Below are positions 1 to 64,000 of a stretch of DNA of 64,000 nt, piece by piece. The notes under the pieces were generated by a model that did not search any database, was not told where the DNA came from, and saw only the letters and a list, made by a program, of their open reading frames with translations. Numbering within the stretch: position 1 is the stretch's first letter; each line of letters starts with the position of its first letter. The translations under genes and the position numbers were made by a program. Origin of the DNA: a virus; IMG/VR virus record IMGVR_UViG_3300029883_000002, positions 40,584-104,583 of that record; one strand, 5' to 3'.

Positions 1-100
1 TATTCCAGTATTTGTTATTAAAGATATCATAGACTTTATTCGTATGTTTATATATGTTGAGAAAATTAAATATACACGTTTTTCCATGGAGGATCTGTAA
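1..100 (+). CDS. C-terminal end of an unidentified protein (partial)
   Basis: A reading frame open from base 2 ends in TAA at 98-100 and shares its last A with the ATG of the next gene. Only 32 residues lie in the window, ending in RFSMEDL. The frame is hydrophobic and AT-rich like its neighbours. The one-base overlap suggests translational coupling with the 805-aa gene downstream. The product cannot be recognised from so short a piece. Confidence 0.6.
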   Translation, partial: IPVFVIKDIIDFIRMFIYVEKIKYTRFSMEDL

Positions 101-2517
101 TGGAGTTTTCATCATCTAAAATTATTAAAACAGAATATGTACGTATTATTAATGAGATTACTGATGTTTATACAAAACGTCACATCGTTGATTATAAAAA
201 GAGTATTCTTATACAAGACCTTTATCCAAATTTAGATAAATATATGAAAGAAACTTATACTATTGATAAATATCTAAACGATCTTGTTAGTAGATTGGAA
301 GGTAATATTTTTGTTGACTATGTCACTATTTATCATGAGTCAAAACGTATTCTTATTTCTATAAATCCTGATGCTATTAAATACGGTGCCGCAAAAGCAA
401 AAACCCTACATATGCAATATGTTACTGATTTGTATGGTAAAATTTCTAAAGCTATTATTGATGGCGATGGTAAGATATTTACTGTATATGAATATATGAA
501 AAATAAAGTTTTCAAGGATGTTCGTGAAGCATTAACAGATTGTCCCCCAACTAAGTATATCACATTTAAATGTTTTGATAAAGAGTTTAAATTGAATGTT
601 GTCGAATATAAACTTATTAAAACAATTACTGAAGGTACTAGGGTAATATTCCAGTTTGAGAAATATAATGAAAAATCAACTGATGATGTAGCTAATTATG
701 AACATACATTGAAACGCCTTTCGGATTTTATTATTTCTGCATATAATAAAAGAAAGACTAAACTGACAATTAAATCAGGATTGATAGTAGAACTATTGTT
801 AGAGAAAGAAAAATTTGGTATTACTAAAGATATTATTAACTATATTAATGAAAAATATGGTTATAGTCTTTTTAATATAAACGAAGCTACATGTATTGTT
901 GTATTCACTAATAATAAGTTTAATAACACACAAGACAACGAGGTCTGCATGACAACGATACAAGAATATACCGAAAATATTTGTAATGTGGCTCGTGAAA
1001 AAACTGAAGAATATATTCAAAACATTACTTCAGGTGATATTATTTCTGGTACTACTTTTATTATGGAAAAAGATAATAACATTGATTTAAATAAAGTTAT
1101 TAAACTCTTAAAAACTCTTACTATTTATGCTGAAAAGAAATTCTATCTTAATGATATTGCATATCCTATTGCTAGATATAATGTAAATTTTGATAAATCT
1201 GAAGAATGTATTGCGGGTACAAGATTTTACTTTAATTTTACTAAAGCAAATATTGATGAAATTAATATGAATCAAAGAATTAAATATGAAGAAAATTTGA
1301 AGATTAAAGAAGCTATACATACACTTAAATCCGAAACAGATCATTTTAAACATATTAAAATTACTAGTAATAAATATGTCTGCGATGAACTTTATAAACA
1401 TAAACAATATATTGAAGAAGTATATAACTTTGTGACATTGTGGGGTGTGACTATAGATGGTGAACAACTAAGTATTACTTTTCATCGCTTTTGTTTACTG
1501 GCAAAAAAGCCGTATCGTGTTAAAATAATTTTACATAATGAGAAAGAAAAATTAAATAAAAAATCTGAATATAAAACTACTGGTCGTGAAGGTACAGAAG
1601 GTGTTATTGAACATATCGTTCCAGATAGCTATGTACATGTTGATGAGAATGACCACTATTCAAAGTTTAGAGACATTTGTAATCAGATTGTTCTTAAAGC
1701 TTGTAAAATTGGTGAAGATGTTGTTAATGATAGTAAATTTAATATTATACATACAAATGATATCCATGTCCAAACTACTGAACTTAGTTTTCTTAAAATA
1801 GATGATATTATTAAATATATTAAGAATAAATCTATTTATGTTGAGGAATATTTTACTATAAACGATATTAAATATCCTATTCGTAAGTATGGTTTGAAGT
1901 ATAGAAGTTATAGTAATGATTGTTTTATATTTAGTATTAGGGTAAAACCACCAGAACTTATTGAGTGGTCAGAACATCATACATACTCTAACAATATTGA
2001 TTTGAAAACAATACTTGGAACCTTGGTACTGAGAAAAGATATACCGAGCAAATGTAATACTAATGAAATCGTAATTAGTAATCCTTATATTGTTAAAGAA
2101 CTAGTTAAACATCATAAGTATATTGAGAAGATTACTAATTGGAAGCTGATGAGCTATATAGAGGATTGTGTTACATTTAAATACTTTGATGATTATGATA
2201 AAGTTGAGAAAAACACCAGTCCTACCATTAAAGTAGATTATACAGATAATCTTATTAATTATAAAACTTATATTAAAGAATTCCGTAAAGATATGGATGC
2301 TGTTGCTTTTATTAATATACTTCTTCGTTCCAGTATATTTGTTTTAAATAATAAACATATTGGTCAAGATTTTCATCAGTCTTCATACATTATTGATATT
2401 ATTGGAGATGATGTATATGATAAATTAACTCCAGAAGTTAATGAAATCTTTAATAACAATGATTATTATACTGGTGATATGGATGAAAATGGTATTCGTA
2501 TTAAATTGAAGAAATAG
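100..2517 (+). CDS. Unknown 805-aa repeat protein carrying an RNA polymerase beta-like segment
   Basis: No known family recognised. The protein contains diverged internal repeats: the stretch around residues 325-360 (IYAEKKFYLNDIAYPI) is echoed near 585-605 (IYVEEYFTINDIKYPI), and blocks of the type KYVCDELYKHKQYIEE and PYIVKELVKHHKYIEK form a second repeated element. Between two such blocks, at about residues 490-518, lies YKTTGREGTEGVIEHIVP, almost the same as the catalytic-lysine loop of the phage's own RNA polymerase beta subunit (YKTTGREGAKGVIGHIVP, in the gene at 48801). The first lysine is kept and the second is replaced by Glu. Similarity stops on both sides, so this is a patch and not a full polymerase paralogue. 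Start ATG at 100 follows GGAGGATC and overlaps the upstream stop. It converges with the DNA polymerase gene across a shared terminator. Role unknown. Confidence 0.85.
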   Translation: MEFSSSKIIKTEYVRIINEITDVYTKRHIVDYKKSILIQDLYPNLDKYMKETYTIDKYLNDLVSRLEGNIFVDYVTIYHESKRILISINPDAIKYGAAKAKTLHMQYVTDLYGKISKAIIDGDGKIFTVYEYMKNKVFKDVREALTDCPPTKYITFKCFDKEFKLNVVEYKLIKTITEGTRVIFQFEKYNEKSTDDVANYEHTLKRLSDFIISAYNKRKTKLTIKSGLIVELLLEKEKFGITKDIINYINEKYGYSLFNINEATCIVVFTNNKFNNTQDNEVCMTTIQEYTENICNVAREKTEEYIQNITSGDIISGTTFIMEKDNNIDLNKVIKLLKTLTIYAEKKFYLNDIAYPIARYNVNFDKSEECIAGTRFYFNFTKANIDEINMNQRIKYEENLKIKEAIHTLKSETDHFKHIKITSNKYVCDELYKHKQYIEEVYNFVTLWGVTIDGEQLSITFHRFCLLAKKPYRVKIILHNEKEKLNKKSEYKTTGREGTEGVIEHIVPDSYVHVDENDHYSKFRDICNQIVLKACKIGEDVVNDSKFNIIHTNDIHVQTTELSFLKIDDIIKYIKNKSIYVEEYFTINDIKYPIRKYGLKYRSYSNDCFIFSIRVKPPELIEWSEHHTYSNNIDLKTILGTLVLRKDIPSKCNTNEIVISNPYIVKELVKHHKYIEKITNWKLMSYIEDCVTFKYFDDYDKVEKNTSPTIKVDYTDNLINYKTYIKEFRKDMDAVAFINILLRSSIFVLNNKHIGQDFHQSSYIIDIIGDDVYDKLTPEVNEIFNNNDYYTGDMDENGIRIKLKK

Positions 2518-2523
2518 ACAATT

Positions 2524-2559
2524 ATAAGGGGGTACGGGCAATTGCCCGTACCCCCTTAT
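2524..2559. terminator. Bidirectional terminator, loopless 36-bp perfect palindrome
   Basis: A perfect inverted repeat centred on CAATTG, with a G5/C5 run in each arm, lies between the convergent 805-aa gene and the DNA polymerase gene. It can fold on either strand and very likely ends both transcripts. Confidence 0.85.
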
Positions 2560-2560
2560 T

Positions 2561-4339
2561 TCAATATCGTGCTACATTCTTATGTTCTATGCATACAGGG
2601 TTATTTTTTAAACTTTCTAAGAATAATTTGTTCATATCACTATAATTCGGTAATCCAAAATAAGTATTCATTATCTGTACACTATTTTCATCAGTACTAA
2701 TAAATAATGAGAAGAATCTCTGTGTTTTATTTTTATCCATACCTTCAATTAAATAAGCACTATTTAATTTAGTTTCTTTACTGATATTCATAACACATTC
2801 TACTGTTGGATAAAATGCGCTAAAATCAATATCATTCACGAAACTTCGCATTAGTGATTTAATACCAGTCATATCTCTAAAGATATTAATGCCTAGATCA
2901 TAAGTCTTTTCTGGTCTTAGAACTGCACCACCAGTTTTACCCAACATCCAATCAAATTCATTAAACATAGTTCGTCCTGTACTAACAAGGACTTTACCTT
3001 CTTGTAGAATATCAAAGTAGAGATCGTCAGCAGCTTTGCGAGTTTGTCTAGACCATTTACACAATCTACTTGGCCCAGCCAACATAACCATCTGTTCTTC
3101 ATCACGATTTTTCCATTCCATGATTTGTAATGAAATACAATCGAATTGGTTATAAAGAATGTATTTCAAAAATTCATTTCTTTGCATATACCGATGCCAG
3201 TTGGTATCAGTTAATTCTGCAATAATTGGATCGGCATCTTTAAATGTTAATTTGCCAACACCGATATTCTTATGCAAGATATCATCTAGTTTATAAGAGG
3301 TTTCTTTACCAATAACTGTTCTTAATAAGCTATATAACGAAGTGGCATTCGTGAATTGACTTCCGCTAGTTGAATGAAACCAATCCCATTTCTTTGTAAA
3401 ATGATCTACTTTGCTATGGTCGGTGTCATACTTAACTTTTTTATATTTTTTCGCTAATCCTGGATAACACATGATATCTTCTACATTACCATTTAATCTT
3501 TGAATGTTTCTAATAACTTGAGGAATATCATAACCCATATTCCATATACCAATAAAATCAGTCATATTAACATGGATCTGTTCAAAGATCCATTTGATAC
3601 ATTCTAATAAGTCATCGTGTAAAAAATACTGATATTCAAATTTAGGAATCCTAACTTTAGGAAGGGCTTTTCTAATAGATTCGATATGTGGCTCCAATAC
3701 TTCGTCTTTTAATTTAATTAATTCATCTAGAGAAGCATCGACAAACCTATCTTTACCATCGATGATTATTCTTTTCTTAAAGAACTTTTTCCATATAGCA
3801 GTATAGACTTTATTTTCATGAGTCACAGTAATGAGATTAATATCTTTACCATTTGTTTCTAACATATCAGCTTCAGTATCGAAAAATCCAGTTGTAACAG
3901 CAGATGGTCTTAATCCACTTTTTTCAAATGTTTTCTGTAAAGCTCCTTTAATTAATACTTCAATATGGATATCAGCACCATAGACATAAGGACTATCGCA
4001 TAATTGATTTAATTGAGGATTTCTTCTAGGATAAAATCCATTTAGCCTATGAAATAACTCTCTTGGTAATTCATGATTATAAACATCATACTTATCAAGA
4101 TTTTCCATATATTCATATTCTTTTTTATACTTATGTGTTCTTAATCCAGGTTTTGTTAAATAAAAACTCCTTTTAGGTTTATCGATAACAATAACTTCTG
4201 GGGTTGATATTCCCATGTGGTGTCTATTAACTTTAGCAACAACTGCATCACCGTCTTCATAATCAACATGACAACTATGAACAAATTCATAAACAGGTTT
4301 TTCATTATAGACATTGATAGGTTCTGGGTTACTTGACAT
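2561..4339 (-). CDS. DNA polymerase family B, exonuclease domain plus palm motif A only
   Basis: Replicative DNA polymerase fragment of 592 aa. The 3'-5' exonuclease signature is complete: Exo I FFDTEAD (about residue 153), Exo II IWNMGYD (about 263) and Exo III YNQFDCISL (about 396). Polymerase motif A follows as DIDFSAFYPTVE (about 500). The protein ends about 90 residues later, so motif B (KxxxNSxYG) and the catalytic motif C (DTDS) are absent. Family B polymerases are usually 800-1000 aa, so this cannot be a complete polymerase unless a second polypeptide supplies the rest of the palm and thumb. No such partner is in this window, and the next gene downstream lies on the opposite strand. 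Start ATG follows AAGGATC. Split polymerases occur in some giant phages; a broken gene is the alternative. Confidence 0.85.
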   Translation of the reverse strand: MSSNPEPINVYNEKPVYEFVHSCHVDYEDGDAVVAKVNRHHMGISTPEVIVIDKPKRSFYLTKPGLRTHKYKKEYEYMENLDKYDVYNHELPRELFHRLNGFYPRRNPQLNQLCDSPYVYGADIHIEVLIKGALQKTFEKSGLRPSAVTTGFFDTEADMLETNGKDINLITVTHENKVYTAIWKKFFKKRIIIDGKDRFVDASLDELIKLKDEVLEPHIESIRKALPKVRIPKFEYQYFLHDDLLECIKWIFEQIHVNMTDFIGIWNMGYDIPQVIRNIQRLNGNVEDIMCYPGLAKKYKKVKYDTDHSKVDHFTKKWDWFHSTSGSQFTNATSLYSLLRTVIGKETSYKLDDILHKNIGVGKLTFKDADPIIAELTDTNWHRYMQRNEFLKYILYNQFDCISLQIMEWKNRDEEQMVMLAGPSRLCKWSRQTRKAADDLYFDILQEGKVLVSTGRTMFNEFDWMLGKTGGAVLRPEKTYDLGINIFRDMTGIKSLMRSFVNDIDFSAFYPTVECVMNISKETKLNSAYLIEGMDKNKTQRFFSLFISTDENSVQIMNTYFGLPNYSDMNKLFLESLKNNPVCIEHKNVARY

Positions 4340-4427
4340 AAGAGATCCTTGATGTCTTATGTTGAAAATACATATGATGTCGGTCTTTAAGTTAATTTAA
4401 TTTTTGATTTATACAAAAAAATACACA

Positions 4428-4453
4428 GGATGGTGAGCTTTCGCCCACCATCC
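4428..4453 (-). terminator. Terminator of the capsid operon
   Basis: The stem GGATGGTG/CACCATCC with a 10-base loop is followed on the minus strand by a run of T. It lies about 40 bp past the stop of the GC-rich capsid-like gene. Confidence 0.75.
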
Positions 4454-4494
4454 CATGCATCACGTGTTTTTCGACTTTGACTTATTCGCAGGTA

Positions 4495-6810
4495 TTAAGC
4501 CTGGGGATCAGTCTCATCGATTTCAGCATCGGCATTAACTAAGGCCTGACCGACACCATCGACACCTGAAGTCAGAACGCCATCGTTGCCAACCAGAGGA
4601 TTGTTGTTCACCTGGATGGATTCAGACAACATCAGCTTCAGAATGGCATCGAGACCCTTAACGCTGATGATCATGCCGATCGGGTTCGTCGGGTAGACGA
4701 CCTCACGGCTGTTGGCGACAGCGCGCTGAGTCACGGCCATGGCGTTGTTGAACGTGAACTTGCCGGCGAAGATGCCACGGTCCAGATTCTTGCCAAAGCT
4801 GATGACGCTTTCCGGGTCAGCATCGCGAACCGGGACGATGAGCATCAGACCTTCAAAGTTCTTGTACGACGTGGCGACGCAGTCGATGCGTGAGCCGTTC
4901 GGAAGATAGAAGCTGTAGTCTGCCGACGGAGCTTCTTCGACGCGAGTGTCGTTCAGTTCGTTGAAGTAGGTTTTGATGGCCAGCAGGGTTGCAATGATCG
5001 TCGGGGTGGTGACCAGACGATACACAGCCTTTTCGCCAGGGTTCAGCTGGTTCAGGTACAGCGAGGTCAGCTGCGAGTCGGCGATGATCGCATTCAGACG
5101 ATTCATAACCAGCGAATGCATGTCCGAGTTACGCTCGGTTTCACGCATAACGACGGCATTGGAAACGTCCAGAACACCACGCCAGACATTCGGGTTACAC
5201 AGAGTGCCGGCCAGGAAGTCCTGAGCCACCGAATTGTACCAGTCGATGAGGGGATCGGTTTCCTCGTGCTTCAGGCGATTGTAGACGTTGTTCAGGCACT
5301 CGCCGATCATGCGAACGGCCTTGGCATCATTGCCCAGCGACATGATATCATTGAGGATCTTGATGATGTCTTCGGCCGACTTGCCTTCAGTGTCCTTGAT
5401 GCTGTATTCGGCGGTGTACATGCGAGACACGGGAATATAGAAGGACTGCTCCTTCTGTGTCACGCGAGCCGAAATATTCGCCTTGCGCATATTTTCTTCG
5501 CTGTACTGGGCGAAGGGTTCGAAAGCGAACAGCGAGAAGGACAGCTTGTTGTAAGCAGTATTCACGGCATCCGCAACGGTCGTGCCGGCGGCAGGGAAAA
5601 GCTGGGCGTTCAAGCTACCATAGCCTGTCGAGGCGCCGGTCTTGAGGTTAAGCTTCATGGTGAAGTTGAGATCGATTTCGGCACCGGCGTCACCAAGAAC
5701 AGACAACAACGATGACGCAGTGCCCGCAGCGGTAACAGCAGTCGAAGGAATGACACGCTGGATACGAGGAGCTGCTTCACGATCGGCCGAGTCGTTCGTG
5801 TTGGTGCGCTGCACCAGACGCGAGGCTGCCTGATATTCGGTACGAACAGGGATATATTCCGTGGTCGTGCCGTCGGTGACGGCGATCCAGACTTCGCGAA
5901 CATAGGCGCCTTCGCCGATGATGTCAGTCCAGTTCAGATTGTCGTAGCCGACGGTGTTGGAGCTGACGCCGAGCTTGAACATGTTGAACGGCACGCCGAC
6001 CTTAACCAAGTTCTGGTGAACCAGGACAGGGTTGGTCGAATCGTCGTTTTCCATGAACAGTTCGACACGTTTGGCGGTGGTGTCGACGAACGAAGGATCG
6101 CGCATCAGCCGGATCAGAGGAGTGCGAATGGCGTTCGAATAGCGAATATCGGCGTTCGGGTTCTGCGAAGCAGCCAGATCGTAAACATCGCCATTGGCGA
6201 TCTTGGTGACGACGACGGTTTCTTCGGTAGCGATGCGCGGCAGGATACGATCGATCAGCGACTTGAAGACGCGCAGCATGGTCAGCGAGATCGACAGACG
6301 AACATCGGTGACGACGCTATCGATGCCTTCACCGAACGACTCGCCGGCAGCGATATCGTTAGTGACAGCATTGACACCACCATTGCCGAACAGCGAGCCC
6401 AGAGCGATGCATTCGGTTCCGGCAACGCCGCCCTTGGCATCAGCAAAGTTGGCATTGGTCGAATGCAGATGCCCCATGACACCAAGCGTAGCAGCTTCGA
6501 TGGCCGCCGCAATGCGAGGATTGGTACGATCCAGACGATTGTTCTGGGTCGAGCCGCTCATCGATTCGATGGTACCGATGACGAAGTTTTCAACGGCGGC
6601 CAGGTCGATGCGCTCTTCAGCGCCACGAATGACGGTCATCGGCTTGTCGAAATATTCCAGGCCGGCAGCATTGGTGACCGAAGCAACCAATGAATTCGAA
6701 CTCAGAAATGATTCTGTCGCCGCAGCCAGAGTGAACGCAGCACCCAGAGACAGACCGCTGTTCTGGGCAACACCACGCAGCTGCTGCTTCCATGAATTAA
6801 GTTTGCTCAT
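4495..6810 (-). CDS. Probable major capsid protein (GC-rich gene)
   Basis: A 771-aa protein, close in length to the roughly 750-aa major capsid protein of phiKZ-type phages. The N-terminal third is small-residue-rich (GAAFTLAAATESFLSSNS). It is followed by an E-loop/P-domain-like stretch, DRILPRIATEETVVVTKIA (about residues 188-206), of the kind seen in HK97-fold capsids, and then mixed beta sequence. The gene is strikingly GC-rich against AT-rich neighbours, as are the other presumed abundant proteins. I chose the ATG at 6810, 10 nt after AGGAG, over the in-frame TTG at 6816. It lies directly behind a 558-aa acidic protein, a usual place for assembly or scaffold genes. Identification rests on length, composition and codon use, not on a recognised signature; another very abundant virion protein is the alternative. 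Confidence 0.6.
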   Translation of the reverse strand: MSKLNSWKQQLRGVAQNSGLSLGAAFTLAAATESFLSSNSLVASVTNAAGLEYFDKPMTVIRGAEERIDLAAVENFVIGTIESMSGSTQNNRLDRTNPRIAAAIEAATLGVMGHLHSTNANFADAKGGVAGTECIALGSLFGNGGVNAVTNDIAAGESFGEGIDSVVTDVRLSISLTMLRVFKSLIDRILPRIATEETVVVTKIANGDVYDLAASQNPNADIRYSNAIRTPLIRLMRDPSFVDTTAKRVELFMENDDSTNPVLVHQNLVKVGVPFNMFKLGVSSNTVGYDNLNWTDIIGEGAYVREVWIAVTDGTTTEYIPVRTEYQAASRLVQRTNTNDSADREAAPRIQRVIPSTAVTAAGTASSLLSVLGDAGAEIDLNFTMKLNLKTGASTGYGSLNAQLFPAAGTTVADAVNTAYNKLSFSLFAFEPFAQYSEENMRKANISARVTQKEQSFYIPVSRMYTAEYSIKDTEGKSAEDIIKILNDIMSLGNDAKAVRMIGECLNNVYNRLKHEETDPLIDWYNSVAQDFLAGTLCNPNVWRGVLDVSNAVVMRETERNSDMHSLVMNRLNAIIADSQLTSLYLNQLNPGEKAVYRLVTTPTIIATLLAIKTYFNELNDTRVEEAPSADYSFYLPNGSRIDCVATSYKNFEGLMLIVPVRDADPESVISFGKNLDRGIFAGKFTFNNAMAVTQRAVANSREVVYPTNPIGMIISVKGLDAILKLMLSESIQVNNNPLVGNDGVLTSGVDGVGQALVNADAEIDETDPQA

Positions 6811-6812
6811 TG

Positions 6813-8489
6813 TCAAAGAACTCCTGAAATACGCGTATTAAGACCAAGCTTGGTCAAGAGCGTTTTGGTTGCATCAATGGAAGATGTGAATAACCACAGC
6901 TTACACCATTCGTCAAGATAGGCTTTAGTTTCTGAAGAATACTGAGGATCATTCTTAATATCACCATTGAGTTTAGCAACAGCGAGTCTAACAAAATGAT
7001 CATTTAGAGTCTCTTTGGAATCGATCAGCGGAATGAACAGCTGAGAATTCTCATCTTCGGAGATTTCATCAGAGACTTCAGATGATGCAGAACCATCGTC
7101 TTGATTGTCTATATTATCATCATCACCATTATCTATAGTGTTTGTATCACCAAAGTTAGCGTCATCAGATGTTCCATCGCCAGATTCATCGGTTCCTTGT
7201 GAATTGGTGTCATCATCGCTGATAGTACTATCAGGATTAGCATCACTATTACTATTATTATTGGTAGTATCTTCACCAGAAATATCAGAACTTGGGGAAG
7301 CATCAGACGAATCATCTTTGTTAGGAACTTTCGTTTCATCGTCTGATCCCTTTGTGTCTTTATTATCTACTGTATTTTCAGGATCATCTTCTTCTGATAT
7401 GGGTTTATCTGCTTCGATATTATCATCTTGATTATTTTCAGTGGCATCTGTTTTATCTTCATTTTCCTCATCGTCTTCTTCATCATCTTTAACATCGCCT
7501 AGAGCTTCTAATCCATAAAAATATCCAGTATCGTGTCCACTACCGGATACGAAACCATTTGGTGATTTTTTATAATAATAATCATCAACATAAATAAGAA
7601 CTCTATCAATACTATCATAATTTTCAATTCCTTCTAAAGCATCACGTATTCTTTCCCAATAACGAGTGGCGTCTTTAACATCATAAATGTAATAACCAGT
7701 ATTGTCGGCACCAACATTTTCAAAATTGCTAACATGTATGGCAAATGCTTTATTCTTAGTATATTTCAAACAAAGATTTGCACAGACAAAATTCTTATAT
7801 GAAATAATACCATTATTAATAGCATTAATAGGAAGAGCAGTCAATGCAATAACTTTAGCAATTTCTAAAAAGCTAGGTTTCATCGTAAGAAACTTAAGAC
7901 TATTTATCATCTTCCAGTAATTATCCGAATTCTTATTAAATTTGCTATTACAAATCAATTCATCTGTATCAATGACAACATGATGGATAGGATCTAATTG
8001 TAATGGGAATAGATCGCTTTTCAAATTGACTCTAGGGACATAAAAAATAGTTTTTGTATTGGTAGTTTCAAAATTAATAGCTGAGAAGATAGCTAGAATA
8101 CCATTTAATTTAGATAATCCGTGTTTCAGATATAATCCTTTTAATAAAGGAATATCACTATCAATAATATTGTTTGTATGAATATACTTATTTACATATT
8201 GACCAATCTGGCTATCTTTAACTGATTGAGACATAGTAATGATATTATCTTTAACCAATGATAATAAAGCAAGAACATGAGAATGAGTATTAGATTCAAC
8301 AAATATATTAAAATATTTATACATAATAATTTGTTCTAAAAGAAGCTTATCATTATCAAGATCGACATTTCTAATGTCTATATTTATTTTAAGATCTAAA
8401 TTAATAGCAGTATCATCAAAAATAACTTTATCAAGTACTGAAATATTTCTGAAAATATCATTTAAAACAATAAGTGGCTGTCTGTCCAT
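6813..8489 (-). CDS. Unknown protein with a long Asp/Ser/Asn-rich region, upstream of the capsid gene
   Basis: About 558 aa. Residues 1-330 look folded and AT-codon-rich. Residues about 335-490 are a low-complexity acidic tract of Asp, Glu, Ser, Asn and Thr (for example EDDEENEDKTDATENN, ISGEDTTNNNSNSD). The last 75 residues are a short folded tail beginning SQLFIPLIDSKETL. The acidic tract is predicted to be disordered. The stop sits 2 nt before the capsid-like ATG, so the two are probably translated together. Position and acidity fit a scaffold, prohead-core or capsid-binding protein, but no family is recognised. ATG 8489 follows AAGGA by 10 nt; a GTG at 8507 is a less likely start. Confidence 0.75.
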   Translation of the reverse strand: MDRQPLIVLNDIFRNISVLDKVIFDDTAINLDLKINIDIRNVDLDNDKLLLEQIIMYKYFNIFVESNTHSHVLALLSLVKDNIITMSQSVKDSQIGQYVNKYIHTNNIIDSDIPLLKGLYLKHGLSKLNGILAIFSAINFETTNTKTIFYVPRVNLKSDLFPLQLDPIHHVVIDTDELICNSKFNKNSDNYWKMINSLKFLTMKPSFLEIAKVIALTALPINAINNGIISYKNFVCANLCLKYTKNKAFAIHVSNFENVGADNTGYYIYDVKDATRYWERIRDALEGIENYDSIDRVLIYVDDYYYKKSPNGFVSGSGHDTGYFYGLEALGDVKDDEEDDEENEDKTDATENNQDDNIEADKPISEEDDPENTVDNKDTKGSDDETKVPNKDDSSDASPSSDISGEDTTNNNSNSDANPDSTISDDDTNSQGTDESGDGTSDDANFGDTNTIDNGDDDNIDNQDDGSASSEVSDEISEDENSQLFIPLIDSKETLNDHFVRLAVAKLNGDIKNDPQYSSETKAYLDEWCKLWLFTSSIDATKTLLTKLGLNTRISGVL

Positions 8490-8598
8490 GGGAGCATTGT
8501 CCTTCACTGGAGATTTAATAGATAAAAAAATCTATTAAAGACTTATAATATGTTAATTTGACGCTATAAATATTAGGAAACAGAAAGGGGATTTGTTG

Positions 8599-10167
8599 AT
8601 GCTTTTTTCTCCTGACTTTTTTATTGATTGTATGATTCTACTTATTTATGAAAATTCAGATAAGACTAAAGCAACTGTTAAGGATCTTATTAAAATATAT
8701 GACGATGATAGTAAAACAAATACGCCATCAGAAAATGACAATAGTCGTTTTTATGTTAAACTTATTAAAGAGATCCTGAGGAACAATATAACTAAAAATG
8801 ACGAAGCTGGTCTAAAATCATTATTGTTGAAAATCAATACAGATAAGAGTGCTTTTAATAAATCAGAAACTTTAAAATTACTTGAAAGTATTTTCTTAAG
8901 TAAAGTGGAAATCAGTTTTCAACAATTAGAAGAGACTGCTAAGAAAGTACAAATGGCACTCATGTGGCATTTGATCAGTAAACATCAAAGACGCGGTTAT
9001 ATTGCTCTTAGTAAATTTGCAGATAGTTTAAATAGTGAAGACCAAGAACAAGAATTAAGTGAAATTAATAAACAAGCAAATGCTATTCAACAAATATTTG
9101 AAGAAGCTATGTCTTCTATGATGAAAAATACATTGGCTAAAAAACCAGTAGAAAGTATAGATTTCTCTGAGAAAGATTCTCTCAAGAAAGGTATTACAAA
9201 ATATAAAGATAGAGCTATTAATGGTATATTCAAAACAGGCCTTCAAGGTTTGAATATCATGACTGGTCCTGGTCGTGGTGGAATCATGGAAGGTGAGTCT
9301 GTTGTTTTTTATGCTCTTCCGCATAACTATAAATCTGGTCTATGTATGAGTGTTGCTACTCATGCTATCTTGTACAATAAACCAAATCTCAAAGATATTT
9401 CTAAAAAACCATTAGCATTGTTCATATCATTAGAAAATGAAGCCTTCCAGAACATGATGTGGGTCTTCAAGCATTATTATGAAAATATTAATAATAAAGA
9501 TTCTAGCGATATGGATGATGATGCTATTATTGATTGGATGTACAAATTCTTTAATAAGATGGGATGGTCGTTTATTATTCTTCGTTATCTTCCTTCAGAA
9601 TTTGGATTTAAAGATTTTGTTAATGTTGTTGAATATTATGAGAACTCTGGATATGAAATAAAATTAGCTGTTATCGACTATATGAATCTTATGTATAAAG
9701 GAAATGGATCTGAACGATCTTCATCAGTCGGAACCCATCTTCTTGTTAAGGAACTTTTTAGTAATGCTTGTAATTACACAAAATCAAAAGGTATTAGTCT
9801 TATTACGGCACATCCTCTAAATCGTAAAGCAACCGAACTTGTAAATACTGGTATTAAGAATATTGTTAAACGATTTGATACAGAGCATATTGCAGAAAGT
9901 ATGGATGTCGCTAGAGAAGTTGATCTTGAAATATTTATTCATATTGAAAAGAACCAAGATGGTATTTATTATCTCACGTTTAAACGTGGTAAACATAGAT
10001 ATCAAGATAAAACAAAAGATGCACATAAATTCTTTGCGTATAGATTTTCTGATTATGGTATTAAAGACGACATTGATGGTAAACCTACATTTACAAGAGA
10101 TATTTATGCTATTCCTACAAATGATGATGATAGACAAAAACAACATGTTGTTATGGACATTTTCTAA
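8599..10167 (+). CDS. DnaB-type replicative helicase
   Basis: About 522 aa. The C-terminal half is a RecA-fold helicase domain. The Walker A region reads YALPHNYKSGL (about residues 238-248), a phage-type variant of GxxxxGKS. It is followed by LFISLENEA, a Walker B with LAVIDYMNLMY (about 355-365), ISLITAHPLNRKATE (sensor-like His) and a closing TFKRGKHR. The N-terminal half is alpha-helical and poorly conserved. The protein should unwind DNA at the phage fork and pair with the DNA polymerase. ATG 8599 has AAAGGGG 8 nt upstream; two in-frame TTG codons precede it. It is divergent from the capsid operon and ends in a 30-bp palindromic terminator. Confidence 0.8.
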   Translation: MLFSPDFFIDCMILLIYENSDKTKATVKDLIKIYDDDSKTNTPSENDNSRFYVKLIKEILRNNITKNDEAGLKSLLLKINTDKSAFNKSETLKLLESIFLSKVEISFQQLEETAKKVQMALMWHLISKHQRRGYIALSKFADSLNSEDQEQELSEINKQANAIQQIFEEAMSSMMKNTLAKKPVESIDFSEKDSLKKGITKYKDRAINGIFKTGLQGLNIMTGPGRGGIMEGESVVFYALPHNYKSGLCMSVATHAILYNKPNLKDISKKPLALFISLENEAFQNMMWVFKHYYENINNKDSSDMDDDAIIDWMYKFFNKMGWSFIILRYLPSEFGFKDFVNVVEYYENSGYEIKLAVIDYMNLMYKGNGSERSSSVGTHLLVKELFSNACNYTKSKGISLITAHPLNRKATELVNTGIKNIVKRFDTEHIAESMDVAREVDLEIFIHIEKNQDGIYYLTFKRGKHRYQDKTKDAHKFFAYRFSDYGIKDDIDGKPTFTRDIYAIPTNDDDRQKQHVVMDIF

Positions 10168-10175
10168 ATATTACA

Positions 10176-10205
10176 AGAGTGATGTGGGATATCCCACATC
10201 ACTCT
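10176..10205. terminator. Terminator, 30-bp perfect palindrome
   Basis: A loopless perfect inverted repeat (AGAGTGATGTGGGAT and its complement) lies 8 bp past the helicase stop codon and is followed by GTTTAA. Confidence 0.8.
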
Positions 10206-10256
10206 GTTTAAATCCATCTTATGAATTCCTCTCTCCTGAAAAGGACTCGTATATAA

Positions 10257-12515
10257 ATGGTCGAATTTACGACAAAACCGCCAAAAATAACTTCAGATCC
10301 TACTGTCATATCTCCTAATGTAGTTCCTAACACTATTGCTTTACATAAAGCTCTTGGTAACTTAAATAAAAATTGGATGGATGTTTTAGATAAGTTAAGT
10401 GCTAACTTTACAAATATATTTAGTGAATCGTTATTATCATCAACATTTACAAATTCATCTACTGATATCCAATATGGTTGGATCTATTCTGGTTGGGAGA
10501 GTTTAGATGGTTCATTAACGATAGATTATGTTGAAGGTAGTATAAATAATTTTATTACAATACCTAATGTTTATGACAGTGCCGGGTATTATTTCTTATG
10601 TTTTGATATTAAAGAATTGACTGGATATTTAAATATAACTTTAAACGGCGAATCTTTAAGAACTATTACAACAACCGGTAGATGTGGTACAGTTTATCCT
10701 GTTAGTAGTTCACTTACTGATACATTAACAATTCAACAAGTTGATCCTGATACAAATGGATCAACTACTATTCTAAATGGTTATCTTATCAAAGTTAGTC
10801 AAGAGCTTTATGATTATATTAATTCACAAATAGCAAGTTATTTTAATTATTCTGATTTAAGTAATTATATTACAAAGAATGATATGGATCAGGCAGTTGG
10901 TACTATTCTAGCAACGACTATGCAAGCACACCTTGCTGCTAAAAATCCTCACAATATTACGCCAGAACTTATTAATGCTGCTCCTGTTAACCACACGCAT
11001 AGTCAGTATGCTTTAAAAACAGATCTTTCTCTCATTGGAACATATAAACCAAATACGATCGTTTGTAATCTAAATGGTAATTATCCTAAAGAACTTTTTT
11101 CTGGATATATTGATGTTCCTGTTACCTTCATAACACAATATTTAAACCATATTTCCAAAACTAATTTTTGTTTACAATCAGGAACAATATTGATTAATGA
11201 TAAAGATATAGATTGTGTTTCTATGATAGATGCAACAGTTCCTATCGATTCTAGATATGCAGTCATTCCTTCTTCAAAACTACCAACAGTTACATATACA
11301 TTTACACAAACTCGACTATTAGAAACAATTAATATTGTTAGTAATGCATCTTTAGATACTGGATGTCCTTTAAAACTTATTGTTAGTACAAATGGATATG
11401 TAAAAGAATTTACATCCGTCTTTAATGAGAATATTTCTGGGTATCAATTATATTCTATTCCTATGAATTCTATTTCAGCAGATTCTATTACAGTTTCAAT
11501 TGAACAGACTGATACAACTCTTGAAAATTATACATTCGGATTTGATATTATTTTTGCAGATACTAATTTAAATGATATTGCTATAAATACCAATATCGGT
11601 GTTGCTATGAGAACACCAGATAATTCAGCTACTTCTTTGATGTCTGTCATATCTCCTTTTTATTTTGATATAAATACCCTGGTACAAAATCATACATATA
11701 TGGTTGCATATACATCTACAGATCAAGAAACTATTTCTTTAGAATTATATCCACTTCCTTATCTCTACACAAATAAAAAGAATTCCAATGGAATAAATGT
11801 ATTTTCTGAATGCACAATAACGGATGCGTATTATAATATCCCTACTCTTACAAATATAGATATTACTGAAAATAATTACGATATTTATAAATACAATATG
11901 TCAACATCAACTTCTAATATTCTGTCAATCAATCAAGTTTTAATAAATCCATTAGTTATAAATGAAATAACAGTTCATTTTAATAAAGAAACAACAAATA
12001 CTATTCCTAACACATTTAGTATTATAGTTAATTATGAAGATAATACAATAGATACATTTACTGTATCTACTTCAAATGTAAGTATTATTGATGGTCCTAT
12101 TGGATATGCTACGATACAATCAAAACCAGTATCTTCTTTTATTATTTCATTGCAGACAGATGAGAATACTATTTGCGATTTAAATTATATTAATGTAAAA
12201 GTAAATACATTAACATATAACAATAATAAATGGTCTGATGGTAATATGAGAGGTCTCATTGGATACTTAACTGTTTTAGAAAATGGTTTTCAGTTAGATC
12301 CTATTTTTTATAACGACGTTTGTTCTTTACCTATTGCTAATTTAAGTGATTTAGAATTTTATACATATACAACTATTAGTAATCCATATCCTAATTTTAT
12401 TATAAACGAATCTTCTTCGGATGATATTATTTATTATGAAAAATACAATCATACTACTAAACTAATATACACTTCTGCTGGTCCTAAAACAATGACTATT
12501 TTAGCAGATAGTTAA
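10257..12515 (+). CDS. Tail-fibre or virion structural protein
   Basis: A 752-aa protein rich in Thr, Ser, Asn and Ile with many short beta strands. Residues about 222-247 hold a typical phage fibre motif, HLAAKNPHNITPELINAA followed by HTHSQYAL, seen in T4-like short and long fibre proteins. The first 60 residues (about 25-55 helical) may be the attachment end. The long C-terminal part looks like repeated beta domains with no recognised fold. The start follows AAAGGAC by 10 nt. It is AT-rich like the other fibres. The exact role (fibre, baseplate decoration or head fibre) cannot be read from the sequence. Confidence 0.7.
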   Translation: MVEFTTKPPKITSDPTVISPNVVPNTIALHKALGNLNKNWMDVLDKLSANFTNIFSESLLSSTFTNSSTDIQYGWIYSGWESLDGSLTIDYVEGSINNFITIPNVYDSAGYYFLCFDIKELTGYLNITLNGESLRTITTTGRCGTVYPVSSSLTDTLTIQQVDPDTNGSTTILNGYLIKVSQELYDYINSQIASYFNYSDLSNYITKNDMDQAVGTILATTMQAHLAAKNPHNITPELINAAPVNHTHSQYALKTDLSLIGTYKPNTIVCNLNGNYPKELFSGYIDVPVTFITQYLNHISKTNFCLQSGTILINDKDIDCVSMIDATVPIDSRYAVIPSSKLPTVTYTFTQTRLLETINIVSNASLDTGCPLKLIVSTNGYVKEFTSVFNENISGYQLYSIPMNSISADSITVSIEQTDTTLENYTFGFDIIFADTNLNDIAINTNIGVAMRTPDNSATSLMSVISPFYFDINTLVQNHTYMVAYTSTDQETISLELYPLPYLYTNKKNSNGINVFSECTITDAYYNIPTLTNIDITENNYDIYKYNMSTSTSNILSINQVLINPLVINEITVHFNKETTNTIPNTFSIIVNYEDNTIDTFTVSTSNVSIIDGPIGYATIQSKPVSSFIISLQTDENTICDLNYINVKVNTLTYNNNKWSDGNMRGLIGYLTVLENGFQLDPIFYNDVCSLPIANLSDLEFYTYTTISNPYPNFIINESSSDDIIYYEKYNHTTKLIYTSAGPKTMTILADS

Positions 12516-12544
12516 ATTTGAAATAAAAAATACATATATATTAA

Positions 12545-12592
12545 TATGTAGAGAAGACTGGTTAAGAACGCGTCTTGATCAGTCTATTCTCT
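12545..12592 (+). promoter_or_regulatory. TATGTAGAGA box and 43-nt hairpin in the leader of a GC-rich gene
   Basis: Between the AT-rich fibre gene and the GC-rich gene at 12622 there is TATGTAGAGA (12545-12554). A hairpin starts within it: AGAGAA (12550) pairs with TTCTCT (12587), ACTG with CAGT, and AAGA with TCTT inside. It has no T-run after it and lies 30 nt before the ATG, so it reads better as a structured 5' leader than as a terminator. The TGTAGAGA string recurs upstream of the other GC-rich gene at 32644. Confidence 0.45.
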
Positions 12593-12621
12593 AAAATCCG
12601 TTAAAATTGGGAATTAAATAA

Positions 12622-13917
12622 ATGCACTTTGATATTTCCACGCTGACTGCTGACGCTTTGACTTCTGCTACCATGATTGGTACTCTTGTTTCGGAGTCCG
12701 CAGCCCCCCTCATCGACTGGGACAGCATGCGCAAGGAGATCGAATCCTGGCCGCTGGTCTCGGAGGTGCCGCAGGACAAGGACGTTCCGCAGCTGAACAT
12801 GACTTCGATCACCGGCAAGACCTGCCGTGAGCTGGTCAAGGGCGGCATCAAGACCGAGAATTTCATCGCCATCATCAAGTCGATGCTGAATGTCCGCGCC
12901 CATGTCATGTCCTCGAACGCCGGCAAGGCCCAGACTCTTTATCCGACCGTGAACGAATATGGCGCCCGTGAAGTCGGCAATGTCATCGTCGTCGCCAACA
13001 AGCATGCCGGCAAGCCCCGGTCGATCAACATCAATCGCCAGGCTTATGACCATCCGAAGAATGCCAATGACGAGACCCGTGGTCGTCAGCGGCACGTCAG
13101 CTGCGTCGTCGAAGTCGGTGGCTATATCGGTTTCGCTTTCTACAACAAGTTCTCTCCGAACACCCTGATCCAGACTTTCTTCCAGGTCACGCATGTCATT
13201 CCGCTCGGCGGCGACAGCAAGCTGTTCGAAATCGGCATGACCCTGGTTCATGCGGCGTTCGCTTCGGCCGCCGACGGCAAGGTCCTGGCCACTCCTCTGG
13301 AAGATGATACTCCGCTGGCCAATCTGATCGATGCGATGCAGCGTCGTTTGGCCGTCGGTGCTCTTCAACTGGATTGGCCGCTGTACAGTCAGATCTTCGT
13401 TCCGCATTTCGGCCTGAAGAATGACACCGCCGCCGGCATCGCCAAGATCGATCATTGGAAGGATCTGCACTCCGACACCGTGACTGCCAATCTCGACAAG
13501 CCGGTCAGTGCCGACATCACCGACATTGAAATCGATCTGATGCACAATCTGGTCGAAGCGCGTGCCACCTCCACGCCGAAGACCGACGGCGATGGCAATG
13601 CCGTCTATGATGAAACTGCTCTGGTCATCAGCCATCACATGGACGACACCGGCAATACCATCCGTGCGATGATGACCCTGATCAACAACAACGAAACCAT
13701 CTGGACCGGCGTCACCGACATCACGGCCAACAACTTCGATCGTCCGGTCGGTGATGACATCACCTATCCGAGCGGCAAGTTGAAGGCGGCGGTTCTCGAT
13801 CCGGCCCTGATTCTCGGCGCCACCACGTTCCAGCGTCTGAAGACCGACGTCATCAATCGTCAGGTCGAAGGAAAGCATCCTGTGGAGAACCCGACCATCC
13901 TGGGCATTCTGCGTTAA
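12622..13917 (+). CDS. Unknown abundant-type protein with GC-rich codons (431 aa)
   Basis: Not recognised. It is a mixed alpha/beta protein beginning MHFDISTLTADALTSATM, with segments such as HVSCVVEVGGYIGFAFYN (about residues 154-171) and a C-terminus ending NPTILGILR. There is no signal peptide, transmembrane segment or enzymatic motif. Codon use is strongly GC-rich after roughly the first 20 codons, which stay AT-rich. The gene stands alone between a structured leader and a strong terminator, the arrangement expected of a gene needed in many copies, for instance a tail tube, sheath, shell or head protein. A weak resemblance to the 528-aa GC-rich protein at 32644 (both have a VGGYxxF element) is noted but not relied on. 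Confidence 0.75.
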   Translation: MHFDISTLTADALTSATMIGTLVSESAAPLIDWDSMRKEIESWPLVSEVPQDKDVPQLNMTSITGKTCRELVKGGIKTENFIAIIKSMLNVRAHVMSSNAGKAQTLYPTVNEYGAREVGNVIVVANKHAGKPRSININRQAYDHPKNANDETRGRQRHVSCVVEVGGYIGFAFYNKFSPNTLIQTFFQVTHVIPLGGDSKLFEIGMTLVHAAFASAADGKVLATPLEDDTPLANLIDAMQRRLAVGALQLDWPLYSQIFVPHFGLKNDTAAGIAKIDHWKDLHSDTVTANLDKPVSADITDIEIDLMHNLVEARATSTPKTDGDGNAVYDETALVISHHMDDTGNTIRAMMTLINNNETIWTGVTDITANNFDRPVGDDITYPSGKLKAAVLDPALILGATTFQRLKTDVINRQVEGKHPVENPTILGILR

Positions 13918-13936
13918 GCAGAAAACCAACTAAAGT

Positions 13937-13968
13937 AGATACGGAGGAGCGCAAGCTCCTCCGTATCT
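13937..13968. terminator. Strong intrinsic terminator between convergent genes
   Basis: A 14-bp stem (AGATACGGAGGAGC and its complement) with a GCAA loop is followed on the plus strand by CTTTATTTTTTT. It ends the 431-aa gene and can also serve the minus-strand gene ending at 13984. Confidence 0.9.
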
Positions 13969-13983
13969 CTTTATTTTTTTATT

Positions 13984-14787
13984 TTAATCATAAACCAATT
14001 TACTCAAAGTCAATTTAAAATTATGTTCTACCATTTGAAATGATTGAATAACTGTAGCATATGCATCTATTTGAATAGCAAATATTCTTAATATATTACT
14101 CAAGTCACGAATATCATCAGTTGTTAAGTTAAATGTTTTCTTGTTGTTTTCTAATTGTGAAATTATTTTATCTGTTTCTTTCTCTAAATCAAATATATGT
14201 TTTCCATGAGAAATAGAGTCTTTGAAAGTATCATCTAGTTTCAGTAAATGATCTGTAATATAATTTAAATCTTCTACGGAAGAAACAACATTTTTCAAAA
14301 TGGTATTAGAAATACTATTTTTTACAAATATAGTTTGTAGTTGTTTTTCAAGATATGAAATATCTACTTTATTGATCTTTTCTAGAATATGTCTAATTTT
14401 ATGAAATTCTTTATTTATTATAAATTTATGCATAACCTCTATAGTGTCATTGATATCTATTTTATCAAGAAGTTTAAATAATGTATCTGTAGCATATCTA
14501 TACGTACATATCATTCCGGTTGGTATATAGATCATAGAAAACATATTTATTTCTTTATTTTTTAGATAAGAATTTACAGCAGTATGATTAGAATCAACAA
14601 ATACTTTTAATTCTGATCTTTTAAAATCACTAAATAAGCCTAATATACTTGTACTAAGATTCTTAAAATATTTAATAAAGAAATCAAATATTTTATTTTG
14701 GAATGAAATATTTTCTAATCCATAATAGTCAATATCTGTCAGATACTGATTTAAAGGAACATACGAAATGTCTGTTCTGTAAATCAT
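13984..14787 (-). CDS. Unknown helical protein (267 aa), probably virion-associated
   Basis: No family recognised. The first 110 residues are mixed; the rest is mostly alpha-helical with coiled-coil character (ISQLENNKKTFNLTTDDI, IDAYATVIQSFQMVEHNF). There is no signal peptide. Start ATG follows AGGAG by 11 nt, directly after the stop of the LamG-like gene upstream, so it is the last gene of the 13984-17278 operon. Its context of lectin-like structural genes suggests a virion part. Confidence 0.65.
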   Translation of the reverse strand: MIYRTDISYVPLNQYLTDIDYYGLENISFQNKIFDFFIKYFKNLSTSILGLFSDFKRSELKVFVDSNHTAVNSYLKNKEINMFSMIYIPTGMICTYRYATDTLFKLLDKIDINDTIEVMHKFIINKEFHKIRHILEKINKVDISYLEKQLQTIFVKNSISNTILKNVVSSVEDLNYITDHLLKLDDTFKDSISHGKHIFDLEKETDKIISQLENNKKTFNLTTDDIRDLSNILRIFAIQIDAYATVIQSFQMVEHNFKLTLSKLVYD

Positions 14788-14789
14788 GT

Positions 14790-16361
14790 CTACGATGCTC
14801 CTACTAAAAATGTTAATTGATTTCCATTGGTATCACTACTATTATAAGATGTAAATTCTCCAACATAACCATTTAATGGATATTGAGTATCTCCTATCGT
14901 CATTAATGTTGTATTGTCCATCGTAAATCCATATGCTTCTAATGATACTAATGTTTTATTCTTTGCTAGAATAGAAATACCATCTACAGAATATCCAAAT
15001 GCTATCGCTGTTTCAATTCCAGTATTTATTGATGTTGTAATCTGTAAGTTCGTATCTTCGTATGGACAGGTTATAGTTAAAATGCTATTCATAATAACAA
15101 ACGTCAATCCATTATCAAACGATAATAATACTTTTTCAGTCGTATCATTAAATGCTACAAATCTTAATACGAACATACCTTCTTGAGAATTTAATGAAAT
15201 AGGAATATTTAAAGTATTAACAGGAATTGTTTGTTGTGATCCGTTCGTAATAATAAGAGGATGTAAGCCAGGAATAATAGTTTGTTGTAATCCATAGATA
15301 ATAAATAAAGGAGCATCTGTTCCTAAATATATATCGCTGTCTAATGAAGGAACTGAAATTACACTAACCGAAGAAGTAATATCATTTGTTGATTTATAAT
15401 CAAATCCTAATTTAATAGAACCATTCGGTAAAAAAGAATAATAGGTTGTAAAGTCGCTACATGTAGAGATGATAGTTTGTTCTTGAAGATCAATATAAAA
15501 ATAATCAGATACTTTATCTGTTATAAATACTTTTATATATCTATTTGAATTTAATGGATATATCATAAAATTTAAATTCAATATATTTGAAGAAGATAAA
15601 GAAAATGGATACGTAAATCCAAACATATTCGTAGAAGAATTATCATTCAATTGATAGTATTTAGATAATGAAGAAATAGAAGATGGTCTTATAGATGTAT
15701 TTACTAATGATATATTTGATAGATCTTCACTAGATGTATTAATATTTGATAAAGCTCCATAAATAGGATACATCGGATCATTGAATGTATAATCTCCAAC
15801 TAATCCATTTATATTAGAAAGATTACCATTAATATCAATAGTATTAATTTTCTGAATACTTAAAGAATATGATCCGAGAATAGAATTTATAAATCCATTA
15901 AAAGAAAAGACAGGATCTGATGTAGGAGGAATACCAGGCATAAAAGAGTTTATAAGATTAGAGTGTGCATTCTTATCCAGATTATGAAGGGATATCAAGT
16001 CTTCAACTTCTGTATTCGTAACAATAACAGAATCAAAAGAAGATTCTCCCATAACACCAAATATCTGTATTTCAAAATCTTTGTAAGTCCCAACATTTCC
16101 AGATAATAACCAGGCATTGTAAATAGCTTGCATAACATCAAGATTAATACTCATAGTATCGATATTGTGAGGATTTGAGTTATCCATTAAGTGATTATTG
16201 ATAATATCTTTTAATGTTGAAATAGTATTCGGATCAAAGTCTTTTTCAATTGTTTTTATTCTATCTACAAGTGCCGACAATGAAAGAGTATCTTTATTTA
16301 TTTTTACAGTATCATCTCCAGTTGTAATAGAGTCAAACCCTGTTATAGTTCCTTTGACCAT
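14790..16361 (-). CDS. Fibre or appendage protein with concanavalin/LamG-like domains
   Basis: A 523-aa protein. The N-terminus is helical, followed by NHLMDNSNPHNI (about residues 51-62), a fibre-type His-Asn motif related to that of the 752-aa fibre. Two beta-rich regions follow. Each closes with an element of the type LVGDYTF or LNGYVGEFTSYN, resembling the ending of LamG/concanavalin-like sugar-binding domains. It shares this style with the next gene upstream (16388-17278). A role in host surface or capsid decoration is inferred. The start follows AAAGGA. Confidence 0.6.
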   Translation of the reverse strand: MVKGTITGFDSITTGDDTVKINKDTLSLSALVDRIKTIEKDFDPNTISTLKDIINNHLMDNSNPHNIDTMSINLDVMQAIYNAWLLSGNVGTYKDFEIQIFGVMGESSFDSVIVTNTEVEDLISLHNLDKNAHSNLINSFMPGIPPTSDPVFSFNGFINSILGSYSLSIQKINTIDINGNLSNINGLVGDYTFNDPMYPIYGALSNINTSSEDLSNISLVNTSIRPSSISSLSKYYQLNDNSSTNMFGFTYPFSLSSSNILNLNFMIYPLNSNRYIKVFITDKVSDYFYIDLQEQTIISTCSDFTTYYSFLPNGSIKLGFDYKSTNDITSSVSVISVPSLDSDIYLGTDAPLFIIYGLQQTIIPGLHPLIITNGSQQTIPVNTLNIPISLNSQEGMFVLRFVAFNDTTEKVLLSFDNGLTFVIMNSILTITCPYEDTNLQITTSINTGIETAIAFGYSVDGISILAKNKTLVSLEAYGFTMDNTTLMTIGDTQYPLNGYVGEFTSYNSSDTNGNQLTFLVGAS

Positions 16362-16387
16362 TTTTTAAAGATCCTTTCCTCTGTTTC

Positions 16388-17278
16388 CTAGAAAAATAAA
16401 TTTATTAAATCATCAGATAAACATCTATTATAAACAAATAATTCAGAAATAGATGTATCTTGAAATTTTATAGCATTTATTATGATGTTTGTTTTTAATG
16501 ATTTAGATATATACTGAAATGAATTCGAAGTATCTGTATAGTAAATGTTTACAGATGTAGTATTCATACTTAACATAAATTTATTAATACCCATAACAAG
16601 AGGTAAAGATTGTGTTTCGGTAAAATCAGGACCATTGACAGTCAATATAAGTACATCTTCTTTTTTCAAGAAAATGATATCCGAATATCCAGCATTTGAT
16701 ATAAAAGTTAATAGATTTTTAGTTGATGTTAATTCATCTATATTAAAAGAAATAGAAATTGTATTTCCTATATCAGAACTAATTTGATTAATAGTAACAT
16801 TTTCAATAAAATCACTAGGGATATAAGAGTATGCATATGTTGGAATATATTGAGGTATATTTAGATTCTTAAATTGTGTAAAGAGATCTGGATGTGTATC
16901 TATATTACTATTATGATCTGATATGTCATTCTTTGTTTCTTTTAAAGTAGCAAATAGATCTTTTGAACTTAAGAAAAACTTTATAAAACTTTGATAAGAC
17001 ATTGGGTATAAAACAGTTTTACAATATGCAGCATATACAACACTCAATATATTGTTTTGGATATAAATAAGTAGAGCAGTATAGTAACTATCAGTTTCAC
17101 TTAAATTATAAAGATGACTGTAGAACATCGTTAATAGATTATCTATTTCAGTACAATCATAAATACTTTCTAATTGTGTTATCTTTTCATTTAATCTAGA
17201 CCATGTTTTAAATGATAAAAGTTCTTGTTTTTTAGATCCTAAAATAGATGTAAAATTATGTATAGTATTGGTACTCAT
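16388..17278 (-). CDS. Structural protein with a C-terminal LamG-like domain
   Basis: A 296-aa protein. Residues 1-140 are helical (coiled-coil-like around KTWSRLNEKITQLESIYD). Residues 150-296 are beta-rich and end ISELFVYNRCLSDDLINL, the typical last strand and helix of LamG/pentraxin-like domains (iyNRaLs-D-EI). It is the first gene of the minus-strand operon and has a strong AAAGGGAAA ribosome site. The 127-bp divergent gap to 17406 must hold promoters in both directions but shows no TATATTAC box. Confidence 0.6.
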   Translation of the reverse strand: MSTNTIHNFTSILGSKKQELLSFKTWSRLNEKITQLESIYDCTEIDNLLTMFYSHLYNLSETDSYYTALLIYIQNNILSVVYAAYCKTVLYPMSYQSFIKFFLSSKDLFATLKETKNDISDHNSNIDTHPDLFTQFKNLNIPQYIPTYAYSYIPSDFIENVTINQISSDIGNTISISFNIDELTSTKNLLTFISNAGYSDIIFLKKEDVLILTVNGPDFTETQSLPLVMGINKFMLSMNTTSVNIYYTDTSNSFQYISKSLKTNIIINAIKFQDTSISELFVYNRCLSDDLINLFF

Positions 17279-17405
17279 ACTGATTTCCCTTTCTTTTAAA
17301 AAGGATTAGTCATAAAATGACAAAGTAAATAATAGTAAAAAATATATCTTTAAATAAAGTAAAAATACTATAAATTAACTTTAGTTCAGAAAAGGTATAA
17401 AAGAT

Positions 17406-18794
17406 ATGGTTAGTATCTTTTCATCTGTTTCTATCAAAGAAACTGCATTTACTCCACATTTTAATACTGGTACTCATTATGATAGTGCAACTGGTGTTTT
17501 TGTTCCTGGTCATCATGGTGGTATGATTATGAATGGTGGATTAACGTCCACGAATGCTACAGTTGGTCGTGAACAAATGTTTAAATCGACTGAAGCTATT
17601 AGTAAAGTTTTATTTACATTGATATTCTATCCAGATACTGATTGTATTATTTATGATACTGAATTTGCTCAGAAGATCCAGAGACTTCTCAAGTTTATTC
17701 CTGAAAGTCTTCGTAAAGGTATCGAAGAGCGCATTCGTATTATTAAAACAACTGACTATACTCCTGAAGAAGTCTTTAAACTTATTATTCAAATTGGTAA
17801 AATGAAATTAGAACATAAGAAAGATTTTACTGAAGAGTCTCCATTTACTGATATTAAAGGCGAGAAAATTAAAATCTTAAGACCTACTATTGTCGTATTC
17901 GATAGTTGGACAAAAATGAATAGCACTAAAGTTGTTGAAAGTTTTGAAAAAGTTGATGTTGGATCTTCTGATCAGAACATGGTATTCATGACAGATGGTA
18001 AGATGAAAACATTGATGATGTCACAACTTCCTGTGTTTGCTGTTAAGTACGGATTTATCTTTGTGTTGACTGCGCACATTGGTGATAAAATGGATCTTAA
18101 TCCATATGCTGCTACACCTAAAGACTTACAGCATATGAAAGGATCTGATAAGATCAAAGGCGTTGGTGCTGATTTTACATTCTTGATTTCTAATCTAAGT
18201 GATACTCGTAAAGTTGAGTTATTGTTAGATAGCAATAAAAAATGTTTATATCCGATTAAGAACGGATCTGATGTTGAGCTTAGTGAATTAACAACGATTA
18301 TTGCTAGAAATAAGAATAACGTTTCTGGTTCTATTTGTCCCTTTGTTGTTTCGCAATATGAAGGCATTCGTACTTCCTTATCATTTTATCATTATCTTAG
18401 AAATCATGATTATTATGGTTTAAATGGTAATAAGCAAGATCATGAGCTTTGTATTTATCCTGGTGAAAAACTATCAAGAACGACTATTCGTGTTAAGACT
18501 GATAGCGATCCTAAACTTCGTAGAGGATTAGAAATTGTAAGTCAATTTAAGTATATTAAAGATAATTGGAATCTATCTCTATTAGATGTTGATTTTACAA
18601 TTGATATTAATAAATTTGCAGAAGGTATCTTGGGAAAAGATGGATTGGCTAATGATATATTAGAGTCTCGCGGATTTTGGACTTATGATAAAGAAAATAC
18701 AACTCCATATTTATCTGTTTATGATATTGTTGCTATTGTTACTGGTAAATATGAGTCTAAGTATTTCAACCTCGGACAAAAGAAGGATAAATAA
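17406..18794 (+). CDS. RecA/UvsX-like recombinase ATPase
   Basis: A 462-aa RecA-fold ATPase. The P-loop region reads TNATVGREQMFKST (about residues 50-63), with the FKS/T ending used by UvsX-type phage recombinases in place of GKT. Walker B is RPTIVVFDSWTKM (about 160-172). A loop reading KYGFIFVLTAHIGDKMD precedes KDLQHMKGSDKIKGVG, the likely DNA-binding loop L2. The C-terminal 150 residues are specific to this group. The protein would promote strand exchange or recombination-dependent replication. It could instead be a second RecA-fold helicase loader. A 130-aa gene follows after 3 bp. Confidence 0.7.
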   Translation: MVSIFSSVSIKETAFTPHFNTGTHYDSATGVFVPGHHGGMIMNGGLTSTNATVGREQMFKSTEAISKVLFTLIFYPDTDCIIYDTEFAQKIQRLLKFIPESLRKGIEERIRIIKTTDYTPEEVFKLIIQIGKMKLEHKKDFTEESPFTDIKGEKIKILRPTIVVFDSWTKMNSTKVVESFEKVDVGSSDQNMVFMTDGKMKTLMMSQLPVFAVKYGFIFVLTAHIGDKMDLNPYAATPKDLQHMKGSDKIKGVGADFTFLISNLSDTRKVELLLDSNKKCLYPIKNGSDVELSELTTIIARNKNNVSGSICPFVVSQYEGIRTSLSFYHYLRNHDYYGLNGNKQDHELCIYPGEKLSRTTIRVKTDSDPKLRRGLEIVSQFKYIKDNWNLSLLDVDFTIDINKFAEGILGKDGLANDILESRGFWTYDKENTTPYLSVYDIVAIVTGKYESKYFNLGQKKDK

Positions 18795-18797
18795 AAT

Positions 18798-19190
18798 ATG
18801 GATGCTATGAGTTTGGGTAAGGATTATGTTAGTAGTGAAATTATTAAAACCATTGATCTTATTAAAAGTATTAAAAATAAAGATTTGATGTATCACAGAA
18901 TTACAAGTTTTCAAGATGTTAATCGTAGAGAAACGAATGAAGTTTTAGGAAATAGTATTAAAAAGTATATGTTTAAAGAAGATGGTACTGTTATTAAGAA
19001 AAGACTTTATAATCCAAGCACGACTACTTTTATTCTCGTCGAATTGGTTAATAAGAATAATATTAAAAAGATTTATTATTTTGATACTACTTTGTTCTTT
19101 AAGAAAATGGGATTAACATTACAAGATGTTAGTGAAGAGATAGTTCATCTTGAAAGTTTATTAAGTATGATCTCACAAAGGATCATCTAG
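18798..19190 (+). CDS. Unknown 130-aa protein downstream of the RecA-like gene
   Basis: Not recognised. It is a small basic protein (KSIKNKDLMYHRITSFQD, IKKRLYNPSTTTFILVEL) with alternating helix and strand and no Cys clusters or membrane segments. It starts 3 bp after the ATPase stop and so is co-transcribed and probably coupled. A recombination or replication accessory role is suggested only by position. Confidence 0.65.
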   Translation: MDAMSLGKDYVSSEIIKTIDLIKSIKNKDLMYHRITSFQDVNRRETNEVLGNSIKKYMFKEDGTVIKKRLYNPSTTTFILVELVNKNNIKKIYYFDTTLFFKKMGLTLQDVSEEIVHLESLLSMISQRII

Positions 19191-19201
19191 ACAATATAGA
19201 T

Positions 19202-19232
19202 AACAGAAGAGAGGCTAAGCCTCTCTTCTGTT
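19202..19232. terminator. Bidirectional terminator
   Basis: A 15-bp stem (AACAGAAGAGAGGCT and its complement) with a single-base centre lies between the convergent 130-aa gene and the fibre gene ending at 19237. Confidence 0.85.
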
Positions 19233-19236
19233 GTCA

Positions 19237-19611
19237 TTACACTGTAGACCAGCTTGTACCATCAAATACACAAATAGCACTATCGCCATTATGTCTTAAC
19301 AAAACACTATCTTGTTCATCGATCTTATTTCCATTACCACAAATTGTTATATTAAAGTACTGTGCTATATTTTTAGTATCTTTAATAAAATATACCGTAT
19401 TTGTATCTGGAGTAGCAGGAAGATTGATTGTTACATTTTCTGGATTGTCATATCGAATACTGACGATAACAACATTTGATTGATAAATACCTAAGGTATA
19501 AACAGATCCTGATGTAAGACACGTAGTATAAACTGGATTTGTTTGTGAATTACCATATGCCAACATAAATGGTTTTATAGTTGCGATAATGTAGTCTTTT
19601 AAGTTGATCAT
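19237..19611 (-). CDS. Small fibre-locus protein (124 aa)
   Basis: Beta-rich, with the C-terminal half VLLRHNGDSAICVFDGTSW, a terminal-strand pattern often found at the end of phage fibre or baseplate decoration domains. The 169-aa neighbour upstream ends in a similar way (KMSLLGYNDVWYINAF), so the two are probably related beta-sandwich modules. The start follows TAGGAGAAA. Last gene of the minus-strand fibre operon. Confidence 0.6.
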   Translation of the reverse strand: MINLKDYIIATIKPFMLAYGNSQTNPVYTTCLTSGSVYTLGIYQSNVVIVSIRYDNPENVTINLPATPDTNTVYFIKDTKNIAQYFNITICGNGNKIDEQDSVLLRHNGDSAICVFDGTSWSTV

Positions 19612-19620
19612 GTATTTCTC

Positions 19621-20130
19621 CTATTTATACCAGTAAGCATTGCTAGACGAACTATTACCAGAATCAAATGCATTTATATACCATACATCATTATACCCAA
19701 GAAGACTCATTTTATTGTTTTTTGCTAATACATATGTAGTATTATCATTGATAGAAAATGTATTGGTTGGTGCACAATTCAAGACAATAGCATCTGTAGT
19801 CATATTTAAAAATTCAATATTGAAGTAATTTGTTAGTGAACTTATATCTGGTAGAACAATAAATTTAGTACCATTTAAAAGACATCTAGAATTATTGTTT
19901 GTATTGTCTACTTCTAATATCGGTATTGTTACTTCATCAACAACGAGCGATTGAGGAGCCCATAATGCAGTCTGAGCATCTCCAGATTGTATACATGTCC
20001 AAAATATACCACTATTTTTATCATAACAAATATCTGGAGGAGATCCATTAAACGATACTTCTCCAGCTAAAATACCATTAGGGTTTTTAGGTACTAAAAA
20101 ACAAGTTACAGCAGATAGATCGCTTGACAT
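19621..20130 (-). CDS. Fibre-locus structural protein (169 aa)
   Basis: Contains GEVSFNGSPPDICYDKNSGIFW near residues 22-43 (shown only in part), a layout like the phage fibre N-terminal domains that read 'GEL..D..tg..w'. A beta-sandwich follows, sharing its ending with the 124-aa protein downstream. The start follows AGGGGAA. Likely a short tail-fibre or chaperone-like decoration protein; no signature is strong enough for a firm name. Confidence 0.6.
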   Translation of the reverse strand: MSSDLSAVTCFLVPKNPNGILAGEVSFNGSPPDICYDKNSGIFWTCIQSGDAQTALWAPQSLVVDEVTIPILEVDNTNNNSRCLLNGTKFIVLPDISSLTNYFNIEFLNMTTDAIVLNCAPTNTFSINDNTTYVLAKNNKMSLLGYNDVWYINAFDSGNSSSSNAYWYK

Positions 20131-20133
20131 GAA

Positions 20134-20769
20134 TTATGTATTCCCCTGATCTATAGTTGTATTAATAGCATCAAATGGCGCCATCAAATCTAACGTAACT
20201 AATTCATCAAAGTTGTTATTATTACATAATGTTTCTATCTGATTTGAAAGATCAAATTGTGTTTTATAAATTGTTTGAATACACTGATTAATGAATGTGG
20301 TAATTGATGTTATATCTGAAACTTCTAGTGCTATACGACCACACCAATAGATGGGAGAAGCGATAGTACCATTTGTTAATTGAGATAATAGAGAATTCAA
20401 ATCGTTATTTAGAATACTAATATTAACACCGTTATAAATAACAGATTTACTAAGTGCAGTATCTCTGTTTGCTTTAGCGATATTTGATAATGTAGTTAAT
20501 AGTTCAGTATAAGCTTTAGGTGTTGCCGTATATGTGATATCTGGACCATTTCTGTTTTCAACAACATCGTAATACGTAATATCAGGAAGAGTATCATGAT
20601 AGTTAATATCAACAAATCCATTTAATGTTCTAAAATCAGGATTGGATATCATAGATCCATGATACTGAAATCCATTTAACGTAAAGAATGCGCCATCACT
20701 AAAGTATTCATTTAAAACAGGGTGATAATATTTTTCGGTATCTAAGAAACCTGTTGTCTGACTTGTCAT
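20134..20769 (-). CDS. Fibre-locus protein (211 aa)
   Basis: Unrecognised. The N-terminal half contains three WxNGFxx-like echoes (FFTLNGFQYHGSMI, FRTLNGFVDINYHD). The C-terminal half is helical with LTTLSNIAKANRDTALSK and INQCIQTIYKTQFDLSNQ. The ribosome site is AAGGAAAA. It lies between the damaged adhesin region and two small beta proteins, so a structural role in the fibre system is inferred. Confidence 0.55.
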   Translation of the reverse strand: MTSQTTGFLDTEKYYHPVLNEYFSDGAFFTLNGFQYHGSMISNPDFRTLNGFVDINYHDTLPDITYYDVVENRNGPDITYTATPKAYTELLTTLSNIAKANRDTALSKSVIYNGVNISILNNDLNSLLSQLTNGTIASPIYWCGRIALEVSDITSITTFINQCIQTIYKTQFDLSNQIETLCNNNNFDELVTLDLMAPFDAINTTIDQGNT

Positions 20770-20805
20770 CTTTAGTTTTCCTTGTATGTGTTTGCTTTAT
20801 TAAAA

Positions 20806-20985
20806 CTATTTAGTGAGACCTAAAATAAGCCCAGTTCCTGTTATGGTAGCATAACTTATGCCCACAATACAATTACCGGCAGCACCGCCACCAGATCCAG
20901 AATTTCCAAGACCGTCGTCAGTACCACGAGATCCAGCCTGACCGAAATCGCTCCATCCGCCAGCTAAGACGCTTCCGCCTGCCGG
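20806..20985 (-). pseudogene. Detached C-terminal remnant of a glycine-rich fibre tip
   Basis: On the minus strand a frame without its own start reads AGGSVLAGGWSDFGQAGS and continues to GSGGGAAGNCIVGISYATIT, ending ILGLTK at the TAG (20806-20808). This matches the C-terminal end of the intact adhesin just upstream (GYAITGISNVTWIAKGTILGPTQ is shown here only as the pattern ITGIS...ILGPTQ). It therefore looks like the old tip of the same fibre, left behind after a new tip was joined on. It overlaps the DsbA-like fragment in another frame. Confidence 0.6.
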
Positions 20986-21125
20986 CGTTGCTGAAGGCGA
21001 GCCGACATTTCCGACAAGACTTCGGGATGAGCCAGGATGTAGTGGTGCACGGCGGCATCGAAGCCGTATTTGCCCAGCACCAGGCCCATCGATGCCGCTG
21101 CAATAAGGTGAAAACGTGATTTCAT
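20964..21125 (-). pseudogene. Captured start of a bacterial DsbA-like gene (53 aa, GC-rich)
   Basis: A GC-rich reading frame begins at ATG 21125 with AGGAGAAATTTGAA before it and runs 53 codons to TAG. It starts as a signal-like N-terminus, MKSRFHLIAAASMGLVLGK, then FDAAVHHYILAHPEVLSEM and ARLQQRRQAEAS. The second half matches the region that precedes the thioredoxin fold in DsbA-family proteins of alphaproteobacteria (V..YLL.NPEVL.EA...LQ.RQ). The catalytic CxxC domain is missing. It is probably host DNA picked up with the GC-rich fibre tip next to it, and is not expected to be functional. Confidence 0.5.
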
Positions 21126-21137
21126 TTCAAATTTCTC

Positions 21138-21863
21138 CTACTGCGTCGGGCCAAGGATCGTGCCCTTAGCTATCCAAGTCACATTTGAAATGCCGGTGAT
21201 CGCATAACCGGGCGGGCCACCGTTCCCGCCGCCGTTGTATGATCCGACAGACCCGTTTTGGCCGTACGCACCGGGGGCTCCCCCAGCACCACTGGAACCA
21301 GCACCAGAGGTGCCGCCGCCCTGAGCGCCGCCACCTACCGACAGGGTTCCTGAATTGCCGGCGCCGTTATATCCGTTTGACGGACTCCATCCGGGAACTG
21401 CCCCTGCGCCGCCGCCACCGTTGCCGCCCCAGCCATAAGTCGTGTATTCACATCCGCCACCGCCACCACCACCACCGCCACTCTGGATCGTGCCTAAATT
21501 TGTGATTGTGATTTTCTGCAAGGTGGAAATGGCAGGGCCACCGCTGCCACCGCTACCGCCACCGCCATCACCACCACCGCCACCGCCGCCCTGGCCGCCG
21601 GCACCTACAATATAAGCACCAACCATTACATTAAGAGAAATATTAGAACTAGCAGGAAAACTATTGATAGTTAGTGCATACGTACTTGTTGATATCGATC
21701 CGATAATTGCAGATGAAGCAATATTTAATTTGACATTAATAGGATTTTTACCATTCCAACCATAATTAGTAGTAAGATCAGTATTTAATACGTAATTATA
21801 AATAGTTCCAGATAAATTTATTACTACTGATTGTACAGAGCTGGCAGGATTGAGTATAAACAT
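21138..21863 (-). CDS. Glycine-rich tail-fibre adhesin with a swapped GC-rich tip
   Basis: A 241-aa protein. Residues 1-80 are a Ser/Asn-rich beta domain in AT-rich codons. From about residue 86 the protein becomes a polyglycine lattice (GAGGQGGGGGGGDGGGG, GGGAGAVPGWSPSNGYN) in GC-rich codons and ends ITGISNVTWIAKGTILGPTQ. The layout matches the glycine-rich (ALK/LTK-like) domain and the polyglycine-II sandwich tips of phage adhesins such as those of S16-type phages, which bind the receptor at the fibre tip. The abrupt change in composition at about 21605 marks a recombination joint. There is no ribosome site of its own at ATG 21863; a 16-codon upstream ORF with a strong site ends 2 nt before it. 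Confidence 0.7.
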   Translation of the reverse strand: MFILNPASSVQSVVINLSGTIYNYVLNTDLTTNYGWNGKNPINVKLNIASSAIIGSISTSTYALTINSFPASSNISLNVMVGAYIVGAGGQGGGGGGGDGGGGSGGSGGPAISTLQKITITNLGTIQSGGGGGGGGGCEYTTYGWGGNGGGGAGAVPGWSPSNGYNGAGNSGTLSVGGGAQGGGTSGAGSSGAGGAPGAYGQNGSVGSYNGGGNGGPPGYAITGISNVTWIAKGTILGPTQ

Positions 21864-21865
21864 AG

Positions 21866-21916
21866 TTAATAAACTTTTTTGTTTGAATAGAATTCTAATC
21901 TATTTAAAATATACAT
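21866..21916 (-). CDS. 16-codon upstream ORF in front of the adhesin
   Basis: MYILNRLEFYSNKKVY starts at ATG 21916 with TAGGAGG 7 nt upstream and stops 2 nt before the adhesin ATG. Its start (MYILN) mirrors the adhesin start (MFILN), as if the start region had been duplicated. It may deliver ribosomes to the adhesin by coupled re-initiation. The promoter-like string CCATTATATGATCTG lies just upstream (about 21942-21956, minus strand). Confidence 0.45.
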   Translation of the reverse strand: MYILNRLEFYSNKKVY

Positions 21917-21960
21917 AATGATTCCTCCTAATAGAAATACAGATCATATAATGGATTTAA

Positions 21961-21993
21961 AGATAGGAGAAGGCGCGATACCTTCTCCTATCT
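21961..21993 (-). terminator. Terminator after the radical-SAM remnant
   Basis: The stem AGATAGGAGAAGG pairs with its complement around a 7-base loop, 14 bp beyond the stop of the SPASM remnant. Confidence 0.75.
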
Positions 21994-22006
21994 CATATCA
22001 GTTGTC

Positions 22007-22519
22007 TTAAGAACCCCAGATATTCCGTCTATTTTCAGGAAGATTATCTCTATCAATATAAACAGGAATATATCCAGTTTTCATTTCAAAAGCAAGAACA
22101 AAAGGAACAATATAAGAAGTATAATTCATTTCACAATTTTGATCAAAGAGTTCACCGTATAACGACATACAAGAACCAGTACAAATACCAACAACAGGAC
22201 ATGATTTACAATTATCTCTTTGAGACCAGTGAGTAATTGCATCTAATTTAACATTAGTAATATCAGTAATAGATCCACGTTGTGTGATTTTCCATTTAAA
22301 GCAATATCAAGACTGCTAGCATTAGGGCAAGAAATAATATTACCTGACATATCAACAGCTAAATAAAAAGCACTATTCATATTACAGAAATTATAACTGG
22401 TTATCTGACTTTCATCAAATAGAACATATGTTTTATCTCTGATGAAACTAATGATATTGCCAAGATTAAAATTAGCATAACTTTTATCGTTTGTCCAATC
22501 GAGTGTTTTTTTGAGTATC
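22007..22519 (-). pseudogene. Remnant of a radical-SAM/SPASM maturase, frameshifted and lacking its core
   Basis: No intact gene covers this stretch, yet two abutting minus-strand frames read as one protein. The upstream frame (about 22290-22519) gives NFNLGNIISFIRDKTYVLFD and FYLAVDMSGNIISCPNASSL. The downstream frame (22007 to about 22290) continues CFKWKITQRGSITDITN and then NCKSCPVVGICTGSCMSLYG with ELFDQNC, a Cx2Cx5Cx3Cx11C array. This is the auxiliary iron-sulphur (SPASM) signature of radical-SAM peptide or protein maturases such as anSME-type enzymes. A single-base shift joins the frames near 22290. The N-terminal CxxxCxxC radical-SAM core is absent. It sits between its own terminator and promoter-like region inside the tail-fibre locus. 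Confidence 0.7.
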
Positions 22520-22579
22520 TTAGTTATTTAAATTAGCAGCAATATTTACCATAGTAATTGTTCCTGTATTTTCTGCCAC
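22520..22579 (-). CDS. 19-codon ORF before the maturase remnant
   Basis: A GTG start with CAGGAG 9 nt upstream opens 19 codons (MAENTGTITMVNIAANLNN) ending at 22520. It may be the leftover start of the maturase gene after an internal deletion, or a short peptide such as a maturase substrate. The first reading is simpler, because the next frame opens at once as maturase C-terminal sequence. It has no Cys and no leader-like features. Confidence 0.35.
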   Translation of the reverse strand: MAENTGTITMVNIAANLNN

Positions 22580-22647
22580 AGTATATGTCTCCTGTGTCTC
22601 TATGGTTGATACTATATATAATTTATTCTATACGATAAATTGTAAAA

Positions 22648-22687
22648 GTTAAGGATAGGATGAGCCTAGGCTCATCCTATCCTTAAC
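22648..22687 (-). terminator. Terminator, 40-bp perfect palindrome
   Basis: A loopless inverted repeat centred on CCTAGG, with 20-bp arms, lies 14 bp past the stop of the S74-type fibre gene and is followed on the minus strand by AACTTTTAC. Confidence 0.85.
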
Positions 22688-22700
22688 CACATAAAATAAA

Positions 22701-23891
22701 TCATTTATTTTCTATAATTGACAATCGTCTATCTATATCTTTTATTGCTTCTACAATAATACCCATCATATTTCCATAAGCAACACTTAATGTATCATTA
22801 TTATTAATGACAACTTCTGGTAAAACCTTTTGAATATCCTGGGCAATAAGACCAGACTGGCGTTCTCCAGTATCTATACGAGTGTATGTATATCCAGTCA
22901 ATTGTTTAATCTTACTGATAGAATCCTCAATAACTTTTAAATCTTTCTTTAATTTAATATCAGAATATGCAGTAAGATTTGCCAGTGCCACTAAGTTACC
23001 AGAAGTATCAATAGTCATTAGTGCATTTCCAGCATCGGTATTGTCCATAATTCTGAAATAGCCATTACTAGCATCAATAAATTTATCAGCCGGTGTTGTT
23101 CCAGTACCAACAACCCGAATAGAATTAAATGGAGTATTGGAATTTGCACTCACATTAGATGTATAATCTTCTAATGTAGTATTTAATACTGTCGTTGATA
23201 CATATTCGGAAAGATCAATGTTTGCTAAAGCTGTAGCTAATGCAGTATTCGTTACATAGTTCTGTAAAGTTGCTGTTAGTATTTTATTTGTTACATAATC
23301 AGTTAAATATGTACTAATATTATCAGACATGACATAATCGCCAGCAGGGCTATATTCAGCCAATATTTTATTTAATGCATCTAAAGTGACATAATCCAAT
23401 AATGTAGTATCAAGATCGGTGATTTTTTCATAACTATTTAAATCTTGTATAATCTGAGCAATACTGCTATCAACTGATTGTTCGAATGTAACAAGTTCGT
23501 TTGTTAAATCTGATTGTCCAGTACCAACTGTCTGTGTAATCTCTGATAGAGCTGTTGTGATAGCAGCATTCACAAACCTGGTATTGGCAGCGCCAGATGA
23601 ATTATTATCAGTAGCAAGATCTGGAACATTACAACTTTCTGTAAAGGTAGCATTGGTTGTATCGGCTTTCGAATTTAAAATATTGAAAAGATTAATATAA
23701 TCATTTATATTACATAATGTTTTTAAATTGGCATAAAGTGTAACACCATCACCTATTTTAATGATACCCGTGCTACTATCTATAGTAATTAGACCATATG
23801 GAATAGGAACTGATGTATTATTCCAATCTGCTTGTGTGGCATTTAATCTTTGAAAAATACCTTGAATAACTATGGGTGTTGACATAGACAT
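22701..23891 (-). CDS. Tail fibre with C-terminal S74 intramolecular chaperone
   Basis: A 396-aa protein. The N-terminal 60 residues form the common fibre attachment module seen in several genes here (YGLITIDSSTGIIKIGDG, then TLYANLKTL). The middle has repeated YVTNxxLxxxLxxY units that form a trimeric shaft. The last 87 residues are a peptidase S74 (intramolecular chaperone) domain: SDIKLKKDL at about 310-318 supplies the Ser-Lys dyad and the self-cleavage site, and SGLIAQDIQKVLPEVV follows. The chaperone trimerises the fibre and is then cut off. ATG 23891 has AGGAG 6 nt upstream. Confidence 0.85.
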   Translation of the reverse strand: MSMSTPIVIQGIFQRLNATQADWNNTSVPIPYGLITIDSSTGIIKIGDGVTLYANLKTLCNINDYINLFNILNSKADTTNATFTESCNVPDLATDNNSSGAANTRFVNAAITTALSEITQTVGTGQSDLTNELVTFEQSVDSSIAQIIQDLNSYEKITDLDTTLLDYVTLDALNKILAEYSPAGDYVMSDNISTYLTDYVTNKILTATLQNYVTNTALATALANIDLSEYVSTTVLNTTLEDYTSNVSANSNTPFNSIRVVGTGTTPADKFIDASNGYFRIMDNTDAGNALMTIDTSGNLVALANLTAYSDIKLKKDLKVIEDSISKIKQLTGYTYTRIDTGERQSGLIAQDIQKVLPEVVINNNDTLSVAYGNMMGIIVEAIKDIDRRLSIIENK

Positions 23892-23907
23892 ATACTTCTC
23901 CTATCTC

Positions 23908-24951
23908 TTAAACGAGTTCATTGATTGAAACACCAGTATTGACCAATAATTTATTAACAGAATCATAAGCAAATGACAAGACACATATTCCTGTTAATGT
24001 AGGAATAGATCCTTGAGGAAAGAATATGTTTGTAGACCAATTAGGACTATAACCATTTGAGTAAATCATTAACTGATATGTAGCATTTGGAACAGGATTA
24101 CAAAATGCTATATTGCAGTTTCCTACTAATGTAACATTAGCACTCTGCCACATACTTAAATCCCAAGTTATATTTGATGAAAACTGTATAGGACCTCCGG
24201 CTGGAGCCTGTACGGCTTTCCAAGTGTTAGGTTTATCCAGTTTCGCAGTTTTTTCTAACTGACCATATATCTGTATTGCTGTTAAGTAATTACTTAGAGT
24301 ACTGGACAATGTATTTGTTGATACATAATTCTGTAATGCAGATGAAATAGAGTCATTCATAAAATCTGTTGTAGAATACTCACTTATTATTGAATCGAAA
24401 GACGATATTGATAAATATTCTTGCAAAGTAGACGCCAATATAATGGATGTTACATAGTCAGTAAGAGTTTCGGCTAAGACTACATTTGTTACATAATTAT
24501 TTAAAGTATCTGTAAGATCGGCTGTTTTTACATAGTTTCCAATAGTACTAAGAAATATATTAGTTGTGACAAATGTATCTGCCGTACCACTAATGGCTCC
24601 AGATAATTCATCATAGAGTGTTTGTAATGCAGCCGTTACCCATTTTGTATTTGCAGCATATAAACTATTATCTCCACTAGGAGGGGTAGGGACTTCAACA
24701 CTGTTTTGAAAAATAGGATCTTTAATAGGAGCATATGATGAGACATCTCCCAATGCAATAAGGTCAGCAACAGTAATTATAACAGGAAGATCTCCGTATA
24801 GGGAAGTACCATCGCCTAATTTTATATTTCCATCTGATGAAATAACAACAAGACCATAAGGAATAGCAACATTAACATTTGACCATGTTTGATCACTACT
24901 TGCTATTCTTTGTATTAATCCATTAATAGGAATAACATTTGGTTCTGTCAT
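23908..24951 (-). CDS. Tail fibre with the same attachment module
   Basis: About 347 aa. The N-terminus reads YGLVVISSDGNIKLGDGTSL, the same module as the S74 fibre downstream. A shaft of YVTNVVLAETLTDYVT-type units and a C-terminal beta domain (residues about 255-347, beginning near WKAVQAPAGG) follow. No S74 domain. I start at ATG 24951, which has AAGGAAGGA 7 nt upstream, rather than 39 nt earlier. The two fibres probably share a baseplate socket or assemble on one another. Confidence 0.75.
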   Translation of the reverse strand: MTEPNVIPINGLIQRIASSDQTWSNVNVAIPYGLVVISSDGNIKLGDGTSLYGDLPVIITVADLIALGDVSSYAPIKDPIFQNSVEVPTPPSGDNSLYAANTKWVTAALQTLYDELSGAISGTADTFVTTNIFLSTIGNYVKTADLTDTLNNYVTNVVLAETLTDYVTSIILASTLQEYLSISSFDSIISEYSTTDFMNDSISSALQNYVSTNTLSSTLSNYLTAIQIYGQLEKTAKLDKPNTWKAVQAPAGGPIQFSSNITWDLSMWQSANVTLVGNCNIAFCNPVPNATYQLMIYSNGYSPNWSTNIFFPQGSIPTLTGICVLSFAYDSVNKLLVNTGVSINELV

Positions 24952-25074
24952 AGAAAAATCCTTCCTTAATACAGGTAGAAAATTATTCATACTATGGCTT
25001 AAAATACGTCATATATTTTATTATATAACTTTTAACATCCTATAGTAATTTTCTCAAATTATGGAGTTATTTAT

Positions 25075-26841
25075 ATGCCATTTAGAGATACCAAAATAGA
25101 AGAATCAGTCATTCAAATATTTGATCCTGTTATTGAACAAGTCGTTCGAGGTATGCTTATTCGCTTAGGTTTGTATGAAAAGGTAAGAGATTATATTTCT
25201 ATTACTACAGATTATAGATCTGCTTCTAAGACATCGGATGATTATCATAATGCATTATTAACAAGTGATCGCTGCGATGTTTCAGTCGAGTATAACTTAA
25301 ATCCTTCAGATACAAAGTGGGAGAATTTAAAGTTTAAGCATGTCAATCCTGCTTATTATGCTATAAAAAATACTCAACATGGTATCTTCTATGATAAGTT
25401 TGCTGATATAAAGATTGTTGAAATAGATCTTCCTGCATCGATTCAGCTCAATTTTGCTATTACATATAAGAATACTCAAGATGCATATAGTGTTTTAAAT
25501 ACACTATATCTTTTAAATCCAAAAGATACAACTTTTAACTTTACAGATGTTGTTTATCATTATCCCATTAATAGTGATTTACTTTATATATTAAATACGA
25601 TTTACAATATGCTCGAGTTAGATCAGACAAAACTACCATTTGAAGATTACATTAATAAATTTTCTGACAACGCATTGACTAAATTAGTTTCTAGAGATGG
25701 AACACAGGAACAATATGTCATCAAAAGAAAGTTATTAAATATTTTAGGAACATTTGATATTCAACAGTCAAAACCAGAACCTAATAATCTAGAAGAATCC
25801 CTTGATTCATTTACTATTAATTTCACATATACTTTTCAGTTCAATAATCCTATCTTATTAAGAGCATGTTTTCCAAGTGTTATAAATAATAAACTTATCC
25901 CGACATATATGATCCCACCATATAAAGAAACATACTTTCCAGCATTGGCAGGAATCTATCAAGAGAAATGTATTAATAGTTTTTTGAATAATAATAAATC
26001 TTTACCAAATCCTGTATTACGAATTCCAATCTGGAATGATTTTGTTGTCCCAGATTCTCTTTCCAAATTCTATAAATTTCAGCCATTTTTTATATCTGTT
26101 GTATTGTTAGATGATGGTGATGTGACTAATATCCCATTACAAGAATTACCGGACGACTTAAAGTTTCATGATATTGTTATAGGATTAATGAAAGAACACG
26201 GTCCTGAAATTTTTGATAATACTGGCTTGTTAAATATATCTGTATATTGTAATGGTGTTCTTGTTGATAAAAGTAAATTGTCTATAGATAATGAGCTTAA
26301 TCTACTTATTAATGTTTCGAATAGAAGAGCACAATATCAGCTCGTTGTATCAGAATGCACATCTTTTAATTTTATTTCACAAAAATGGATACCTTATTTA
26401 ATAAGATACAAAAGTTTCTTTCCATTATTGATTTGTAGGAATCTTAATAGTATTTTGAAATTAGGTCATTTTAGATTAGTTCACAATGAAAGATTATTAT
26501 CTATCATGAAGAATTTATTGAATAGTGGAGGAATGGATAATATCTTAAATGAATTCATTGAGAATGGAAAGTGTACAGAATCTATCTATGGCTATACGAC
26601 TTCTGCCGAACAATTATTGGATTATATGACATCTGTGGGTAATGATAAAGGATCTACTATTTTTGATACGTTCTTGTTATACTGTATGAATAATTGTATT
26701 TTAACAACAAGAGATATTGAACCACTAGATATCATGAGTTCGCCTAATAAAAACTATTTAATTCGTGGTGTAAATACAATGAACTCTGGTTCTATTAATC
26801 TTCCATTGCGAGCTTTTAATACTAATATTTATATAGATTAA
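25075..26841 (+). CDS. Unknown 588-aa protein, first gene of a baseplate-like operon
   Basis: Not recognised. A mixed alpha/beta protein with the N-terminus MPFRDTKIEESVIQIFDPVI and beta-rich middle (SFTINFTYTFQFNNPILL). No enzymatic motif, signal or membrane segment. It leads a plus-strand run to 31212 that includes a gp27-like hub candidate, so a baseplate or tail structural role is inferred. A terminator separates it from the next gene, so it may be its own transcript. Confidence 0.6.
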   Translation: MPFRDTKIEESVIQIFDPVIEQVVRGMLIRLGLYEKVRDYISITTDYRSASKTSDDYHNALLTSDRCDVSVEYNLNPSDTKWENLKFKHVNPAYYAIKNTQHGIFYDKFADIKIVEIDLPASIQLNFAITYKNTQDAYSVLNTLYLLNPKDTTFNFTDVVYHYPINSDLLYILNTIYNMLELDQTKLPFEDYINKFSDNALTKLVSRDGTQEQYVIKRKLLNILGTFDIQQSKPEPNNLEESLDSFTINFTYTFQFNNPILLRACFPSVINNKLIPTYMIPPYKETYFPALAGIYQEKCINSFLNNNKSLPNPVLRIPIWNDFVVPDSLSKFYKFQPFFISVVLLDDGDVTNIPLQELPDDLKFHDIVIGLMKEHGPEIFDNTGLLNISVYCNGVLVDKSKLSIDNELNLLINVSNRRAQYQLVVSECTSFNFISQKWIPYLIRYKSFFPLLICRNLNSILKLGHFRLVHNERLLSIMKNLLNSGGMDNILNEFIENGKCTESIYGYTTSAEQLLDYMTSVGNDKGSTIFDTFLLYCMNNCILTTRDIEPLDIMSSPNKNYLIRGVNTMNSGSINLPLRAFNTNIYID

Positions 26842-26854
26842 AAAATCAAACTTC

Positions 26855-26881
26855 TGTAAGAGAGGCAAAACCTCTCTTACA
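26855..26881 (+). terminator. Hairpin between baseplate genes
   Basis: The stem TGTAAGAGAGG/CCTCTCTTACA with a CAAAA loop and no clear T-run lies 14 bp after the 588-aa gene. It may be a partial terminator or a processing site. Confidence 0.6.
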
Positions 26882-26906
26882 AGAAAACAGATAGAAAGGT
26901 GAAAAT

Positions 26907-28235
26907 ATGCCACTTCCTACTGGAAAAGGTATCCCTCCGGTTATTACAGATGGATCACAATCTCCTGGACAAGATCCAGTTGTTGCATTAGATAAAGTAA
27001 AGTATGTAAAAGATACTTTTATTACAAGAACTGCTATTGATCCAAAAACATATGCTGAAGAATATGGTAATTTATTAGGATATATTAAAGGATCGTATGT
27101 TATAGTTACATATTACAATAACGATACTGTATCAGATCTAAAATCTCAGACTATTGATCAGACAACAATTTCAAATACGATTCATGAATCATATACTAAA
27201 ATTAATAAAATGGAATTGATCTTTTCAGAACAACTTCAATTTAGTTATGATAAGGATAGAAATGTTTCTATTATCAGTGGTGTTGCTTTAGTATATCCTG
27301 GCATTGTCCCTATAAAAGGGGATTTATTTATTATGACATTAAACGATGGTAAATCCGGTATTATGCATATTGGTTCGGTTGAACGTATTGGTTATAGACA
27401 AGGAGCGTTTCATAAAGTTACATTTACACAGAGATATTACGCAGAAGATGATTCTTTTGCTAAAATAGAAGCAAGTGTTTCTAATACTGTAAATTTTGTA
27501 AAGTCTACATTTCTTGGAGATAGTACAACATTATTAAAAACAGATCAGTTTAATCAATTAAAAAGATTAGAAGCTATTAAAGATACAATTATTAAATATT
27601 ATTATACTAGATATTTTAGATCTGATATTGGCAGTATCATGCATCCTTCACCAGAAAACTATTATGATCCTTATTTGGTTAATTTCTTAACAAGTAGAAT
27701 AAGTATTAGACAGTCTATTAATAGAGCAAAACAATTATATCCATCATTACCGTATTATGAATTTTCTATATGGGATATGTTCAATGATAAATTTAATACC
27801 GATGTTACAATCCTTATGAATAATTTTTCTTTTTATCAGTTAACCCCAACATACTTTGATGCAAACATTACATCGCTTATTAATCAGAAATTTATTATTT
27901 TATCAAATCCGAATGATATCCAAACTCCATTAACAGGATCTATTGATGGTGATGAACTGATCGGTTATTCGATGTATAAGAATTCAACTAAGATAAGTGA
28001 AGATTCTTATTATATCTTTAGTAAAGCTTTTTATGATGCAGAAATTGATAAGATGAACGATTTAGAGAAATTAGTTTATGATACAATTACTAATAAGTCT
28101 GTAACGGATATTACATCATTTTTAGATATAGTTACAGTATATAACAAGCTATCGCTCAGTGATGGTTTTTATACCATTCCTATTTATATGTGGCTTATTG
28201 ATATGGCTATTGCGACTCTAACTATAAAGGATTAA
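26907..28235 (+). CDS. Unknown 442-aa structural protein of the baseplate-like operon
   Basis: Not recognised. The N-terminus is Pro/Gly-rich (PLPTGKGIPPVITDGSQ), followed by a beta domain (VALVYPGIVPIKGDLFIM, GKSGIMHIGSVERIGYRQGA) of the kind that forms OB or barrel folds in baseplate proteins, and then a helical C-terminus. The start has GAAAGGTG. It is followed within 6 bp by a 232-aa gene and by a hub candidate, which supports a baseplate or tail-hub role. Confidence 0.6.
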   Translation: MPLPTGKGIPPVITDGSQSPGQDPVVALDKVKYVKDTFITRTAIDPKTYAEEYGNLLGYIKGSYVIVTYYNNDTVSDLKSQTIDQTTISNTIHESYTKINKMELIFSEQLQFSYDKDRNVSIISGVALVYPGIVPIKGDLFIMTLNDGKSGIMHIGSVERIGYRQGAFHKVTFTQRYYAEDDSFAKIEASVSNTVNFVKSTFLGDSTTLLKTDQFNQLKRLEAIKDTIIKYYYTRYFRSDIGSIMHPSPENYYDPYLVNFLTSRISIRQSINRAKQLYPSLPYYEFSIWDMFNDKFNTDVTILMNNFSFYQLTPTYFDANITSLINQKFIILSNPNDIQTPLTGSIDGDELIGYSMYKNSTKISEDSYYIFSKAFYDAEIDKMNDLEKLVYDTITNKSVTDITSFLDIVTVYNKLSLSDGFYTIPIYMWLIDMAIATLTIKD

Positions 28236-28240
28236 TTATC

Positions 28241-28939
28241 ATGCAACGAAGCATGCCGCGTATTTATAATTCATTCACTGATCATATCAATATGGCATTA
28301 TACGATTTAAGAGTTCCTAGTACAACAGCCAATGTACCACAAGCTGTTCTAGATGGTGATTTTTTAGCGATGCCATCTGTTCTAGATTCTTTCTTTTGTA
28401 ACCACGATGAGATCGATGAAGCTGATGAAGAAACAGGATTATTGAGAACTGTATATGAAGATATTAGTGAGACTTTTTTTACAAGAAGAACAATTAACAA
28501 TATGGTTCAATTTAATAAATCTAAAATATTATTTACGATTGTGAACGATATGGATGTATTATACATTCTTCACAATATCGATGGTTATTTAAGAGAAATT
28601 AAAAATCTATTAAATGAAACAGAAGTCAGAGAGTATGTAAGAGATCTTATTTTTCTAAGAGAAAATATTGTTACATTGGCTAAGAGAGTTCTAAATATTC
28701 ATAAAGACTGGAAAGAAAAATATATTAAAAATACTAATGCTGCTACTGCAATTGCTATGTTTTCTGGTGAAAATCCAGATGATATTATTTCTGCTATTTT
28801 TGCATGTCCTATTAATATTAAAGCACTGGAAGCTATGGATAAAAAGAAGAATATTATCCTAGAAAAAGATCCTACTATAAATGTCGACCCATTAGAAAAT
28901 GACAAATCTTCATCAAGTAACTTTAGTTCATATATTTAA
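28241..28939 (+). CDS. Unknown 232-aa protein of the baseplate-like operon
   Basis: Mostly helical (FLRENIVTLAKRVLNIHKDW), with an acidic middle (EIDEADEETG) and a charged C-terminal tail rich in Lys, Asp and Ser. No family recognised. Spacing of 5 bp upstream and 15 bp downstream places it in the same operon as the hub candidate. It may be a baseplate wedge or a chaperone. Confidence 0.6.
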   Translation: MQRSMPRIYNSFTDHINMALYDLRVPSTTANVPQAVLDGDFLAMPSVLDSFFCNHDEIDEADEETGLLRTVYEDISETFFTRRTINNMVQFNKSKILFTIVNDMDVLYILHNIDGYLREIKNLLNETEVREYVRDLIFLRENIVTLAKRVLNIHKDWKEKYIKNTNAATAIAMFSGENPDDIISAIFACPINIKALEAMDKKKNIILEKDPTINVDPLENDKSSSSNFSSYI

Positions 28940-28954
28940 AATGGAGTTGGATGT

Positions 28955-30307
28955 ATGTCTACAACATTAAGTCCGGCTATGCAGCTGGCTATGAATTCAG
29001 TTATTGCATCACAGAAAACAAATGAATTCATTGTAGATTTTACAATTTTAAATGATGATGATGCTACTTATAAATACTCACCAGAAATTATTGATAAAAT
29101 TGTTATTGGATGTAAATATATTGAAACTATTACAGATGCTATCTATATTTACTTTAAAGTAGCTCCTACTGATTATATCAATCTTTATAAAAACCTATCT
29201 AATATTAGAATAAGTATGGTATTAACTTATAAAGATCCCATTACTGGAGAAAAAGATTATACAAAAAATCCTATTAAGATATCTGGAATTGCTATGTTAA
29301 AGAACCCCAAAGACCTTTATAAAGAATATAGCCCAGAACAATTACATCCTACAGATCAAGTTTCAAAAGTAGAATCTCATGTTAGTTTAAAAATACCTGT
29401 AGAACTACATGTTGTTAACTTTAATTTATATGCTATTAAGCAGATACAATTTCATACTACCTTTACAAAGACATATATAAATGATGCATTAGGTCATATT
29501 GCTAAAGCATTAAATATTTCAAATATGGAAATAAAACAGTCAGATAATACATACCAGTGGGAATATATTGTCATTCCTCCTGCTTATGATATTTCTAATA
29601 TATTTACATTTCTTCAGAATAAATATGGTGTCTATAATAAAGGATGTTGTTGGTATTATACAAATGATGATGTTTTGTATGTATATCCATCATTTGAGAC
29701 AAATCCTAATAATCAAAATATTGCAAAGATTTATAATGTTCCAGATTCTGTTATTAAAGGTTCTAAAAATTATCACAAGATAACAAATGATGTTATTGAA
29801 ATCGTTAGTAATAGTAAAGTTAGTCACGTCGATAAATCACAACATAGTGCCGAAAACGGCGCTACTAGTTACAGCTTTGTTAGACAATCTTCTATATTAG
29901 ATAATTTTGTTAATAATGATAGTGGTCAATCTTCTGCTAGTGTTAATAATACATTGACTGTAGCTACTGCTAAAAATAGAACTCTCTCATCCATCAATAA
30001 TAATAATGATAAATTTATTCAAAACGCATCAGACAACTTATGTATGTATAGTAGTAGAATAGCTGAAGGAGATTGTTCTATGATCTCCTGTGAATGGTTC
30101 CAATGTATTCCTCTTTATTTTAGACCAGGACATCGAATAGAATATTACTTTGATAATAATGGAGCATTCTCAAAACAGACGGGTATATTAGATGGAGTTA
30201 TTTACAAGATAGAACCTGTAAAAAGACAATCGAGTGAACTTAGTTATTCTGCAAAAGCAAAGATGGTAATAAGAGCTTCGTCCGATATAACAGCATTGAT
30301 ATCGTAG
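28955..30307 (+). CDS. Probable baseplate hub protein (gp27/gpD-like)
   Basis: A 450-aa protein. Two beta-barrel-like halves surround a helical middle containing IAKALNISNMEIK and IFTFLQNKYGVYNKGCCWYY followed by DDVLYVYP. This order resembles the central 'late control gene D' region of gp27/gpD hub proteins, where a LysM-like or barrel domain reads the field 'L...yG.y....' before 'L.v.P'. The C-terminus (PGHRIEYYF, VIYKIEPVKRQSSE) resembles the closing barrel. It would form the trimeric hub to which the spike (gene at 46614) attaches. The match is by pattern only. Confidence 0.5.
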   Translation: MSTTLSPAMQLAMNSVIASQKTNEFIVDFTILNDDDATYKYSPEIIDKIVIGCKYIETITDAIYIYFKVAPTDYINLYKNLSNIRISMVLTYKDPITGEKDYTKNPIKISGIAMLKNPKDLYKEYSPEQLHPTDQVSKVESHVSLKIPVELHVVNFNLYAIKQIQFHTTFTKTYINDALGHIAKALNISNMEIKQSDNTYQWEYIVIPPAYDISNIFTFLQNKYGVYNKGCCWYYTNDDVLYVYPSFETNPNNQNIAKIYNVPDSVIKGSKNYHKITNDVIEIVSNSKVSHVDKSQHSAENGATSYSFVRQSSILDNFVNNDSGQSSASVNNTLTVATAKNRTLSSINNNNDKFIQNASDNLCMYSSRIAEGDCSMISCEWFQCIPLYFRPGHRIEYYFDNNGAFSKQTGILDGVIYKIEPVKRQSSELSYSAKAKMVIRASSDITALIS

Positions 30308-30328
30308 AAATCGAGAAAGGGGGGTCTT

Positions 30329-30781
30329 ATGATGGACGATTTTATAGAATATTTAATTAATTGTATGCGACTAAATACAGTAGACAAAGCTGGTTATATT
30401 GATGATATTAATGAGATACTTACAACTATTAATAAAAAATCACCGATCTATCAAACTTGTTTATTGTCTAAGAAAGATAAAGGTAAGAACATTTCAATGT
30501 ATATCCTTGTTATAAATTATTGCATAGATCCAAATATAGCATCTGTTTACATTATGAATAATAACTCTAACAGTTATAATTATGCCGAGTTGTACACAAC
30601 AGTTCTTAATAATATCAATGATTATAAGAATGCTAATATAGATACAAGTATACATTATTTTGTTGTTGTTGATAAGTTTAAGAATATTGAAGAATTTGTC
30701 GATACTATTCATATTCAAAATATGAATAATCTCTTAGTACATAATGCATTATATCACAGAAAACACTTTATGGTACATTAA
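30329..30781 (+). CDS. Unknown 150-aa protein
   Basis: Not recognised. A small alpha/beta protein with a central strand pair (MYILVINYCIDPNIASVYIM) and SIHYFVVVDKFKNIEEFVD. GGGGGG precedes the double ATG. Its stop overlaps the ATG of the next gene (TAATG), and both proteins have a similar size and strand-helix rhythm, so they may be distant paralogues acting together. Confidence 0.6.
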   Translation: MMDDFIEYLINCMRLNTVDKAGYIDDINEILTTINKKSPIYQTCLLSKKDKGKNISMYILVINYCIDPNIASVYIMNNNSNSYNYAELYTTVLNNINDYKNANIDTSIHYFVVVDKFKNIEEFVDTIHIQNMNNLLVHNALYHRKHFMVH

Positions 30782-31212
30782 TGGCTATCTTTGATACATT
30801 TGATATTCTTGGTGATGTTCTTTCTAAAGATAAATTTAATTATTATACATTTAATTTTGGTAGAATTATTGATAAAAAATATAGTATTGAAAACTTAAAA
30901 GTTATCAGACCTATAGCATCGGACAAATATGATATCATAGTTTTAACATTAGAAACTGTAGAAAAATTTATATTAGTCGTAACAGTAAATAGATCTATTA
31001 GTGATTTTAAATATGATGTATCAGAAGTAACGAAATCTATTTATAGTTTTGTTAATGATTACAACACTGATAATGATTACGTATTTGTTTATAATGCTGA
31101 AACAAATAACTTTAATAAATCAATAGGCGACCTTTATTTTTCATTAGAACAATATGACAATTGGTTAAAACAAATGATAGATACTGTGAAGAGATTTACT
31201 ATCTCTATTTAG
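30781..31212 (+). CDS. Unknown 143-aa protein coupled to the 150-aa gene
   Basis: Not recognised. Contains KYDIIVLTLETVEKFILVVT and DYVFVYNAETNNF in a layout like that of the preceding protein. One-base overlap with its neighbour indicates coupling. Last gene of the plus-strand baseplate-like run, ended by a palindromic terminator. Confidence 0.6.
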   Translation: MAIFDTFDILGDVLSKDKFNYYTFNFGRIIDKKYSIENLKVIRPIASDKYDIIVLTLETVEKFILVVTVNRSISDFKYDVSEVTKSIYSFVNDYNTDNDYVFVYNAETNNFNKSIGDLYFSLEQYDNWLKQMIDTVKRFTISI

Positions 31213-31213
31213 C

Positions 31214-31247
31214 GTATGAAGGGATGGCCTAGGCCATCCCTTCATAC
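31214..31247. terminator. Bidirectional terminator, 34-bp perfect palindrome
   Basis: A loopless palindrome centred on CCTAGG lies between convergent genes and overlaps the stop codon of the minus-strand gene at 31242. Confidence 0.85.
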
Positions 31248-32411
31248 ATCTTGATCTTTCATCAATGTAAATATATTGAATGTTAATTCATGTTCTATCA
31301 ATTTTCGTGTATTCTCTATTTTACAATTTGACCAGAACTTATTACCTATGAGAATAGGGATATCTCTATTCATAGCCTTCATTAAATTCTGGCTATGTAC
31401 AGTATCCCGTTGTAGAAAATATGTATACATAATGATCTCTAAGTATCTATAGTCTCTTAAGAATTCCATCCAATTATATTGTCTTAAGTTTTTAATATAA
31501 CAATATTTTAAAATATGTTTTATATAAGATACAAAATCTCTATCTCCTAGTCTTAAACTATTAAGAAACATATCGCTTCTTAATGATTTCTCTTTTACTA
31601 ATTTTATATTTGTAACCATTTCTTCTATAAATAAATTATATTCACTTCCTCTAAATCCAAAGAATTGATCTTTTGCAACTTCTTTTGTATAATCATAATT
31701 ATCATTGAAATAAGCATCTCTTAGTAATGACTGGTACTGATTTATCAACCAGTTATTCATGAGATCATCTAACATAAAACATAATACATATCTGTGAATA
31801 TAATTAGAAACATTGTCATCTGTTTTCTGTAGATTAAAGGTCTTTAAATAATTAACAAACTGTAGACCTAAAGCAACAACATCAATACCAATAACAATAT
31901 GAGAAGGACATTGTTCTTTGAATATTATCTTATCTAGATAAGTATTAAAAGTTAACTCATTACTCTTTATATCCATTATACGAACGGGACGAATATGTTT
32001 CCACATATCCCATCCTTGTTCAAATGGTAATGTTTGTAAAGGATCTGTACTTTCGATTGGAATAATGTATTCATTACATCTACCTTTGTCAGAACTCACA
32101 AAACTATTTATTCTAATAGTATTTGTTTCATTCATATCAAATATACTTTCTAATTGATCTTTGTCATTTAACATAACATCAAAGTATCTAGAAACATCAG
32201 TTTTTCTTTTAAGTACCATATTCTCTACATCCATATCTAACAAGATTTTCTTTATAAGTTTAATAGCACCACTTTCAAAACTATTAGAATATAAAAACCT
32301 TTTATAAATAAGATTCTTTCTTACATTTAAACTATTTATATACATATTTGTTTTTGGAAATACTTTTCCATTTAAATGTGGTAAATATGTTTGCATAGAT
32401 CGAAATAACAT
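31242..32411 (-). CDS. Unknown 389-aa protein
   Basis: Not recognised. Largely helical, with segments such as SHIVIGIDVVALGLQFVNYL and YRYLEIIMYTYFLQRDTV, but no clear transmembrane helix. A single-gene transcript: its upstream region has TCTATTATATGATTAACTC (minus strand, about 32430-32450), identical to a string upstream of the fibre gene at 55507, and its stop is inside the shared terminator. Its context between baseplate and abundant-protein genes suggests a virion or morphogenesis role. Confidence 0.6.
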   Translation of the reverse strand: MLFRSMQTYLPHLNGKVFPKTNMYINSLNVRKNLIYKRFLYSNSFESGAIKLIKKILLDMDVENMVLKRKTDVSRYFDVMLNDKDQLESIFDMNETNTIRINSFVSSDKGRCNEYIIPIESTDPLQTLPFEQGWDMWKHIRPVRIMDIKSNELTFNTYLDKIIFKEQCPSHIVIGIDVVALGLQFVNYLKTFNLQKTDDNVSNYIHRYVLCFMLDDLMNNWLINQYQSLLRDAYFNDNYDYTKEVAKDQFFGFRGSEYNLFIEEMVTNIKLVKEKSLRSDMFLNSLRLGDRDFVSYIKHILKYCYIKNLRQYNWMEFLRDYRYLEIIMYTYFLQRDTVHSQNLMKAMNRDIPILIGNKFWSNCKIENTRKLIEHELTFNIFTLMKDQDV

Positions 32412-32497
32412 AAACCATTTCCTCTCTAAAAGAGTTAATCATATAATAGATTTTTAAATGATACTTTTATTGTAAAAAAATAAATGTGAATATAATA

Positions 32498-32623
32498 TTG
32501 TGTAGAGACTTCGCCGAGAAATCGGTGATTTCTTAGAGGGATATATATGTCGCATTTTTCAAACGAAATGTGAACATATATTATTTATTTGGTTATAACC
32601 ATGTTCCTTGTCGACGAGGAACA
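32498..32623 (+). promoter_or_regulatory. Structured 5' leader of the 528-aa GC-rich gene
   Basis: After TGTGTAGAGA (about 32499-32508) the leader holds a 7-bp hairpin closed by a GAAA tetraloop (32511-32528). A 9-codon ORF including its stop (MSHFSNEM, 32547-32573) has AGAGGG 6 nt upstream. A perfect palindrome GGTTATAACC lies at 32591-32600, and a second hairpin, TGTTCCT/AGGAACA, at 32602-32623, 20 nt before the ATG. These could stabilise the message or control translation. None of them is followed by a T-run. Confidence 0.5.
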
Positions 32624-32643
32624 CAAGTAAAAGGGACTAAAAA

Positions 32644-34230
32644 ATGTCTAGTGTTTCCGGTTTTGGTACTCAGGAAAGCGATTCTCCCAAGGCTCCGCAG
32701 GGCGAAAAGCAGGCTCCTGGTTTCAGCAATTCTCAGCAGGAAAAGAAGCGTTCTCTCCTGCACAGTTCATTGTCCGAATTTGACAGCTTCTCGACGCAGT
32801 CCCCGCAGCTATCGAAGTTCGTCGAGCGTATGGAAAAGGAAATCCCCGGCGCCAAGGTCGTTCGCATCCCTGAGCCGTCCAACACTCTGGCGGTGATGGT
32901 CGACAACATGTTCTATGTTCTGCTGTTCCCCGACATGGGCGTTCAGTTCGGAACTCTTGAATTCAAGCGCAAGGCGTTCATCGCTTATTTCCCGAGCGTT
33001 CGCAAGCGCCTCGAAGCTGATTTCGCGAATTGCACCATCATTCAGAATGCCATCGTCATTCCCGAAGACTACCAGAACGAAACTCGCGTCGGCGCCATCA
33101 TCGCCCATCTGCGGTCTACGTTCTCGGCGAACAAGCCTGGCAATCTGGATGTCTACGGGTCGATCAGCTTCTTCAAGGGTTCGACCTTGACGATCTCGAC
33201 GTCGTTGGCTGAAGTCCACAACTACTACGATCGCCATTGGCCGTTCGTGACCAAGCCGCGTTTCGACTACGGCATCGTTGTCAGCTCTCCTGTTCGTGAC
33301 GAACTGTCGGTCTCCAACAACGAACCGACGGAACCGAAACAGCTGTTCGTCGTCGGCGGCTACACCAGCTTCGTTCGGACCAATCCTCCGAACAACTCAT
33401 TGGCTCGCGAAAAGCTTCCGCATGTTCTGGCTCCGATCGTGCACATTTCTTCTGTGTTCTCGATCATGCCGATCAATGCCTTCGCTCCTCTCGCCATCGG
33501 CCTGGGTGGGTCGAAGTTCCTCTATGATGGTCTGTGGCTGTCGCCTTATACTTCATTCGAAAGCGGAAAGCCGAACCTCGGCCGCCTGATGCCGGATGTT
33601 CTGGACAACAGCCGCAATGAACTGATGTCGTGCGACAACATGGACGACGTTAAGCAGTTCGTCCAGATCGCCTGCTTGACTCCTGTTCTGGCTATCGATA
33701 ACATCCCTGGCGTTCCGACGCTGTCCATGCTCAAGCTGTTCATGGACGATGGCAACAACAAGCGGGTCATCGATGCCTTCAGTGACTTTATGGGCAAGCC
33801 GTATGATGGCAATAGCGACATCTTTTCGGTCGCTTCGACGGTCATCACCGGCATCGTCAACTACCCTGACAGCCCGACCGATAGTCGCGTCGTCGACTAT
33901 ATGTCACTGGTCAGCGGTAAGGGATATCCTGCTGAGGAAATCTCGAACCTGCTGGACGTCTATGAGAACCAGCATTACCAGGCTTCGATTGTCGCCAAGC
34001 ATTCGAAGTTCATTCCGCTGTCGTACAACATTGTCAGCATCCTGAAGCCGTCTTTTGTGCAGGCCCTGGTCAATGCTATCAACAACGGCGTGACCATCAA
34101 GCAGTCCAACAGCAATACCAGCAGCAGTAACACCAACTGGCTGATCGATATGGCCAAGGGCTATAGCGAGGCTCGTCTGAGCATGGGTGCCAATACTGTC
34201 GAAGGTGGTCTCGGCGGCATGTACCTGTAA
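32644..34230 (+). CDS. Unknown abundant-type protein with GC-rich codons (528 aa)
   Basis: Not recognised. Residues 1-55 are polar and probably disordered (SGFGTQESDSPKAPQGEKQ). A folded alpha/beta body follows (LAVMVDNMFYVLLFPDMGV, LFVVGGYTSFVRTNPPNN), and the C-terminus has SNSNTSSSNTNW, then GGLGGMYL. Codons are GC-rich except near the start. It is a single-gene transcript with an elaborate leader and a strong terminator, as expected of a highly made protein. Candidates by abundance are a tail sheath, an inner-head protein or the shell protein of nucleus-forming phages. The sequence alone does not decide, and I do not assign one. Confidence 0.75.
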   Translation: MSSVSGFGTQESDSPKAPQGEKQAPGFSNSQQEKKRSLLHSSLSEFDSFSTQSPQLSKFVERMEKEIPGAKVVRIPEPSNTLAVMVDNMFYVLLFPDMGVQFGTLEFKRKAFIAYFPSVRKRLEADFANCTIIQNAIVIPEDYQNETRVGAIIAHLRSTFSANKPGNLDVYGSISFFKGSTLTISTSLAEVHNYYDRHWPFVTKPRFDYGIVVSSPVRDELSVSNNEPTEPKQLFVVGGYTSFVRTNPPNNSLAREKLPHVLAPIVHISSVFSIMPINAFAPLAIGLGGSKFLYDGLWLSPYTSFESGKPNLGRLMPDVLDNSRNELMSCDNMDDVKQFVQIACLTPVLAIDNIPGVPTLSMLKLFMDDGNNKRVIDAFSDFMGKPYDGNSDIFSVASTVITGIVNYPDSPTDSRVVDYMSLVSGKGYPAEEISNLLDVYENQHYQASIVAKHSKFIPLSYNIVSILKPSFVQALVNAINNGVTIKQSNSNTSSSNTNWLIDMAKGYSEARLSMGANTVEGGLGGMYL

Positions 34231-34247
34231 GTTCGTTTCTGGAATGT

Positions 34248-34275
34248 ATGGTAGGGGTCGAAAGATCCCTACCAT
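34248..34275 (+). terminator. Intrinsic terminator after the 528-aa gene
   Basis: A 12-bp stem (ATGGTAGGGGTC with GATCCCTACCAT, one wobble) with a GAAA loop is followed by CATTTCTTTTATTTTT. Confidence 0.85.
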
Positions 34276-34318
34276 CATTTCTTTTATTTTTCTTAATTGA
34301 GGTTAATTATAAATTATG

Positions 34319-34351
34319 ATATTATCTTTAGATAATATACATATATATTAC
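34319..34351 (+). promoter_or_regulatory. Early-type promoter: inverted repeat plus TATATTAC
   Basis: TATATTAC (34344-34351) is the core of phiKZ early promoters, read by the virion RNA polymerase. Five bases upstream lies the hairpin ATATTATC-TTTA-GATAATAT (34319-34338). The start codon of beta' follows 28 nt after the box. Confidence 0.6.
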
Positions 34352-34379
34352 ATTTTTGCATACATACAGAGGGGATCAA

Positions 34380-36223
34380 ATGCATATTAACAAACTCAAT
34401 CCTGATGCTATTTTAAATTTAGAATCTACATCTACGTCTACTAAAGAGATCGTTAGACATGTTGGTTTTTGTAACTTAGAAGAATTATATGCTGGATCAA
34501 AAGAAGCTATTTGTTTAAATGAAATTCCTTTAGGAAATAAAGATTATGCACAACAGCGTAATCGTATGTTATTCTCAAGAAGTGGTGATTTGAGTTTTAT
34601 TGCATCTTGTGAATGTGGGCATTATTTTGGTAATTATTATAAAGGACAAATTTGTAATATTTGTCACAGTGAAGTTATTGACGATTTCGCTGCTTATAAC
34701 AAAATTCAACATAAAACTTGGTTATCTATTCCACATGGTATCAAAGTACTTCATCCTATGTTTTATAAGCTTCTTACAAATTCTTGGTTAAAGAGTGGGT
34801 ACCTAGAAGCAATTTTAAACCCTAATGCACAATTACCTCCTGAATTAGAAATGCATATTGATGGACAAGGTTATGTTTATTTCTATGAAAATTTTGATAA
34901 GATCATAGATTACTTTGCACGTATCAATAGTGTTACAAGTAAGAAACCAATTACGAAAGATATTTTAGAAGTTATTGCAAAGAATAGAGATTTGGTCTTT
35001 ACAAATAAGCTTCCTATTTTGTCTAGTGTTGTTCATTCTGTTACAAACGATGGAACACATGGTGGTCGTCAATTTGTTGATTCTGGATCTAAACTTATCC
35101 TTAATGCTGCTACTGATTTACAATGTATTTCAGATAGAGAAACAGTTCGAGTAAAAACATTATTGAAAACTATTTATGATGTTTATTCATCTTATATCAG
35201 TTATATCGATGAAATCATTAGTGATCGTATTGGTGCAAAAAGATCTATTTTCAGAGGTCAGATTTTAGGGACTAGAACACACTTTTCTTTTAGAGGTGTT
35301 ATTTGTCCACATGAAGATAAATATGATCATTTGTACTTGCCATGGTCTATGGGTGTTAATACTTATAAAGATCACATTATTGGTAGATTAATTGATGATT
35401 ACAAAATGGCTCCTGGAGATGCTGTTCTTAGACAACGTATCGCCTTGGTTGAATTTGATAAAGATATCAATGATATATTTATTAAACTTATTAACGATAG
35501 TCCATTTGAAGGATTACCAACGACATTTTGTAGACACCCTTGTTTAAAACGTGGCGGTGTTCAATTCTTGTATATTACTAAATTTAAAACAAACATACAT
35601 GATAATACTATTAATATTGGTGTTCCTGTTAGTCATGTTACGAAGGACCCGAATGCAAAGTTAATTGGCCTACTTGAAAGTAATTTCAAGATAGAATTCT
35701 CCTTAATTGCGGGAAAACCTCGTTAAGCATCATATACCAAACATCCCTCAGAAATGAGATATACAGGATGTGGCCAATCTAATCAATTGGGTATGGTAAA
35801 AACTATGATGATAGAGAAAGTCCGCAGCGAAGCTTCTACGGAACATCGGATGATGTGCTATGAAGAACGTTCAACGATCATGGGTTTATCACCCAGTAGA
35901 CTCCCAAGTGGGAAAGAAATAGGAGATACCCTACTCCAATTGGACAGGGTAAAGATATGATCTGGTCCACATAAAGATATGTGGCGGGTAGAACATACCG
36001 GGATATGAGAGAGATAACTTCAACGACATATCTGGACACAACGGACTTTGACGGAGATGAGATGACTGGTAATCCTATCTTTGAAAATGAAGCTGCTCGT
36101 AAGTTCAGTGTTCTGCATCCAGCAAATCGTATTCATAATACAAAATCATTTGGTATTGCATCTGGCGTATCTTTGACATATCCTGTTCTGTCTACATTAA
36201 GTGCATTCTTGTCTTCTGATTAG
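34380..36223 (+). CDS. RNA polymerase beta' subunit, N-terminal half, interrupted by a group I intron
   Basis: Two exons (about 34380-35657 and 36044-36223) give about 485 aa. The N-terminal zinc-binding element CECGHYFGNYYKGQICNIC is at about residues 76-94. The region FRGQILGTRTHFSFRGVI matches the conserved RxxLxGKRVDYSGRSVI of beta'. The stretch RHPCLKRGGVQFL matches RAPTLHRLGIQAF. Exon 1 ends DPNA and exon 2 begins DFDGDEM, restoring the universal NADFDGD loop whose three Asp hold the catalytic magnesium. Exon 2 continues LHPANRIHNTKSFGIASG and stops, the usual break of split phage beta' subunits. The C-terminal half is the gene at 50888. ATG 34380 follows GAGGGG. The TATATTAC promoter suggests early expression, hence the non-virion enzyme. 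Confidence 0.9.
35658..36043 (+). ncRNA. Group IA-type self-splicing intron in the beta' catalytic motif
   Basis: About 386 nt, no ORF of its own. Core helices can be read off: P2 CTTGAAA/TTTCAAG, P3 TTCTCCT pairing with AGGAGA, P4 GCGG/CCGC within TTGCGGGAAA and GTCCGCAGCGAAGC, J6/7 TTCAAC, P7 GATCAT pairing with ATGATC, hairpins P7.1 (GGGTTTATCACCC) and P7.2 (TCCCAAGTGGGA), P8 TACCCT/AGGGTA, and P9 CCACAT/ATGTGG. The order and the P7.1-P7.2 pair are typical of phage group IA introns. CAAAGT at the 5' end can pair with ACTTTG at the start of exon 2 (P10). The 3' end is G. The 5' boundary is set by protein continuity; the usual exon U before the cut is not obvious, so it may be off by a few bases. 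Confidence 0.85.
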
Positions 36224-36235
36224 GAGTATAACCAT

Positions 36236-36847
36236 ATGTCATTTACTATGACACAGTTAGGTGCATTTCCTCTTGCTGGTAATCTTTTAGGTGGTGGCGG
36301 AAACGATGCCATTGTTAACAAGATCAATAACTCATTTCAAAGTAATAACTTCTTTGGAAATATTCAAGACGATTTTACAAGTATTCGTAAATCCTTTGTT
36401 GATACAGTCATTCGTGATATTCGTATGTCTGAAGTTAAGTTCAATGAGGCCATGACTACTATCGATGTACAAGAAAATAATATCAAACCGTTAGAAACAT
36501 TAGATGATCTTAGAGATACACCTTCTATTATGTTCCATCCTATTATTACATATGCGCCAGTATTGAATCTATTAAAACAAGGAAGAATTAGTGGATTTGG
36601 ATTTGATCCAGAACATATTGATGAAGAAGATGTTTATGGAAGATTAATTAATAATGGTAGAGTTGATGATGTTATGGAAGCCATGGATGAAAATGGAATT
36701 GTTACATTTAAAAATGTTTGGTATAGTGACGATCCTGTATTAACAAGAAGTGAATTAGATGCCATTGAACGAACTCGTGATTTTGTTGATACTGTTATTA
36801 GAGTAATGAAGTTAGATCCTACAAATCCAGATTGTGATTTAGGATAA
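36236..36847 (+). CDS. Unknown 203-aa protein after RNA polymerase beta'
   Basis: Not recognised. N-terminal Gly-rich segment (AGNLLGGGGNDAIV), then helices and a conserved-looking core (PSIMFHPIITYAPVLNLL, GFGFDPEHIDEEDVYG). It starts 12 bp after the beta' stop with TTAGGAG, so it belongs to the same early operon. It could be a polymerase-associated factor, but that is position only. Confidence 0.65.
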   Translation: MSFTMTQLGAFPLAGNLLGGGGNDAIVNKINNSFQSNNFFGNIQDDFTSIRKSFVDTVIRDIRMSEVKFNEAMTTIDVQENNIKPLETLDDLRDTPSIMFHPIITYAPVLNLLKQGRISGFGFDPEHIDEEDVYGRLINNGRVDDVMEAMDENGIVTFKNVWYSDDPVLTRSELDAIERTRDFVDTVIRVMKLDPTNPDCDLG

Positions 36848-36853
36848 AATTTT

Positions 36854-36887
36854 ATGATGGGGATGGGTGAAAATCCATCCTCATTAT
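36854..36887 (+). terminator. Weak hairpin terminator
   Basis: The stem ATGATGGGGATGG with CCATCCTCATTAT (imperfect) and an 8-base loop lies between two small genes. There is no T-run, so read-through is likely. Confidence 0.55.
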
Positions 36888-36907
36888 AAACTACAAGGAT
36901 GTAGAAA

Positions 36908-37300
36908 ATGGCAACAATTGTCATTCCAACATTAGGACCAACTGGTTTATTAAAAACCGGTACCGATAAAGTAACATATATGTTGAATTATTTTTTTAGT
37001 ATGAAGGCGGGTATTTCTGACTTATTTCCAGATCTATTAATTAGTAATCATGACTTATTAACTCGATATGAAAATACTCCTGATCAGTATGTAGCAAATA
37101 CTAAAAAACAACTAATGAATGTTATGGCAAGATTATTTGGAGAAAATAACTATACAGTTGAAGTTACTTATAATGCATCAAGTAAAGTTGGATTTTATGA
37201 TATTACTATTGAAATAATGTGGATCGAAGATGGACAATGGAATAGTTTAACTTCTAATGTTAATATAACCAATAATCAAATAACCATGTCATTCACATAA
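36908..37300 (+). CDS. Unknown 130-aa protein
   Basis: Not recognised. The C-terminal half is beta-rich (YTVEVTYNASSKVGFYDITI, TSNVNITNNQITMSFT) and the N-terminal half helical. The layout is like small tail-completion or baseplate wedge proteins (gp25-like), but no diagnostic residues are present. Strong AAGGATG ribosome site. Confidence 0.6.
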   Translation: MATIVIPTLGPTGLLKTGTDKVTYMLNYFFSMKAGISDLFPDLLISNHDLLTRYENTPDQYVANTKKQLMNVMARLFGENNYTVEVTYNASSKVGFYDITIEIMWIEDGQWNSLTSNVNITNNQITMSFT

Positions 37301-37312
37301 GGGAGAACTAAA

Positions 37313-37924
37313 ATGTCATTTGATTTTACAAGAGATTTATTAGCGAAACTCGGTGGACATAGTGCTGTAGATGAAATTAATAGTTTTTGTAAGACTGCTT
37401 TAAAAACCCTTGATGATATTTCAAAAAAGAATAATACTTTTACATTAATGCAGTTTAAAAAGTTTATGCCTATTTTTTATTCTAACAATAGTAATAGAGA
37501 AGATGAAAAATATAAAAAATTAGTGGAAGAATTTATGGATCGTAAAATAGATTTCTTTGAAATGATTTATGTTGTTGATAACAATGATCCCAATCTTGTT
37601 CTTTTCAGATTACCAAGATTATTTAGACGCCCTAAAGATACTGCCGAAAGAAGTAGAAATGATAGAATTGGTTTAAATGCATATGTTAATAAAACATCAA
37701 GTCAGATTCCTAGAGACTCAAGTGCCGCTTGGGGTGTTTTATATAGAGTTTTAGATAAAAAATTTAATGTAGATGGTATAGAGATTGAAGAAGCACAGAA
37801 AGAATTTATGGACTGTATTAAGTCTATTAGAGATTTTATTCAGAATGGTCCTCCTAAAGAGATAGAAGAAACAAAAATCAATGAACAAGATAGCACAGAA
37901 TGGGAAGTCCCAGACGACAACTGA
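37313..37924 (+). CDS. Unknown 203-aa protein preceding the SbcD-like nuclease
   Basis: Not recognised. Helical protein with a central RLPRLFRRPKDTAERSRNDR basic stretch and an acidic C-terminal tail (IEETKINEQDSTEWEVPDDN). Its 3' end overlaps the start of the nuclease gene by 44 bp in another frame, so the two are probably co-translated. A regulator or partner of the nuclease is possible. Confidence 0.65.
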   Translation: MSFDFTRDLLAKLGGHSAVDEINSFCKTALKTLDDISKKNNTFTLMQFKKFMPIFYSNNSNREDEKYKKLVEEFMDRKIDFFEMIYVVDNNDPNLVLFRLPRLFRRPKDTAERSRNDRIGLNAYVNKTSSQIPRDSSAAWGVLYRVLDKKFNVDGIEIEEAQKEFMDCIKSIRDFIQNGPPKEIEETKINEQDSTEWEVPDDN

Positions 37925-39062
37925 TTTTGGTATTATTAATTTAACTGATGTTCATTTAGGACATTATAAAACACCGAGTCAATATATCATTGATAATCTT
38001 TATATGTATTTATTTCCATTATTAAAACAAGAAACTACAAAACTTCTTTTGATCAATGGTGATTTTCTAGATACACTTTTGTATTTAAATCCTAGTGTAA
38101 ATATCATTCTTGGTTTTATAGTTGATCTTCTTTATCGGTGTAATAAAGAAAGTATTGTTGTTCGTGTTGTGAGGGGTACATATTCTCACGATAGAAATCA
38201 AATGTCATTATTTAAATTACTGTATGATAAACACAAGTTTACAAACGATTTAAAATACATAGATAAATTAACATATGAAAACATCAATAGTTTAAATAGA
38301 TCTTTTATCTATATACCTGACGATTTACCATATGAGGATAGTTATGCTATTATAGAAGAAGTAAAGAATTTGCTATCTATTAATAACGTATCTCATGTTG
38401 ACTATGTGACAGTTCATGGCAACTTTGCACATGCTCTTCCAGAAAATATATCATTACCAAAGTGTACTTTTTCTGCTGAGCAGTTTAAGGATTTTGTTAA
38501 GAAAGCAGTGTTATGTGGACACATCCATCTTGTGTCTGTTTATGAAAATGTATACTTTAGTGGATCTTTTGATAGACTTGCTCATAATGAAGAAGAACGC
38601 AAAGGATTCTTTTATATATTAGATATGGAAAATGGATTTACTCCAAAGTTTATAGAAAATAAAAATGCTATGCCTTATATAACATTTAATATGATGAACA
38701 TAACTGATCTTGATGATATCATTTCTGACTTTGATAAAAGAATGGATAAGTTTTATAAGGATAGGTCTGTATATGGTTTTGTTAGAGTTATTCATAATTC
38801 AAAAGAAGTAAAAACTATATTAACAAGATATGTAAAACAAAACTACACAAATATTATCTTTACTTATAAAAAAGATAAAACAGAAAAAGATAATCAATTT
38901 AAGTTACATCAAATGAAAGAGATTAATAAAGATAGACCAATTCCAACTCCAGATACATTACCAAAGTTAATTCACGAAAGATTAAAACTAAAATCAAATA
39001 TCGAATTATCCGAAGAAATGATACAGTCTATTCTTGATAGTCTCGACGAACCATTAATTTAG
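37881..39062 (+). CDS. SbcD/Mre11-type metallophosphoesterase nuclease
   Basis: A 393-aa protein with the calcineurin-like phosphoesterase motifs in order: DVHLG (about residue 23), GDFLD (about 59), RGTYSHDR (about 98, in place of GNHD), TVHGN (about 175) and CGHIH (about 212). These residues bind two metal ions. The family includes SbcD, Mre11 and T4 gp47, which trim DNA ends with an SMC-like partner (SbcC/gp46). No such partner is in this window. The first 15 residues overlap the upstream gene, and an internal start is possible. Confidence 0.85.
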   Translation: MNKIAQNGKSQTTTDFGIINLTDVHLGHYKTPSQYIIDNLYMYLFPLLKQETTKLLLINGDFLDTLLYLNPSVNIILGFIVDLLYRCNKESIVVRVVRGTYSHDRNQMSLFKLLYDKHKFTNDLKYIDKLTYENINSLNRSFIYIPDDLPYEDSYAIIEEVKNLLSINNVSHVDYVTVHGNFAHALPENISLPKCTFSAEQFKDFVKKAVLCGHIHLVSVYENVYFSGSFDRLAHNEEERKGFFYILDMENGFTPKFIENKNAMPYITFNMMNITDLDDIISDFDKRMDKFYKDRSVYGFVRVIHNSKEVKTILTRYVKQNYTNIIFTYKKDKTEKDNQFKLHQMKEINKDRPIPTPDTLPKLIHERLKLKSNIELSEEMIQSILDSLDEPLI

Positions 39063-39074
39063 GGGAGGTATTTC

Positions 39075-39947
39075 GTGTCTTATCAGTTTCCAGCTGTTAA
39101 TAATACAGATGTATCCTCTAAATCTGGAGATCTTATTCTTGGTGGTAGTATTGGAATTAATAAGATTCTTCTTTACTTTAGAGAAAATGCGCATAAAGCC
39201 AGAAGAAAAGAATGGGATTTATTCTTTGTAAACGTTTATACATTAGGAAGAAACTGTTTTAGATCAGGAATGAAGTTAGACGAATTTGTATTTGGAATTG
39301 ATAATGAAATAGAGAAATTAACAACGTACTATAGTGCTTATACACAAGCAAGAGAAACTAGAAAAGTAGGACTCATTTTTTACATACCAGATTATGAACA
39401 TATTCCAAGATATTTACGATTAGAAAAAACTGGACAGAAAAAAGAATTTGATGAACTTTATAGAGAATTGTTAAAAGCTCATAAGAAAACTAAATATGTA
39501 GATTTAACAGAAGATGAAAATATACAAAGATTTTTAATAAATGTTCAAGATGCTGTATATCCACACAAAGCTCTTCCTCTTATAACCGGTAAAAAATTCG
39601 GTAATGTAGGAACATTATTACTATCACACGTTGCTATGGATTATCATCTCTATAAGAGTTATAAGAACATCAATGTCATTGAGTCGCATCAAGGTAATAT
39701 TTTAGAATATCAAGATTTTGGTAAAAAACTTATCAAAGATGTAAGAGTACCGTTTAATACAATAACACATCGGGTATTTGGTGACAGTACTGTATTAAAA
39801 CCTCTTCTAGAAAAAAAAGATAAGAAGAAATTATTAGAAAATATCAAAACTAAAAATTGGTTTATTAGAACAGACTATGAATTGAAAAAGTTTATTTTAG
39901 AAACTACCTCTATTAAAGAGACCGATTTAGATTTTCTTAAATTATAA
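39075..39947 (+). CDS. Unknown 290-aa protein after the nuclease
   Basis: Not recognised. GTG start with GGGGAGG 6 nt upstream. Helical N-terminus (KILLYFRENAHKARRKEWDL), a middle with VGLIFYIPDYEHIPRYLRLE and LPLITGKKFGNVGTLLLSHV, and a basic C-terminus. It follows the SbcD-like gene by 12 bp and is the last gene of the operon. Could be a DNA-metabolism accessory factor. Confidence 0.6.
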   Translation: MSYQFPAVNNTDVSSKSGDLILGGSIGINKILLYFRENAHKARRKEWDLFFVNVYTLGRNCFRSGMKLDEFVFGIDNEIEKLTTYYSAYTQARETRKVGLIFYIPDYEHIPRYLRLEKTGQKKEFDELYRELLKAHKKTKYVDLTEDENIQRFLINVQDAVYPHKALPLITGKKFGNVGTLLLSHVAMDYHLYKSYKNINVIESHQGNILEYQDFGKKLIKDVRVPFNTITHRVFGDSTVLKPLLEKKDKKKLLENIKTKNWFIRTDYELKKFILETTSIKETDLDFLKL

Positions 39948-40019
39948 TTTATGCTTAGTATACATGATATGTAGTTTTTTAACAATCCAAAAGACCTTTG
40001 ACAAGGAAAGCCATCGATT

Positions 40020-40649
40020 ATGTCTGACCAAAAAAGCTATGAGCAGAAGCCCTTCGAGCCGAAGCCTTACGATTTTTCTCGCCTGGTCAATCTGCGAGGA
40101 TCGGATAACAAGGATGCTTCTCTGAATATTGGCGTCTATAACGGCAACGCATCCTTGGCCGTCATGGTCAAGAATGTTCAGGGCGGTCCTGTGTTCAAGT
40201 GGAATCTGAGCCGCAATGCCATGGTGGTTCTGCGCAGCAAGTTTCGTAAGCTGCTGGTAGAGCAGCATCCCGAGACCCACGAGACGATCAATCTCACGAT
40301 TTATGATGACAAAGAAAAGAAATTCATGCCCAACGGGTGTGTTGTCATCGGTCGGAATGACAAGAACGTCTGTTATATCGCTGTTAATGGCCAGAAGGCT
40401 GAGCGGTTGCGGTTCAACATTCGGGCCAGTCTGAACTTTGAACTTCAAACTCCTATGGATGAAGTCGGCCGTTCAAACATCGGTGTCGAAACCATCATCG
40501 AACAGCTTGGTGCCGACATTCCTTATGCTGTTCTTCTGACCAGCTATAAGCGCGAATTCGCCGGCCAGGGCGGTCGCCCCAATAATAATACTGGTGGTAG
40601 TGGTGGTTATCAGAAGAGTGTTCCTCAGGAAGATATCTTCGGCGGCTGA
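40020..40649 (+). CDS. Possible single-stranded DNA-binding protein (GC-rich gene)
   Basis: A 209-aa protein. Residues 20-165 are a beta-rich body (ASLNIGVYNGNASLAVMVKN, GCVVIGRNDKNVCYIAVNGQ). Residues about 184-209 are a Gly/Asn linker (NNNTGGSGGYQ) ending in an acidic-hydrophobic tip, QEDIFGG. This design (OB-like body, disordered linker, acidic tip) is that of SSB proteins. Codons are GC-rich like the capsid, as expected of a protein made in bulk. Its position just after the nuclease and before early genes fits DNA replication. No OB-fold signature was provable by eye. Confidence 0.45.
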   Translation: MSDQKSYEQKPFEPKPYDFSRLVNLRGSDNKDASLNIGVYNGNASLAVMVKNVQGGPVFKWNLSRNAMVVLRSKFRKLLVEQHPETHETINLTIYDDKEKKFMPNGCVVIGRNDKNVCYIAVNGQKAERLRFNIRASLNFELQTPMDEVGRSNIGVETIIEQLGADIPYAVLLTSYKREFAGQGGRPNNNTGGSGGYQKSVPQEDIFGG

Positions 40650-40662
40650 TGATCTGATATAT

Positions 40663-40697
40663 ACAAGATGACCAGACTCAAAGTCTGGTCATCTTGT
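40663..40697 (+). terminator. Strong intrinsic terminator after the SSB-like gene
   Basis: A 16-bp perfect stem (ACAAGATGACCAGACT and its complement) with a 3-base loop is followed by GATTTTT. Confidence 0.9.
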
Positions 40698-40722
40698 GAT
40701 TTTTCCTTCTTGTTTTAAAATA

Positions 40723-40730
40723 TATATTAC
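40723..40730 (+). promoter_or_regulatory. Early-type TATATTAC promoter box
   Basis: TATATTAC lies 30 nt before the ATG at 40761. Unlike the three other boxes it has only TTTTAAAA as an upstream inverted repeat. Confidence 0.5.
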
Positions 40731-40760
40731 TTTACAGAAGCATCGAAAGGGGATTTTCGT

Positions 40761-42380
40761 ATGTTAAAGATTATAAAGATTATTACCGAAACTGACCGCC
40801 CTCAATCAGGTATTGCTAAACTTGTTCATGACTTTGATATCAATAATTCCGACGACGATGTGACGTTTCATATAGGCGGTTCTTATAAAAAATTAGTCTC
40901 TTATGATAAGCAGAAAGAAAATCATTGGGATGAGTTAATGCTTCCGGCGAATGCTTTTCTCGAATCTTTACCAGAAGAATTTCAACGAGAAGTATTATTG
41001 TTCTTTATTAAAGCTAATCAGATTATTTCGACAAACATGTATGATCAAAAATCTATGAATGTTTCCCTGGAGGTTATTGGGGATCTATTAATAGAATTGT
41101 CAAATTCTAAGAATTCGAATATGAGTCTTCCTACAAGGCTTATTACATTTGTTAAAGAATCCGGTATCCCTGTTCCTAATCTCGATAAAGCTATGACTGA
41201 GCCACACCATACAAATTCATTAACATTTAAATATGTAGATTATGTTAATGTTATTGCTATTTCTGTTTTATGTAAAATGATTTGTCCTATTTGGGGAGAA
41301 ATCATTCATAAGACAACATCTTTCATTTCTTCTGATATGAAAGAAATTTATTGTATTAAGATTTTAGACAAGTTATTAAGAACTAGTGAATTGGATACTA
41401 TTGATTCTAAGTTTACAAACTATTTGGATAATATTATTAATCGTCGAGATAACAATGATAGAAGTAAGTTTACAGCTTCTATCAGCGGATATTCTCCTGT
41501 TCGTGTTCGTAAGTTTATTTATGCTACTATGCTTGTTAAGAAACTCATTAATATTGATCTATTAAAAGATGATTCTGATGTTATGAAATATATCGATACT
41601 TGTACAAAGAGTTCTTTCTCTGCTTTAAGTATGACAGTTAATCGTGGCAACAATGTCATGAGTAGAACAGAACTTACAGAATCTAGTGGTGGTGATGAAG
41701 AGTCTAATACAACACACCTCGAACATAGTTCGAAGGTATCGCAAATACCTGCTGATATTCCGATCATTATTGAGTATGGTGTTAATTGTCATATTGAAGC
41801 TGTTTGTAAGAACTACAATATTTCTTTTGATATGTTTAGGGATGCTGTTAACTATTATCGGAATAACATTGTACAAGTTAATAGCTTTAATACCACTATT
41901 GCTGGTTTGATCATCGGTCCTATTATCGGTGGTGCAAAAGGGTTACAATATCTTAATGCAGATACGTTCTGTAAACTCATTGTTGTAACTCAAATTTATT
42001 TAGCATTGAGTGGAAAATCTGCCCTTGTTAATTTGTTAACATGTAATACACCGAATGATAAGAAAGATAGTGCATTATCAACGGTTGGCAATCGTATTAA
42101 TATGAGTTATAATCAAACAATTGAGTATAGAAATTGTATTGCATCGTTTCCTAATTCTATTGGTGATAATTCTTTTGTCAATGTTATTAATAGTCTTAAA
42201 GATTTTATTATTCTCTATGATCACAAATATAATACTGCTCCTATGTTATTCAAATTAATCAATCAGGATATTGAAAATGGAGAAGATGTTTATTATGACG
42301 ATGAAGTTGTTCGTGATATTTGTAGAATAATTTTACAGGTCAGGAACTCTCAAATGCCTGAAGAAAAGATCGAAGAGTGA
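40761..42380 (+). CDS. Unknown 539-aa protein with an early-type promoter
   Basis: Not recognised. Helical protein with an acidic/Ser-rich loop near residues 312-322 (SSGGDEESNTT) and a conserved-looking segment TTIAGLIIGPIIGGAKGL. Strong GAAAGGGG ribosome site. Size and early-type promoter recall the roughly 520-aa fifth subunit (gp68-like) of the phiKZ non-virion polymerase, but no motif proves it. Its stop overlaps the GTG of the next gene. Confidence 0.6.
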   Translation: MLKIIKIITETDRPQSGIAKLVHDFDINNSDDDVTFHIGGSYKKLVSYDKQKENHWDELMLPANAFLESLPEEFQREVLLFFIKANQIISTNMYDQKSMNVSLEVIGDLLIELSNSKNSNMSLPTRLITFVKESGIPVPNLDKAMTEPHHTNSLTFKYVDYVNVIAISVLCKMICPIWGEIIHKTTSFISSDMKEIYCIKILDKLLRTSELDTIDSKFTNYLDNIINRRDNNDRSKFTASISGYSPVRVRKFIYATMLVKKLINIDLLKDDSDVMKYIDTCTKSSFSALSMTVNRGNNVMSRTELTESSGGDEESNTTHLEHSSKVSQIPADIPIIIEYGVNCHIEAVCKNYNISFDMFRDAVNYYRNNIVQVNSFNTTIAGLIIGPIIGGAKGLQYLNADTFCKLIVVTQIYLALSGKSALVNLLTCNTPNDKKDSALSTVGNRINMSYNQTIEYRNCIASFPNSIGDNSFVNVINSLKDFIILYDHKYNTAPMLFKLINQDIENGEDVYYDDEVVRDICRIILQVRNSQMPEEKIEE

Positions 42381-43516
42381 GTAGTATTATAAATTATATT
42401 TCTTTAGATCGAGATAGAAGTGTCCTCACGGGCACTTCTTTCGGTTATACGAGAATGATAAGTGGATTTTATCAACCTACTATTGTTGGAGACCCATTAG
42501 AAATTGAAGCTGATCAAAATATAACATATCCTAGTTTTATAAAATTAATAGAGTATGAATATCAATGTGGTAAAGCTTTTATCATTGAAAGACTGTGTTT
42601 TAAAGATGATAAGATGTACTATCCGTATCATGTTAGTTTTCATGATATTGAAGAAGGTTCACATTCAAATGACTATATCTTTGTTAACCATATTAATAAT
42701 ATTCATAAATCAATAACAAATACAAAGTTTAAACATAATACTCCACTTAGAGCATTTTGTAATAAACTTGATAGTAATTCATATCAGATAGAAAATCAAT
42801 ATATGAAATATTCAGATTTTTATAATACTGTAAGCCAGACGTTTTATGATACGACTGCATTAACGAACTTTTTATATACAGAAAAACGTAATAAGAGACC
42901 TATTATGGATGATTATAATTGGTATATATTTCCTAAAGTTCCTATAAGTGATACATTAAGTAATATTGCATTAACAGAACCTTTAACATTAGATCATTTT
43001 AAACAGAATGCTAATTATGGATTGGATATGTCAGAGCTTCATAAATTTGATTTATACGACATCAGTAACAAAATGAATATTATTGTTAATGATAAACAAT
43101 TTGACGATATCTTTATGATGTTTATATCTTTGAAAAGGGCATATACTGATTTGCATTATAACTATATATTACTTAATGGTAACGTATTTGTAGATGATAA
43201 TCACGATAGCATTTGTATCGATAGACTTAATAGAAAGTATCCTTTTAGAAATGCATATGGTCCTAAAGATGTACTTTCAGTAATTGTAAAAAAATTACTT
43301 AAGTATGCACAACACAATATCGATATCGCTAATAACATTAGTTGTTCTTTTATGAATAATCCATTATGTAAAATAAAAATTTGTATTCATATGACGTTTA
43401 ACGACGAAGCTGTAATTATAGTTTATAATGAAGAGAATGTACGTGATTGGTTTTGTATTTATTTTGATTTAGCTTTATTGTTATTGACAAGCTCTAATTT
43501 CATTCGAACCGTCTAA
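42377..43516 (+). CDS. Unknown 379-aa protein
   Basis: Not recognised. GTG start overlapping the upstream TGA by four bases (GTGA), so coupled. Mixed alpha/beta protein with many aromatic residues (FDDIFMMFISLKRAYTDLHY). No signal, membrane segment or catalytic motif. Followed after 19 bp by a 546-aa gene with a strong ribosome site. Confidence 0.6.
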   Translation: MSSIINYISLDRDRSVLTGTSFGYTRMISGFYQPTIVGDPLEIEADQNITYPSFIKLIEYEYQCGKAFIIERLCFKDDKMYYPYHVSFHDIEEGSHSNDYIFVNHINNIHKSITNTKFKHNTPLRAFCNKLDSNSYQIENQYMKYSDFYNTVSQTFYDTTALTNFLYTEKRNKRPIMDDYNWYIFPKVPISDTLSNIALTEPLTLDHFKQNANYGLDMSELHKFDLYDISNKMNIIVNDKQFDDIFMMFISLKRAYTDLHYNYILLNGNVFVDDNHDSICIDRLNRKYPFRNAYGPKDVLSVIVKKLLKYAQHNIDIANNISCSFMNNPLCKIKICIHMTFNDEAVIIVYNEENVRDWFCIYFDLALLLLTSSNFIRTV

Positions 43517-43535
43517 TCCTTGGAGGGACGAACTC

Positions 43536-45176
43536 ATGGCTAACTTTATTGGTAATGATTATGAATTGAATAATAAAGGCATGTTTGAAAATAAATTTAA
43601 TAATGACAAGAAAGTTGTTATTTATATATTCTCCCCTCGTAATTTTACTGATCAATGTATACGTCCTATGACATATGAAATTAATCGTGGTGTTCTTGGA
43701 CAAGTTCAAGAGTGCATGAGCGATGCCGTTCATCAATGTAATGAAAATCTTGTTTTGAAATTAGCTGATGATATTAATGTTCAGGGAGCCATCAAATCAC
43801 AATGGTCTCCTGATCGTATTGTTAAAGCCAGTGAGTTCAGTCATGAAACTGGCTGGACTTTTCTTATGTATATTGATAATCTTCCTATTTATAATAGCAG
43901 TGGTATTCAGATGCAATGTGCAAATAGTCGAACTATCTATTTTGGACGATTTAGTGACGAACCTATGAATCTGCATGGTACCATCAATCCCGATACTGTC
44001 ATGATTATTCTTCATAAAACTGGCGTTACTGCACAACGATATGGTGATAAAGATCTTATTGGTCTCCAAAATGATACTGATATTATCCACGGAAATACTT
44101 TACAGTTCTTATCTGATCGCGATTCGTATTTGATGCGTCCTGAAGAATTAAGCAATGTTACCGATTTGACGAATAATACTTCTGTTACAATGATTACTGA
44201 AATGAATAAGCTTGGTAATCAAGGTGAAGCTATTATTACAAATACTAGTTTAAAAACACCATCTCAAAATATGGGTCATATTCTTCGCGGTATTGCTAAA
44301 ACTAAGATTGATGCTCGTAGTCCTAATAATGGGATGATGCATTCTGATTTGTTACAAGAATCTTATTTTGATAGTCTTACAAACAATTTACGAGATGTTA
44401 GTTTTGGATCTTCCATTCTTGATCTCGATAGTTGTATTTCATTAGGTGATTTTGTTAGTCGATTTGACCCTAAAATTATTGATTTCAATGTTGGTAATGG
44501 ATTTAACCAAAGAGATCAAAGTGTTGCATGTGCTTCGAATGCAGCTAGCTCTATGTTGGCACAGGTCATTCCTGTTGTTATGACACAGTATATGATTGCA
44601 AATGTTGGTTTTGTTTACAATAGCTTTTATGATAAACAACAATTAAATGTTGGCGGACGAGCCCTTGAAGTTACCCAGGGTACTCTTGGATATCTTGTCC
44701 CCAACCTTGATGAAGATACTAAAGCTCGTAATTTTCAATATTTTATTCGTGATCTTACAAATGGTATTTTTAAAGTTCTTGAATTTCAACGTGGTGATTT
44801 TGAACTAAGTGCAAGTGTCTGTTTTGCTGGTTTAACGCATATTAACTTTCATTATCTTTGCGACAATGAACGATATCGTGAAAACTATGAAGTTCCAACT
44901 ATTCTTGGTGGTATGATTTCTCCGCTTATTGGATCTGGTGATGCGATTGGATATAACAGTAGAAATTTGAGTACCTTATTAGGTATTGGTATTGGTGATG
45001 ATACTCGTCCTCTTCTTGGTATGGATGATGGTCCTTCTGAGATGCAGAAGCTTTTTGGTGCTATCGACGAAGGACGTAAGAATAAGAATTTTGGATCTAT
45101 TGGTAACGGAAATAGTTTTATAAATAATAACAGCAACATCTTTAAAAGCAATAACGACGATGATCTTATTTTATAA
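43536..45176 (+). CDS. Unknown 546-aa protein, probably structural
   Basis: Not recognised. Beta-rich body (KKVVIYIFSPRNFTDQCIRP, GTINPDTVMIILHKTGVTAQ). The C-terminal 45 residues are disordered, Asn/Gly-rich (FGSIGNGNSFINNNSNIF) and end in the acidic tip NDDDLIL. Start follows TTGGAGGGA. It precedes the FG-rich protein; the similar disordered tails suggest the two work together. Confidence 0.65.
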   Translation: MANFIGNDYELNNKGMFENKFNNDKKVVIYIFSPRNFTDQCIRPMTYEINRGVLGQVQECMSDAVHQCNENLVLKLADDINVQGAIKSQWSPDRIVKASEFSHETGWTFLMYIDNLPIYNSSGIQMQCANSRTIYFGRFSDEPMNLHGTINPDTVMIILHKTGVTAQRYGDKDLIGLQNDTDIIHGNTLQFLSDRDSYLMRPEELSNVTDLTNNTSVTMITEMNKLGNQGEAIITNTSLKTPSQNMGHILRGIAKTKIDARSPNNGMMHSDLLQESYFDSLTNNLRDVSFGSSILDLDSCISLGDFVSRFDPKIIDFNVGNGFNQRDQSVACASNAASSMLAQVIPVVMTQYMIANVGFVYNSFYDKQQLNVGGRALEVTQGTLGYLVPNLDEDTKARNFQYFIRDLTNGIFKVLEFQRGDFELSASVCFAGLTHINFHYLCDNERYRENYEVPTILGGMISPLIGSGDAIGYNSRNLSTLLGIGIGDDTRPLLGMDDGPSEMQKLFGAIDEGRKNKNFGSIGNGNSFINNNSNIFKSNNDDDLIL

Positions 45177-45210
45177 AATATGATATCATATTCTAGAATT
45201 GAAACCGGAG

Positions 45211-45228
45211 TGGGTTGTTGACAACCCA
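45211..45228 (+). terminator. Short hairpin terminator
   Basis: TGGGTTGT/ACAACCCA with a 2-base centre is followed by TTTCTATTCTT. A separate 16-bp AT palindrome lies at 45177-45192. Confidence 0.65.
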
Positions 45229-45261
45229 TTTCTATTCTTCAGAAAATCCAAGGGGACTTAA

Positions 45262-46554
45262 ATGACAGCTGACATTGTTATGGTTAAAACCCATGATGTT
45301 ACGAATTGTCTTAGATATTTAATTAACTTATCTGCGCCTGTTTATTCTACTGATGATGATGGTTATGTTATCGATTCTAATGATAATCGTATAAAGATTA
45401 CTTCTGGTAAGGATGAGAAACGCCATGTATTATTATTCCAAGAAGTCTTTAATGATCAAGAAGCACTCATGCTTAACCCGTTTGCTGAGCTCACCACTGA
45501 TCATCCTGCTAATCGTTTCTTCTATAGAACTGTTCGTGGCGGCGCTGTTGGTTGGATTCAATTTGCTTATCGCGAGCTTATCAAAGTAGCTGTTAAAGCT
45601 AAAGATAAATCTGAAAAGACTATTCCTACAAAATTAATTAATCTTGTTAGTGGTATTGTTGACAAGGTCGATGAAAAGACTCTTGTTGAATTTGATAAAA
45701 TTCTTAAGAATGAAACTGATATGTTTGTTGATGTTATGTATCGCGATAAAACTATGATGTGTACTTTGAATGTTCGTCTTTTAAATAGTAAGCAAGAACT
45801 CATTGATGCTTATAAAGAAAAGTTCAATGTCCGTAAGGGTACTTGGGCAGTTCTTATGTATCTTACTGAAAAGATCTTTGATATTAAGACTATTGATGAA
45901 CTTGAAGAAAAGTATTATGTAAAGCCTGAATTCGATGGTCCAGTTGCTCCGTGTCCTCGAATGATTTCTACTGTTCATTTATTGTACAAAATCTATGATA
46001 AGATCAATCCTATTATTGATATGGTTGATGGTATTTATACTAAGAATATGTCACAGTTTGCCATTCATGTTAATAATCTTCCCAAGTATATTAAAATTGC
46101 TAGTAGTGTTGCACAAGATGCAAATAAGATCAATTCTTCTGTTGCTAGAATTGTCCAGAAGCCTGCTCAACAGCAACAGAGTACTGGAAATTCAATGTTT
46201 GGTAATTTAACAAAATCAAATAGTCTCTTTGGTGATAATTTAAGTACACCTAAGAATGCATATACTGAACATCTGTTTGGTTCTGGATTTGGTAGCACTG
46301 GTTCATTTGCTAATTTGAATAATCAATCTAATCAGAATGGTGGTGGTATGTTTGGAGCCATGTTTGGTGGTGGTAGTTCATTTGGGAATAATAATAATAA
46401 TAATAATAACTTTGGTTCTAATCAGAGTAGTAATTTTGGTAGTTTCAATATCGAAAAACCGATGCCATTAAATCGCGCCCCTATGGCTGGAGAAGGATCG
46501 AATTTTGGGAGTAATTCGTTTGGCGGAACTCCCGGAATGCCAAATATCCTATAA
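45262..46554 (+). CDS. Unknown protein with an FG-repeat, disordered C-terminal tail (430 aa)
   Basis: Residues 1-300 are a folded alpha/beta domain with no recognised family (RTVRGGAVGWIQFAYRELIK, GTWAVLMYLTEKIFDI). After a Gln-rich hinge (KPAQQQQS), residues about 312-430 are low-complexity Asn/Gly/Ser with eleven Phe-Gly pairs, including SLFGDN, HLFGSGFGSTGSF, GMFGAMFGGGSSFG and NFGSNSFGG, and few charges. This resembles the FG-repeat tails of nuclear-pore proteins. An in-frame AAT run (46388-46410) encodes eight Asn. AAGGGGAC precedes the ATG. Role unknown; a cohesive or gel-forming tail is inferred. Confidence 0.75.
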   Translation: MTADIVMVKTHDVTNCLRYLINLSAPVYSTDDDGYVIDSNDNRIKITSGKDEKRHVLLFQEVFNDQEALMLNPFAELTTDHPANRFFYRTVRGGAVGWIQFAYRELIKVAVKAKDKSEKTIPTKLINLVSGIVDKVDEKTLVEFDKILKNETDMFVDVMYRDKTMMCTLNVRLLNSKQELIDAYKEKFNVRKGTWAVLMYLTEKIFDIKTIDELEEKYYVKPEFDGPVAPCPRMISTVHLLYKIYDKINPIIDMVDGIYTKNMSQFAIHVNNLPKYIKIASSVAQDANKINSSVARIVQKPAQQQQSTGNSMFGNLTKSNSLFGDNLSTPKNAYTEHLFGSGFGSTGSFANLNNQSNQNGGGMFGAMFGGGSSFGNNNNNNNNFGSNQSSNFGSFNIEKPMPLNRAPMAGEGSNFGSNSFGGTPGMPNIL

Positions 46555-46564
46555 GGCCAATGAG

Positions 46565-46593
46565 ATATAAGGAGGGTGTTGCCCTCCTTATAT
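46565..46593 (+). terminator. Intrinsic terminator after the FG protein
   Basis: A 12-bp stem ATATAAGGAGGG/CCCTCCTTATAT with a TGTTG loop, then TTTTTAA. Confidence 0.85.
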
Positions 46594-46613
46594 TTTTTAA
46601 AGGATAAGTCATA

Positions 46614-47762
46614 ATGACAGAACCAAAAGATAGAGTTAGTTCTGTAGAAACATTTCATGGTTATGTTGCAGAAGATAAAGATAAAGATAGTGTAATTATA
46701 AAAGTATATATTCCAGAATTACAACCAATGCAAACTGGTGCTATCGATGCTAAGAATTCTAGCGCAAATATTGCGGTTATGGATGCTTCTGGTAAATCTA
46801 TAACTTTTAATACAACAACATCAAATAATATTTCTGCTACGTATGAAGGTGATGGTAATCATAAATATCCTCCTGATGTTATGAAAGGCGAACAGGTTAC
46901 TGTTAGAAGAGTAAGTTCTGATAAATTTACTTGGTCTTGTGATGGTCGAGATAAATACCTACGGAAAAATGAAACACTAAGAATAGAAATAGCAAATAGG
47001 CAGGGCGAAGATGATCTCGATGATACAAATACTTATTTGATTGAATTAGATACAAAAAGAGGAAAACATTTTAGAATATCATTGGCTAATAGTGATGGTG
47101 AATTTACATCTTATAAATTAGAAGTAGATATGGATAATGCTACTGCTTATTTTGGAGATATATTGGGAAATACAGTGTGTATTGATAGTAATAAACCACA
47201 AGTTGTTTTAACAAACTCCGATGACTGTATGATAAACTTACAAGGAAAAAATGGGCAAATCATTATACCAGAAACATTGCTCATTTCAGCTGGTAAAAAT
47301 ATGATTTTAAATTCCCCACTACTAAGTATTGCAAATACTTCTGGAGATGGTATATTTGAAATCGCCTCTAATTTTGTTAACTTTACTGTTACAAATTCAA
47401 CTGTTTTTAATAGTCCTTGTTTTGGCGTAACTGGTTCATCTAAATTCATCGGACAGATGGTTGCTTCTGCTATTAGAGCTGCAAGTTATAATTCTGGAGA
47501 TCCAGGATCTCAATATAAAGCTTCATCCATCTCATCTGGGTTAGATGGTAGTTGGAGTGGGACTGCGAATGGTAACTCTCCAGATAATGGAACTGGTGAT
47601 GGTGAACGACATACTGCTGCTTATGAAGATATGGTGAAAACTATAAATACAGTTATTGAATGTTTTAATCAGGTTCAGGGCGTTATTGGCGTTCCTTCTT
47701 CGCAAGGACAGCTAGCTGGAGAAGTTGCAGCATCTATTATGCCATTGAATATGGGAGAATAA
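46614..47762 (+). CDS. Baseplate central spike / puncturing protein (gp5-gpV-like)
   Basis: A 382-aa protein. Residues 1-100 look like an OB-fold phage baseplate V domain (DKDSVIIKVYIPELQPM, then YPPDVMKGEQVTVRR). Residues about 100-260 are a run of short strands with repeating ISAGKNMILNSPLLSIAN and GDGIFEIASNFVNFTV, the pattern of a trimeric beta-helix needle. The C-terminal 120 residues are Ser/Gly-rich with a final helical part. It would sit under the hub (candidate at 28955) and pierce the outer membrane. The lysozyme domain of T4 gp5 is missing. Confidence 0.6.
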   Translation: MTEPKDRVSSVETFHGYVAEDKDKDSVIIKVYIPELQPMQTGAIDAKNSSANIAVMDASGKSITFNTTTSNNISATYEGDGNHKYPPDVMKGEQVTVRRVSSDKFTWSCDGRDKYLRKNETLRIEIANRQGEDDLDDTNTYLIELDTKRGKHFRISLANSDGEFTSYKLEVDMDNATAYFGDILGNTVCIDSNKPQVVLTNSDDCMINLQGKNGQIIIPETLLISAGKNMILNSPLLSIANTSGDGIFEIASNFVNFTVTNSTVFNSPCFGVTGSSKFIGQMVASAIRAASYNSGDPGSQYKASSISSGLDGSWSGTANGNSPDNGTGDGERHTAAYEDMVKTINTVIECFNQVQGVIGVPSSQGQLAGEVAASIMPLNMGE

Positions 47763-47767
47763 ACATT

Positions 47768-48262
47768 ATGTTTTTTATAAAGGAGAAAACTGAAAAGATA
47801 GATATGTATACTGAATTAAATTTATTTTATGATGTCATTATATCTTGGTGTGTAGATCAAGACTTTTTAATAGATGAAAATGGAATATATAGATTAAACA
47901 CGGATAAAGAAGATGATCATAAATATATCATTATGACTATTGCCAAATGGGATCTAAAATCTGTTATCGTAAAGACGCATCTTAGTAAGTTTATAGAAGA
48001 AGTTTTAAATCAATTTGATACTATGTCAAAGATTATAGATTTAAATATTTTTATAGAAAACAATATATCAAGATCATTTCTATTAAACTTAAAAGAAAAA
48101 CATAAATTAACATTAACTGAGAATTTAGATGTTTTTTATAATAAGTATAAAAGTTATGAAGTTATTACAGTAAAAGAGATATTTAAAAGATACCCCTGGA
48201 TATGGCTATTCTGGTATATTCAATATATTTTCAGAGGAACTGTAAATTATAACAGAAAATAG
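47768..48262 (+). CDS. Unknown 164-aa protein, probably baseplate
   Basis: Not recognised. Helical with an aromatic C-terminus (RYPWIWLFWYIQYIFRGT), possibly membrane-interacting or a hydrophobic packing surface. It starts 5 bp after the spike gene and so is co-transcribed. The ribosome site is only a weak GGGAG. Confidence 0.55.
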   Translation: MFFIKEKTEKIDMYTELNLFYDVIISWCVDQDFLIDENGIYRLNTDKEDDHKYIIMTIAKWDLKSVIVKTHLSKFIEEVLNQFDTMSKIIDLNIFIENNISRSFLLNLKEKHKLTLTENLDVFYNKYKSYEVITVKEIFKRYPWIWLFWYIQYIFRGTVNYNRK

Positions 48263-48265
48263 GTA

Positions 48266-48301
48266 TATGAAGAGAGAGCCCGATCGGGCTCTCTCTTCAT
48301 A
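48266..48301. terminator. Bidirectional terminator, 36-bp perfect palindrome
   Basis: A loopless palindrome centred on CGATCG between convergent genes, starting 4 bp after the plus-strand stop. Confidence 0.85.
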
Positions 48302-48306
48302 CATAT

Positions 48307-48657
48307 TTACAATGTTGTTTTAACCAAAGATGTTTTATATAAATTAAATACAGTCCTTAAGTATTCAATAGTTGGAACATACATAAATTTAATATCTTTA
48401 AATTGTTCATCTCCATGAAGATCATTTATCTCTCTAATGACGTATTCTAAATCTAAACTAATACCAACATATTTCATATAGTCTTTCAATCTATATTGAT
48501 ATGTTGCCATAATGTCATATGTCAATGTATATATTTTAGAATTTTTAATAAATAGATTTTTATAATCTTTTACAAATTGTATCCAACCTGCATCAGTATT
48601 GCTATATTTTGAAATAACTGAACTTCTTAATATACTGGATAATGTGGTTGAAGCCAT
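48307..48657 (-). CDS. Unknown 116-aa protein
   Basis: Not recognised. A small protein with STTLSSILRSSVISKYS and YVGISLDLEYVIREINDL. A single-gene minus-strand transcript with AGAGGAGGG 13 nt before the ATG. It may be a small baseplate or tail-completion protein. Confidence 0.55.
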   Translation of the reverse strand: MASTTLSSILRSSVISKYSNTDAGWIQFVKDYKNLFIKNSKIYTLTYDIMATYQYRLKDYMKYVGISLDLEYVIREINDLHGDEQFKDIKFMYVPTIEYLRTVFNLYKTSLVKTTL

Positions 48658-48725
48658 AGTTTTACAAACCCTCCTCTTGTTTAAAAAATCAATTTATATA
48701 TATAATATTTATACTATTGTATCTA

Positions 48726-48755
48726 TATTTGACTTTTCAAATAAATATATATTAC
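48726..48755 (+). promoter_or_regulatory. Early-type promoter: inverted repeat plus TATATTAC
   Basis: The hairpin TATTTG-ACTTTT-CAAATA (48726-48743) is followed after 4 bases by TATATTAC (48748-48755), 45 nt before the GTG of RNA polymerase beta. Same layout as at 34319 and 52971. Confidence 0.6.
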
Positions 48756-48800
48756 TACTTTGACGACACAGAAAAAAGCTTAACATAGGGGTAGCTAAAC

Positions 48801-50891
48801 GTGTCAAAGTTACAAATCGCCGAAGAGTTTCCGAGTTTAGATAATGTTAGTGTTGATAGTCGTATTCTTGGATTACAGCCTGGTTTATATCCTCATTTAA
48901 AGAATAGTTCTGGTCAGCGCACTGATATGCACGGTTCGCATGTCAATCAAACTATTTTAGTTGATGGTAGTCAATTTGCATTTCAATTTACTGGTAAAGA
49001 ATATGACTTTGGACAATTTGATATTAATGATACTCATAGAGAACAAGATATGATTATTCTTGCTGTTGTTCAAAAGTATCCTAACATCAATTATATTCAG
49101 CAGGCACATACAGTTATCTGTAAGGGTCTCGATGATTGTAAAATCCATCACTTTATTGTTAGTCCATATACTAAAGTTGCTGATGGTTTTGGTTATGAAA
49201 ATGTTTTAAGCAATAGACATTCTCTTCGAGCTGGTGAAGTCCTTTTAAAAGAAACTGTTCTCTCAAGATCTCCTATTAATAAAGATGGTGCTTACTGTAT
49301 GGGTCGTAATGTTAATGTTGCATATATGACATCTCCCCATATCATTGAAGATTCCATGTGGATCTCCGATGAATTAGCAGATAACTTAAGTTCTAGTGCT
49401 ATCTATAAACAGATTTTTGTAATCGGAAGTAATAACATCCCGATTAATCTTTATGGTGATGATGTTAACTATAAATTCCTTCCTGATCTTGGTGAAACTA
49501 TTTCTGATTATGGTATTATTTCTGCATTTAGAAAAACAACACCAGAAACATTTATTGCAGATACAATGCCTAATGAATTAACAAAACCTCAGGCTATGCA
49601 TGATATGTGTTATGTTGCACATAAAGGCGCTAAAGTTATCGATATCGATGTTCAGATTTCTCGCGGTGCTAAAATCTCTGGCAAGTGGTATGACCAGGCT
49701 AAGAAGTATTCTGATAGTCATATTAAATACTGTGAAGAAATTGTTAAGGTTTATGAGACGAATCGTAACTTAGAATGCTCAAGTGCTTTTAATAGATTAG
49801 TTTCTGATTGTATGAAACGATTAATTGCTGAAGGTAGACGAGTTAAAAATATCTATACAAAATGCAAGCTTGGTATTATTGGTAGGAATAATCGTCCTAT
49901 CGAATTTATGAGAATTGTCGTTACATATATTGAAAAACGCCATATGTCCTTTGGATATAAAACTACTGGTCGTGAAGGTGCGAAAGGTGTTATTGGACAT
50001 ATTGTTCCAAAGAGCTGTATGCCTGTTGATGAAGATGGATTTGTTGCTGATCTTGTTTTAGATCCTGCATCTTGTATTGCACGCATGAATACAGGACAAT
50101 GGATAGAACAAGGTATTAATCGTATTTCTGAATTTGTTAGACGAAGAGCTGTTGAGCTATATAAGACAGATAAACAATCAGCAATCGATATGTTATTTGA
50201 GTATTATAATGATCTTAATCCTAATTATCTAAAACAAGTTATTGCAACGAATCCAGATTTTAAAAGTCAGTGTGTGCATTTTGGAAGAAGTACTAGTGAT
50301 GAAGGTGGTATTTATATTTGGTTGCCTCCGTTCTTAAAACACATTACTATGAAACATTTTGATTTCTTAAGAAAGAAGTATAAAGTTGGTATTTCTAAAG
50401 CATCTTATAAACGCGTTGATAGCGATGGCAATATCATTGCTGAGTTCGTATCGGATAAACCTGTTTGTATTGGTTCTAAGTATGTTATCGCGCTTTGTAA
50501 AGTTCCTTATCAGACAGCACCTGGTGTTGGTCATGTTAATCAATTTGGCGTTCCTATGAAGTCATCTAATCCTAATATTAAAAATCAATATACGGTTCGT
50601 ATTAGTGCATTGAAATATGGCGAAGATGAATGGCGAACTGTTGGTATGGATATGGGCGAAGATGCAAATGAAATGATTCGTTATACGAGCCTACATGCAA
50701 ACAGTCCTACTGGTGTTAATGTTCTAGTTACTGATATTTTAAAGAATAAGAATCCTACAAATATTGAACGTATCAATATTACTAATGAAGAACTTGTTAA
50801 GAAGAATAGTGTCTTAAATTTGTTCAGTCACATGATTACAACTTTAGGTATTAAGATTGAATCTGAACTTAAAGAGGTTATTAGCCCATGA
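48801..50891 (+). CDS. RNA polymerase beta subunit, C-terminal half
   Basis: A 696-aa protein. The catalytic-lysine loop YKTTGREGAKGVIGHIVP (about residues 385-402) matches GDKMAGRHGNKGVIS of bacterial beta and keeps both lysines. DLVLDPASCIARMNTGQ (about 414-430) matches the DIVLNPLGVPSRMNIGQ segment. The C-terminus covers the beta clamp-linked region. The N-terminal half of beta (lobes and protrusion) is not in this window, as in other phiKZ-type enzymes where beta is also split. GTG start follows AGGGG. The ATGA overlap with the beta'-C gene couples the two subunits. Confidence 0.9.
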   Translation: MSKLQIAEEFPSLDNVSVDSRILGLQPGLYPHLKNSSGQRTDMHGSHVNQTILVDGSQFAFQFTGKEYDFGQFDINDTHREQDMIILAVVQKYPNINYIQQAHTVICKGLDDCKIHHFIVSPYTKVADGFGYENVLSNRHSLRAGEVLLKETVLSRSPINKDGAYCMGRNVNVAYMTSPHIIEDSMWISDELADNLSSSAIYKQIFVIGSNNIPINLYGDDVNYKFLPDLGETISDYGIISAFRKTTPETFIADTMPNELTKPQAMHDMCYVAHKGAKVIDIDVQISRGAKISGKWYDQAKKYSDSHIKYCEEIVKVYETNRNLECSSAFNRLVSDCMKRLIAEGRRVKNIYTKCKLGIIGRNNRPIEFMRIVVTYIEKRHMSFGYKTTGREGAKGVIGHIVPKSCMPVDEDGFVADLVLDPASCIARMNTGQWIEQGINRISEFVRRRAVELYKTDKQSAIDMLFEYYNDLNPNYLKQVIATNPDFKSQCVHFGRSTSDEGGIYIWLPPFLKHITMKHFDFLRKKYKVGISKASYKRVDSDGNIIAEFVSDKPVCIGSKYVIALCKVPYQTAPGVGHVNQFGVPMKSSNPNIKNQYTVRISALKYGEDEWRTVGMDMGEDANEMIRYTSLHANSPTGVNVLVTDILKNKNPTNIERINITNEELVKKNSVLNLFSHMITTLGIKIESELKEVISP

Positions 50892-52846
50892 TCAAGTTTG
50901 ATGTTTTTAATACAAAGATAGATTTTGATTTAACGAAACAGTTATTAGCTAATAAGAATGAAATTTTCCTTGTGGATCTTGAAGATGGTCCATTGGAAAT
51001 ATCTGGAAAGTTCTTAATGTTAAATGTTTGGTTTTGGAAAATTCTTGTTGATAGAAATGTCCGTCCTTCTAGAAAACATTGTTTATTAGAAAAAATAATC
51101 ACTAAAGAAAATCAGACTGCTGTATTAACACATATTGAGAATACTATTCGTGAAAGAAATCCTAATTATATTAACGAGTATGTAAAAGATAAATTAGGAA
51201 ATGATCTTAAGTATTTAACACTAAATGATGATATTTGTATGTGTGATAATAATATTCATCGTATGGTGTCATGGCAACTTGGTTCTTACGAAATGTCTTG
51301 CTCTGCATTTGAAATATGTGATATGTTATTCGATCAAGAATATGATCAGCATAGAAAGTATGATATTAAGAAAGAAGAACGTCTTGGTATTAAACATGTA
51401 GAGAAAAGAATAGCCAATCAAATAGATACTTTTATTAAAGAGATTAGTGATAACGACACTATTCTTTCTATTCCTCTTAAAGTTGGTTCTATGAGTAAGA
51501 AACAGATTGGTCAGGTTTTTGTTGGTATTGGATATCGTACCGATGCTGACGATACTATTGTTATGCGTCCTATTACTGAAAATTACTTAGATGGTTTAAA
51601 CAGCACACACTCTTATTTAACAGAAAGTCTTGCTGGCAAGAAGACAATCTATTACAATAAGGATGCTATGCCGGATAGCCAATATAGTAATCGCAGACAA
51701 CAGATTCAGAGTTCTATTATCCAAAAGTTATATGCTGGTGATTGTGGAACAGATCGTTTTATCCAAGTATATATCCATGCTGGTATTGCTAGTAAAGGAC
51801 AAATGGATGGTAAATTGATTTATGAAAATGGTGTTCTCACTATGATCAATAGAGAAAACGTCTCTAATTTTTATGGTAAATATGTTAACATGCGTTCTCC
51901 ATTTACATGTAATCACACCAATGGTACATGTGCGGTATGTCTTGGTGCATTGGCAGCACAATTCTTACCCTCTACAAATATTGGTTTAGAAGCTGCACAA
52001 AACTATATGAGTGATGCATCACAACTTGTGTTGAGTGCAAAACACTTTACGAATACCGATGCTGTTCTCTATGGTATTCCTCCGCAAATGAAAGAATATC
52101 TATTTATTAGACAAAATGATATTTATCTTAGAGAAGAATTTAATATCAAACCAGTTAAGGTTGGTATACCTTTTATTAATATGAAGAATATAAATGATCT
52201 TAATAGTATTAAGAATGATAAGTTTATTCACGAACAACATTTTAGTAGTATTACAGAAATGCTCTTTATACGCGGAGATACTGGTGAACTTGTATCACAA
52301 TATGCAACAATGCCAATGAACAATATTATCCCGTTCTTCTCATTAGAATTCTTGAAATACATTAAAGCTAATATCCATCGTTGTACTATTGACAATATGA
52401 TTTGGATTCCTCTTGATGAGTTTAATGCAGCTGAATATCCGATTATGAGATATACCATTGAGAGTAGTAGTATGGTTAAATTTAATAACAGTTTGAGCAA
52501 TTTTATGCTCAGTGGTGTTGCTTCATATACCTCTATTTCTGATGTCTTACGAGATTTTAGTGAACTTGTTTATAAACAAATTACAACCAATTTTGCTCAT
52601 ATCGAAATCGTCCTCAAATCTTATCTTAAAACATCTAAAGATAATTATAGAATTCCAATTATTCGAGATCCGAATAATGTCATGTTCGATAGTCTTGGTC
52701 GTAATATTCCAAGACGATCTATTGGTGCACAATTTGCATATGAAAAACAAATGGCATATCTTACAAATCCTAAGACTTATCTTGAAGACAAACCTCCTGG
52801 ATTTTTCGATACATTCATGGGTCTTACAGTTGGTCTTAGTCTCTGA
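50888..52846 (+). CDS. RNA polymerase beta' subunit, C-terminal half
   Basis: A 652-aa protein. LAGKKTIYYNKDAMPDSQYS followed by RRQQI (about residues 248-272) is the F-loop/bridge-like region (compare [21 protein letters not shown]). RSPFTCNHTNGTCAVCLGAL (about 337-356) is the zinc-ribbon region with C-x-H and CxxC. IGLEAAQNYMSDASQLVLSA with KHF (about 365-388) matches [21 protein letters not shown], the trigger-loop-proximal segment. It completes the beta' N-half encoded at 34380. Coupled to beta by ATGA. Confidence 0.9.
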   Translation: MIKFDVFNTKIDFDLTKQLLANKNEIFLVDLEDGPLEISGKFLMLNVWFWKILVDRNVRPSRKHCLLEKIITKENQTAVLTHIENTIRERNPNYINEYVKDKLGNDLKYLTLNDDICMCDNNIHRMVSWQLGSYEMSCSAFEICDMLFDQEYDQHRKYDIKKEERLGIKHVEKRIANQIDTFIKEISDNDTILSIPLKVGSMSKKQIGQVFVGIGYRTDADDTIVMRPITENYLDGLNSTHSYLTESLAGKKTIYYNKDAMPDSQYSNRRQQIQSSIIQKLYAGDCGTDRFIQVYIHAGIASKGQMDGKLIYENGVLTMINRENVSNFYGKYVNMRSPFTCNHTNGTCAVCLGALAAQFLPSTNIGLEAAQNYMSDASQLVLSAKHFTNTDAVLYGIPPQMKEYLFIRQNDIYLREEFNIKPVKVGIPFINMKNINDLNSIKNDKFIHEQHFSSITEMLFIRGDTGELVSQYATMPMNNIIPFFSLEFLKYIKANIHRCTIDNMIWIPLDEFNAAEYPIMRYTIESSSMVKFNNSLSNFMLSGVASYTSISDVLRDFSELVYKQITTNFAHIEIVLKSYLKTSKDNYRIPIIRDPNNVMFDSLGRNIPRRSIGAQFAYEKQMAYLTNPKTYLEDKPPGFFDTFMGLTVGLSL

Positions 52847-52852
52847 TTATTG

Positions 52853-52884
52853 ACAAGGGATGGTCCAGACGGACCATCCCTTGT
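52853..52884 (+). terminator. Intrinsic terminator of the beta/beta' operon
   Basis: A 14-bp stem ACAAGGGATGGTCC and its complement with an AGAC loop, followed by TTTATTTTTA. Confidence 0.9.
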
Positions 52885-52970
52885 TTTATTTTTATAGACT
52901 AAATTCTTCTCTTATTATATGACATAATACATTACCATTAAGTGTCTTATGTTTTTTCATACACTTCAAA

Positions 52971-53001
52971 ATATCTGCACCTTTGTGCAGATATATATTA
53001 C
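52971..53001 (+). promoter_or_regulatory. Early-type promoter: inverted repeat plus TATATTAC
   Basis: A perfect hairpin ATATCTGCAC-CTTT-GTGCAGATAT (52971-52994) ends where TATATTAC (52994-53001) begins, 24 nt before the helicase ATG. This is the strongest of the three hairpin-box pairs in the window. Confidence 0.65.
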
Positions 53002-53025
53002 CATTATGCTGTCGAGGAATTGTCT

Positions 53026-54507
53026 ATGAAAGTCATAGTACACACATCTCCATATTCTTTTAAAGTTAAGTTAAATCAAAATGGTATGATTAAAGATACA
53101 TTAGTTCCTATAGGACCGTTCTTAGGTCAGCTCATTGATAAATCGTGGGATCATATGTCGAGAAGATATGTTACAACACAGAAGTATTTCTACTACAATA
53201 AAAGAGATGAATATTTATACATTCCTAAGTTTTTATATACTAAGTTTTATGAATATGTAAAAACATATGGTGGTGTTATTCATGAAATACAAAGAGTTAT
53301 TCAAAAAGGTAAAAGTATAGATCTCTCTATGAAACCAGGTTATCAAGATAAAAGTGAAAAACAAACAGAAGCAATTAATACAATTATTAATATATTTAAA
53401 GATAATGCAATTAGGGGATTGAGTTTACAGACTGGTGGTGGTAAAACTGTTAGTTTTATTCGTATTTGTACATTACTTAAAAAGAGAGCTATTTTGTGTA
53501 CAAATGGTCTTGTTGATCAGTGGATAGAAGAAGTTTTACTTTGGACTGGATGTGACAAAGAAGACATTTATGTTATTAAAGGATATGCTTCTATTGTAAA
53601 ACTTTTAAAAGAGATTGATAAAACTATCTTTCCTAAAATCATTATTGCTTCAACACCGACATTACAAGAATATGCAACAGATAATAGTGAAGCATATAAG
53701 GAATTACCACCATTTGAAGATTTCTTTGATATTTGTAAAATAGGTGTTCGTGGTATCGATGAAGCACATGAAAGATTTAAAGCAAATCTTATAATCGATA
53801 TGATGTCTAATACAGAAATTCTTATTCCTATTAGTGCTACATTAGGTAGATCAAAAGAGTTTGAAAAGAAAATCTTTAATTTACATTATCCACAAAAACA
53901 AAGATATGGTGAAGGTGATTTCGATAGGTATATCAATGTTTATAGCTACAGTTATGATATTGGTTATTTACCATCAAGAGCATATCAGTCTCCGAAAGGA
54001 TATTCTGGTGCTAAGTATGAGGCATATCTATTAAAGAATAAACTAAAGATAGAATCTGTTTATGATACAGTACTTAAACCTATTATCAGAATTCACTATC
54101 TTAATAAAAGAGATGACGGACATAAACTATTAATGTTATGTACTACAATTAATATGTGCGAATATCTTGTTACTAAATTAAGAAGAGATACAAATTGTGT
54201 TGTCAATCTTTATATTAGTGGAACTCCTAATGAAGTTTTGAAAGAATCTGATATTATCGTTAGTACACCAGGATCAGCTGGTACAGGAACTGATATTAAA
54301 AATCTATTAGCAACTATTCAGACTGTTAGTACAAAAGCCGAAATTATTAATGTTCAGACTTTAGGCAGAACTAGAAAATTACCAGATAGAGATCCAGAAT
54401 ATATTACAGTTCATAATAGAGGCATTCGTAGTCATGTTGAACATAATAAAACACGAGAAATTTTATATAGAGAAAGAGGTAAATCCTATGAATCTATTAA
54501 GTTATGA
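53026..54507 (+). CDS. SF2 DNA helicase, UvsW-like
   Basis: About 493 aa. Superfamily 2 motifs in order: SEKQTEAINTIINIF (Q-like), LQTGGGKTVSF (motif I, about 133-143), GIDEAHERF (motif II, about 244), PISATLGRS (motif III, about 267), then the second RecA lobe with KLLMLCTTINMCEYL and VSTPGSAGTGTDIK and a closing VQTLGRTRKLPDRDP (motif VI). The N-terminal 100 residues are a small DNA-binding domain as in T4 UvsW. It would remodel forks and recombination intermediates with the RecA-like protein. I start at ATG 53026, 7 nt after GAGGA; the frame is open further upstream but runs into the promoter. Confidence 0.85.
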   Translation: MKVIVHTSPYSFKVKLNQNGMIKDTLVPIGPFLGQLIDKSWDHMSRRYVTTQKYFYYNKRDEYLYIPKFLYTKFYEYVKTYGGVIHEIQRVIQKGKSIDLSMKPGYQDKSEKQTEAINTIINIFKDNAIRGLSLQTGGGKTVSFIRICTLLKKRAILCTNGLVDQWIEEVLLWTGCDKEDIYVIKGYASIVKLLKEIDKTIFPKIIIASTPTLQEYATDNSEAYKELPPFEDFFDICKIGVRGIDEAHERFKANLIIDMMSNTEILIPISATLGRSKEFEKKIFNLHYPQKQRYGEGDFDRYINVYSYSYDIGYLPSRAYQSPKGYSGAKYEAYLLKNKLKIESVYDTVLKPIIRIHYLNKRDDGHKLLMLCTTINMCEYLVTKLRRDTNCVVNLYISGTPNEVLKESDIIVSTPGSAGTGTDIKNLLATIQTVSTKAEIINVQTLGRTRKLPDRDPEYITVHNRGIRSHVEHNKTREILYRERGKSYESIKL

Positions 54508-55355
54508 AAACTAAAACGATCACAGATGTTTGTCAATTAGTGGATTTTAATTATGATTTAGATCATTTTGGAAATCTTATTGGTGAGGCTCAGTTTATGA
54601 GCCTCATTAATAATAAAAATTATATCATAGATATTTCAAAAGATAAATTTAAGTCAATGGGGTATCGATATGTTTATACACTCGGTGTTACTCCTGGAAA
54701 ACCAAGAATAACACATATTAAGAAAATAGATACTAATATTCCAGACATATATATTCACAAGTATGATCTTTATAAATTCGGTCCGCCATTTGAACCTCCT
54801 TATATTAATAAAGAAATAGAGTGTTGTATGTATTGTAGTACAAGAATACATAAAGCATTATTGAGATGTACGAATCAAAAATGTAACGGTATTCTTATTA
54901 AAAGGTTAAAGAGAGCTATTTTAGATTTTGGATTAGAAAAGTATATCGACATAAATGGAACTACAATCGATAATCTTATACTTGATCAAGATATTAAACA
55001 CCTTGGTCATATACTATCAATAGACGATATTTGTATAGAGTTATTAGGAATAGAAAAAAATAAAATAGATGATTTTTGTGCTACCATACTAGTTATACAG
55101 ATGGATCAATATTACATCTATAATGTTCTTGTTTCTCTTTACATAGAAGGTCTTACACCAAAGATTATTAAGAAAATAATAGATACTTATGAATCTTCTT
55201 CAGATGAGTTTTCTCAATATCTTCCGACTATCTTAACACAACCTGAGAATCTTGCTGAATGTGTAGATAGTGTTTATACAATTAACAAAATAGTAAATAG
55301 TAGTCAATATCGAATAGAAGAACTTGATACATTATTTAATTCGAAGAATAACTAG
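54504..55355 (+). CDS. Zn-finger protein resembling the C-terminal part of NAD-dependent DNA ligase
   Basis: A 283-aa protein. A four-Cys zinc finger, CMYCSTRIHKALLRCTNQKC (about residues 108-127), is followed by a helix-hairpin-helix-like stretch (AILDFGLEKYIDINGT, DQDIKHLGHILSIDDIC, IEKNKIDDFCATI). This order matches LigA (CPxC...C.N..Cp, then 'm.I.GLG', 'i.d..DLY'). The adenylation domain with KxDG is absent here, so it may be one subunit of a split ligase or another nucleic-acid-binding protein. ATGA overlap with the helicase gene couples them. Confidence 0.5.
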   Translation: MKTKTITDVCQLVDFNYDLDHFGNLIGEAQFMSLINNKNYIIDISKDKFKSMGYRYVYTLGVTPGKPRITHIKKIDTNIPDIYIHKYDLYKFGPPFEPPYINKEIECCMYCSTRIHKALLRCTNQKCNGILIKRLKRAILDFGLEKYIDINGTTIDNLILDQDIKHLGHILSIDDICIELLGIEKNKIDDFCATILVIQMDQYYIYNVLVSLYIEGLTPKIIKKIIDTYESSSDEFSQYLPTILTQPENLAECVDSVYTINKIVNSSQYRIEELDTLFNSKNN

Positions 55356-55384
55356 CAGTAGGAGGCTTTTAGCCTCCTACTGCT
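55354..55384 (+). terminator. Intrinsic terminator of the helicase operon
   Basis: AGCAGTAGGAGGC pairs with its complement around TTTTA; it overlaps the stop codon and is followed by ATATTTC. Confidence 0.8.
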
Positions 55385-55506
55385 ATATTTCATAGTATTC
55401 TTTTTTAGTTAAATATTATATTTTATCTATTATATGATTAACTCTCGTCCTTAGGACACTAGGTCATGATCGAAAAATATAACCATCCTATGAGGAGGCT
55501 TATGCG

Positions 55507-55929
55507 ATGGTAGAATCCACCTCAATTGGTATACCGCGCATCATCTCCGAATTATCTAAGGTGTTGCAAAGTACATCCAATCCTATTTTACAAGATGCGA
55601 TTGTTATTGAATCAGATACGGGTATTTTAACATTAGGTAATGGACAACTTTATAAAGATATTCCAAGTTCAAGAAAATATGTTCCTCTTTCATACTTAGA
55701 ATCATTTCTAAATTCTAATACTCGTTATGATATTGATATACCTTCAGATACTTGGATCATTACACATAATAAAGGGACTATTTCATTCTCTATTCAGATT
55801 TATACATATGACGATGATGAAAATGCTATTCTAACATTGGCATCTCCGACTCCGGTTGATCTTGATACTTTTGAAATAAAATTCAATAGTCAATTGACTG
55901 GTTATGTCATTGTCCAATTCGTAGTTTAA
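55507..55929 (+). CDS. Short tail-fibre protein (140 aa)
   Basis: N-terminal attachment module as in the fibres at 22701 and 23908 (DAIVIESDTGILTLGNGQLY). The second half (SDTWIITHNKGTISFSIQIY, LTGYVIVQFVV) is a beta domain reused in the fibres at 56008 and 57989 (WTLTHNLS, YTVNHNLN). It has no shaft, so it may cap or adapt the fibre array. AGGAGG precedes the ATG. Upstream lies TCTATTATATGATTAACTC, a string shared with the promoter region of the 389-aa gene. Confidence 0.7.
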   Translation: MVESTSIGIPRIISELSKVLQSTSNPILQDAIVIESDTGILTLGNGQLYKDIPSSRKYVPLSYLESFLNSNTRYDIDIPSDTWIITHNKGTISFSIQIYTYDDDENAILTLASPTPVDLDTFEIKFNSQLTGYVIVQFVV

Positions 55930-55962
55930 TTTTTTTTCTTAATTTTTTTGTATTTTTTAAAA

Positions 55963-55979
55963 AGTTACACCATGTAACT
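55963..55979 (+). promoter_or_regulatory. Leader hairpin of the GC-rich fibre gene
   Basis: AGTTAC-ACCAT-GTAACT lies 28 nt before the ATG at 56008 with no T-run after it. It is the third GC-rich gene in the window with a hairpin in its leader. Confidence 0.4.
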
Positions 55980-56007
55980 AAGAAAACCACAGAAAGGGTT
56001 TTTTAAA

Positions 56008-57531
56008 ATGACTTATGCTCAGCGTATTGGCCAAGATCTGGCCTTTGTTGGTTCGGGTGTTTTCCAGAATTTCGGCATCGAGCAGCTGGCTGTCGATCCC
56101 TCACCGATCACCAAGGTGAGTGTGTGGTATAATACCACATCGAACACCCTGAACTTCTCTTCGATCAATACTTCCGGCGCCTTCGTCATCAATCAGGTCA
56201 GCGACGTCGCCTCGGCGGTTTCGGCTCTGTCGGCCGAGACTGCGGCCCGTGAAGCCGATGTCGCCACCCTGACGGCCAAGCTTAATCAGGCCATCAACGG
56301 TCTGTCCTGGAAGTATGCCGTCGAGGTTATGCTGGATGGTACTGACACCGCCGTGGCACTGACTGGTCTTTATACCATTCAGGGCTATGCCATCCAGGAA
56401 GGCGATCGCATCGCCGTCAATGTCGATACTCCGGCCGGTTGGCAGGGTAACGGTATCTATATCGCTACAGCGGCCGGCGCCTGGTCACGCTCTACTGACA
56501 TGAACGAAACCACTCCGCTGGACGAGTTCACCGACGCGACATTCTACGTCGAAAATGGCACATACGGCGGCAAGCCGTACACACAGGTCAACCAGGTCAA
56601 TGTCGTCGGTACCGACGCTGTCGCGTTCACGCAGTCGAATGGTGCCAATAGCCTGGACCAGGGCTATGGTATCGTGATCGTCGGCAACACCATCGCCGTG
56701 GTTGGTGACAACTCCACCATCATCGTCGATTCGACTGGCGTTCATGTTGCCCAGGCTTATACCGATGGCATCAACTCCACCATCTCTAGTGCTGTCTCGA
56801 ACGAGCAGACACAGCGCACTCTGGCTATCCAGGGATTGCAGACCCAGATCAACACGGCCGACGGCAACATCTCCGCATTGCTGACCAGTGTCGGCGACAG
56901 TTCAACTTTGCAGACAACTGCGAAGAATCTGTCGGGCGCCATCAATGAAGTGTTGGGCAACATCAATTCGTTGTCGAGCACTGTTACCGGCAATATCCAG
57001 ACTGCGATCAACGGCATCGAAACTCAGATCGGCACCGTCGCCAGTCTGACAACGACGGCGAATAACTTGGTCGGCGCCATCAACGAAGTCAAGGCCAGTG
57101 TTGCGACACTGTCGACTTCTGTTTCTGGAGATCTTCAGACGGCTATCGATAACGTGCAGTCTGGTCTGACTCAGGAAATCCAGGACCGGGGAACAGCGAT
57201 CACCAACCTGTCCAACACTCTGGCTCAGGATATCGCTGCTGAAGCGGCCGCTCGTGATGCCGACATCAACGGCCTGGTCAGCGCCATCAACTCACAGCGT
57301 TATAACTACGCTTCGACGGTTGCGGCCTCGTCCTACACCGTCAACCACAATTTGAACACTGGCAATATCCAGGTGACCATCCGTGGCGACATGGGCAATG
57401 GCGTGTTCGACAACATCCTGCTTCCCTGGCATGTTGTTGATGCCAACAACATCTACATCGGCGACATCGGCTCTGCGATGAATGTCATCGTGTCGATCAC
57501 TGCCAATGATCCGATCACGGTCACTCCGTAA
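56008..57531 (+). CDS. Major tail fibre or collar protein with GC-rich codons (507 aa)
   Basis: N-terminal module YAQRIGQDLAFVGSGVF (compare IQRIGSDVTVMGGVN in the fibre at 57989). A domain around residues 110-190 (GYAIQEGDRIAVNVDTP, NGIYIATAAGAWSRSTDM) is common in phage fibre proteins. A long helical/coiled-coil shaft follows, with LSGAINEVLGNI and LVGAINEVKASV repeats, and the C-terminal beta domain YTVNHNLNTGNIQVTIRG. GC-rich coding marks it as the abundant member of the fibre set. A strong terminator follows. Confidence 0.75.
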   Translation: MTYAQRIGQDLAFVGSGVFQNFGIEQLAVDPSPITKVSVWYNTTSNTLNFSSINTSGAFVINQVSDVASAVSALSAETAAREADVATLTAKLNQAINGLSWKYAVEVMLDGTDTAVALTGLYTIQGYAIQEGDRIAVNVDTPAGWQGNGIYIATAAGAWSRSTDMNETTPLDEFTDATFYVENGTYGGKPYTQVNQVNVVGTDAVAFTQSNGANSLDQGYGIVIVGNTIAVVGDNSTIIVDSTGVHVAQAYTDGINSTISSAVSNEQTQRTLAIQGLQTQINTADGNISALLTSVGDSSTLQTTAKNLSGAINEVLGNINSLSSTVTGNIQTAINGIETQIGTVASLTTTANNLVGAINEVKASVATLSTSVSGDLQTAIDNVQSGLTQEIQDRGTAITNLSNTLAQDIAAEAAARDADINGLVSAINSQRYNYASTVAASSYTVNHNLNTGNIQVTIRGDMGNGVFDNILLPWHVVDANNIYIGDIGSAMNVIVSITANDPITVTP

Positions 57532-57545
57532 TCTGGGCGTATGAG

Positions 57546-57578
57546 ATATGCCCTTCCCCTTATAGAGGAAGGGCATAT
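57546..57578 (+). terminator. Intrinsic terminator after the GC-rich fibre
   Basis: ATATGCCCTTCC pairs with GGAAGGGCATAT around a 9-base loop, then TCTTTTT. Confidence 0.9.
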
Positions 57579-57598
57579 TCTTTTTACGGAAAAATAAA

Positions 57599-57796
57599 AT
57601 GATTAATTTAACAGATAAAAAGAATAATAAAATAAATAGAATTCTTGATAATTTGGATAAAGAAATGACAAATATAATGAATGAATTTTCTAGCAAAACT
57701 ACATTTATGCCAAACAATAAAGAATCGATAGAATTAAGAAGTAAAATAGAAGATATTAAGAAAAAATATGAAAGTTTAAGAGATATGCTAACATGA
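57599..57796 (+). CDS. Small coiled-coil protein (65 aa)
   Basis: Highly charged and helical (NKINRILDNLDKEMTNIM, LRSKIEDIKKKYESLRDM), probably a short coiled coil. No family. Weak ribosome site. Overlaps the next small gene by 4 bp (ATGA). Lies between two fibre genes and may be a fibre assembly chaperone. Confidence 0.5.
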   Translation: MINLTDKKNNKINRILDNLDKEMTNIMNEFSSKTTFMPNNKESIELRSKIEDIKKKYESLRDMLT

Positions 57797-57996
57797 TCAA
57801 TAACATGCATGTATGTGGATGGATAGATTATATTCTTAAGTTACAAAGAACATTTAGAAAAAAGGGTATTTGTGATAATCACGATTTAAATAGATTTATA
57901 GATAATCAAATAAAATTATTAAATTATATTCCAGATGCATTAGATCATAAAGTATCTTTTACAGGTTTTCCAAGAAAGGACAATTCCGATGAGTAA
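57793..57996 (+). CDS. Small unknown protein (67 aa)
   Basis: Begins MINNMHVCGWIDYILKLQ and ends FTGFPRKDNSDE. Coupled to the preceding ORF by ATGA and to the following fibre by an 8-bp overlap that contains the fibre's ATG. No family recognised; possible fibre assembly helper. Confidence 0.5.
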   Translation: MINNMHVCGWIDYILKLQRTFRKKGICDNHDLNRFIDNQIKLLNYIPDALDHKVSFTGFPRKDNSDE

Positions 57997-59503
57997 TATT
58001 CAGCGCATCGGTAGTGATGTAACGGTTATGGGTGGTGTGAATATCGGATCTCAGTTGACCGATTTTCCTTCGAATCCTATACCGAATACATATTACACAA
58101 TTAATGACGTTGTGTATTTATATACATACGTTAAAGGTGTCGCTACCTATTTCCCTGTTACTAATTTAAGTAACTCTATGGTTATAACCCAGGCCATTGC
58201 AAGCAATACCTGGACACTTACACATAATCTCAGTTATATGTATCCATTTATTCAAGTTGTTACTACCGATGGACAAATGTTCAGCCCTGGCTATACACCT
58301 GTTGATGCTAATAGTCTTATTATTAACTTCAATGAAGCTATTGCTGGATATGCATTAATTATTTCTCCAGAACAACTTCAGATCAATAGTGATGCTGCTC
58401 CTGAGTTTGTTACTGAACCTAGTTTAACTTCTGTATTGTCTGGTTATGTTACAAATAATTCGTTAGTAGCTTCCTTGGCTGCATATAGTCCAAGTGGCGA
58501 TTATGTTACTGGTACGCAGCTTCAGGATGCTATACAGACTATCACTGGTGTCACGCCAGCAACACTATCTACTCTTGAACAAATTGATGCTTTGCTGACG
58601 AGTGATACAAGTTCTATTGCTGCGTTAACAACCTCATTAAATGGCATTCTTATCGATTATATCACAAATGAGTATTTATCTTCATCTCTATCTGATTATG
58701 TTACTAATAGTGCATTAACAATTGCATTAGAGAACATTAATCTTTCTAACTATGTCACAACAACAGCATTAAATACAGCTTTATCGAATATCAATCTTTC
58801 TAATTATGTTTCTAATTCTGCATTATCATCTACATTATCAGGATATGTTAATGTGAATGTACTGTCATCGTATGTTACAAGCGTTACTTTAGGAAATGTT
58901 TTAAATAGTTATTCAACAACAAATGCTGTAACAACTACAATAAATACAGCTTTGCAGAACTATGTTACCAATAGTGCACTCACTACTACGTTATCTGCTT
59001 ATGCTACTAATAGTGCACTCACTACTACGTTATCTGCTTATGCTACTAATAGTGCACTCACTACTACGTTATCTGATTATGCTACTAATAGTGCACTCAC
59101 TACTACGTTATCTGCTTATGTTACCAATAGTGCACTCACTACTACGTTATCTGCTTATGCTACTAATAGTGCACTCACTACTACGTTATCTGCTTATGCT
59201 ACTAATAGTGCACTCACTACTACGTTATCTGCTTATGTTACCAATAGTGCACTCACTACTACGTTATCTGCTTATGCTACTAATAGTGCACTCACTACTA
59301 CGTTATCTGCTTATGTTACTAATAGTGCACTATCTACTACGTTGTCTAGTTATGTTACCAGTAGTGCACTATCTACTACGTTGTCATCTGCATTAAATAA
59401 TTATTCAACATCTTCTCAGATGAATACTGCTATTTCAAGTGCTATTGCTACAAATAATGCTAATAATTCTGGCGGTGGTTGGGGTGCAGCTCTGACTTTC
59501 TAA
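57989..59503 (+). CDS. Tail fibre with a long 13-residue-repeat shaft
   Basis: A 504-aa protein. N-terminal module IQRIGSDVTVMGGVNIGS, beta domain SNTWTLTHNLSYMYPFIQVV (about residues 70-135), then a shaft. From about residue 325 the shaft consists of nine near-identical 13-residue units, NSALTTTLSAYAT, and two diverged ones, with YVT/YAT variation. Such A/L/Y-periodic repeats form trimeric coiled coils or beta-spirals in phage fibres. The tail is Asn/Gly-rich (NNANNSGGGWGAALTF). AAAGGA lies 7 nt before the ATG. Confidence 0.8.
   Translation: MSNIQRIGSDVTVMGGVNIGSQLTDFPSNPIPNTYYTINDVVYLYTYVKGVATYFPVTNLSNSMVITQAIASNTWTLTHNLSYMYPFIQVVTTDGQMFSPGYTPVDANSLIINFNEAIAGYALIISPEQLQINSDAAPEFVTEPSLTSVLSGYVTNNSLVASLAAYSPSGDYVTGTQLQDAIQTITGVTPATLSTLEQIDALLTSDTSSIAALTTSLNGILIDYITNEYLSSSLSDYVTNSALTIALENINLSNYVTTTALNTALSNINLSNYVSNSALSSTLSGYVNVNVLSSYVTSVTLGNVLNSYSTTNAVTTTINTALQNYVTNSALTTTLSAYATNSALTTTLSAYATNSALTTTLSDYATNSALTTTLSAYVTNSALTTTLSAYATNSALTTTLSAYATNSALTTTLSAYVTNSALTTTLSAYATNSALTTTLSAYVTNSALSTTLSSYVTSSALSTTLSSALNNYSTSSQMNTAISSAIATNNANNSGGGWGAALTF
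58969..59319 (+). repeat. Tandem 39-bp repeats, nine units, inside the fibre gene
   Basis: The 39-base unit starting AATAGTGCACTCACTACTAC is repeated nine times with few changes (mostly GCT/GTT at one Ala/Val codon). Two more diverged copies follow to about 59390. The unit keeps frame, so unequal recombination would change shaft length by 13 residues. It is protein-coding repeat, not a CRISPR array. Confidence 0.9.
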
Positions 59504-59548
59504 TAATTTTGTATAATAAAAATCTCACAAAGAGGACACAGAAAAATC

Positions 59549-60454
59549 ATGACTACTCTTACTAATGTTCCGGCTTTCCCCCAGCAGCAGCGGTCTTTGA
59601 TCGCGACAGCCTCAATTGCCAATACGATTTATGCGGGTAATCCGCTGTCGATTCAAGCTCTTTCGTTCAATGGTACAACAGCCATTGCTACCACCGAATA
59701 TGCTCATGGCCTGACAACTGGTCAGATCCTGACCATCAGTGGTTCTCCGATTGCTGCTTACAATGCAGTATCTGTTTCGATCACTGTGATCTCGACGACT
59801 CAGTTCACATACACCATGGCGTCAACGCCTGCATCGGCGGTCTACCCGACCAATGGTTTGTTCAACGGCAACGTTGCCACATATACCATTACGATGCCGG
59901 CCATCACTGCCATTTCATTCTCGTCGACGACCGCTACGGCCACAACGGCTACTGCTCACGGTTTGGCTATCGGCGACATTGTCGGCATTTCCGGTGCTTC
60001 GCAGAATCCCTACAATGGCATTTTTGCTGTTGCTACAGTTCCGTCGGCAACGACATTCACATACACCATGACTGTCACCCCGACAGTGGCTGCTACAACA
60101 GCGACCTTGGCGCTGTGTAATGATGTTGTCAACTGGCCTGGCCTGATCACTCTGGGTTCTGCTGGTGTCAATGGTTCCATCCTGACAGGCCTGTGGGTTT
60201 CTGGCGCTACTACAGTGGCGGCTACTGATGCTATGTTGTATTTGCAGAAAGGCGGCATTGGCCCGATCGTCCCGATCGATTCCGTCACACTGACTGCGAA
60301 TACTATCTCGACATCTGCACAGAATGTCAAGACCGTGTTCCAGTATAGCGATGCGGCACCTCTCCGTCTCGGTATCAGCGATGTCCTGTATGTGGCAATC
60401 GGCGTCGCCAATGCGTCCGGCATCACATTCTACGGCCAAATCATCGACTTCTAA
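59549..60454 (+). CDS. Adhesin or decoration protein with GC-rich codons (301 aa)
   Basis: Contains two internal repeats of about 60 residues, each with ATTEYAHGLTTGQILTISG or ATTATAHGLAIGDIVGISG and a closing FTYTM. The C-terminal 95 residues (NGSILTGLWVSGATT, QYSDAAPLRLGISDVLYVAI) match the C-terminal part of the AT-rich 138-aa protein at 62711. It therefore seems to be a paralogue with two Ig-like repeats inserted and a different codon style. Located in the fibre array; AGAGGAC lies upstream of the ATG. Confidence 0.7.
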   Translation: MTTLTNVPAFPQQQRSLIATASIANTIYAGNPLSIQALSFNGTTAIATTEYAHGLTTGQILTISGSPIAAYNAVSVSITVISTTQFTYTMASTPASAVYPTNGLFNGNVATYTITMPAITAISFSSTTATATTATAHGLAIGDIVGISGASQNPYNGIFAVATVPSATTFTYTMTVTPTVAATTATLALCNDVVNWPGLITLGSAGVNGSILTGLWVSGATTVAATDAMLYLQKGGIGPIVPIDSVTLTANTISTSAQNVKTVFQYSDAAPLRLGISDVLYVAIGVANASGITFYGQIIDF

Positions 60455-60490
60455 AAAGTACGTTTATCTGACGGATAAGGACGGACTAAA

Positions 60491-61486
60491 ATGGCAGGAC
60501 AGCATATTATTCCTCCCGTTGGACCGTTAGCATTCGGACAGGTATTGAAGAACCCAGCCGTTGGTGTAACCACGGCTGGGAACTTTATACTTCGCCCTGA
60601 ACGGTCTTGCATTTTTAATTATTATGATTTATCGAATAAAGCAAATGAAACAAATGGTTGGGTTACTCAGCCATTATCAGCTCCTCAACAAATTAGATTT
60701 TATAGAAAAACTGGATCTCTTCTTATTAATGCTTGGGGTGCGGGTGGTGGTTTTTATGGTGGTGGTGGAGCTGCTGCTAGTATTGTTATTTCTCCGAATG
60801 TTGGTGATATACTAGATGTTTATGTTGGTGGTGGCGGTGGCCCATGGATTGGTTGGGGTGGTGGTGGTGGTGGTGGAACTTTCGTTTATTTAAATGGTAT
60901 ACTTGTATTAGCGGCCGGTGGTGGTGGTGGTGGTGCAGGAAATAGTGGAGGTACTTCTTTAGTTACTAATGGTAAGCCTGGTAATAATGCTAATGCCGGA
61001 TTAACTGATTCTGGTAATAGTGGTACTCCTGGTACCAATGGTCTATGTGCTTCTTCTACTAATGGTGTTGGTGGTGCAGGTATTTATGGTCCTTTATATG
61101 CTAACAACCAAGGTACGTCAACACCTGGTCTTAATCCAGGTGGTTATGCATTTAATGGCAATGCTAATGCCAGAGGTGGTTGGGGTGGCGGTGGTAATGG
61201 TTATAACAATGGTGGTGGTGGTGGTGGTGGTTACTCTGGCGGATGTGGCGACAATGTTAATAGTAATGCTGGTGGTGGTGGTGGAAGTTATGTTATTGCT
61301 GCAAACTGGTCCGATATGATTAGTGTTATTACAGCTGGTACAATGTATGCCGGATCTACAACATCTCCTGGTGGTATGACACTTGTCGGTTGGGATGGAA
61401 ATGCTGGTTATGGCGATCGTTGTTTACGAAATGCTACTGGCGATGGTGGTAACAATGGCATGGTATACATGCAGTGGGCAGCATAA
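60491..61486 (+). CDS. Glycine-rich receptor-binding adhesin (331 aa)
   Basis: After an N-terminal module of about 75 residues comes a polyglycine lattice: LLINAWGAGGGFYGGGGAA, DVYVGGGGGPWIGWGGGGGG, VLAAGGGGGGAGNSGG and GGGGGGYSGGCGDN, with a terminal strand region (GGMTLVGWDGNAGYGD). This is the glycine-rich (ALK/LTK-like) domain that forms polyglycine-II sandwiches at phage fibre tips. Paralogue of the next gene. A short inverted repeat lies within codons 20-29. Confidence 0.75.
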   Translation: MAGQHIIPPVGPLAFGQVLKNPAVGVTTAGNFILRPERSCIFNYYDLSNKANETNGWVTQPLSAPQQIRFYRKTGSLLINAWGAGGGFYGGGGAAASIVISPNVGDILDVYVGGGGGPWIGWGGGGGGGTFVYLNGILVLAAGGGGGGAGNSGGTSLVTNGKPGNNANAGLTDSGNSGTPGTNGLCASSTNGVGGAGIYGPLYANNQGTSTPGLNPGGYAFNGNANARGGWGGGGNGYNNGGGGGGGYSGGCGDNVNSNAGGGGGSYVIAANWSDMISVITAGTMYAGSTTSPGGMTLVGWDGNAGYGDRCLRNATGDGGNNGMVYMQWAA

Positions 61487-61498
61487 GGATATAAAAAG

Positions 61499-62629
61499 AT
61501 GCCTATTTCGATGCCTGCTGTAGCATTACAGCCTCCAACATTTGGTCAATTGTATAATCGATACAATATAATCCCTGATGCTCAGAAAAATCCAACTCCG
61601 TATGGATATGGTATTCTATATACTCCTTCTAACAAATCGTGTACATTTGGGTTTAGTGGAAAACCAGGTCGTAATGAAACTATTTATGCTAAGAATGCTG
61701 GTAAAACATATTATCCTTATTCAGTTAATGTTGTTGCTCCAGCGACATATGCGAATGGTAGTACGTTATCTGCTGCATTTCAGAGCACCCATCAGATGCT
61801 CATATTTAATAAATCTCATAATGTTACGGTTAATGTGTGGGGTGCCGGCGCTAACGTTGGCGGCGGTTCTGGTGCTGCTGCTAGTATTGTAGTATCAGTT
61901 AATCCTGGCGATATTATGCGTATTTATGTTGGCGGTACTGGTACTTGGAGTTCATCAGGAAATGGTACTAATTCTACTTCATATGTTCGTGCAGGTGGTG
62001 GTGGAGGTTCATTTGTTACACTAAATAATGTCCTTATTATTGCAGCCGGTGGTGGTGGCGGTGGTTTATGGGCCATGGGTTCGTATATCTTTGCCACAGG
62101 CGGAACAGCAACAACTTCTGGTCAGCCGGATTCCAGTGGTACTAATTTAGGTGGTAGTGGTGGGAATGGTGGTAGTGGTGGCGGTGCAGGTATACTGACT
62201 AAAGGCGGTTCGTCCTTTATCAACCCAGGTTCACAATCTTCACCGAATGGTAGTTATGGAATTTACTCTTCGTATGGTGGCGGTAGTCCACCGGCATGGA
62301 ATGATAGCAATGCATCATACTCTTCATCGGGTGGTGGTGGTGGTTATTCTGGCGGAGGTAGTGGGTCAGCCTGGGGCAATGCCGGTGGTGGTGGTGGTTC
62401 GTTTGTTCTTACAACATCGTCATTTGGAAATAATAATACTATCGTTACTGCTGGTACTTTGTATTCTGGAAATACTGGAAATATTACAAGCACTCCTCCA
62501 GGTGGTACTTCTTTAGCTGGATACGATGGCGTTTCTGGTTGTGGAGATAATATTGTTGGTAATAATACAGTTTATAATCCTATTATACCCAATTCTACAA
62601 ATGGCCTTGTTTATATAAGTTGGACTTGA
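61499..62629 (+). CDS. Second glycine-rich adhesin (376 aa)
   Basis: Same plan as its neighbour: N-terminal module, VTVNVWGAGANVGGGSGAAA, IMRIYVGGTGTWSSSGNG, LIIAAGGGGGGLWAMGS, GGGGGYSGGGSGSAWGNAGG and PPGGTSLAGYDGVSGCGDN. The glycine blocks line up but the loops between them differ, as expected of receptor-binding variation. It starts 12 bp after the first adhesin. Confidence 0.75.
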   Translation: MPISMPAVALQPPTFGQLYNRYNIIPDAQKNPTPYGYGILYTPSNKSCTFGFSGKPGRNETIYAKNAGKTYYPYSVNVVAPATYANGSTLSAAFQSTHQMLIFNKSHNVTVNVWGAGANVGGGSGAAASIVVSVNPGDIMRIYVGGTGTWSSSGNGTNSTSYVRAGGGGGSFVTLNNVLIIAAGGGGGGLWAMGSYIFATGGTATTSGQPDSSGTNLGGSGGNGGSGGGAGILTKGGSSFINPGSQSSPNGSYGIYSSYGGGSPPAWNDSNASYSSSGGGGGYSGGGSGSAWGNAGGGGGSFVLTTSSFGNNNTIVTAGTLYSGNTGNITSTPPGGTSLAGYDGVSGCGDNIVGNNTVYNPIIPNSTNGLVYISWT

Positions 62630-62710
62630 TATAAAGATTATTAATACTTCAAAATAAAATAACACATTTATTTTATGTTTATAAATCTTCAGAATTGGAG
62701 AAAATAGAAA

Positions 62711-63127
62711 ATGTCATCTGTCTCGACAAATCCAATCTTTCCACAAACACCAAAAACTGATTGTTGTGTATTAATGAATGCTAATAATGTTTATTATGGA
62801 GATACAGAATGGTCTTCTATTGAAGAACTGATTCAAGCTGGTAGTAATGGTAGTATAATTACAAGTATTTCTGCTATTTCAAATGGTACTATTGATAATA
62901 GTGTTATTGTACAATTGTTTATTCAACCTAGTGGGACTGGGCCTGTCTATCAATTGGATAGTGCATTGTTATCTACAGTTGGAAGTAATGGCGGAAATCC
63001 GATCAGCTTTTTCCGGTATAGTGATGATCGTCCACTCCGACTTGGTAGTAACGATATGCTTTATGCTGGTATTTCAATTGCCGCACCTCCTACGGTAACG
63101 CTCACGGCACAGTGTTGGGATTATTGA
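62711..63127 (+). CDS. Small adhesin or cap protein (138 aa), AT-rich paralogue of the 301-aa protein
   Basis: N-terminus NPIFPQTPKTDCCVLMNANN; C-terminal domain NGSIITSISAISNGTIDNSV and FRYSDDRPLRLGSNDMLYAG, aligned along its length with the C-terminal half of the GC-rich 301-aa protein. It lacks that protein's two HGL repeats. Own terminator. Confidence 0.7.
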   Translation: MSSVSTNPIFPQTPKTDCCVLMNANNVYYGDTEWSSIEELIQAGSNGSIITSISAISNGTIDNSVIVQLFIQPSGTGPVYQLDSALLSTVGSNGGNPISFFRYSDDRPLRLGSNDMLYAGISIAAPPTVTLTAQCWDY

Positions 63128-63134
63128 TTTTAAA

Positions 63135-63168
63135 AGGGATAGACTGGGCGTAAGCCCAGTCTATCCCT
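63135..63168 (+). terminator. Intrinsic terminator
   Basis: A 15-bp stem AGGGATAGACTGGGC and its complement with a GTAA loop, followed by CATTTATT. Confidence 0.85.
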
Positions 63169-63219
63169 CATTTATTAAAAAACATTTTATAAGTATCTCT
63201 ATTTAAGGAAATTTAGAAA

Positions 63220-64000
63220 ATGCAAATTTTTCCAAAGATACCAGGAGTATATTCTGGTAGATCAGAGACGCCACTTAGTATTCAACAGCTTCGTTCTGTT
63301 ATTTGTTATAATACATTAGGAACGAGCGATTTTATTATTGGTGACTTTGATCCATCTATTACTGAATTACCAGAAAATGGTTTCTTAAGATTAATTACAA
63401 GAGCACTATTTGCTAATACGACAACAACACCAGAATTTACACCAAATATTTCTTGTATAAATCCATTTACAATTGTTAAATTAAATAATATAAATTTAAT
63501 TCCAGGTGAAATTTCTGGAGAAAATCATTTCTTAGATTTATTATGGGATTATAAGAATAAAGTATGGATCTTATTAAATCCAGCCTTTGTGACTAATAGT
63601 TATTTGACTGAAAATTATGTAACTAATATTACACTCGCTACTATACTCGATGACTATGTTACATCAATTTCATTAACAAATACATTAAATAACTTTGTTA
63701 CAAATACTACATTAACGAACACCTTATCTAGTTATTCAACAACTAGTAACATGAATACTGCAATAAATACAGCTTTGCAGAACTATGCTACTAACAGTGC
63801 ACTATCTACTACATTGTCATCTGCATTAGCTAACTATGTTACCAGTAGTGCACTATCTAATACGTTGTCTAGTTATGCTACTAACAGTGCACTATCTACT
63901 ACATTGTCATCTGCATTAGCTAACTATGTTACCAGTAGTGCACTATCTAATACGTTGTCTAGTTATGCTACTAACAGTGCACTATCTACTACATTGTCAT
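63220..64000 (+). CDS. Tail fibre with repeat shaft (cut by the window end)
   Basis: Opens at ATG 63220 with TTAAGGAAA upstream and runs 260 codons to the window edge. N-terminal domain of about 120 residues (RSETPLSIQQLRSVICY, LLWDYKNKVWILLNP), then YVTNITLATILDDYVT units and a shaft of alternating NSALSTTLSSALANYVT and SSALSNTLSSYAT. The shaft entry AINTALQNYATNSAL is shared with the fibre at 57989, indicating exchange of shaft modules. The C-terminal end is outside the window. Confidence 0.8.
   Translation, partial: MQIFPKIPGVYSGRSETPLSIQQLRSVICYNTLGTSDFIIGDFDPSITELPENGFLRLITRALFANTTTTPEFTPNISCINPFTIVKLNNINLIPGEISGENHFLDLLWDYKNKVWILLNPAFVTNSYLTENYVTNITLATILDDYVTSISLTNTLNNFVTNTTLTNTLSSYSTTSNMNTAINTALQNYATNSALSTTLSSALANYVTSSALSNTLSSYATNSALSTTLSSALANYVTSSALSNTLSSYATNSALSTTLS
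63784..64000 (+). repeat. Tandem 90-bp repeats in the shaft of the last fibre
   Basis: Two full copies and part of a third (63784-63873, 63874-63963, 63964-) of a 90-base coding unit. It is made of two related sub-units of 17 and 13 residues. The copies look identical by eye, so the array is recent. Confidence 0.85.

Follow-up and report, generated by a model that had tools for sequence, protein, structure and literature searches.

The closest described counterparts of the protein analysed here are gp070 of phage phiKZ and gp64 of phage PhiPA3, members of one family encoded in the slot after the importer PicA (Imp1; phiKZ gp069). According to the part of the PhiPA3 study available to us, gp61, gp63 (PicA) and gp64 of that phage are expressed early from one conserved block, are located at the nuclear shell, were not found in virions and were jointly proposed to function in mRNA or protein translocation, and gp64 was among the proteins labelled in proximity to RecA or ChmA and was recovered in pull-downs of gp2 (ChmB) (PMC10643120). 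The available text of other reports states that Imp3, Imp4, Imp5 and ChmC/Imp6 also act in import (PMC13282480), that further proteins beyond PicA are expected in the trafficking complex and that import of GFPmut1 in phiKZ requires a surface phenylalanine (PMC11087766), and a review states that distinct channels have never been seen in the phage nuclear shell and that proteins exceed the size of its lattice pores (PMC12908238). For the passage of proteins and mRNA across the phage nuclear shell gp070 is a candidate, with a sticky disordered tail as the possible physical principle. Eukaryotic nuclear pores are gated by FG pairs, and FG nucleoporins of the GLFG/FG type are cohesive proteins in which a folded anchor carries an uncharged tail rich in Asn, Gly and Ser with an FG pair about every 10 residues. 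The literature on the phage nucleus and jumbo phages, in the portions of text accessible to us, yielded no report on FG tails of phages.

The window, i.e. the whole stretch of 64,000 nucleotides analysed here, belongs to a virus record in IMG/VR that comprises 104,583 bases; identical sequence was also found in a record of 208,374 bases, and the two records together bore out the initial annotation of the source as a jumbo phage. To our knowledge, this phage is known from metagenome records only. The locus recurred at 100% identity in three further records (208,374, 40,056 and 47,233 bases), and window positions 40000–52900 gave no megablast match among 50,697 phage records.

An ORF on the plus strand (45262..46554) encodes a protein of 430 residues, hereafter the FG protein, which consists of a folded N-terminal part (residues 1–294; 45262..46143, plus strand) and a low-complexity tail (residues 301–430; 46162..46551, plus strand). 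The tail contains 25 Asn, 23 Gly, 18 Ser and 13 Phe residues and is low in charge, with Lys and Arg contributing 4 and Asp and Glu another 4 (8 of 130 residues). Eleven FG pairs were located at residues 313, 323, 339, 343, 364, 368, 374, 384, 392, 415 and 420, which corresponds to spacings of 10, 16, 4, 21, 4, 6, 10, 8, 23 and 5, and Phe preceded Gly in 11 of 13 cases in the tail versus 0 of 12 in residues 1–300. Shuffling of the last 121 residues never produced eleven pairs in 100,000 trials (mean 2.4, maximum 9), and among 324 ORFs (minimum 80 residues), taken without gene calling from the window and from stretches of the 208-kb record, the runner-up had 4 FG pairs in any 120 residues. These counts and shuffles confirmed the Asn/Gly/Ser-rich, charge-poor tail with eleven FG pairs that had been described from the sequence. 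Gly in the eleven pairs was encoded by 7 GGT, 1 GGA, 2 GGG and 1 GGC codons, and the only tandem array found in the gene was an AAT run of 7.7 copies (46387..46409, plus strand) encoding poly-Asn. This run had been annotated as an in-frame microsatellite that could vary the length of the tail; the reading frame was confirmed, while the variation was not seen, as the gene had one length and 100% identity in all 4 records carrying the locus, which are possibly from related samples.

In its architecture the FG protein resembles FG nucleoporins, having a folded anchor and an uncharged tail rich in Asn, Gly and Ser in which FG pairs occur about every 10 residues and are enriched beyond composition in the shuffle test. 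It differs from them in that the tail is short (130 residues), belongs to a phage protein family and has no sequence relation that we could find. A search of the tail against PDB sequences returned no nucleoporin and one chance match to a collagen IV domain fusion (E 0.19), and Pfam returned no family at E≤1 for the FG protein, nucleoporin families included.

Direct searches did not place the FG protein in a family. PHROGs gave no family match (best E 0.14, an unrelated family), tblastn found nothing in phage records, and in viral contigs and genome contigs it found identical copies or nothing, the viral-contig search having been redone with the folded part alone after the poly-Asn pattern had flooded the first matches. 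HMMER with an alignment of 16 gp070 relatives failed to recover the gene at E≤1 from the record that contains it, and an HMM of 62 members scored the protein at only 10.3 bits. Because neither these family models nor tblastn found a match, membership in the phiKZ gp070/PhiPA3 gp64 family, represented in PHROGs by phrog_3520, phrog_29928 and phrog_29213, rests on profile alignment and genomic position.

Alignment by hhalign of residues 1–300 with an N-terminal profile of 16 gp070 proteins gave an E value of 5.6e-5, which became 1.1e-5 with the realigned 16-member profile and 9.1e-6 with a 62-member profile (221 columns, residues 24–258 to positions 20–260); the alignments were collinear and comprised 185–221 columns. 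When the first 300 residues of each of the 41 larger window ORFs were compared with the gp070 profile, the FG protein ranked first with a score of 38.6 (next 19.6), and a second comparison of 41 window ORFs gave 43.0 (next 23.3), as did a comparison among 110 phage ORFs of at least 250 residues, again with the FG protein first (43.0, next 23.3). None of 200 shuffled sequences reached the real score (maximum 25.1), and the reversed sequence scored 13.4. The N-terminal part aligned collinearly with 24 relatives at 13–20% identity, and an AlphaFold2 model built with these 24 relatives in the alignment reached a pLDDT of 70.3 and a pTM of 0.68. Foldseek searches of BFVD with this model gave 11 matches at E≤0.001, all with probability 1.00 and all to uncharacterised or unnamed proteins; the phages named were ctLnO19, Ralstonia RSF1 and RP12, Klebsiella Miami and PhiEaH1, the last with a match of 452 residues that equals the length of PhiEaH1 gp070. 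The model and these structural matches are partly circular and not independent of the profile result, as gp070-family members were contained in the alignment. Against PDB, Foldseek returned none at E≤0.001 (best 0.74), suggesting either that the predicted fold is absent from PDB or that the model is too rough. In the family tree the window protein formed an end branch of 3.4 and its placement was unsure.

From these alignments and its position, the FG protein can be regarded with high confidence as a diverged member of the phiKZ gp070/PhiPA3 gp64 family. It shares with these two proteins the slot after PicA, a similar length (430 residues versus 433 and 441), the collinear N-terminal part, a low-complexity C-terminal tail and a hydrophobic last residue. 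One difference lies in tail chemistry, as the tails of phiKZ and PhiPA3 are rich in Met, Gln and Ala with 0 FG pairs, whereas the window tail is rich in Asn, Gly, Ser and Phe with 11.

The FG-protein gene starts 85 bp after that of a PicA/Imp1 homologue of 546 residues (43536..45176, plus strand; C-terminus ...NNDDDLIL), which was assigned through phrog_3141 (E 3e-5) and through hhalign with a PicA profile (E 1.8e-10, 413 columns), against which it ranked first among 41 window ORFs (83.1 versus 21.5). Genome searches with a PicA family model were weak, giving E 8e-4 in the window's record and no match in the 208-kb record, in which the same gene is present. PicA, for which the import function is known, represents a separate family, and the FG protein scored 20.8 against its profile, which is the level of controls. 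The last 60 residues of the window PicA are Asn-rich and contain two FG pairs.

Gene mapping of the neighbourhood showed, in window order, an SbcD-like gene (from 37881) within the conserved block, a phrog_3229 protein in the gp066 position (from 39075), a gp067/ChmC-like protein (40020..40649, plus strand; phrog_3284, the family of phiKZ gp067, E 2.7e-5), a homologue of the non-virion RNA polymerase subunit gp068 (40761..42380, plus strand; phrog_3209, also the family of phiKZ gp068, E 2e-25), an orphan ORF of 379 residues with no PHROG or Pfam match (42377..43516, plus strand), PicA and the FG protein. These are followed by a baseplate assembly protein like phiKZ gp164 (46614..47762, plus strand; phrog_3216 E 5.3e-40), a small ORF, a minus-strand ORF of 116 residues at the flank of the block (48307..48657; phrog_3455 E 6.9e-5), two genes for parts of the beta subunit of the non-virion RNA polymerase (48801..50891, phrog_3295 E 1.3e-114; 50888..52846, phrog_3015 E 2.2e-84; both plus strand) and a helicase gene. 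In the available text of one report, gp068 is termed the sigma factor of the non-virion RNA polymerase (PMC12571901). The order in phiKZ, and in PhiPA3 under its own numbers, is SbcD, 066, 067, 068, 069 (PicA), 070, polymerase and helicase, with no minus-strand ORF annotated between gp070 and the polymerase gene. Since the neighbours match this conserved order, the FG protein sits in the gp070 slot. The baseplate gene and the 379-residue orphan interrupt the otherwise conserved import and polymerase block, and the Gly/Asn-rich tail of the ChmC-like protein ends in EDIFGG.

Analysis of 14 further phage loci, covering the part from gp068 to the polymerase gene with ChmC and the helicase beyond their reach, placed gp068 and PicA upstream of gp070 in 14/14, and downstream a minus-strand ORF of 321–366 bp, compared by position and size only, followed by a polymerase gene. 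An annotation or note identified the latter as a polymerase in all but one of the 14 loci (13/14), the exception being FLC8, in which it is listed as 'hypothetical'; one or two small extra ORFs were present in some loci. PicA lay directly upstream of gp070, within the gap limit, in 26 of 27 relatives' loci and overlapped it by 68 bp in the 27th, and the flank of one more locus was too short to judge.

The PicA homologue is a Chimalliviridae feature, and judged from it the window phage probably builds a nucleus. An RNA polymerase subunit gene in the gp055 position (34356..35726, plus strand; phrog_2987 E 1.4e-60) is preceded by an ORF at 32644..34230 (plus strand), and as ChmA was directly upstream of its polymerase gene in 5/5 phages examined, this ORF is by position a candidate for the shell protein ChmA. 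Its scores against ChmA profiles were not above those of controls (window ORFs and 110 phage ORFs). Its structural model resembled chimallin, with nine chimallin chains ranking first (E 9e-15 to 4.5e-12), at a pLDDT of 47 and by a circular comparison, the model having been built on a ChmA alignment.

The tail was then compared across 62 relatives, comprising 16 used from 175 phage records that matched phiKZ gp070, 27 from virus records (10/22 and 19/22 records matched, less two repeating RAY and pEt-SU) and 19 non-identical sequences from 36 loci of a related-locus search, including a few near-copies of phages already present; dereplication at 90% N-terminal identity left 52. A low-complexity tail of 92–247 residues was present in 52/52, with an entropy of 2.93–3.92 bits versus 4.04–4.18 for the folded part. 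The number of FG pairs in these tails was 0 in 40, 1 in 8, 2 in 2, 3 in 1 and 4 in 1. The FG-rich form is peculiar to the window phage among the phages examined, while the low-complexity tail is common to the family. Orthologues with conserved FG spacing, a search for which had been recommended, were thus not found, and the absence of FG pairs from orthologues, which had been named as evidence against an FG-based function, was seen in 40 of the 52. On the same folded part, 42/52 tails were charge-poor (0.03–0.19) and 10/52 were Arg/Asp-rich polyampholytes (0.55–0.72), and flavours included Met/Gln/Pro, Tyr-Pro-Gln, Trp-Gly-Gly, Asn-Pro-Phe and Arg/Asp. On the gp070 tree, 4 changes are needed to account for the charged class, only 1 of them imposed by well-supported branches. 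Several relatives' tails carry a short helical-looking segment (for example SMSDFMAAQNP, SIQDLLNAG or SIDEALKLA) that is not evident in the window protein.

The ends of PicA and gp070 were also related. In the window phage the C-terminal peptide of the FG protein, PNIL (46540..46551, plus strand), resembles the DLIL end of PicA in the adjoining gene (...NIL and ...LIL), with the last two residues in common. Of 39 dereplicated genomes, 20 had the same last residue in PicA and gp070, against 6.1 expected (0/100,000 shuffles), a match first noticed in part of the data and then tested on a larger set including those loci. The test set was reduced from 58 pairs to 39 at 60% gp070 identity, with PicA assigned by position, as the longest of the ORFs that end where gp070 starts. 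Agreement faded inward (10, 9, 7, 6 and 5 of 39 at positions −2 to −6), with end pairs such as EDLF/GDLF in JM-2012, DTSL/GTSL in L155 and LGLL/LGLL in PhiPA3; 19 of the 39 genomes, RAY and Moabite among them, showed no last-residue match. As a control in 24 genomes with a readable gene before PicA, the last residues of PicA and gp070 were equal in 11 (3.65 expected, p 5e-5), those of gp068 and PicA in 4 (1.67 expected, p 0.065) and those of gp068 and gp070 in 5 (2.03 expected, p 0.035), the last being a weak excess. ChmA ends differently, with the last residue equal to that of PicA in 1/18. Aliphatic ends of the two proteins agreed in 33/39 (Fisher p 2e-5), for which a tree-aware test retained only 3 supported pairs. 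The match hints that PicA and gp070 may dock in a common pocket or site; shared descent or an effect acting across the genome may also be its cause.

Taken together, we favour, by a modest degree, the interpretation that the FG protein is the gp070/gp64 of the window phage and acts at the shell as a partner of PicA, with a sticky FG tail that would cluster or line the import site. Its association with the shell is probable by analogy, and what is known from PhiPA3 and phiKZ (a site at the shell, expression early in infection, no presence in virions and a PicA punctum) would be carried over to this phage. The folded N-terminal part would anchor the protein by docking at the shell of the phage nucleus, and the hydrophobic C-terminal peptide common to PicA may serve as a further anchor. 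The 130-residue tail, multivalent and weakly cohesive, would then draw import complexes into a cluster at one site. Alternatively, it may line the import site and admit cargo able to bind Phe; the requirement of GFPmut1 for a surface Phe would agree with cargo selection by Phe contacts, which fits here and proves nothing for this phage. For the window phage we infer localisation, cohesion and gating alike, and the strength with which each can be proposed differs. The chances that this low-complexity tail is both sticky and functional appear evenly balanced, and its action as a selective gate similar to FG nucleoporins is putative and unlikely. A more speculative reading still is that disordered tails of the gp070 family gate phage nuclei in general, being brought together with PicA at a single site on the shell by the shared C-terminal peptide, with tail chemistry (FG; Met/Gln/Pro, Tyr-Pro-Gln, Trp-Gly, NPF or Arg/Asp) differing between phages and setting cargo selectivity. 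If gating were true, it would represent a second invention, by a bacterial virus, of an FG-type permeability barrier. The proposal that the FG protein is worth testing as a gate or condensate part of the shell was backed by gp070/gp64 homology, synteny and adjacency to PicA, and the idea of a shell component gains support because PhiPA3 gp64 sits at the shell and was not found in virions. A sticky-tail design on a shell protein beside a known importer is the point of interest, and it is testable in phiKZ or PhiPA3.

Several other explanations were weighed against this interpretation. The tail of a gp070 orthologue may merely be a fast-drifting flexible linker or solubility tail, in which the FG pairs as such serve no function and the Asn and Phe codons derive from an AT-rich genome. 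Such drift would account for the turnover of tail sequence and chemistry across the family and the FG-richness peculiar to the window phage among those examined, and the AAT run is a microsatellite and TTT and AAT are AT-rich codons. The position of Phe before Gly in 11 of 13 cases (0/100,000 shuffles), the GC-rich Gly codons and the retention of a low-complexity tail in 52/52 dereplicated relatives argue against it. Simple repeat expansion likewise does not explain the FG pairs, because AAT is the sole array and four Gly codons are used. We consider the linker explanation possible and rather doubtful.

It was also considered that the FG protein works with transcripts or RNA polymerase, in mRNA export or in tethering of the polymerase to the shell, with a tail that binds RNA or ChmC and not import cargo. 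The ChmC-like, gp068 and polymerase genes of the same block and the Arg/Asp-rich tails of 10 of the 52 relatives are in line with this, as is the proposal, in the available part of the PhiPA3 study, that gp61, gp63 and gp64 jointly serve the translocation of mRNA or protein (PMC10643120). The FG tail itself, however, has 4 basic residues in 130, and its C-terminus matches that of PicA, the corresponding match to gp068 being much weaker; a role with transcripts appears unlikely. A virion or baseplate part would be suggested by the adjoining gp164-like gene, but this gene does not follow the gp070 slot in phiKZ or in the 14 phage loci, so that it is the newcomer at the window locus, and the gp164-like gene is distant from gp070 in Moabite, AH04 and AH06. 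PhiPA3 gp64 was moreover absent among the virion proteins given in the accessible text (PMC10643120), and a structural role in the virion is highly improbable.

Elsewhere in the window, the genes at 57989–59503 and 61499–62629 encode proteins with TNSALTTTLSAYV-type repeats and Gly-rich stretches, which are perhaps fibre parts. Beyond the window, a segment of roughly 1 kb (L176:8900–9900) had a G+C content of 0.57–0.60, in comparison to 0.29–0.36 in most of the surrounding 4 kb, and is possibly a recent import.
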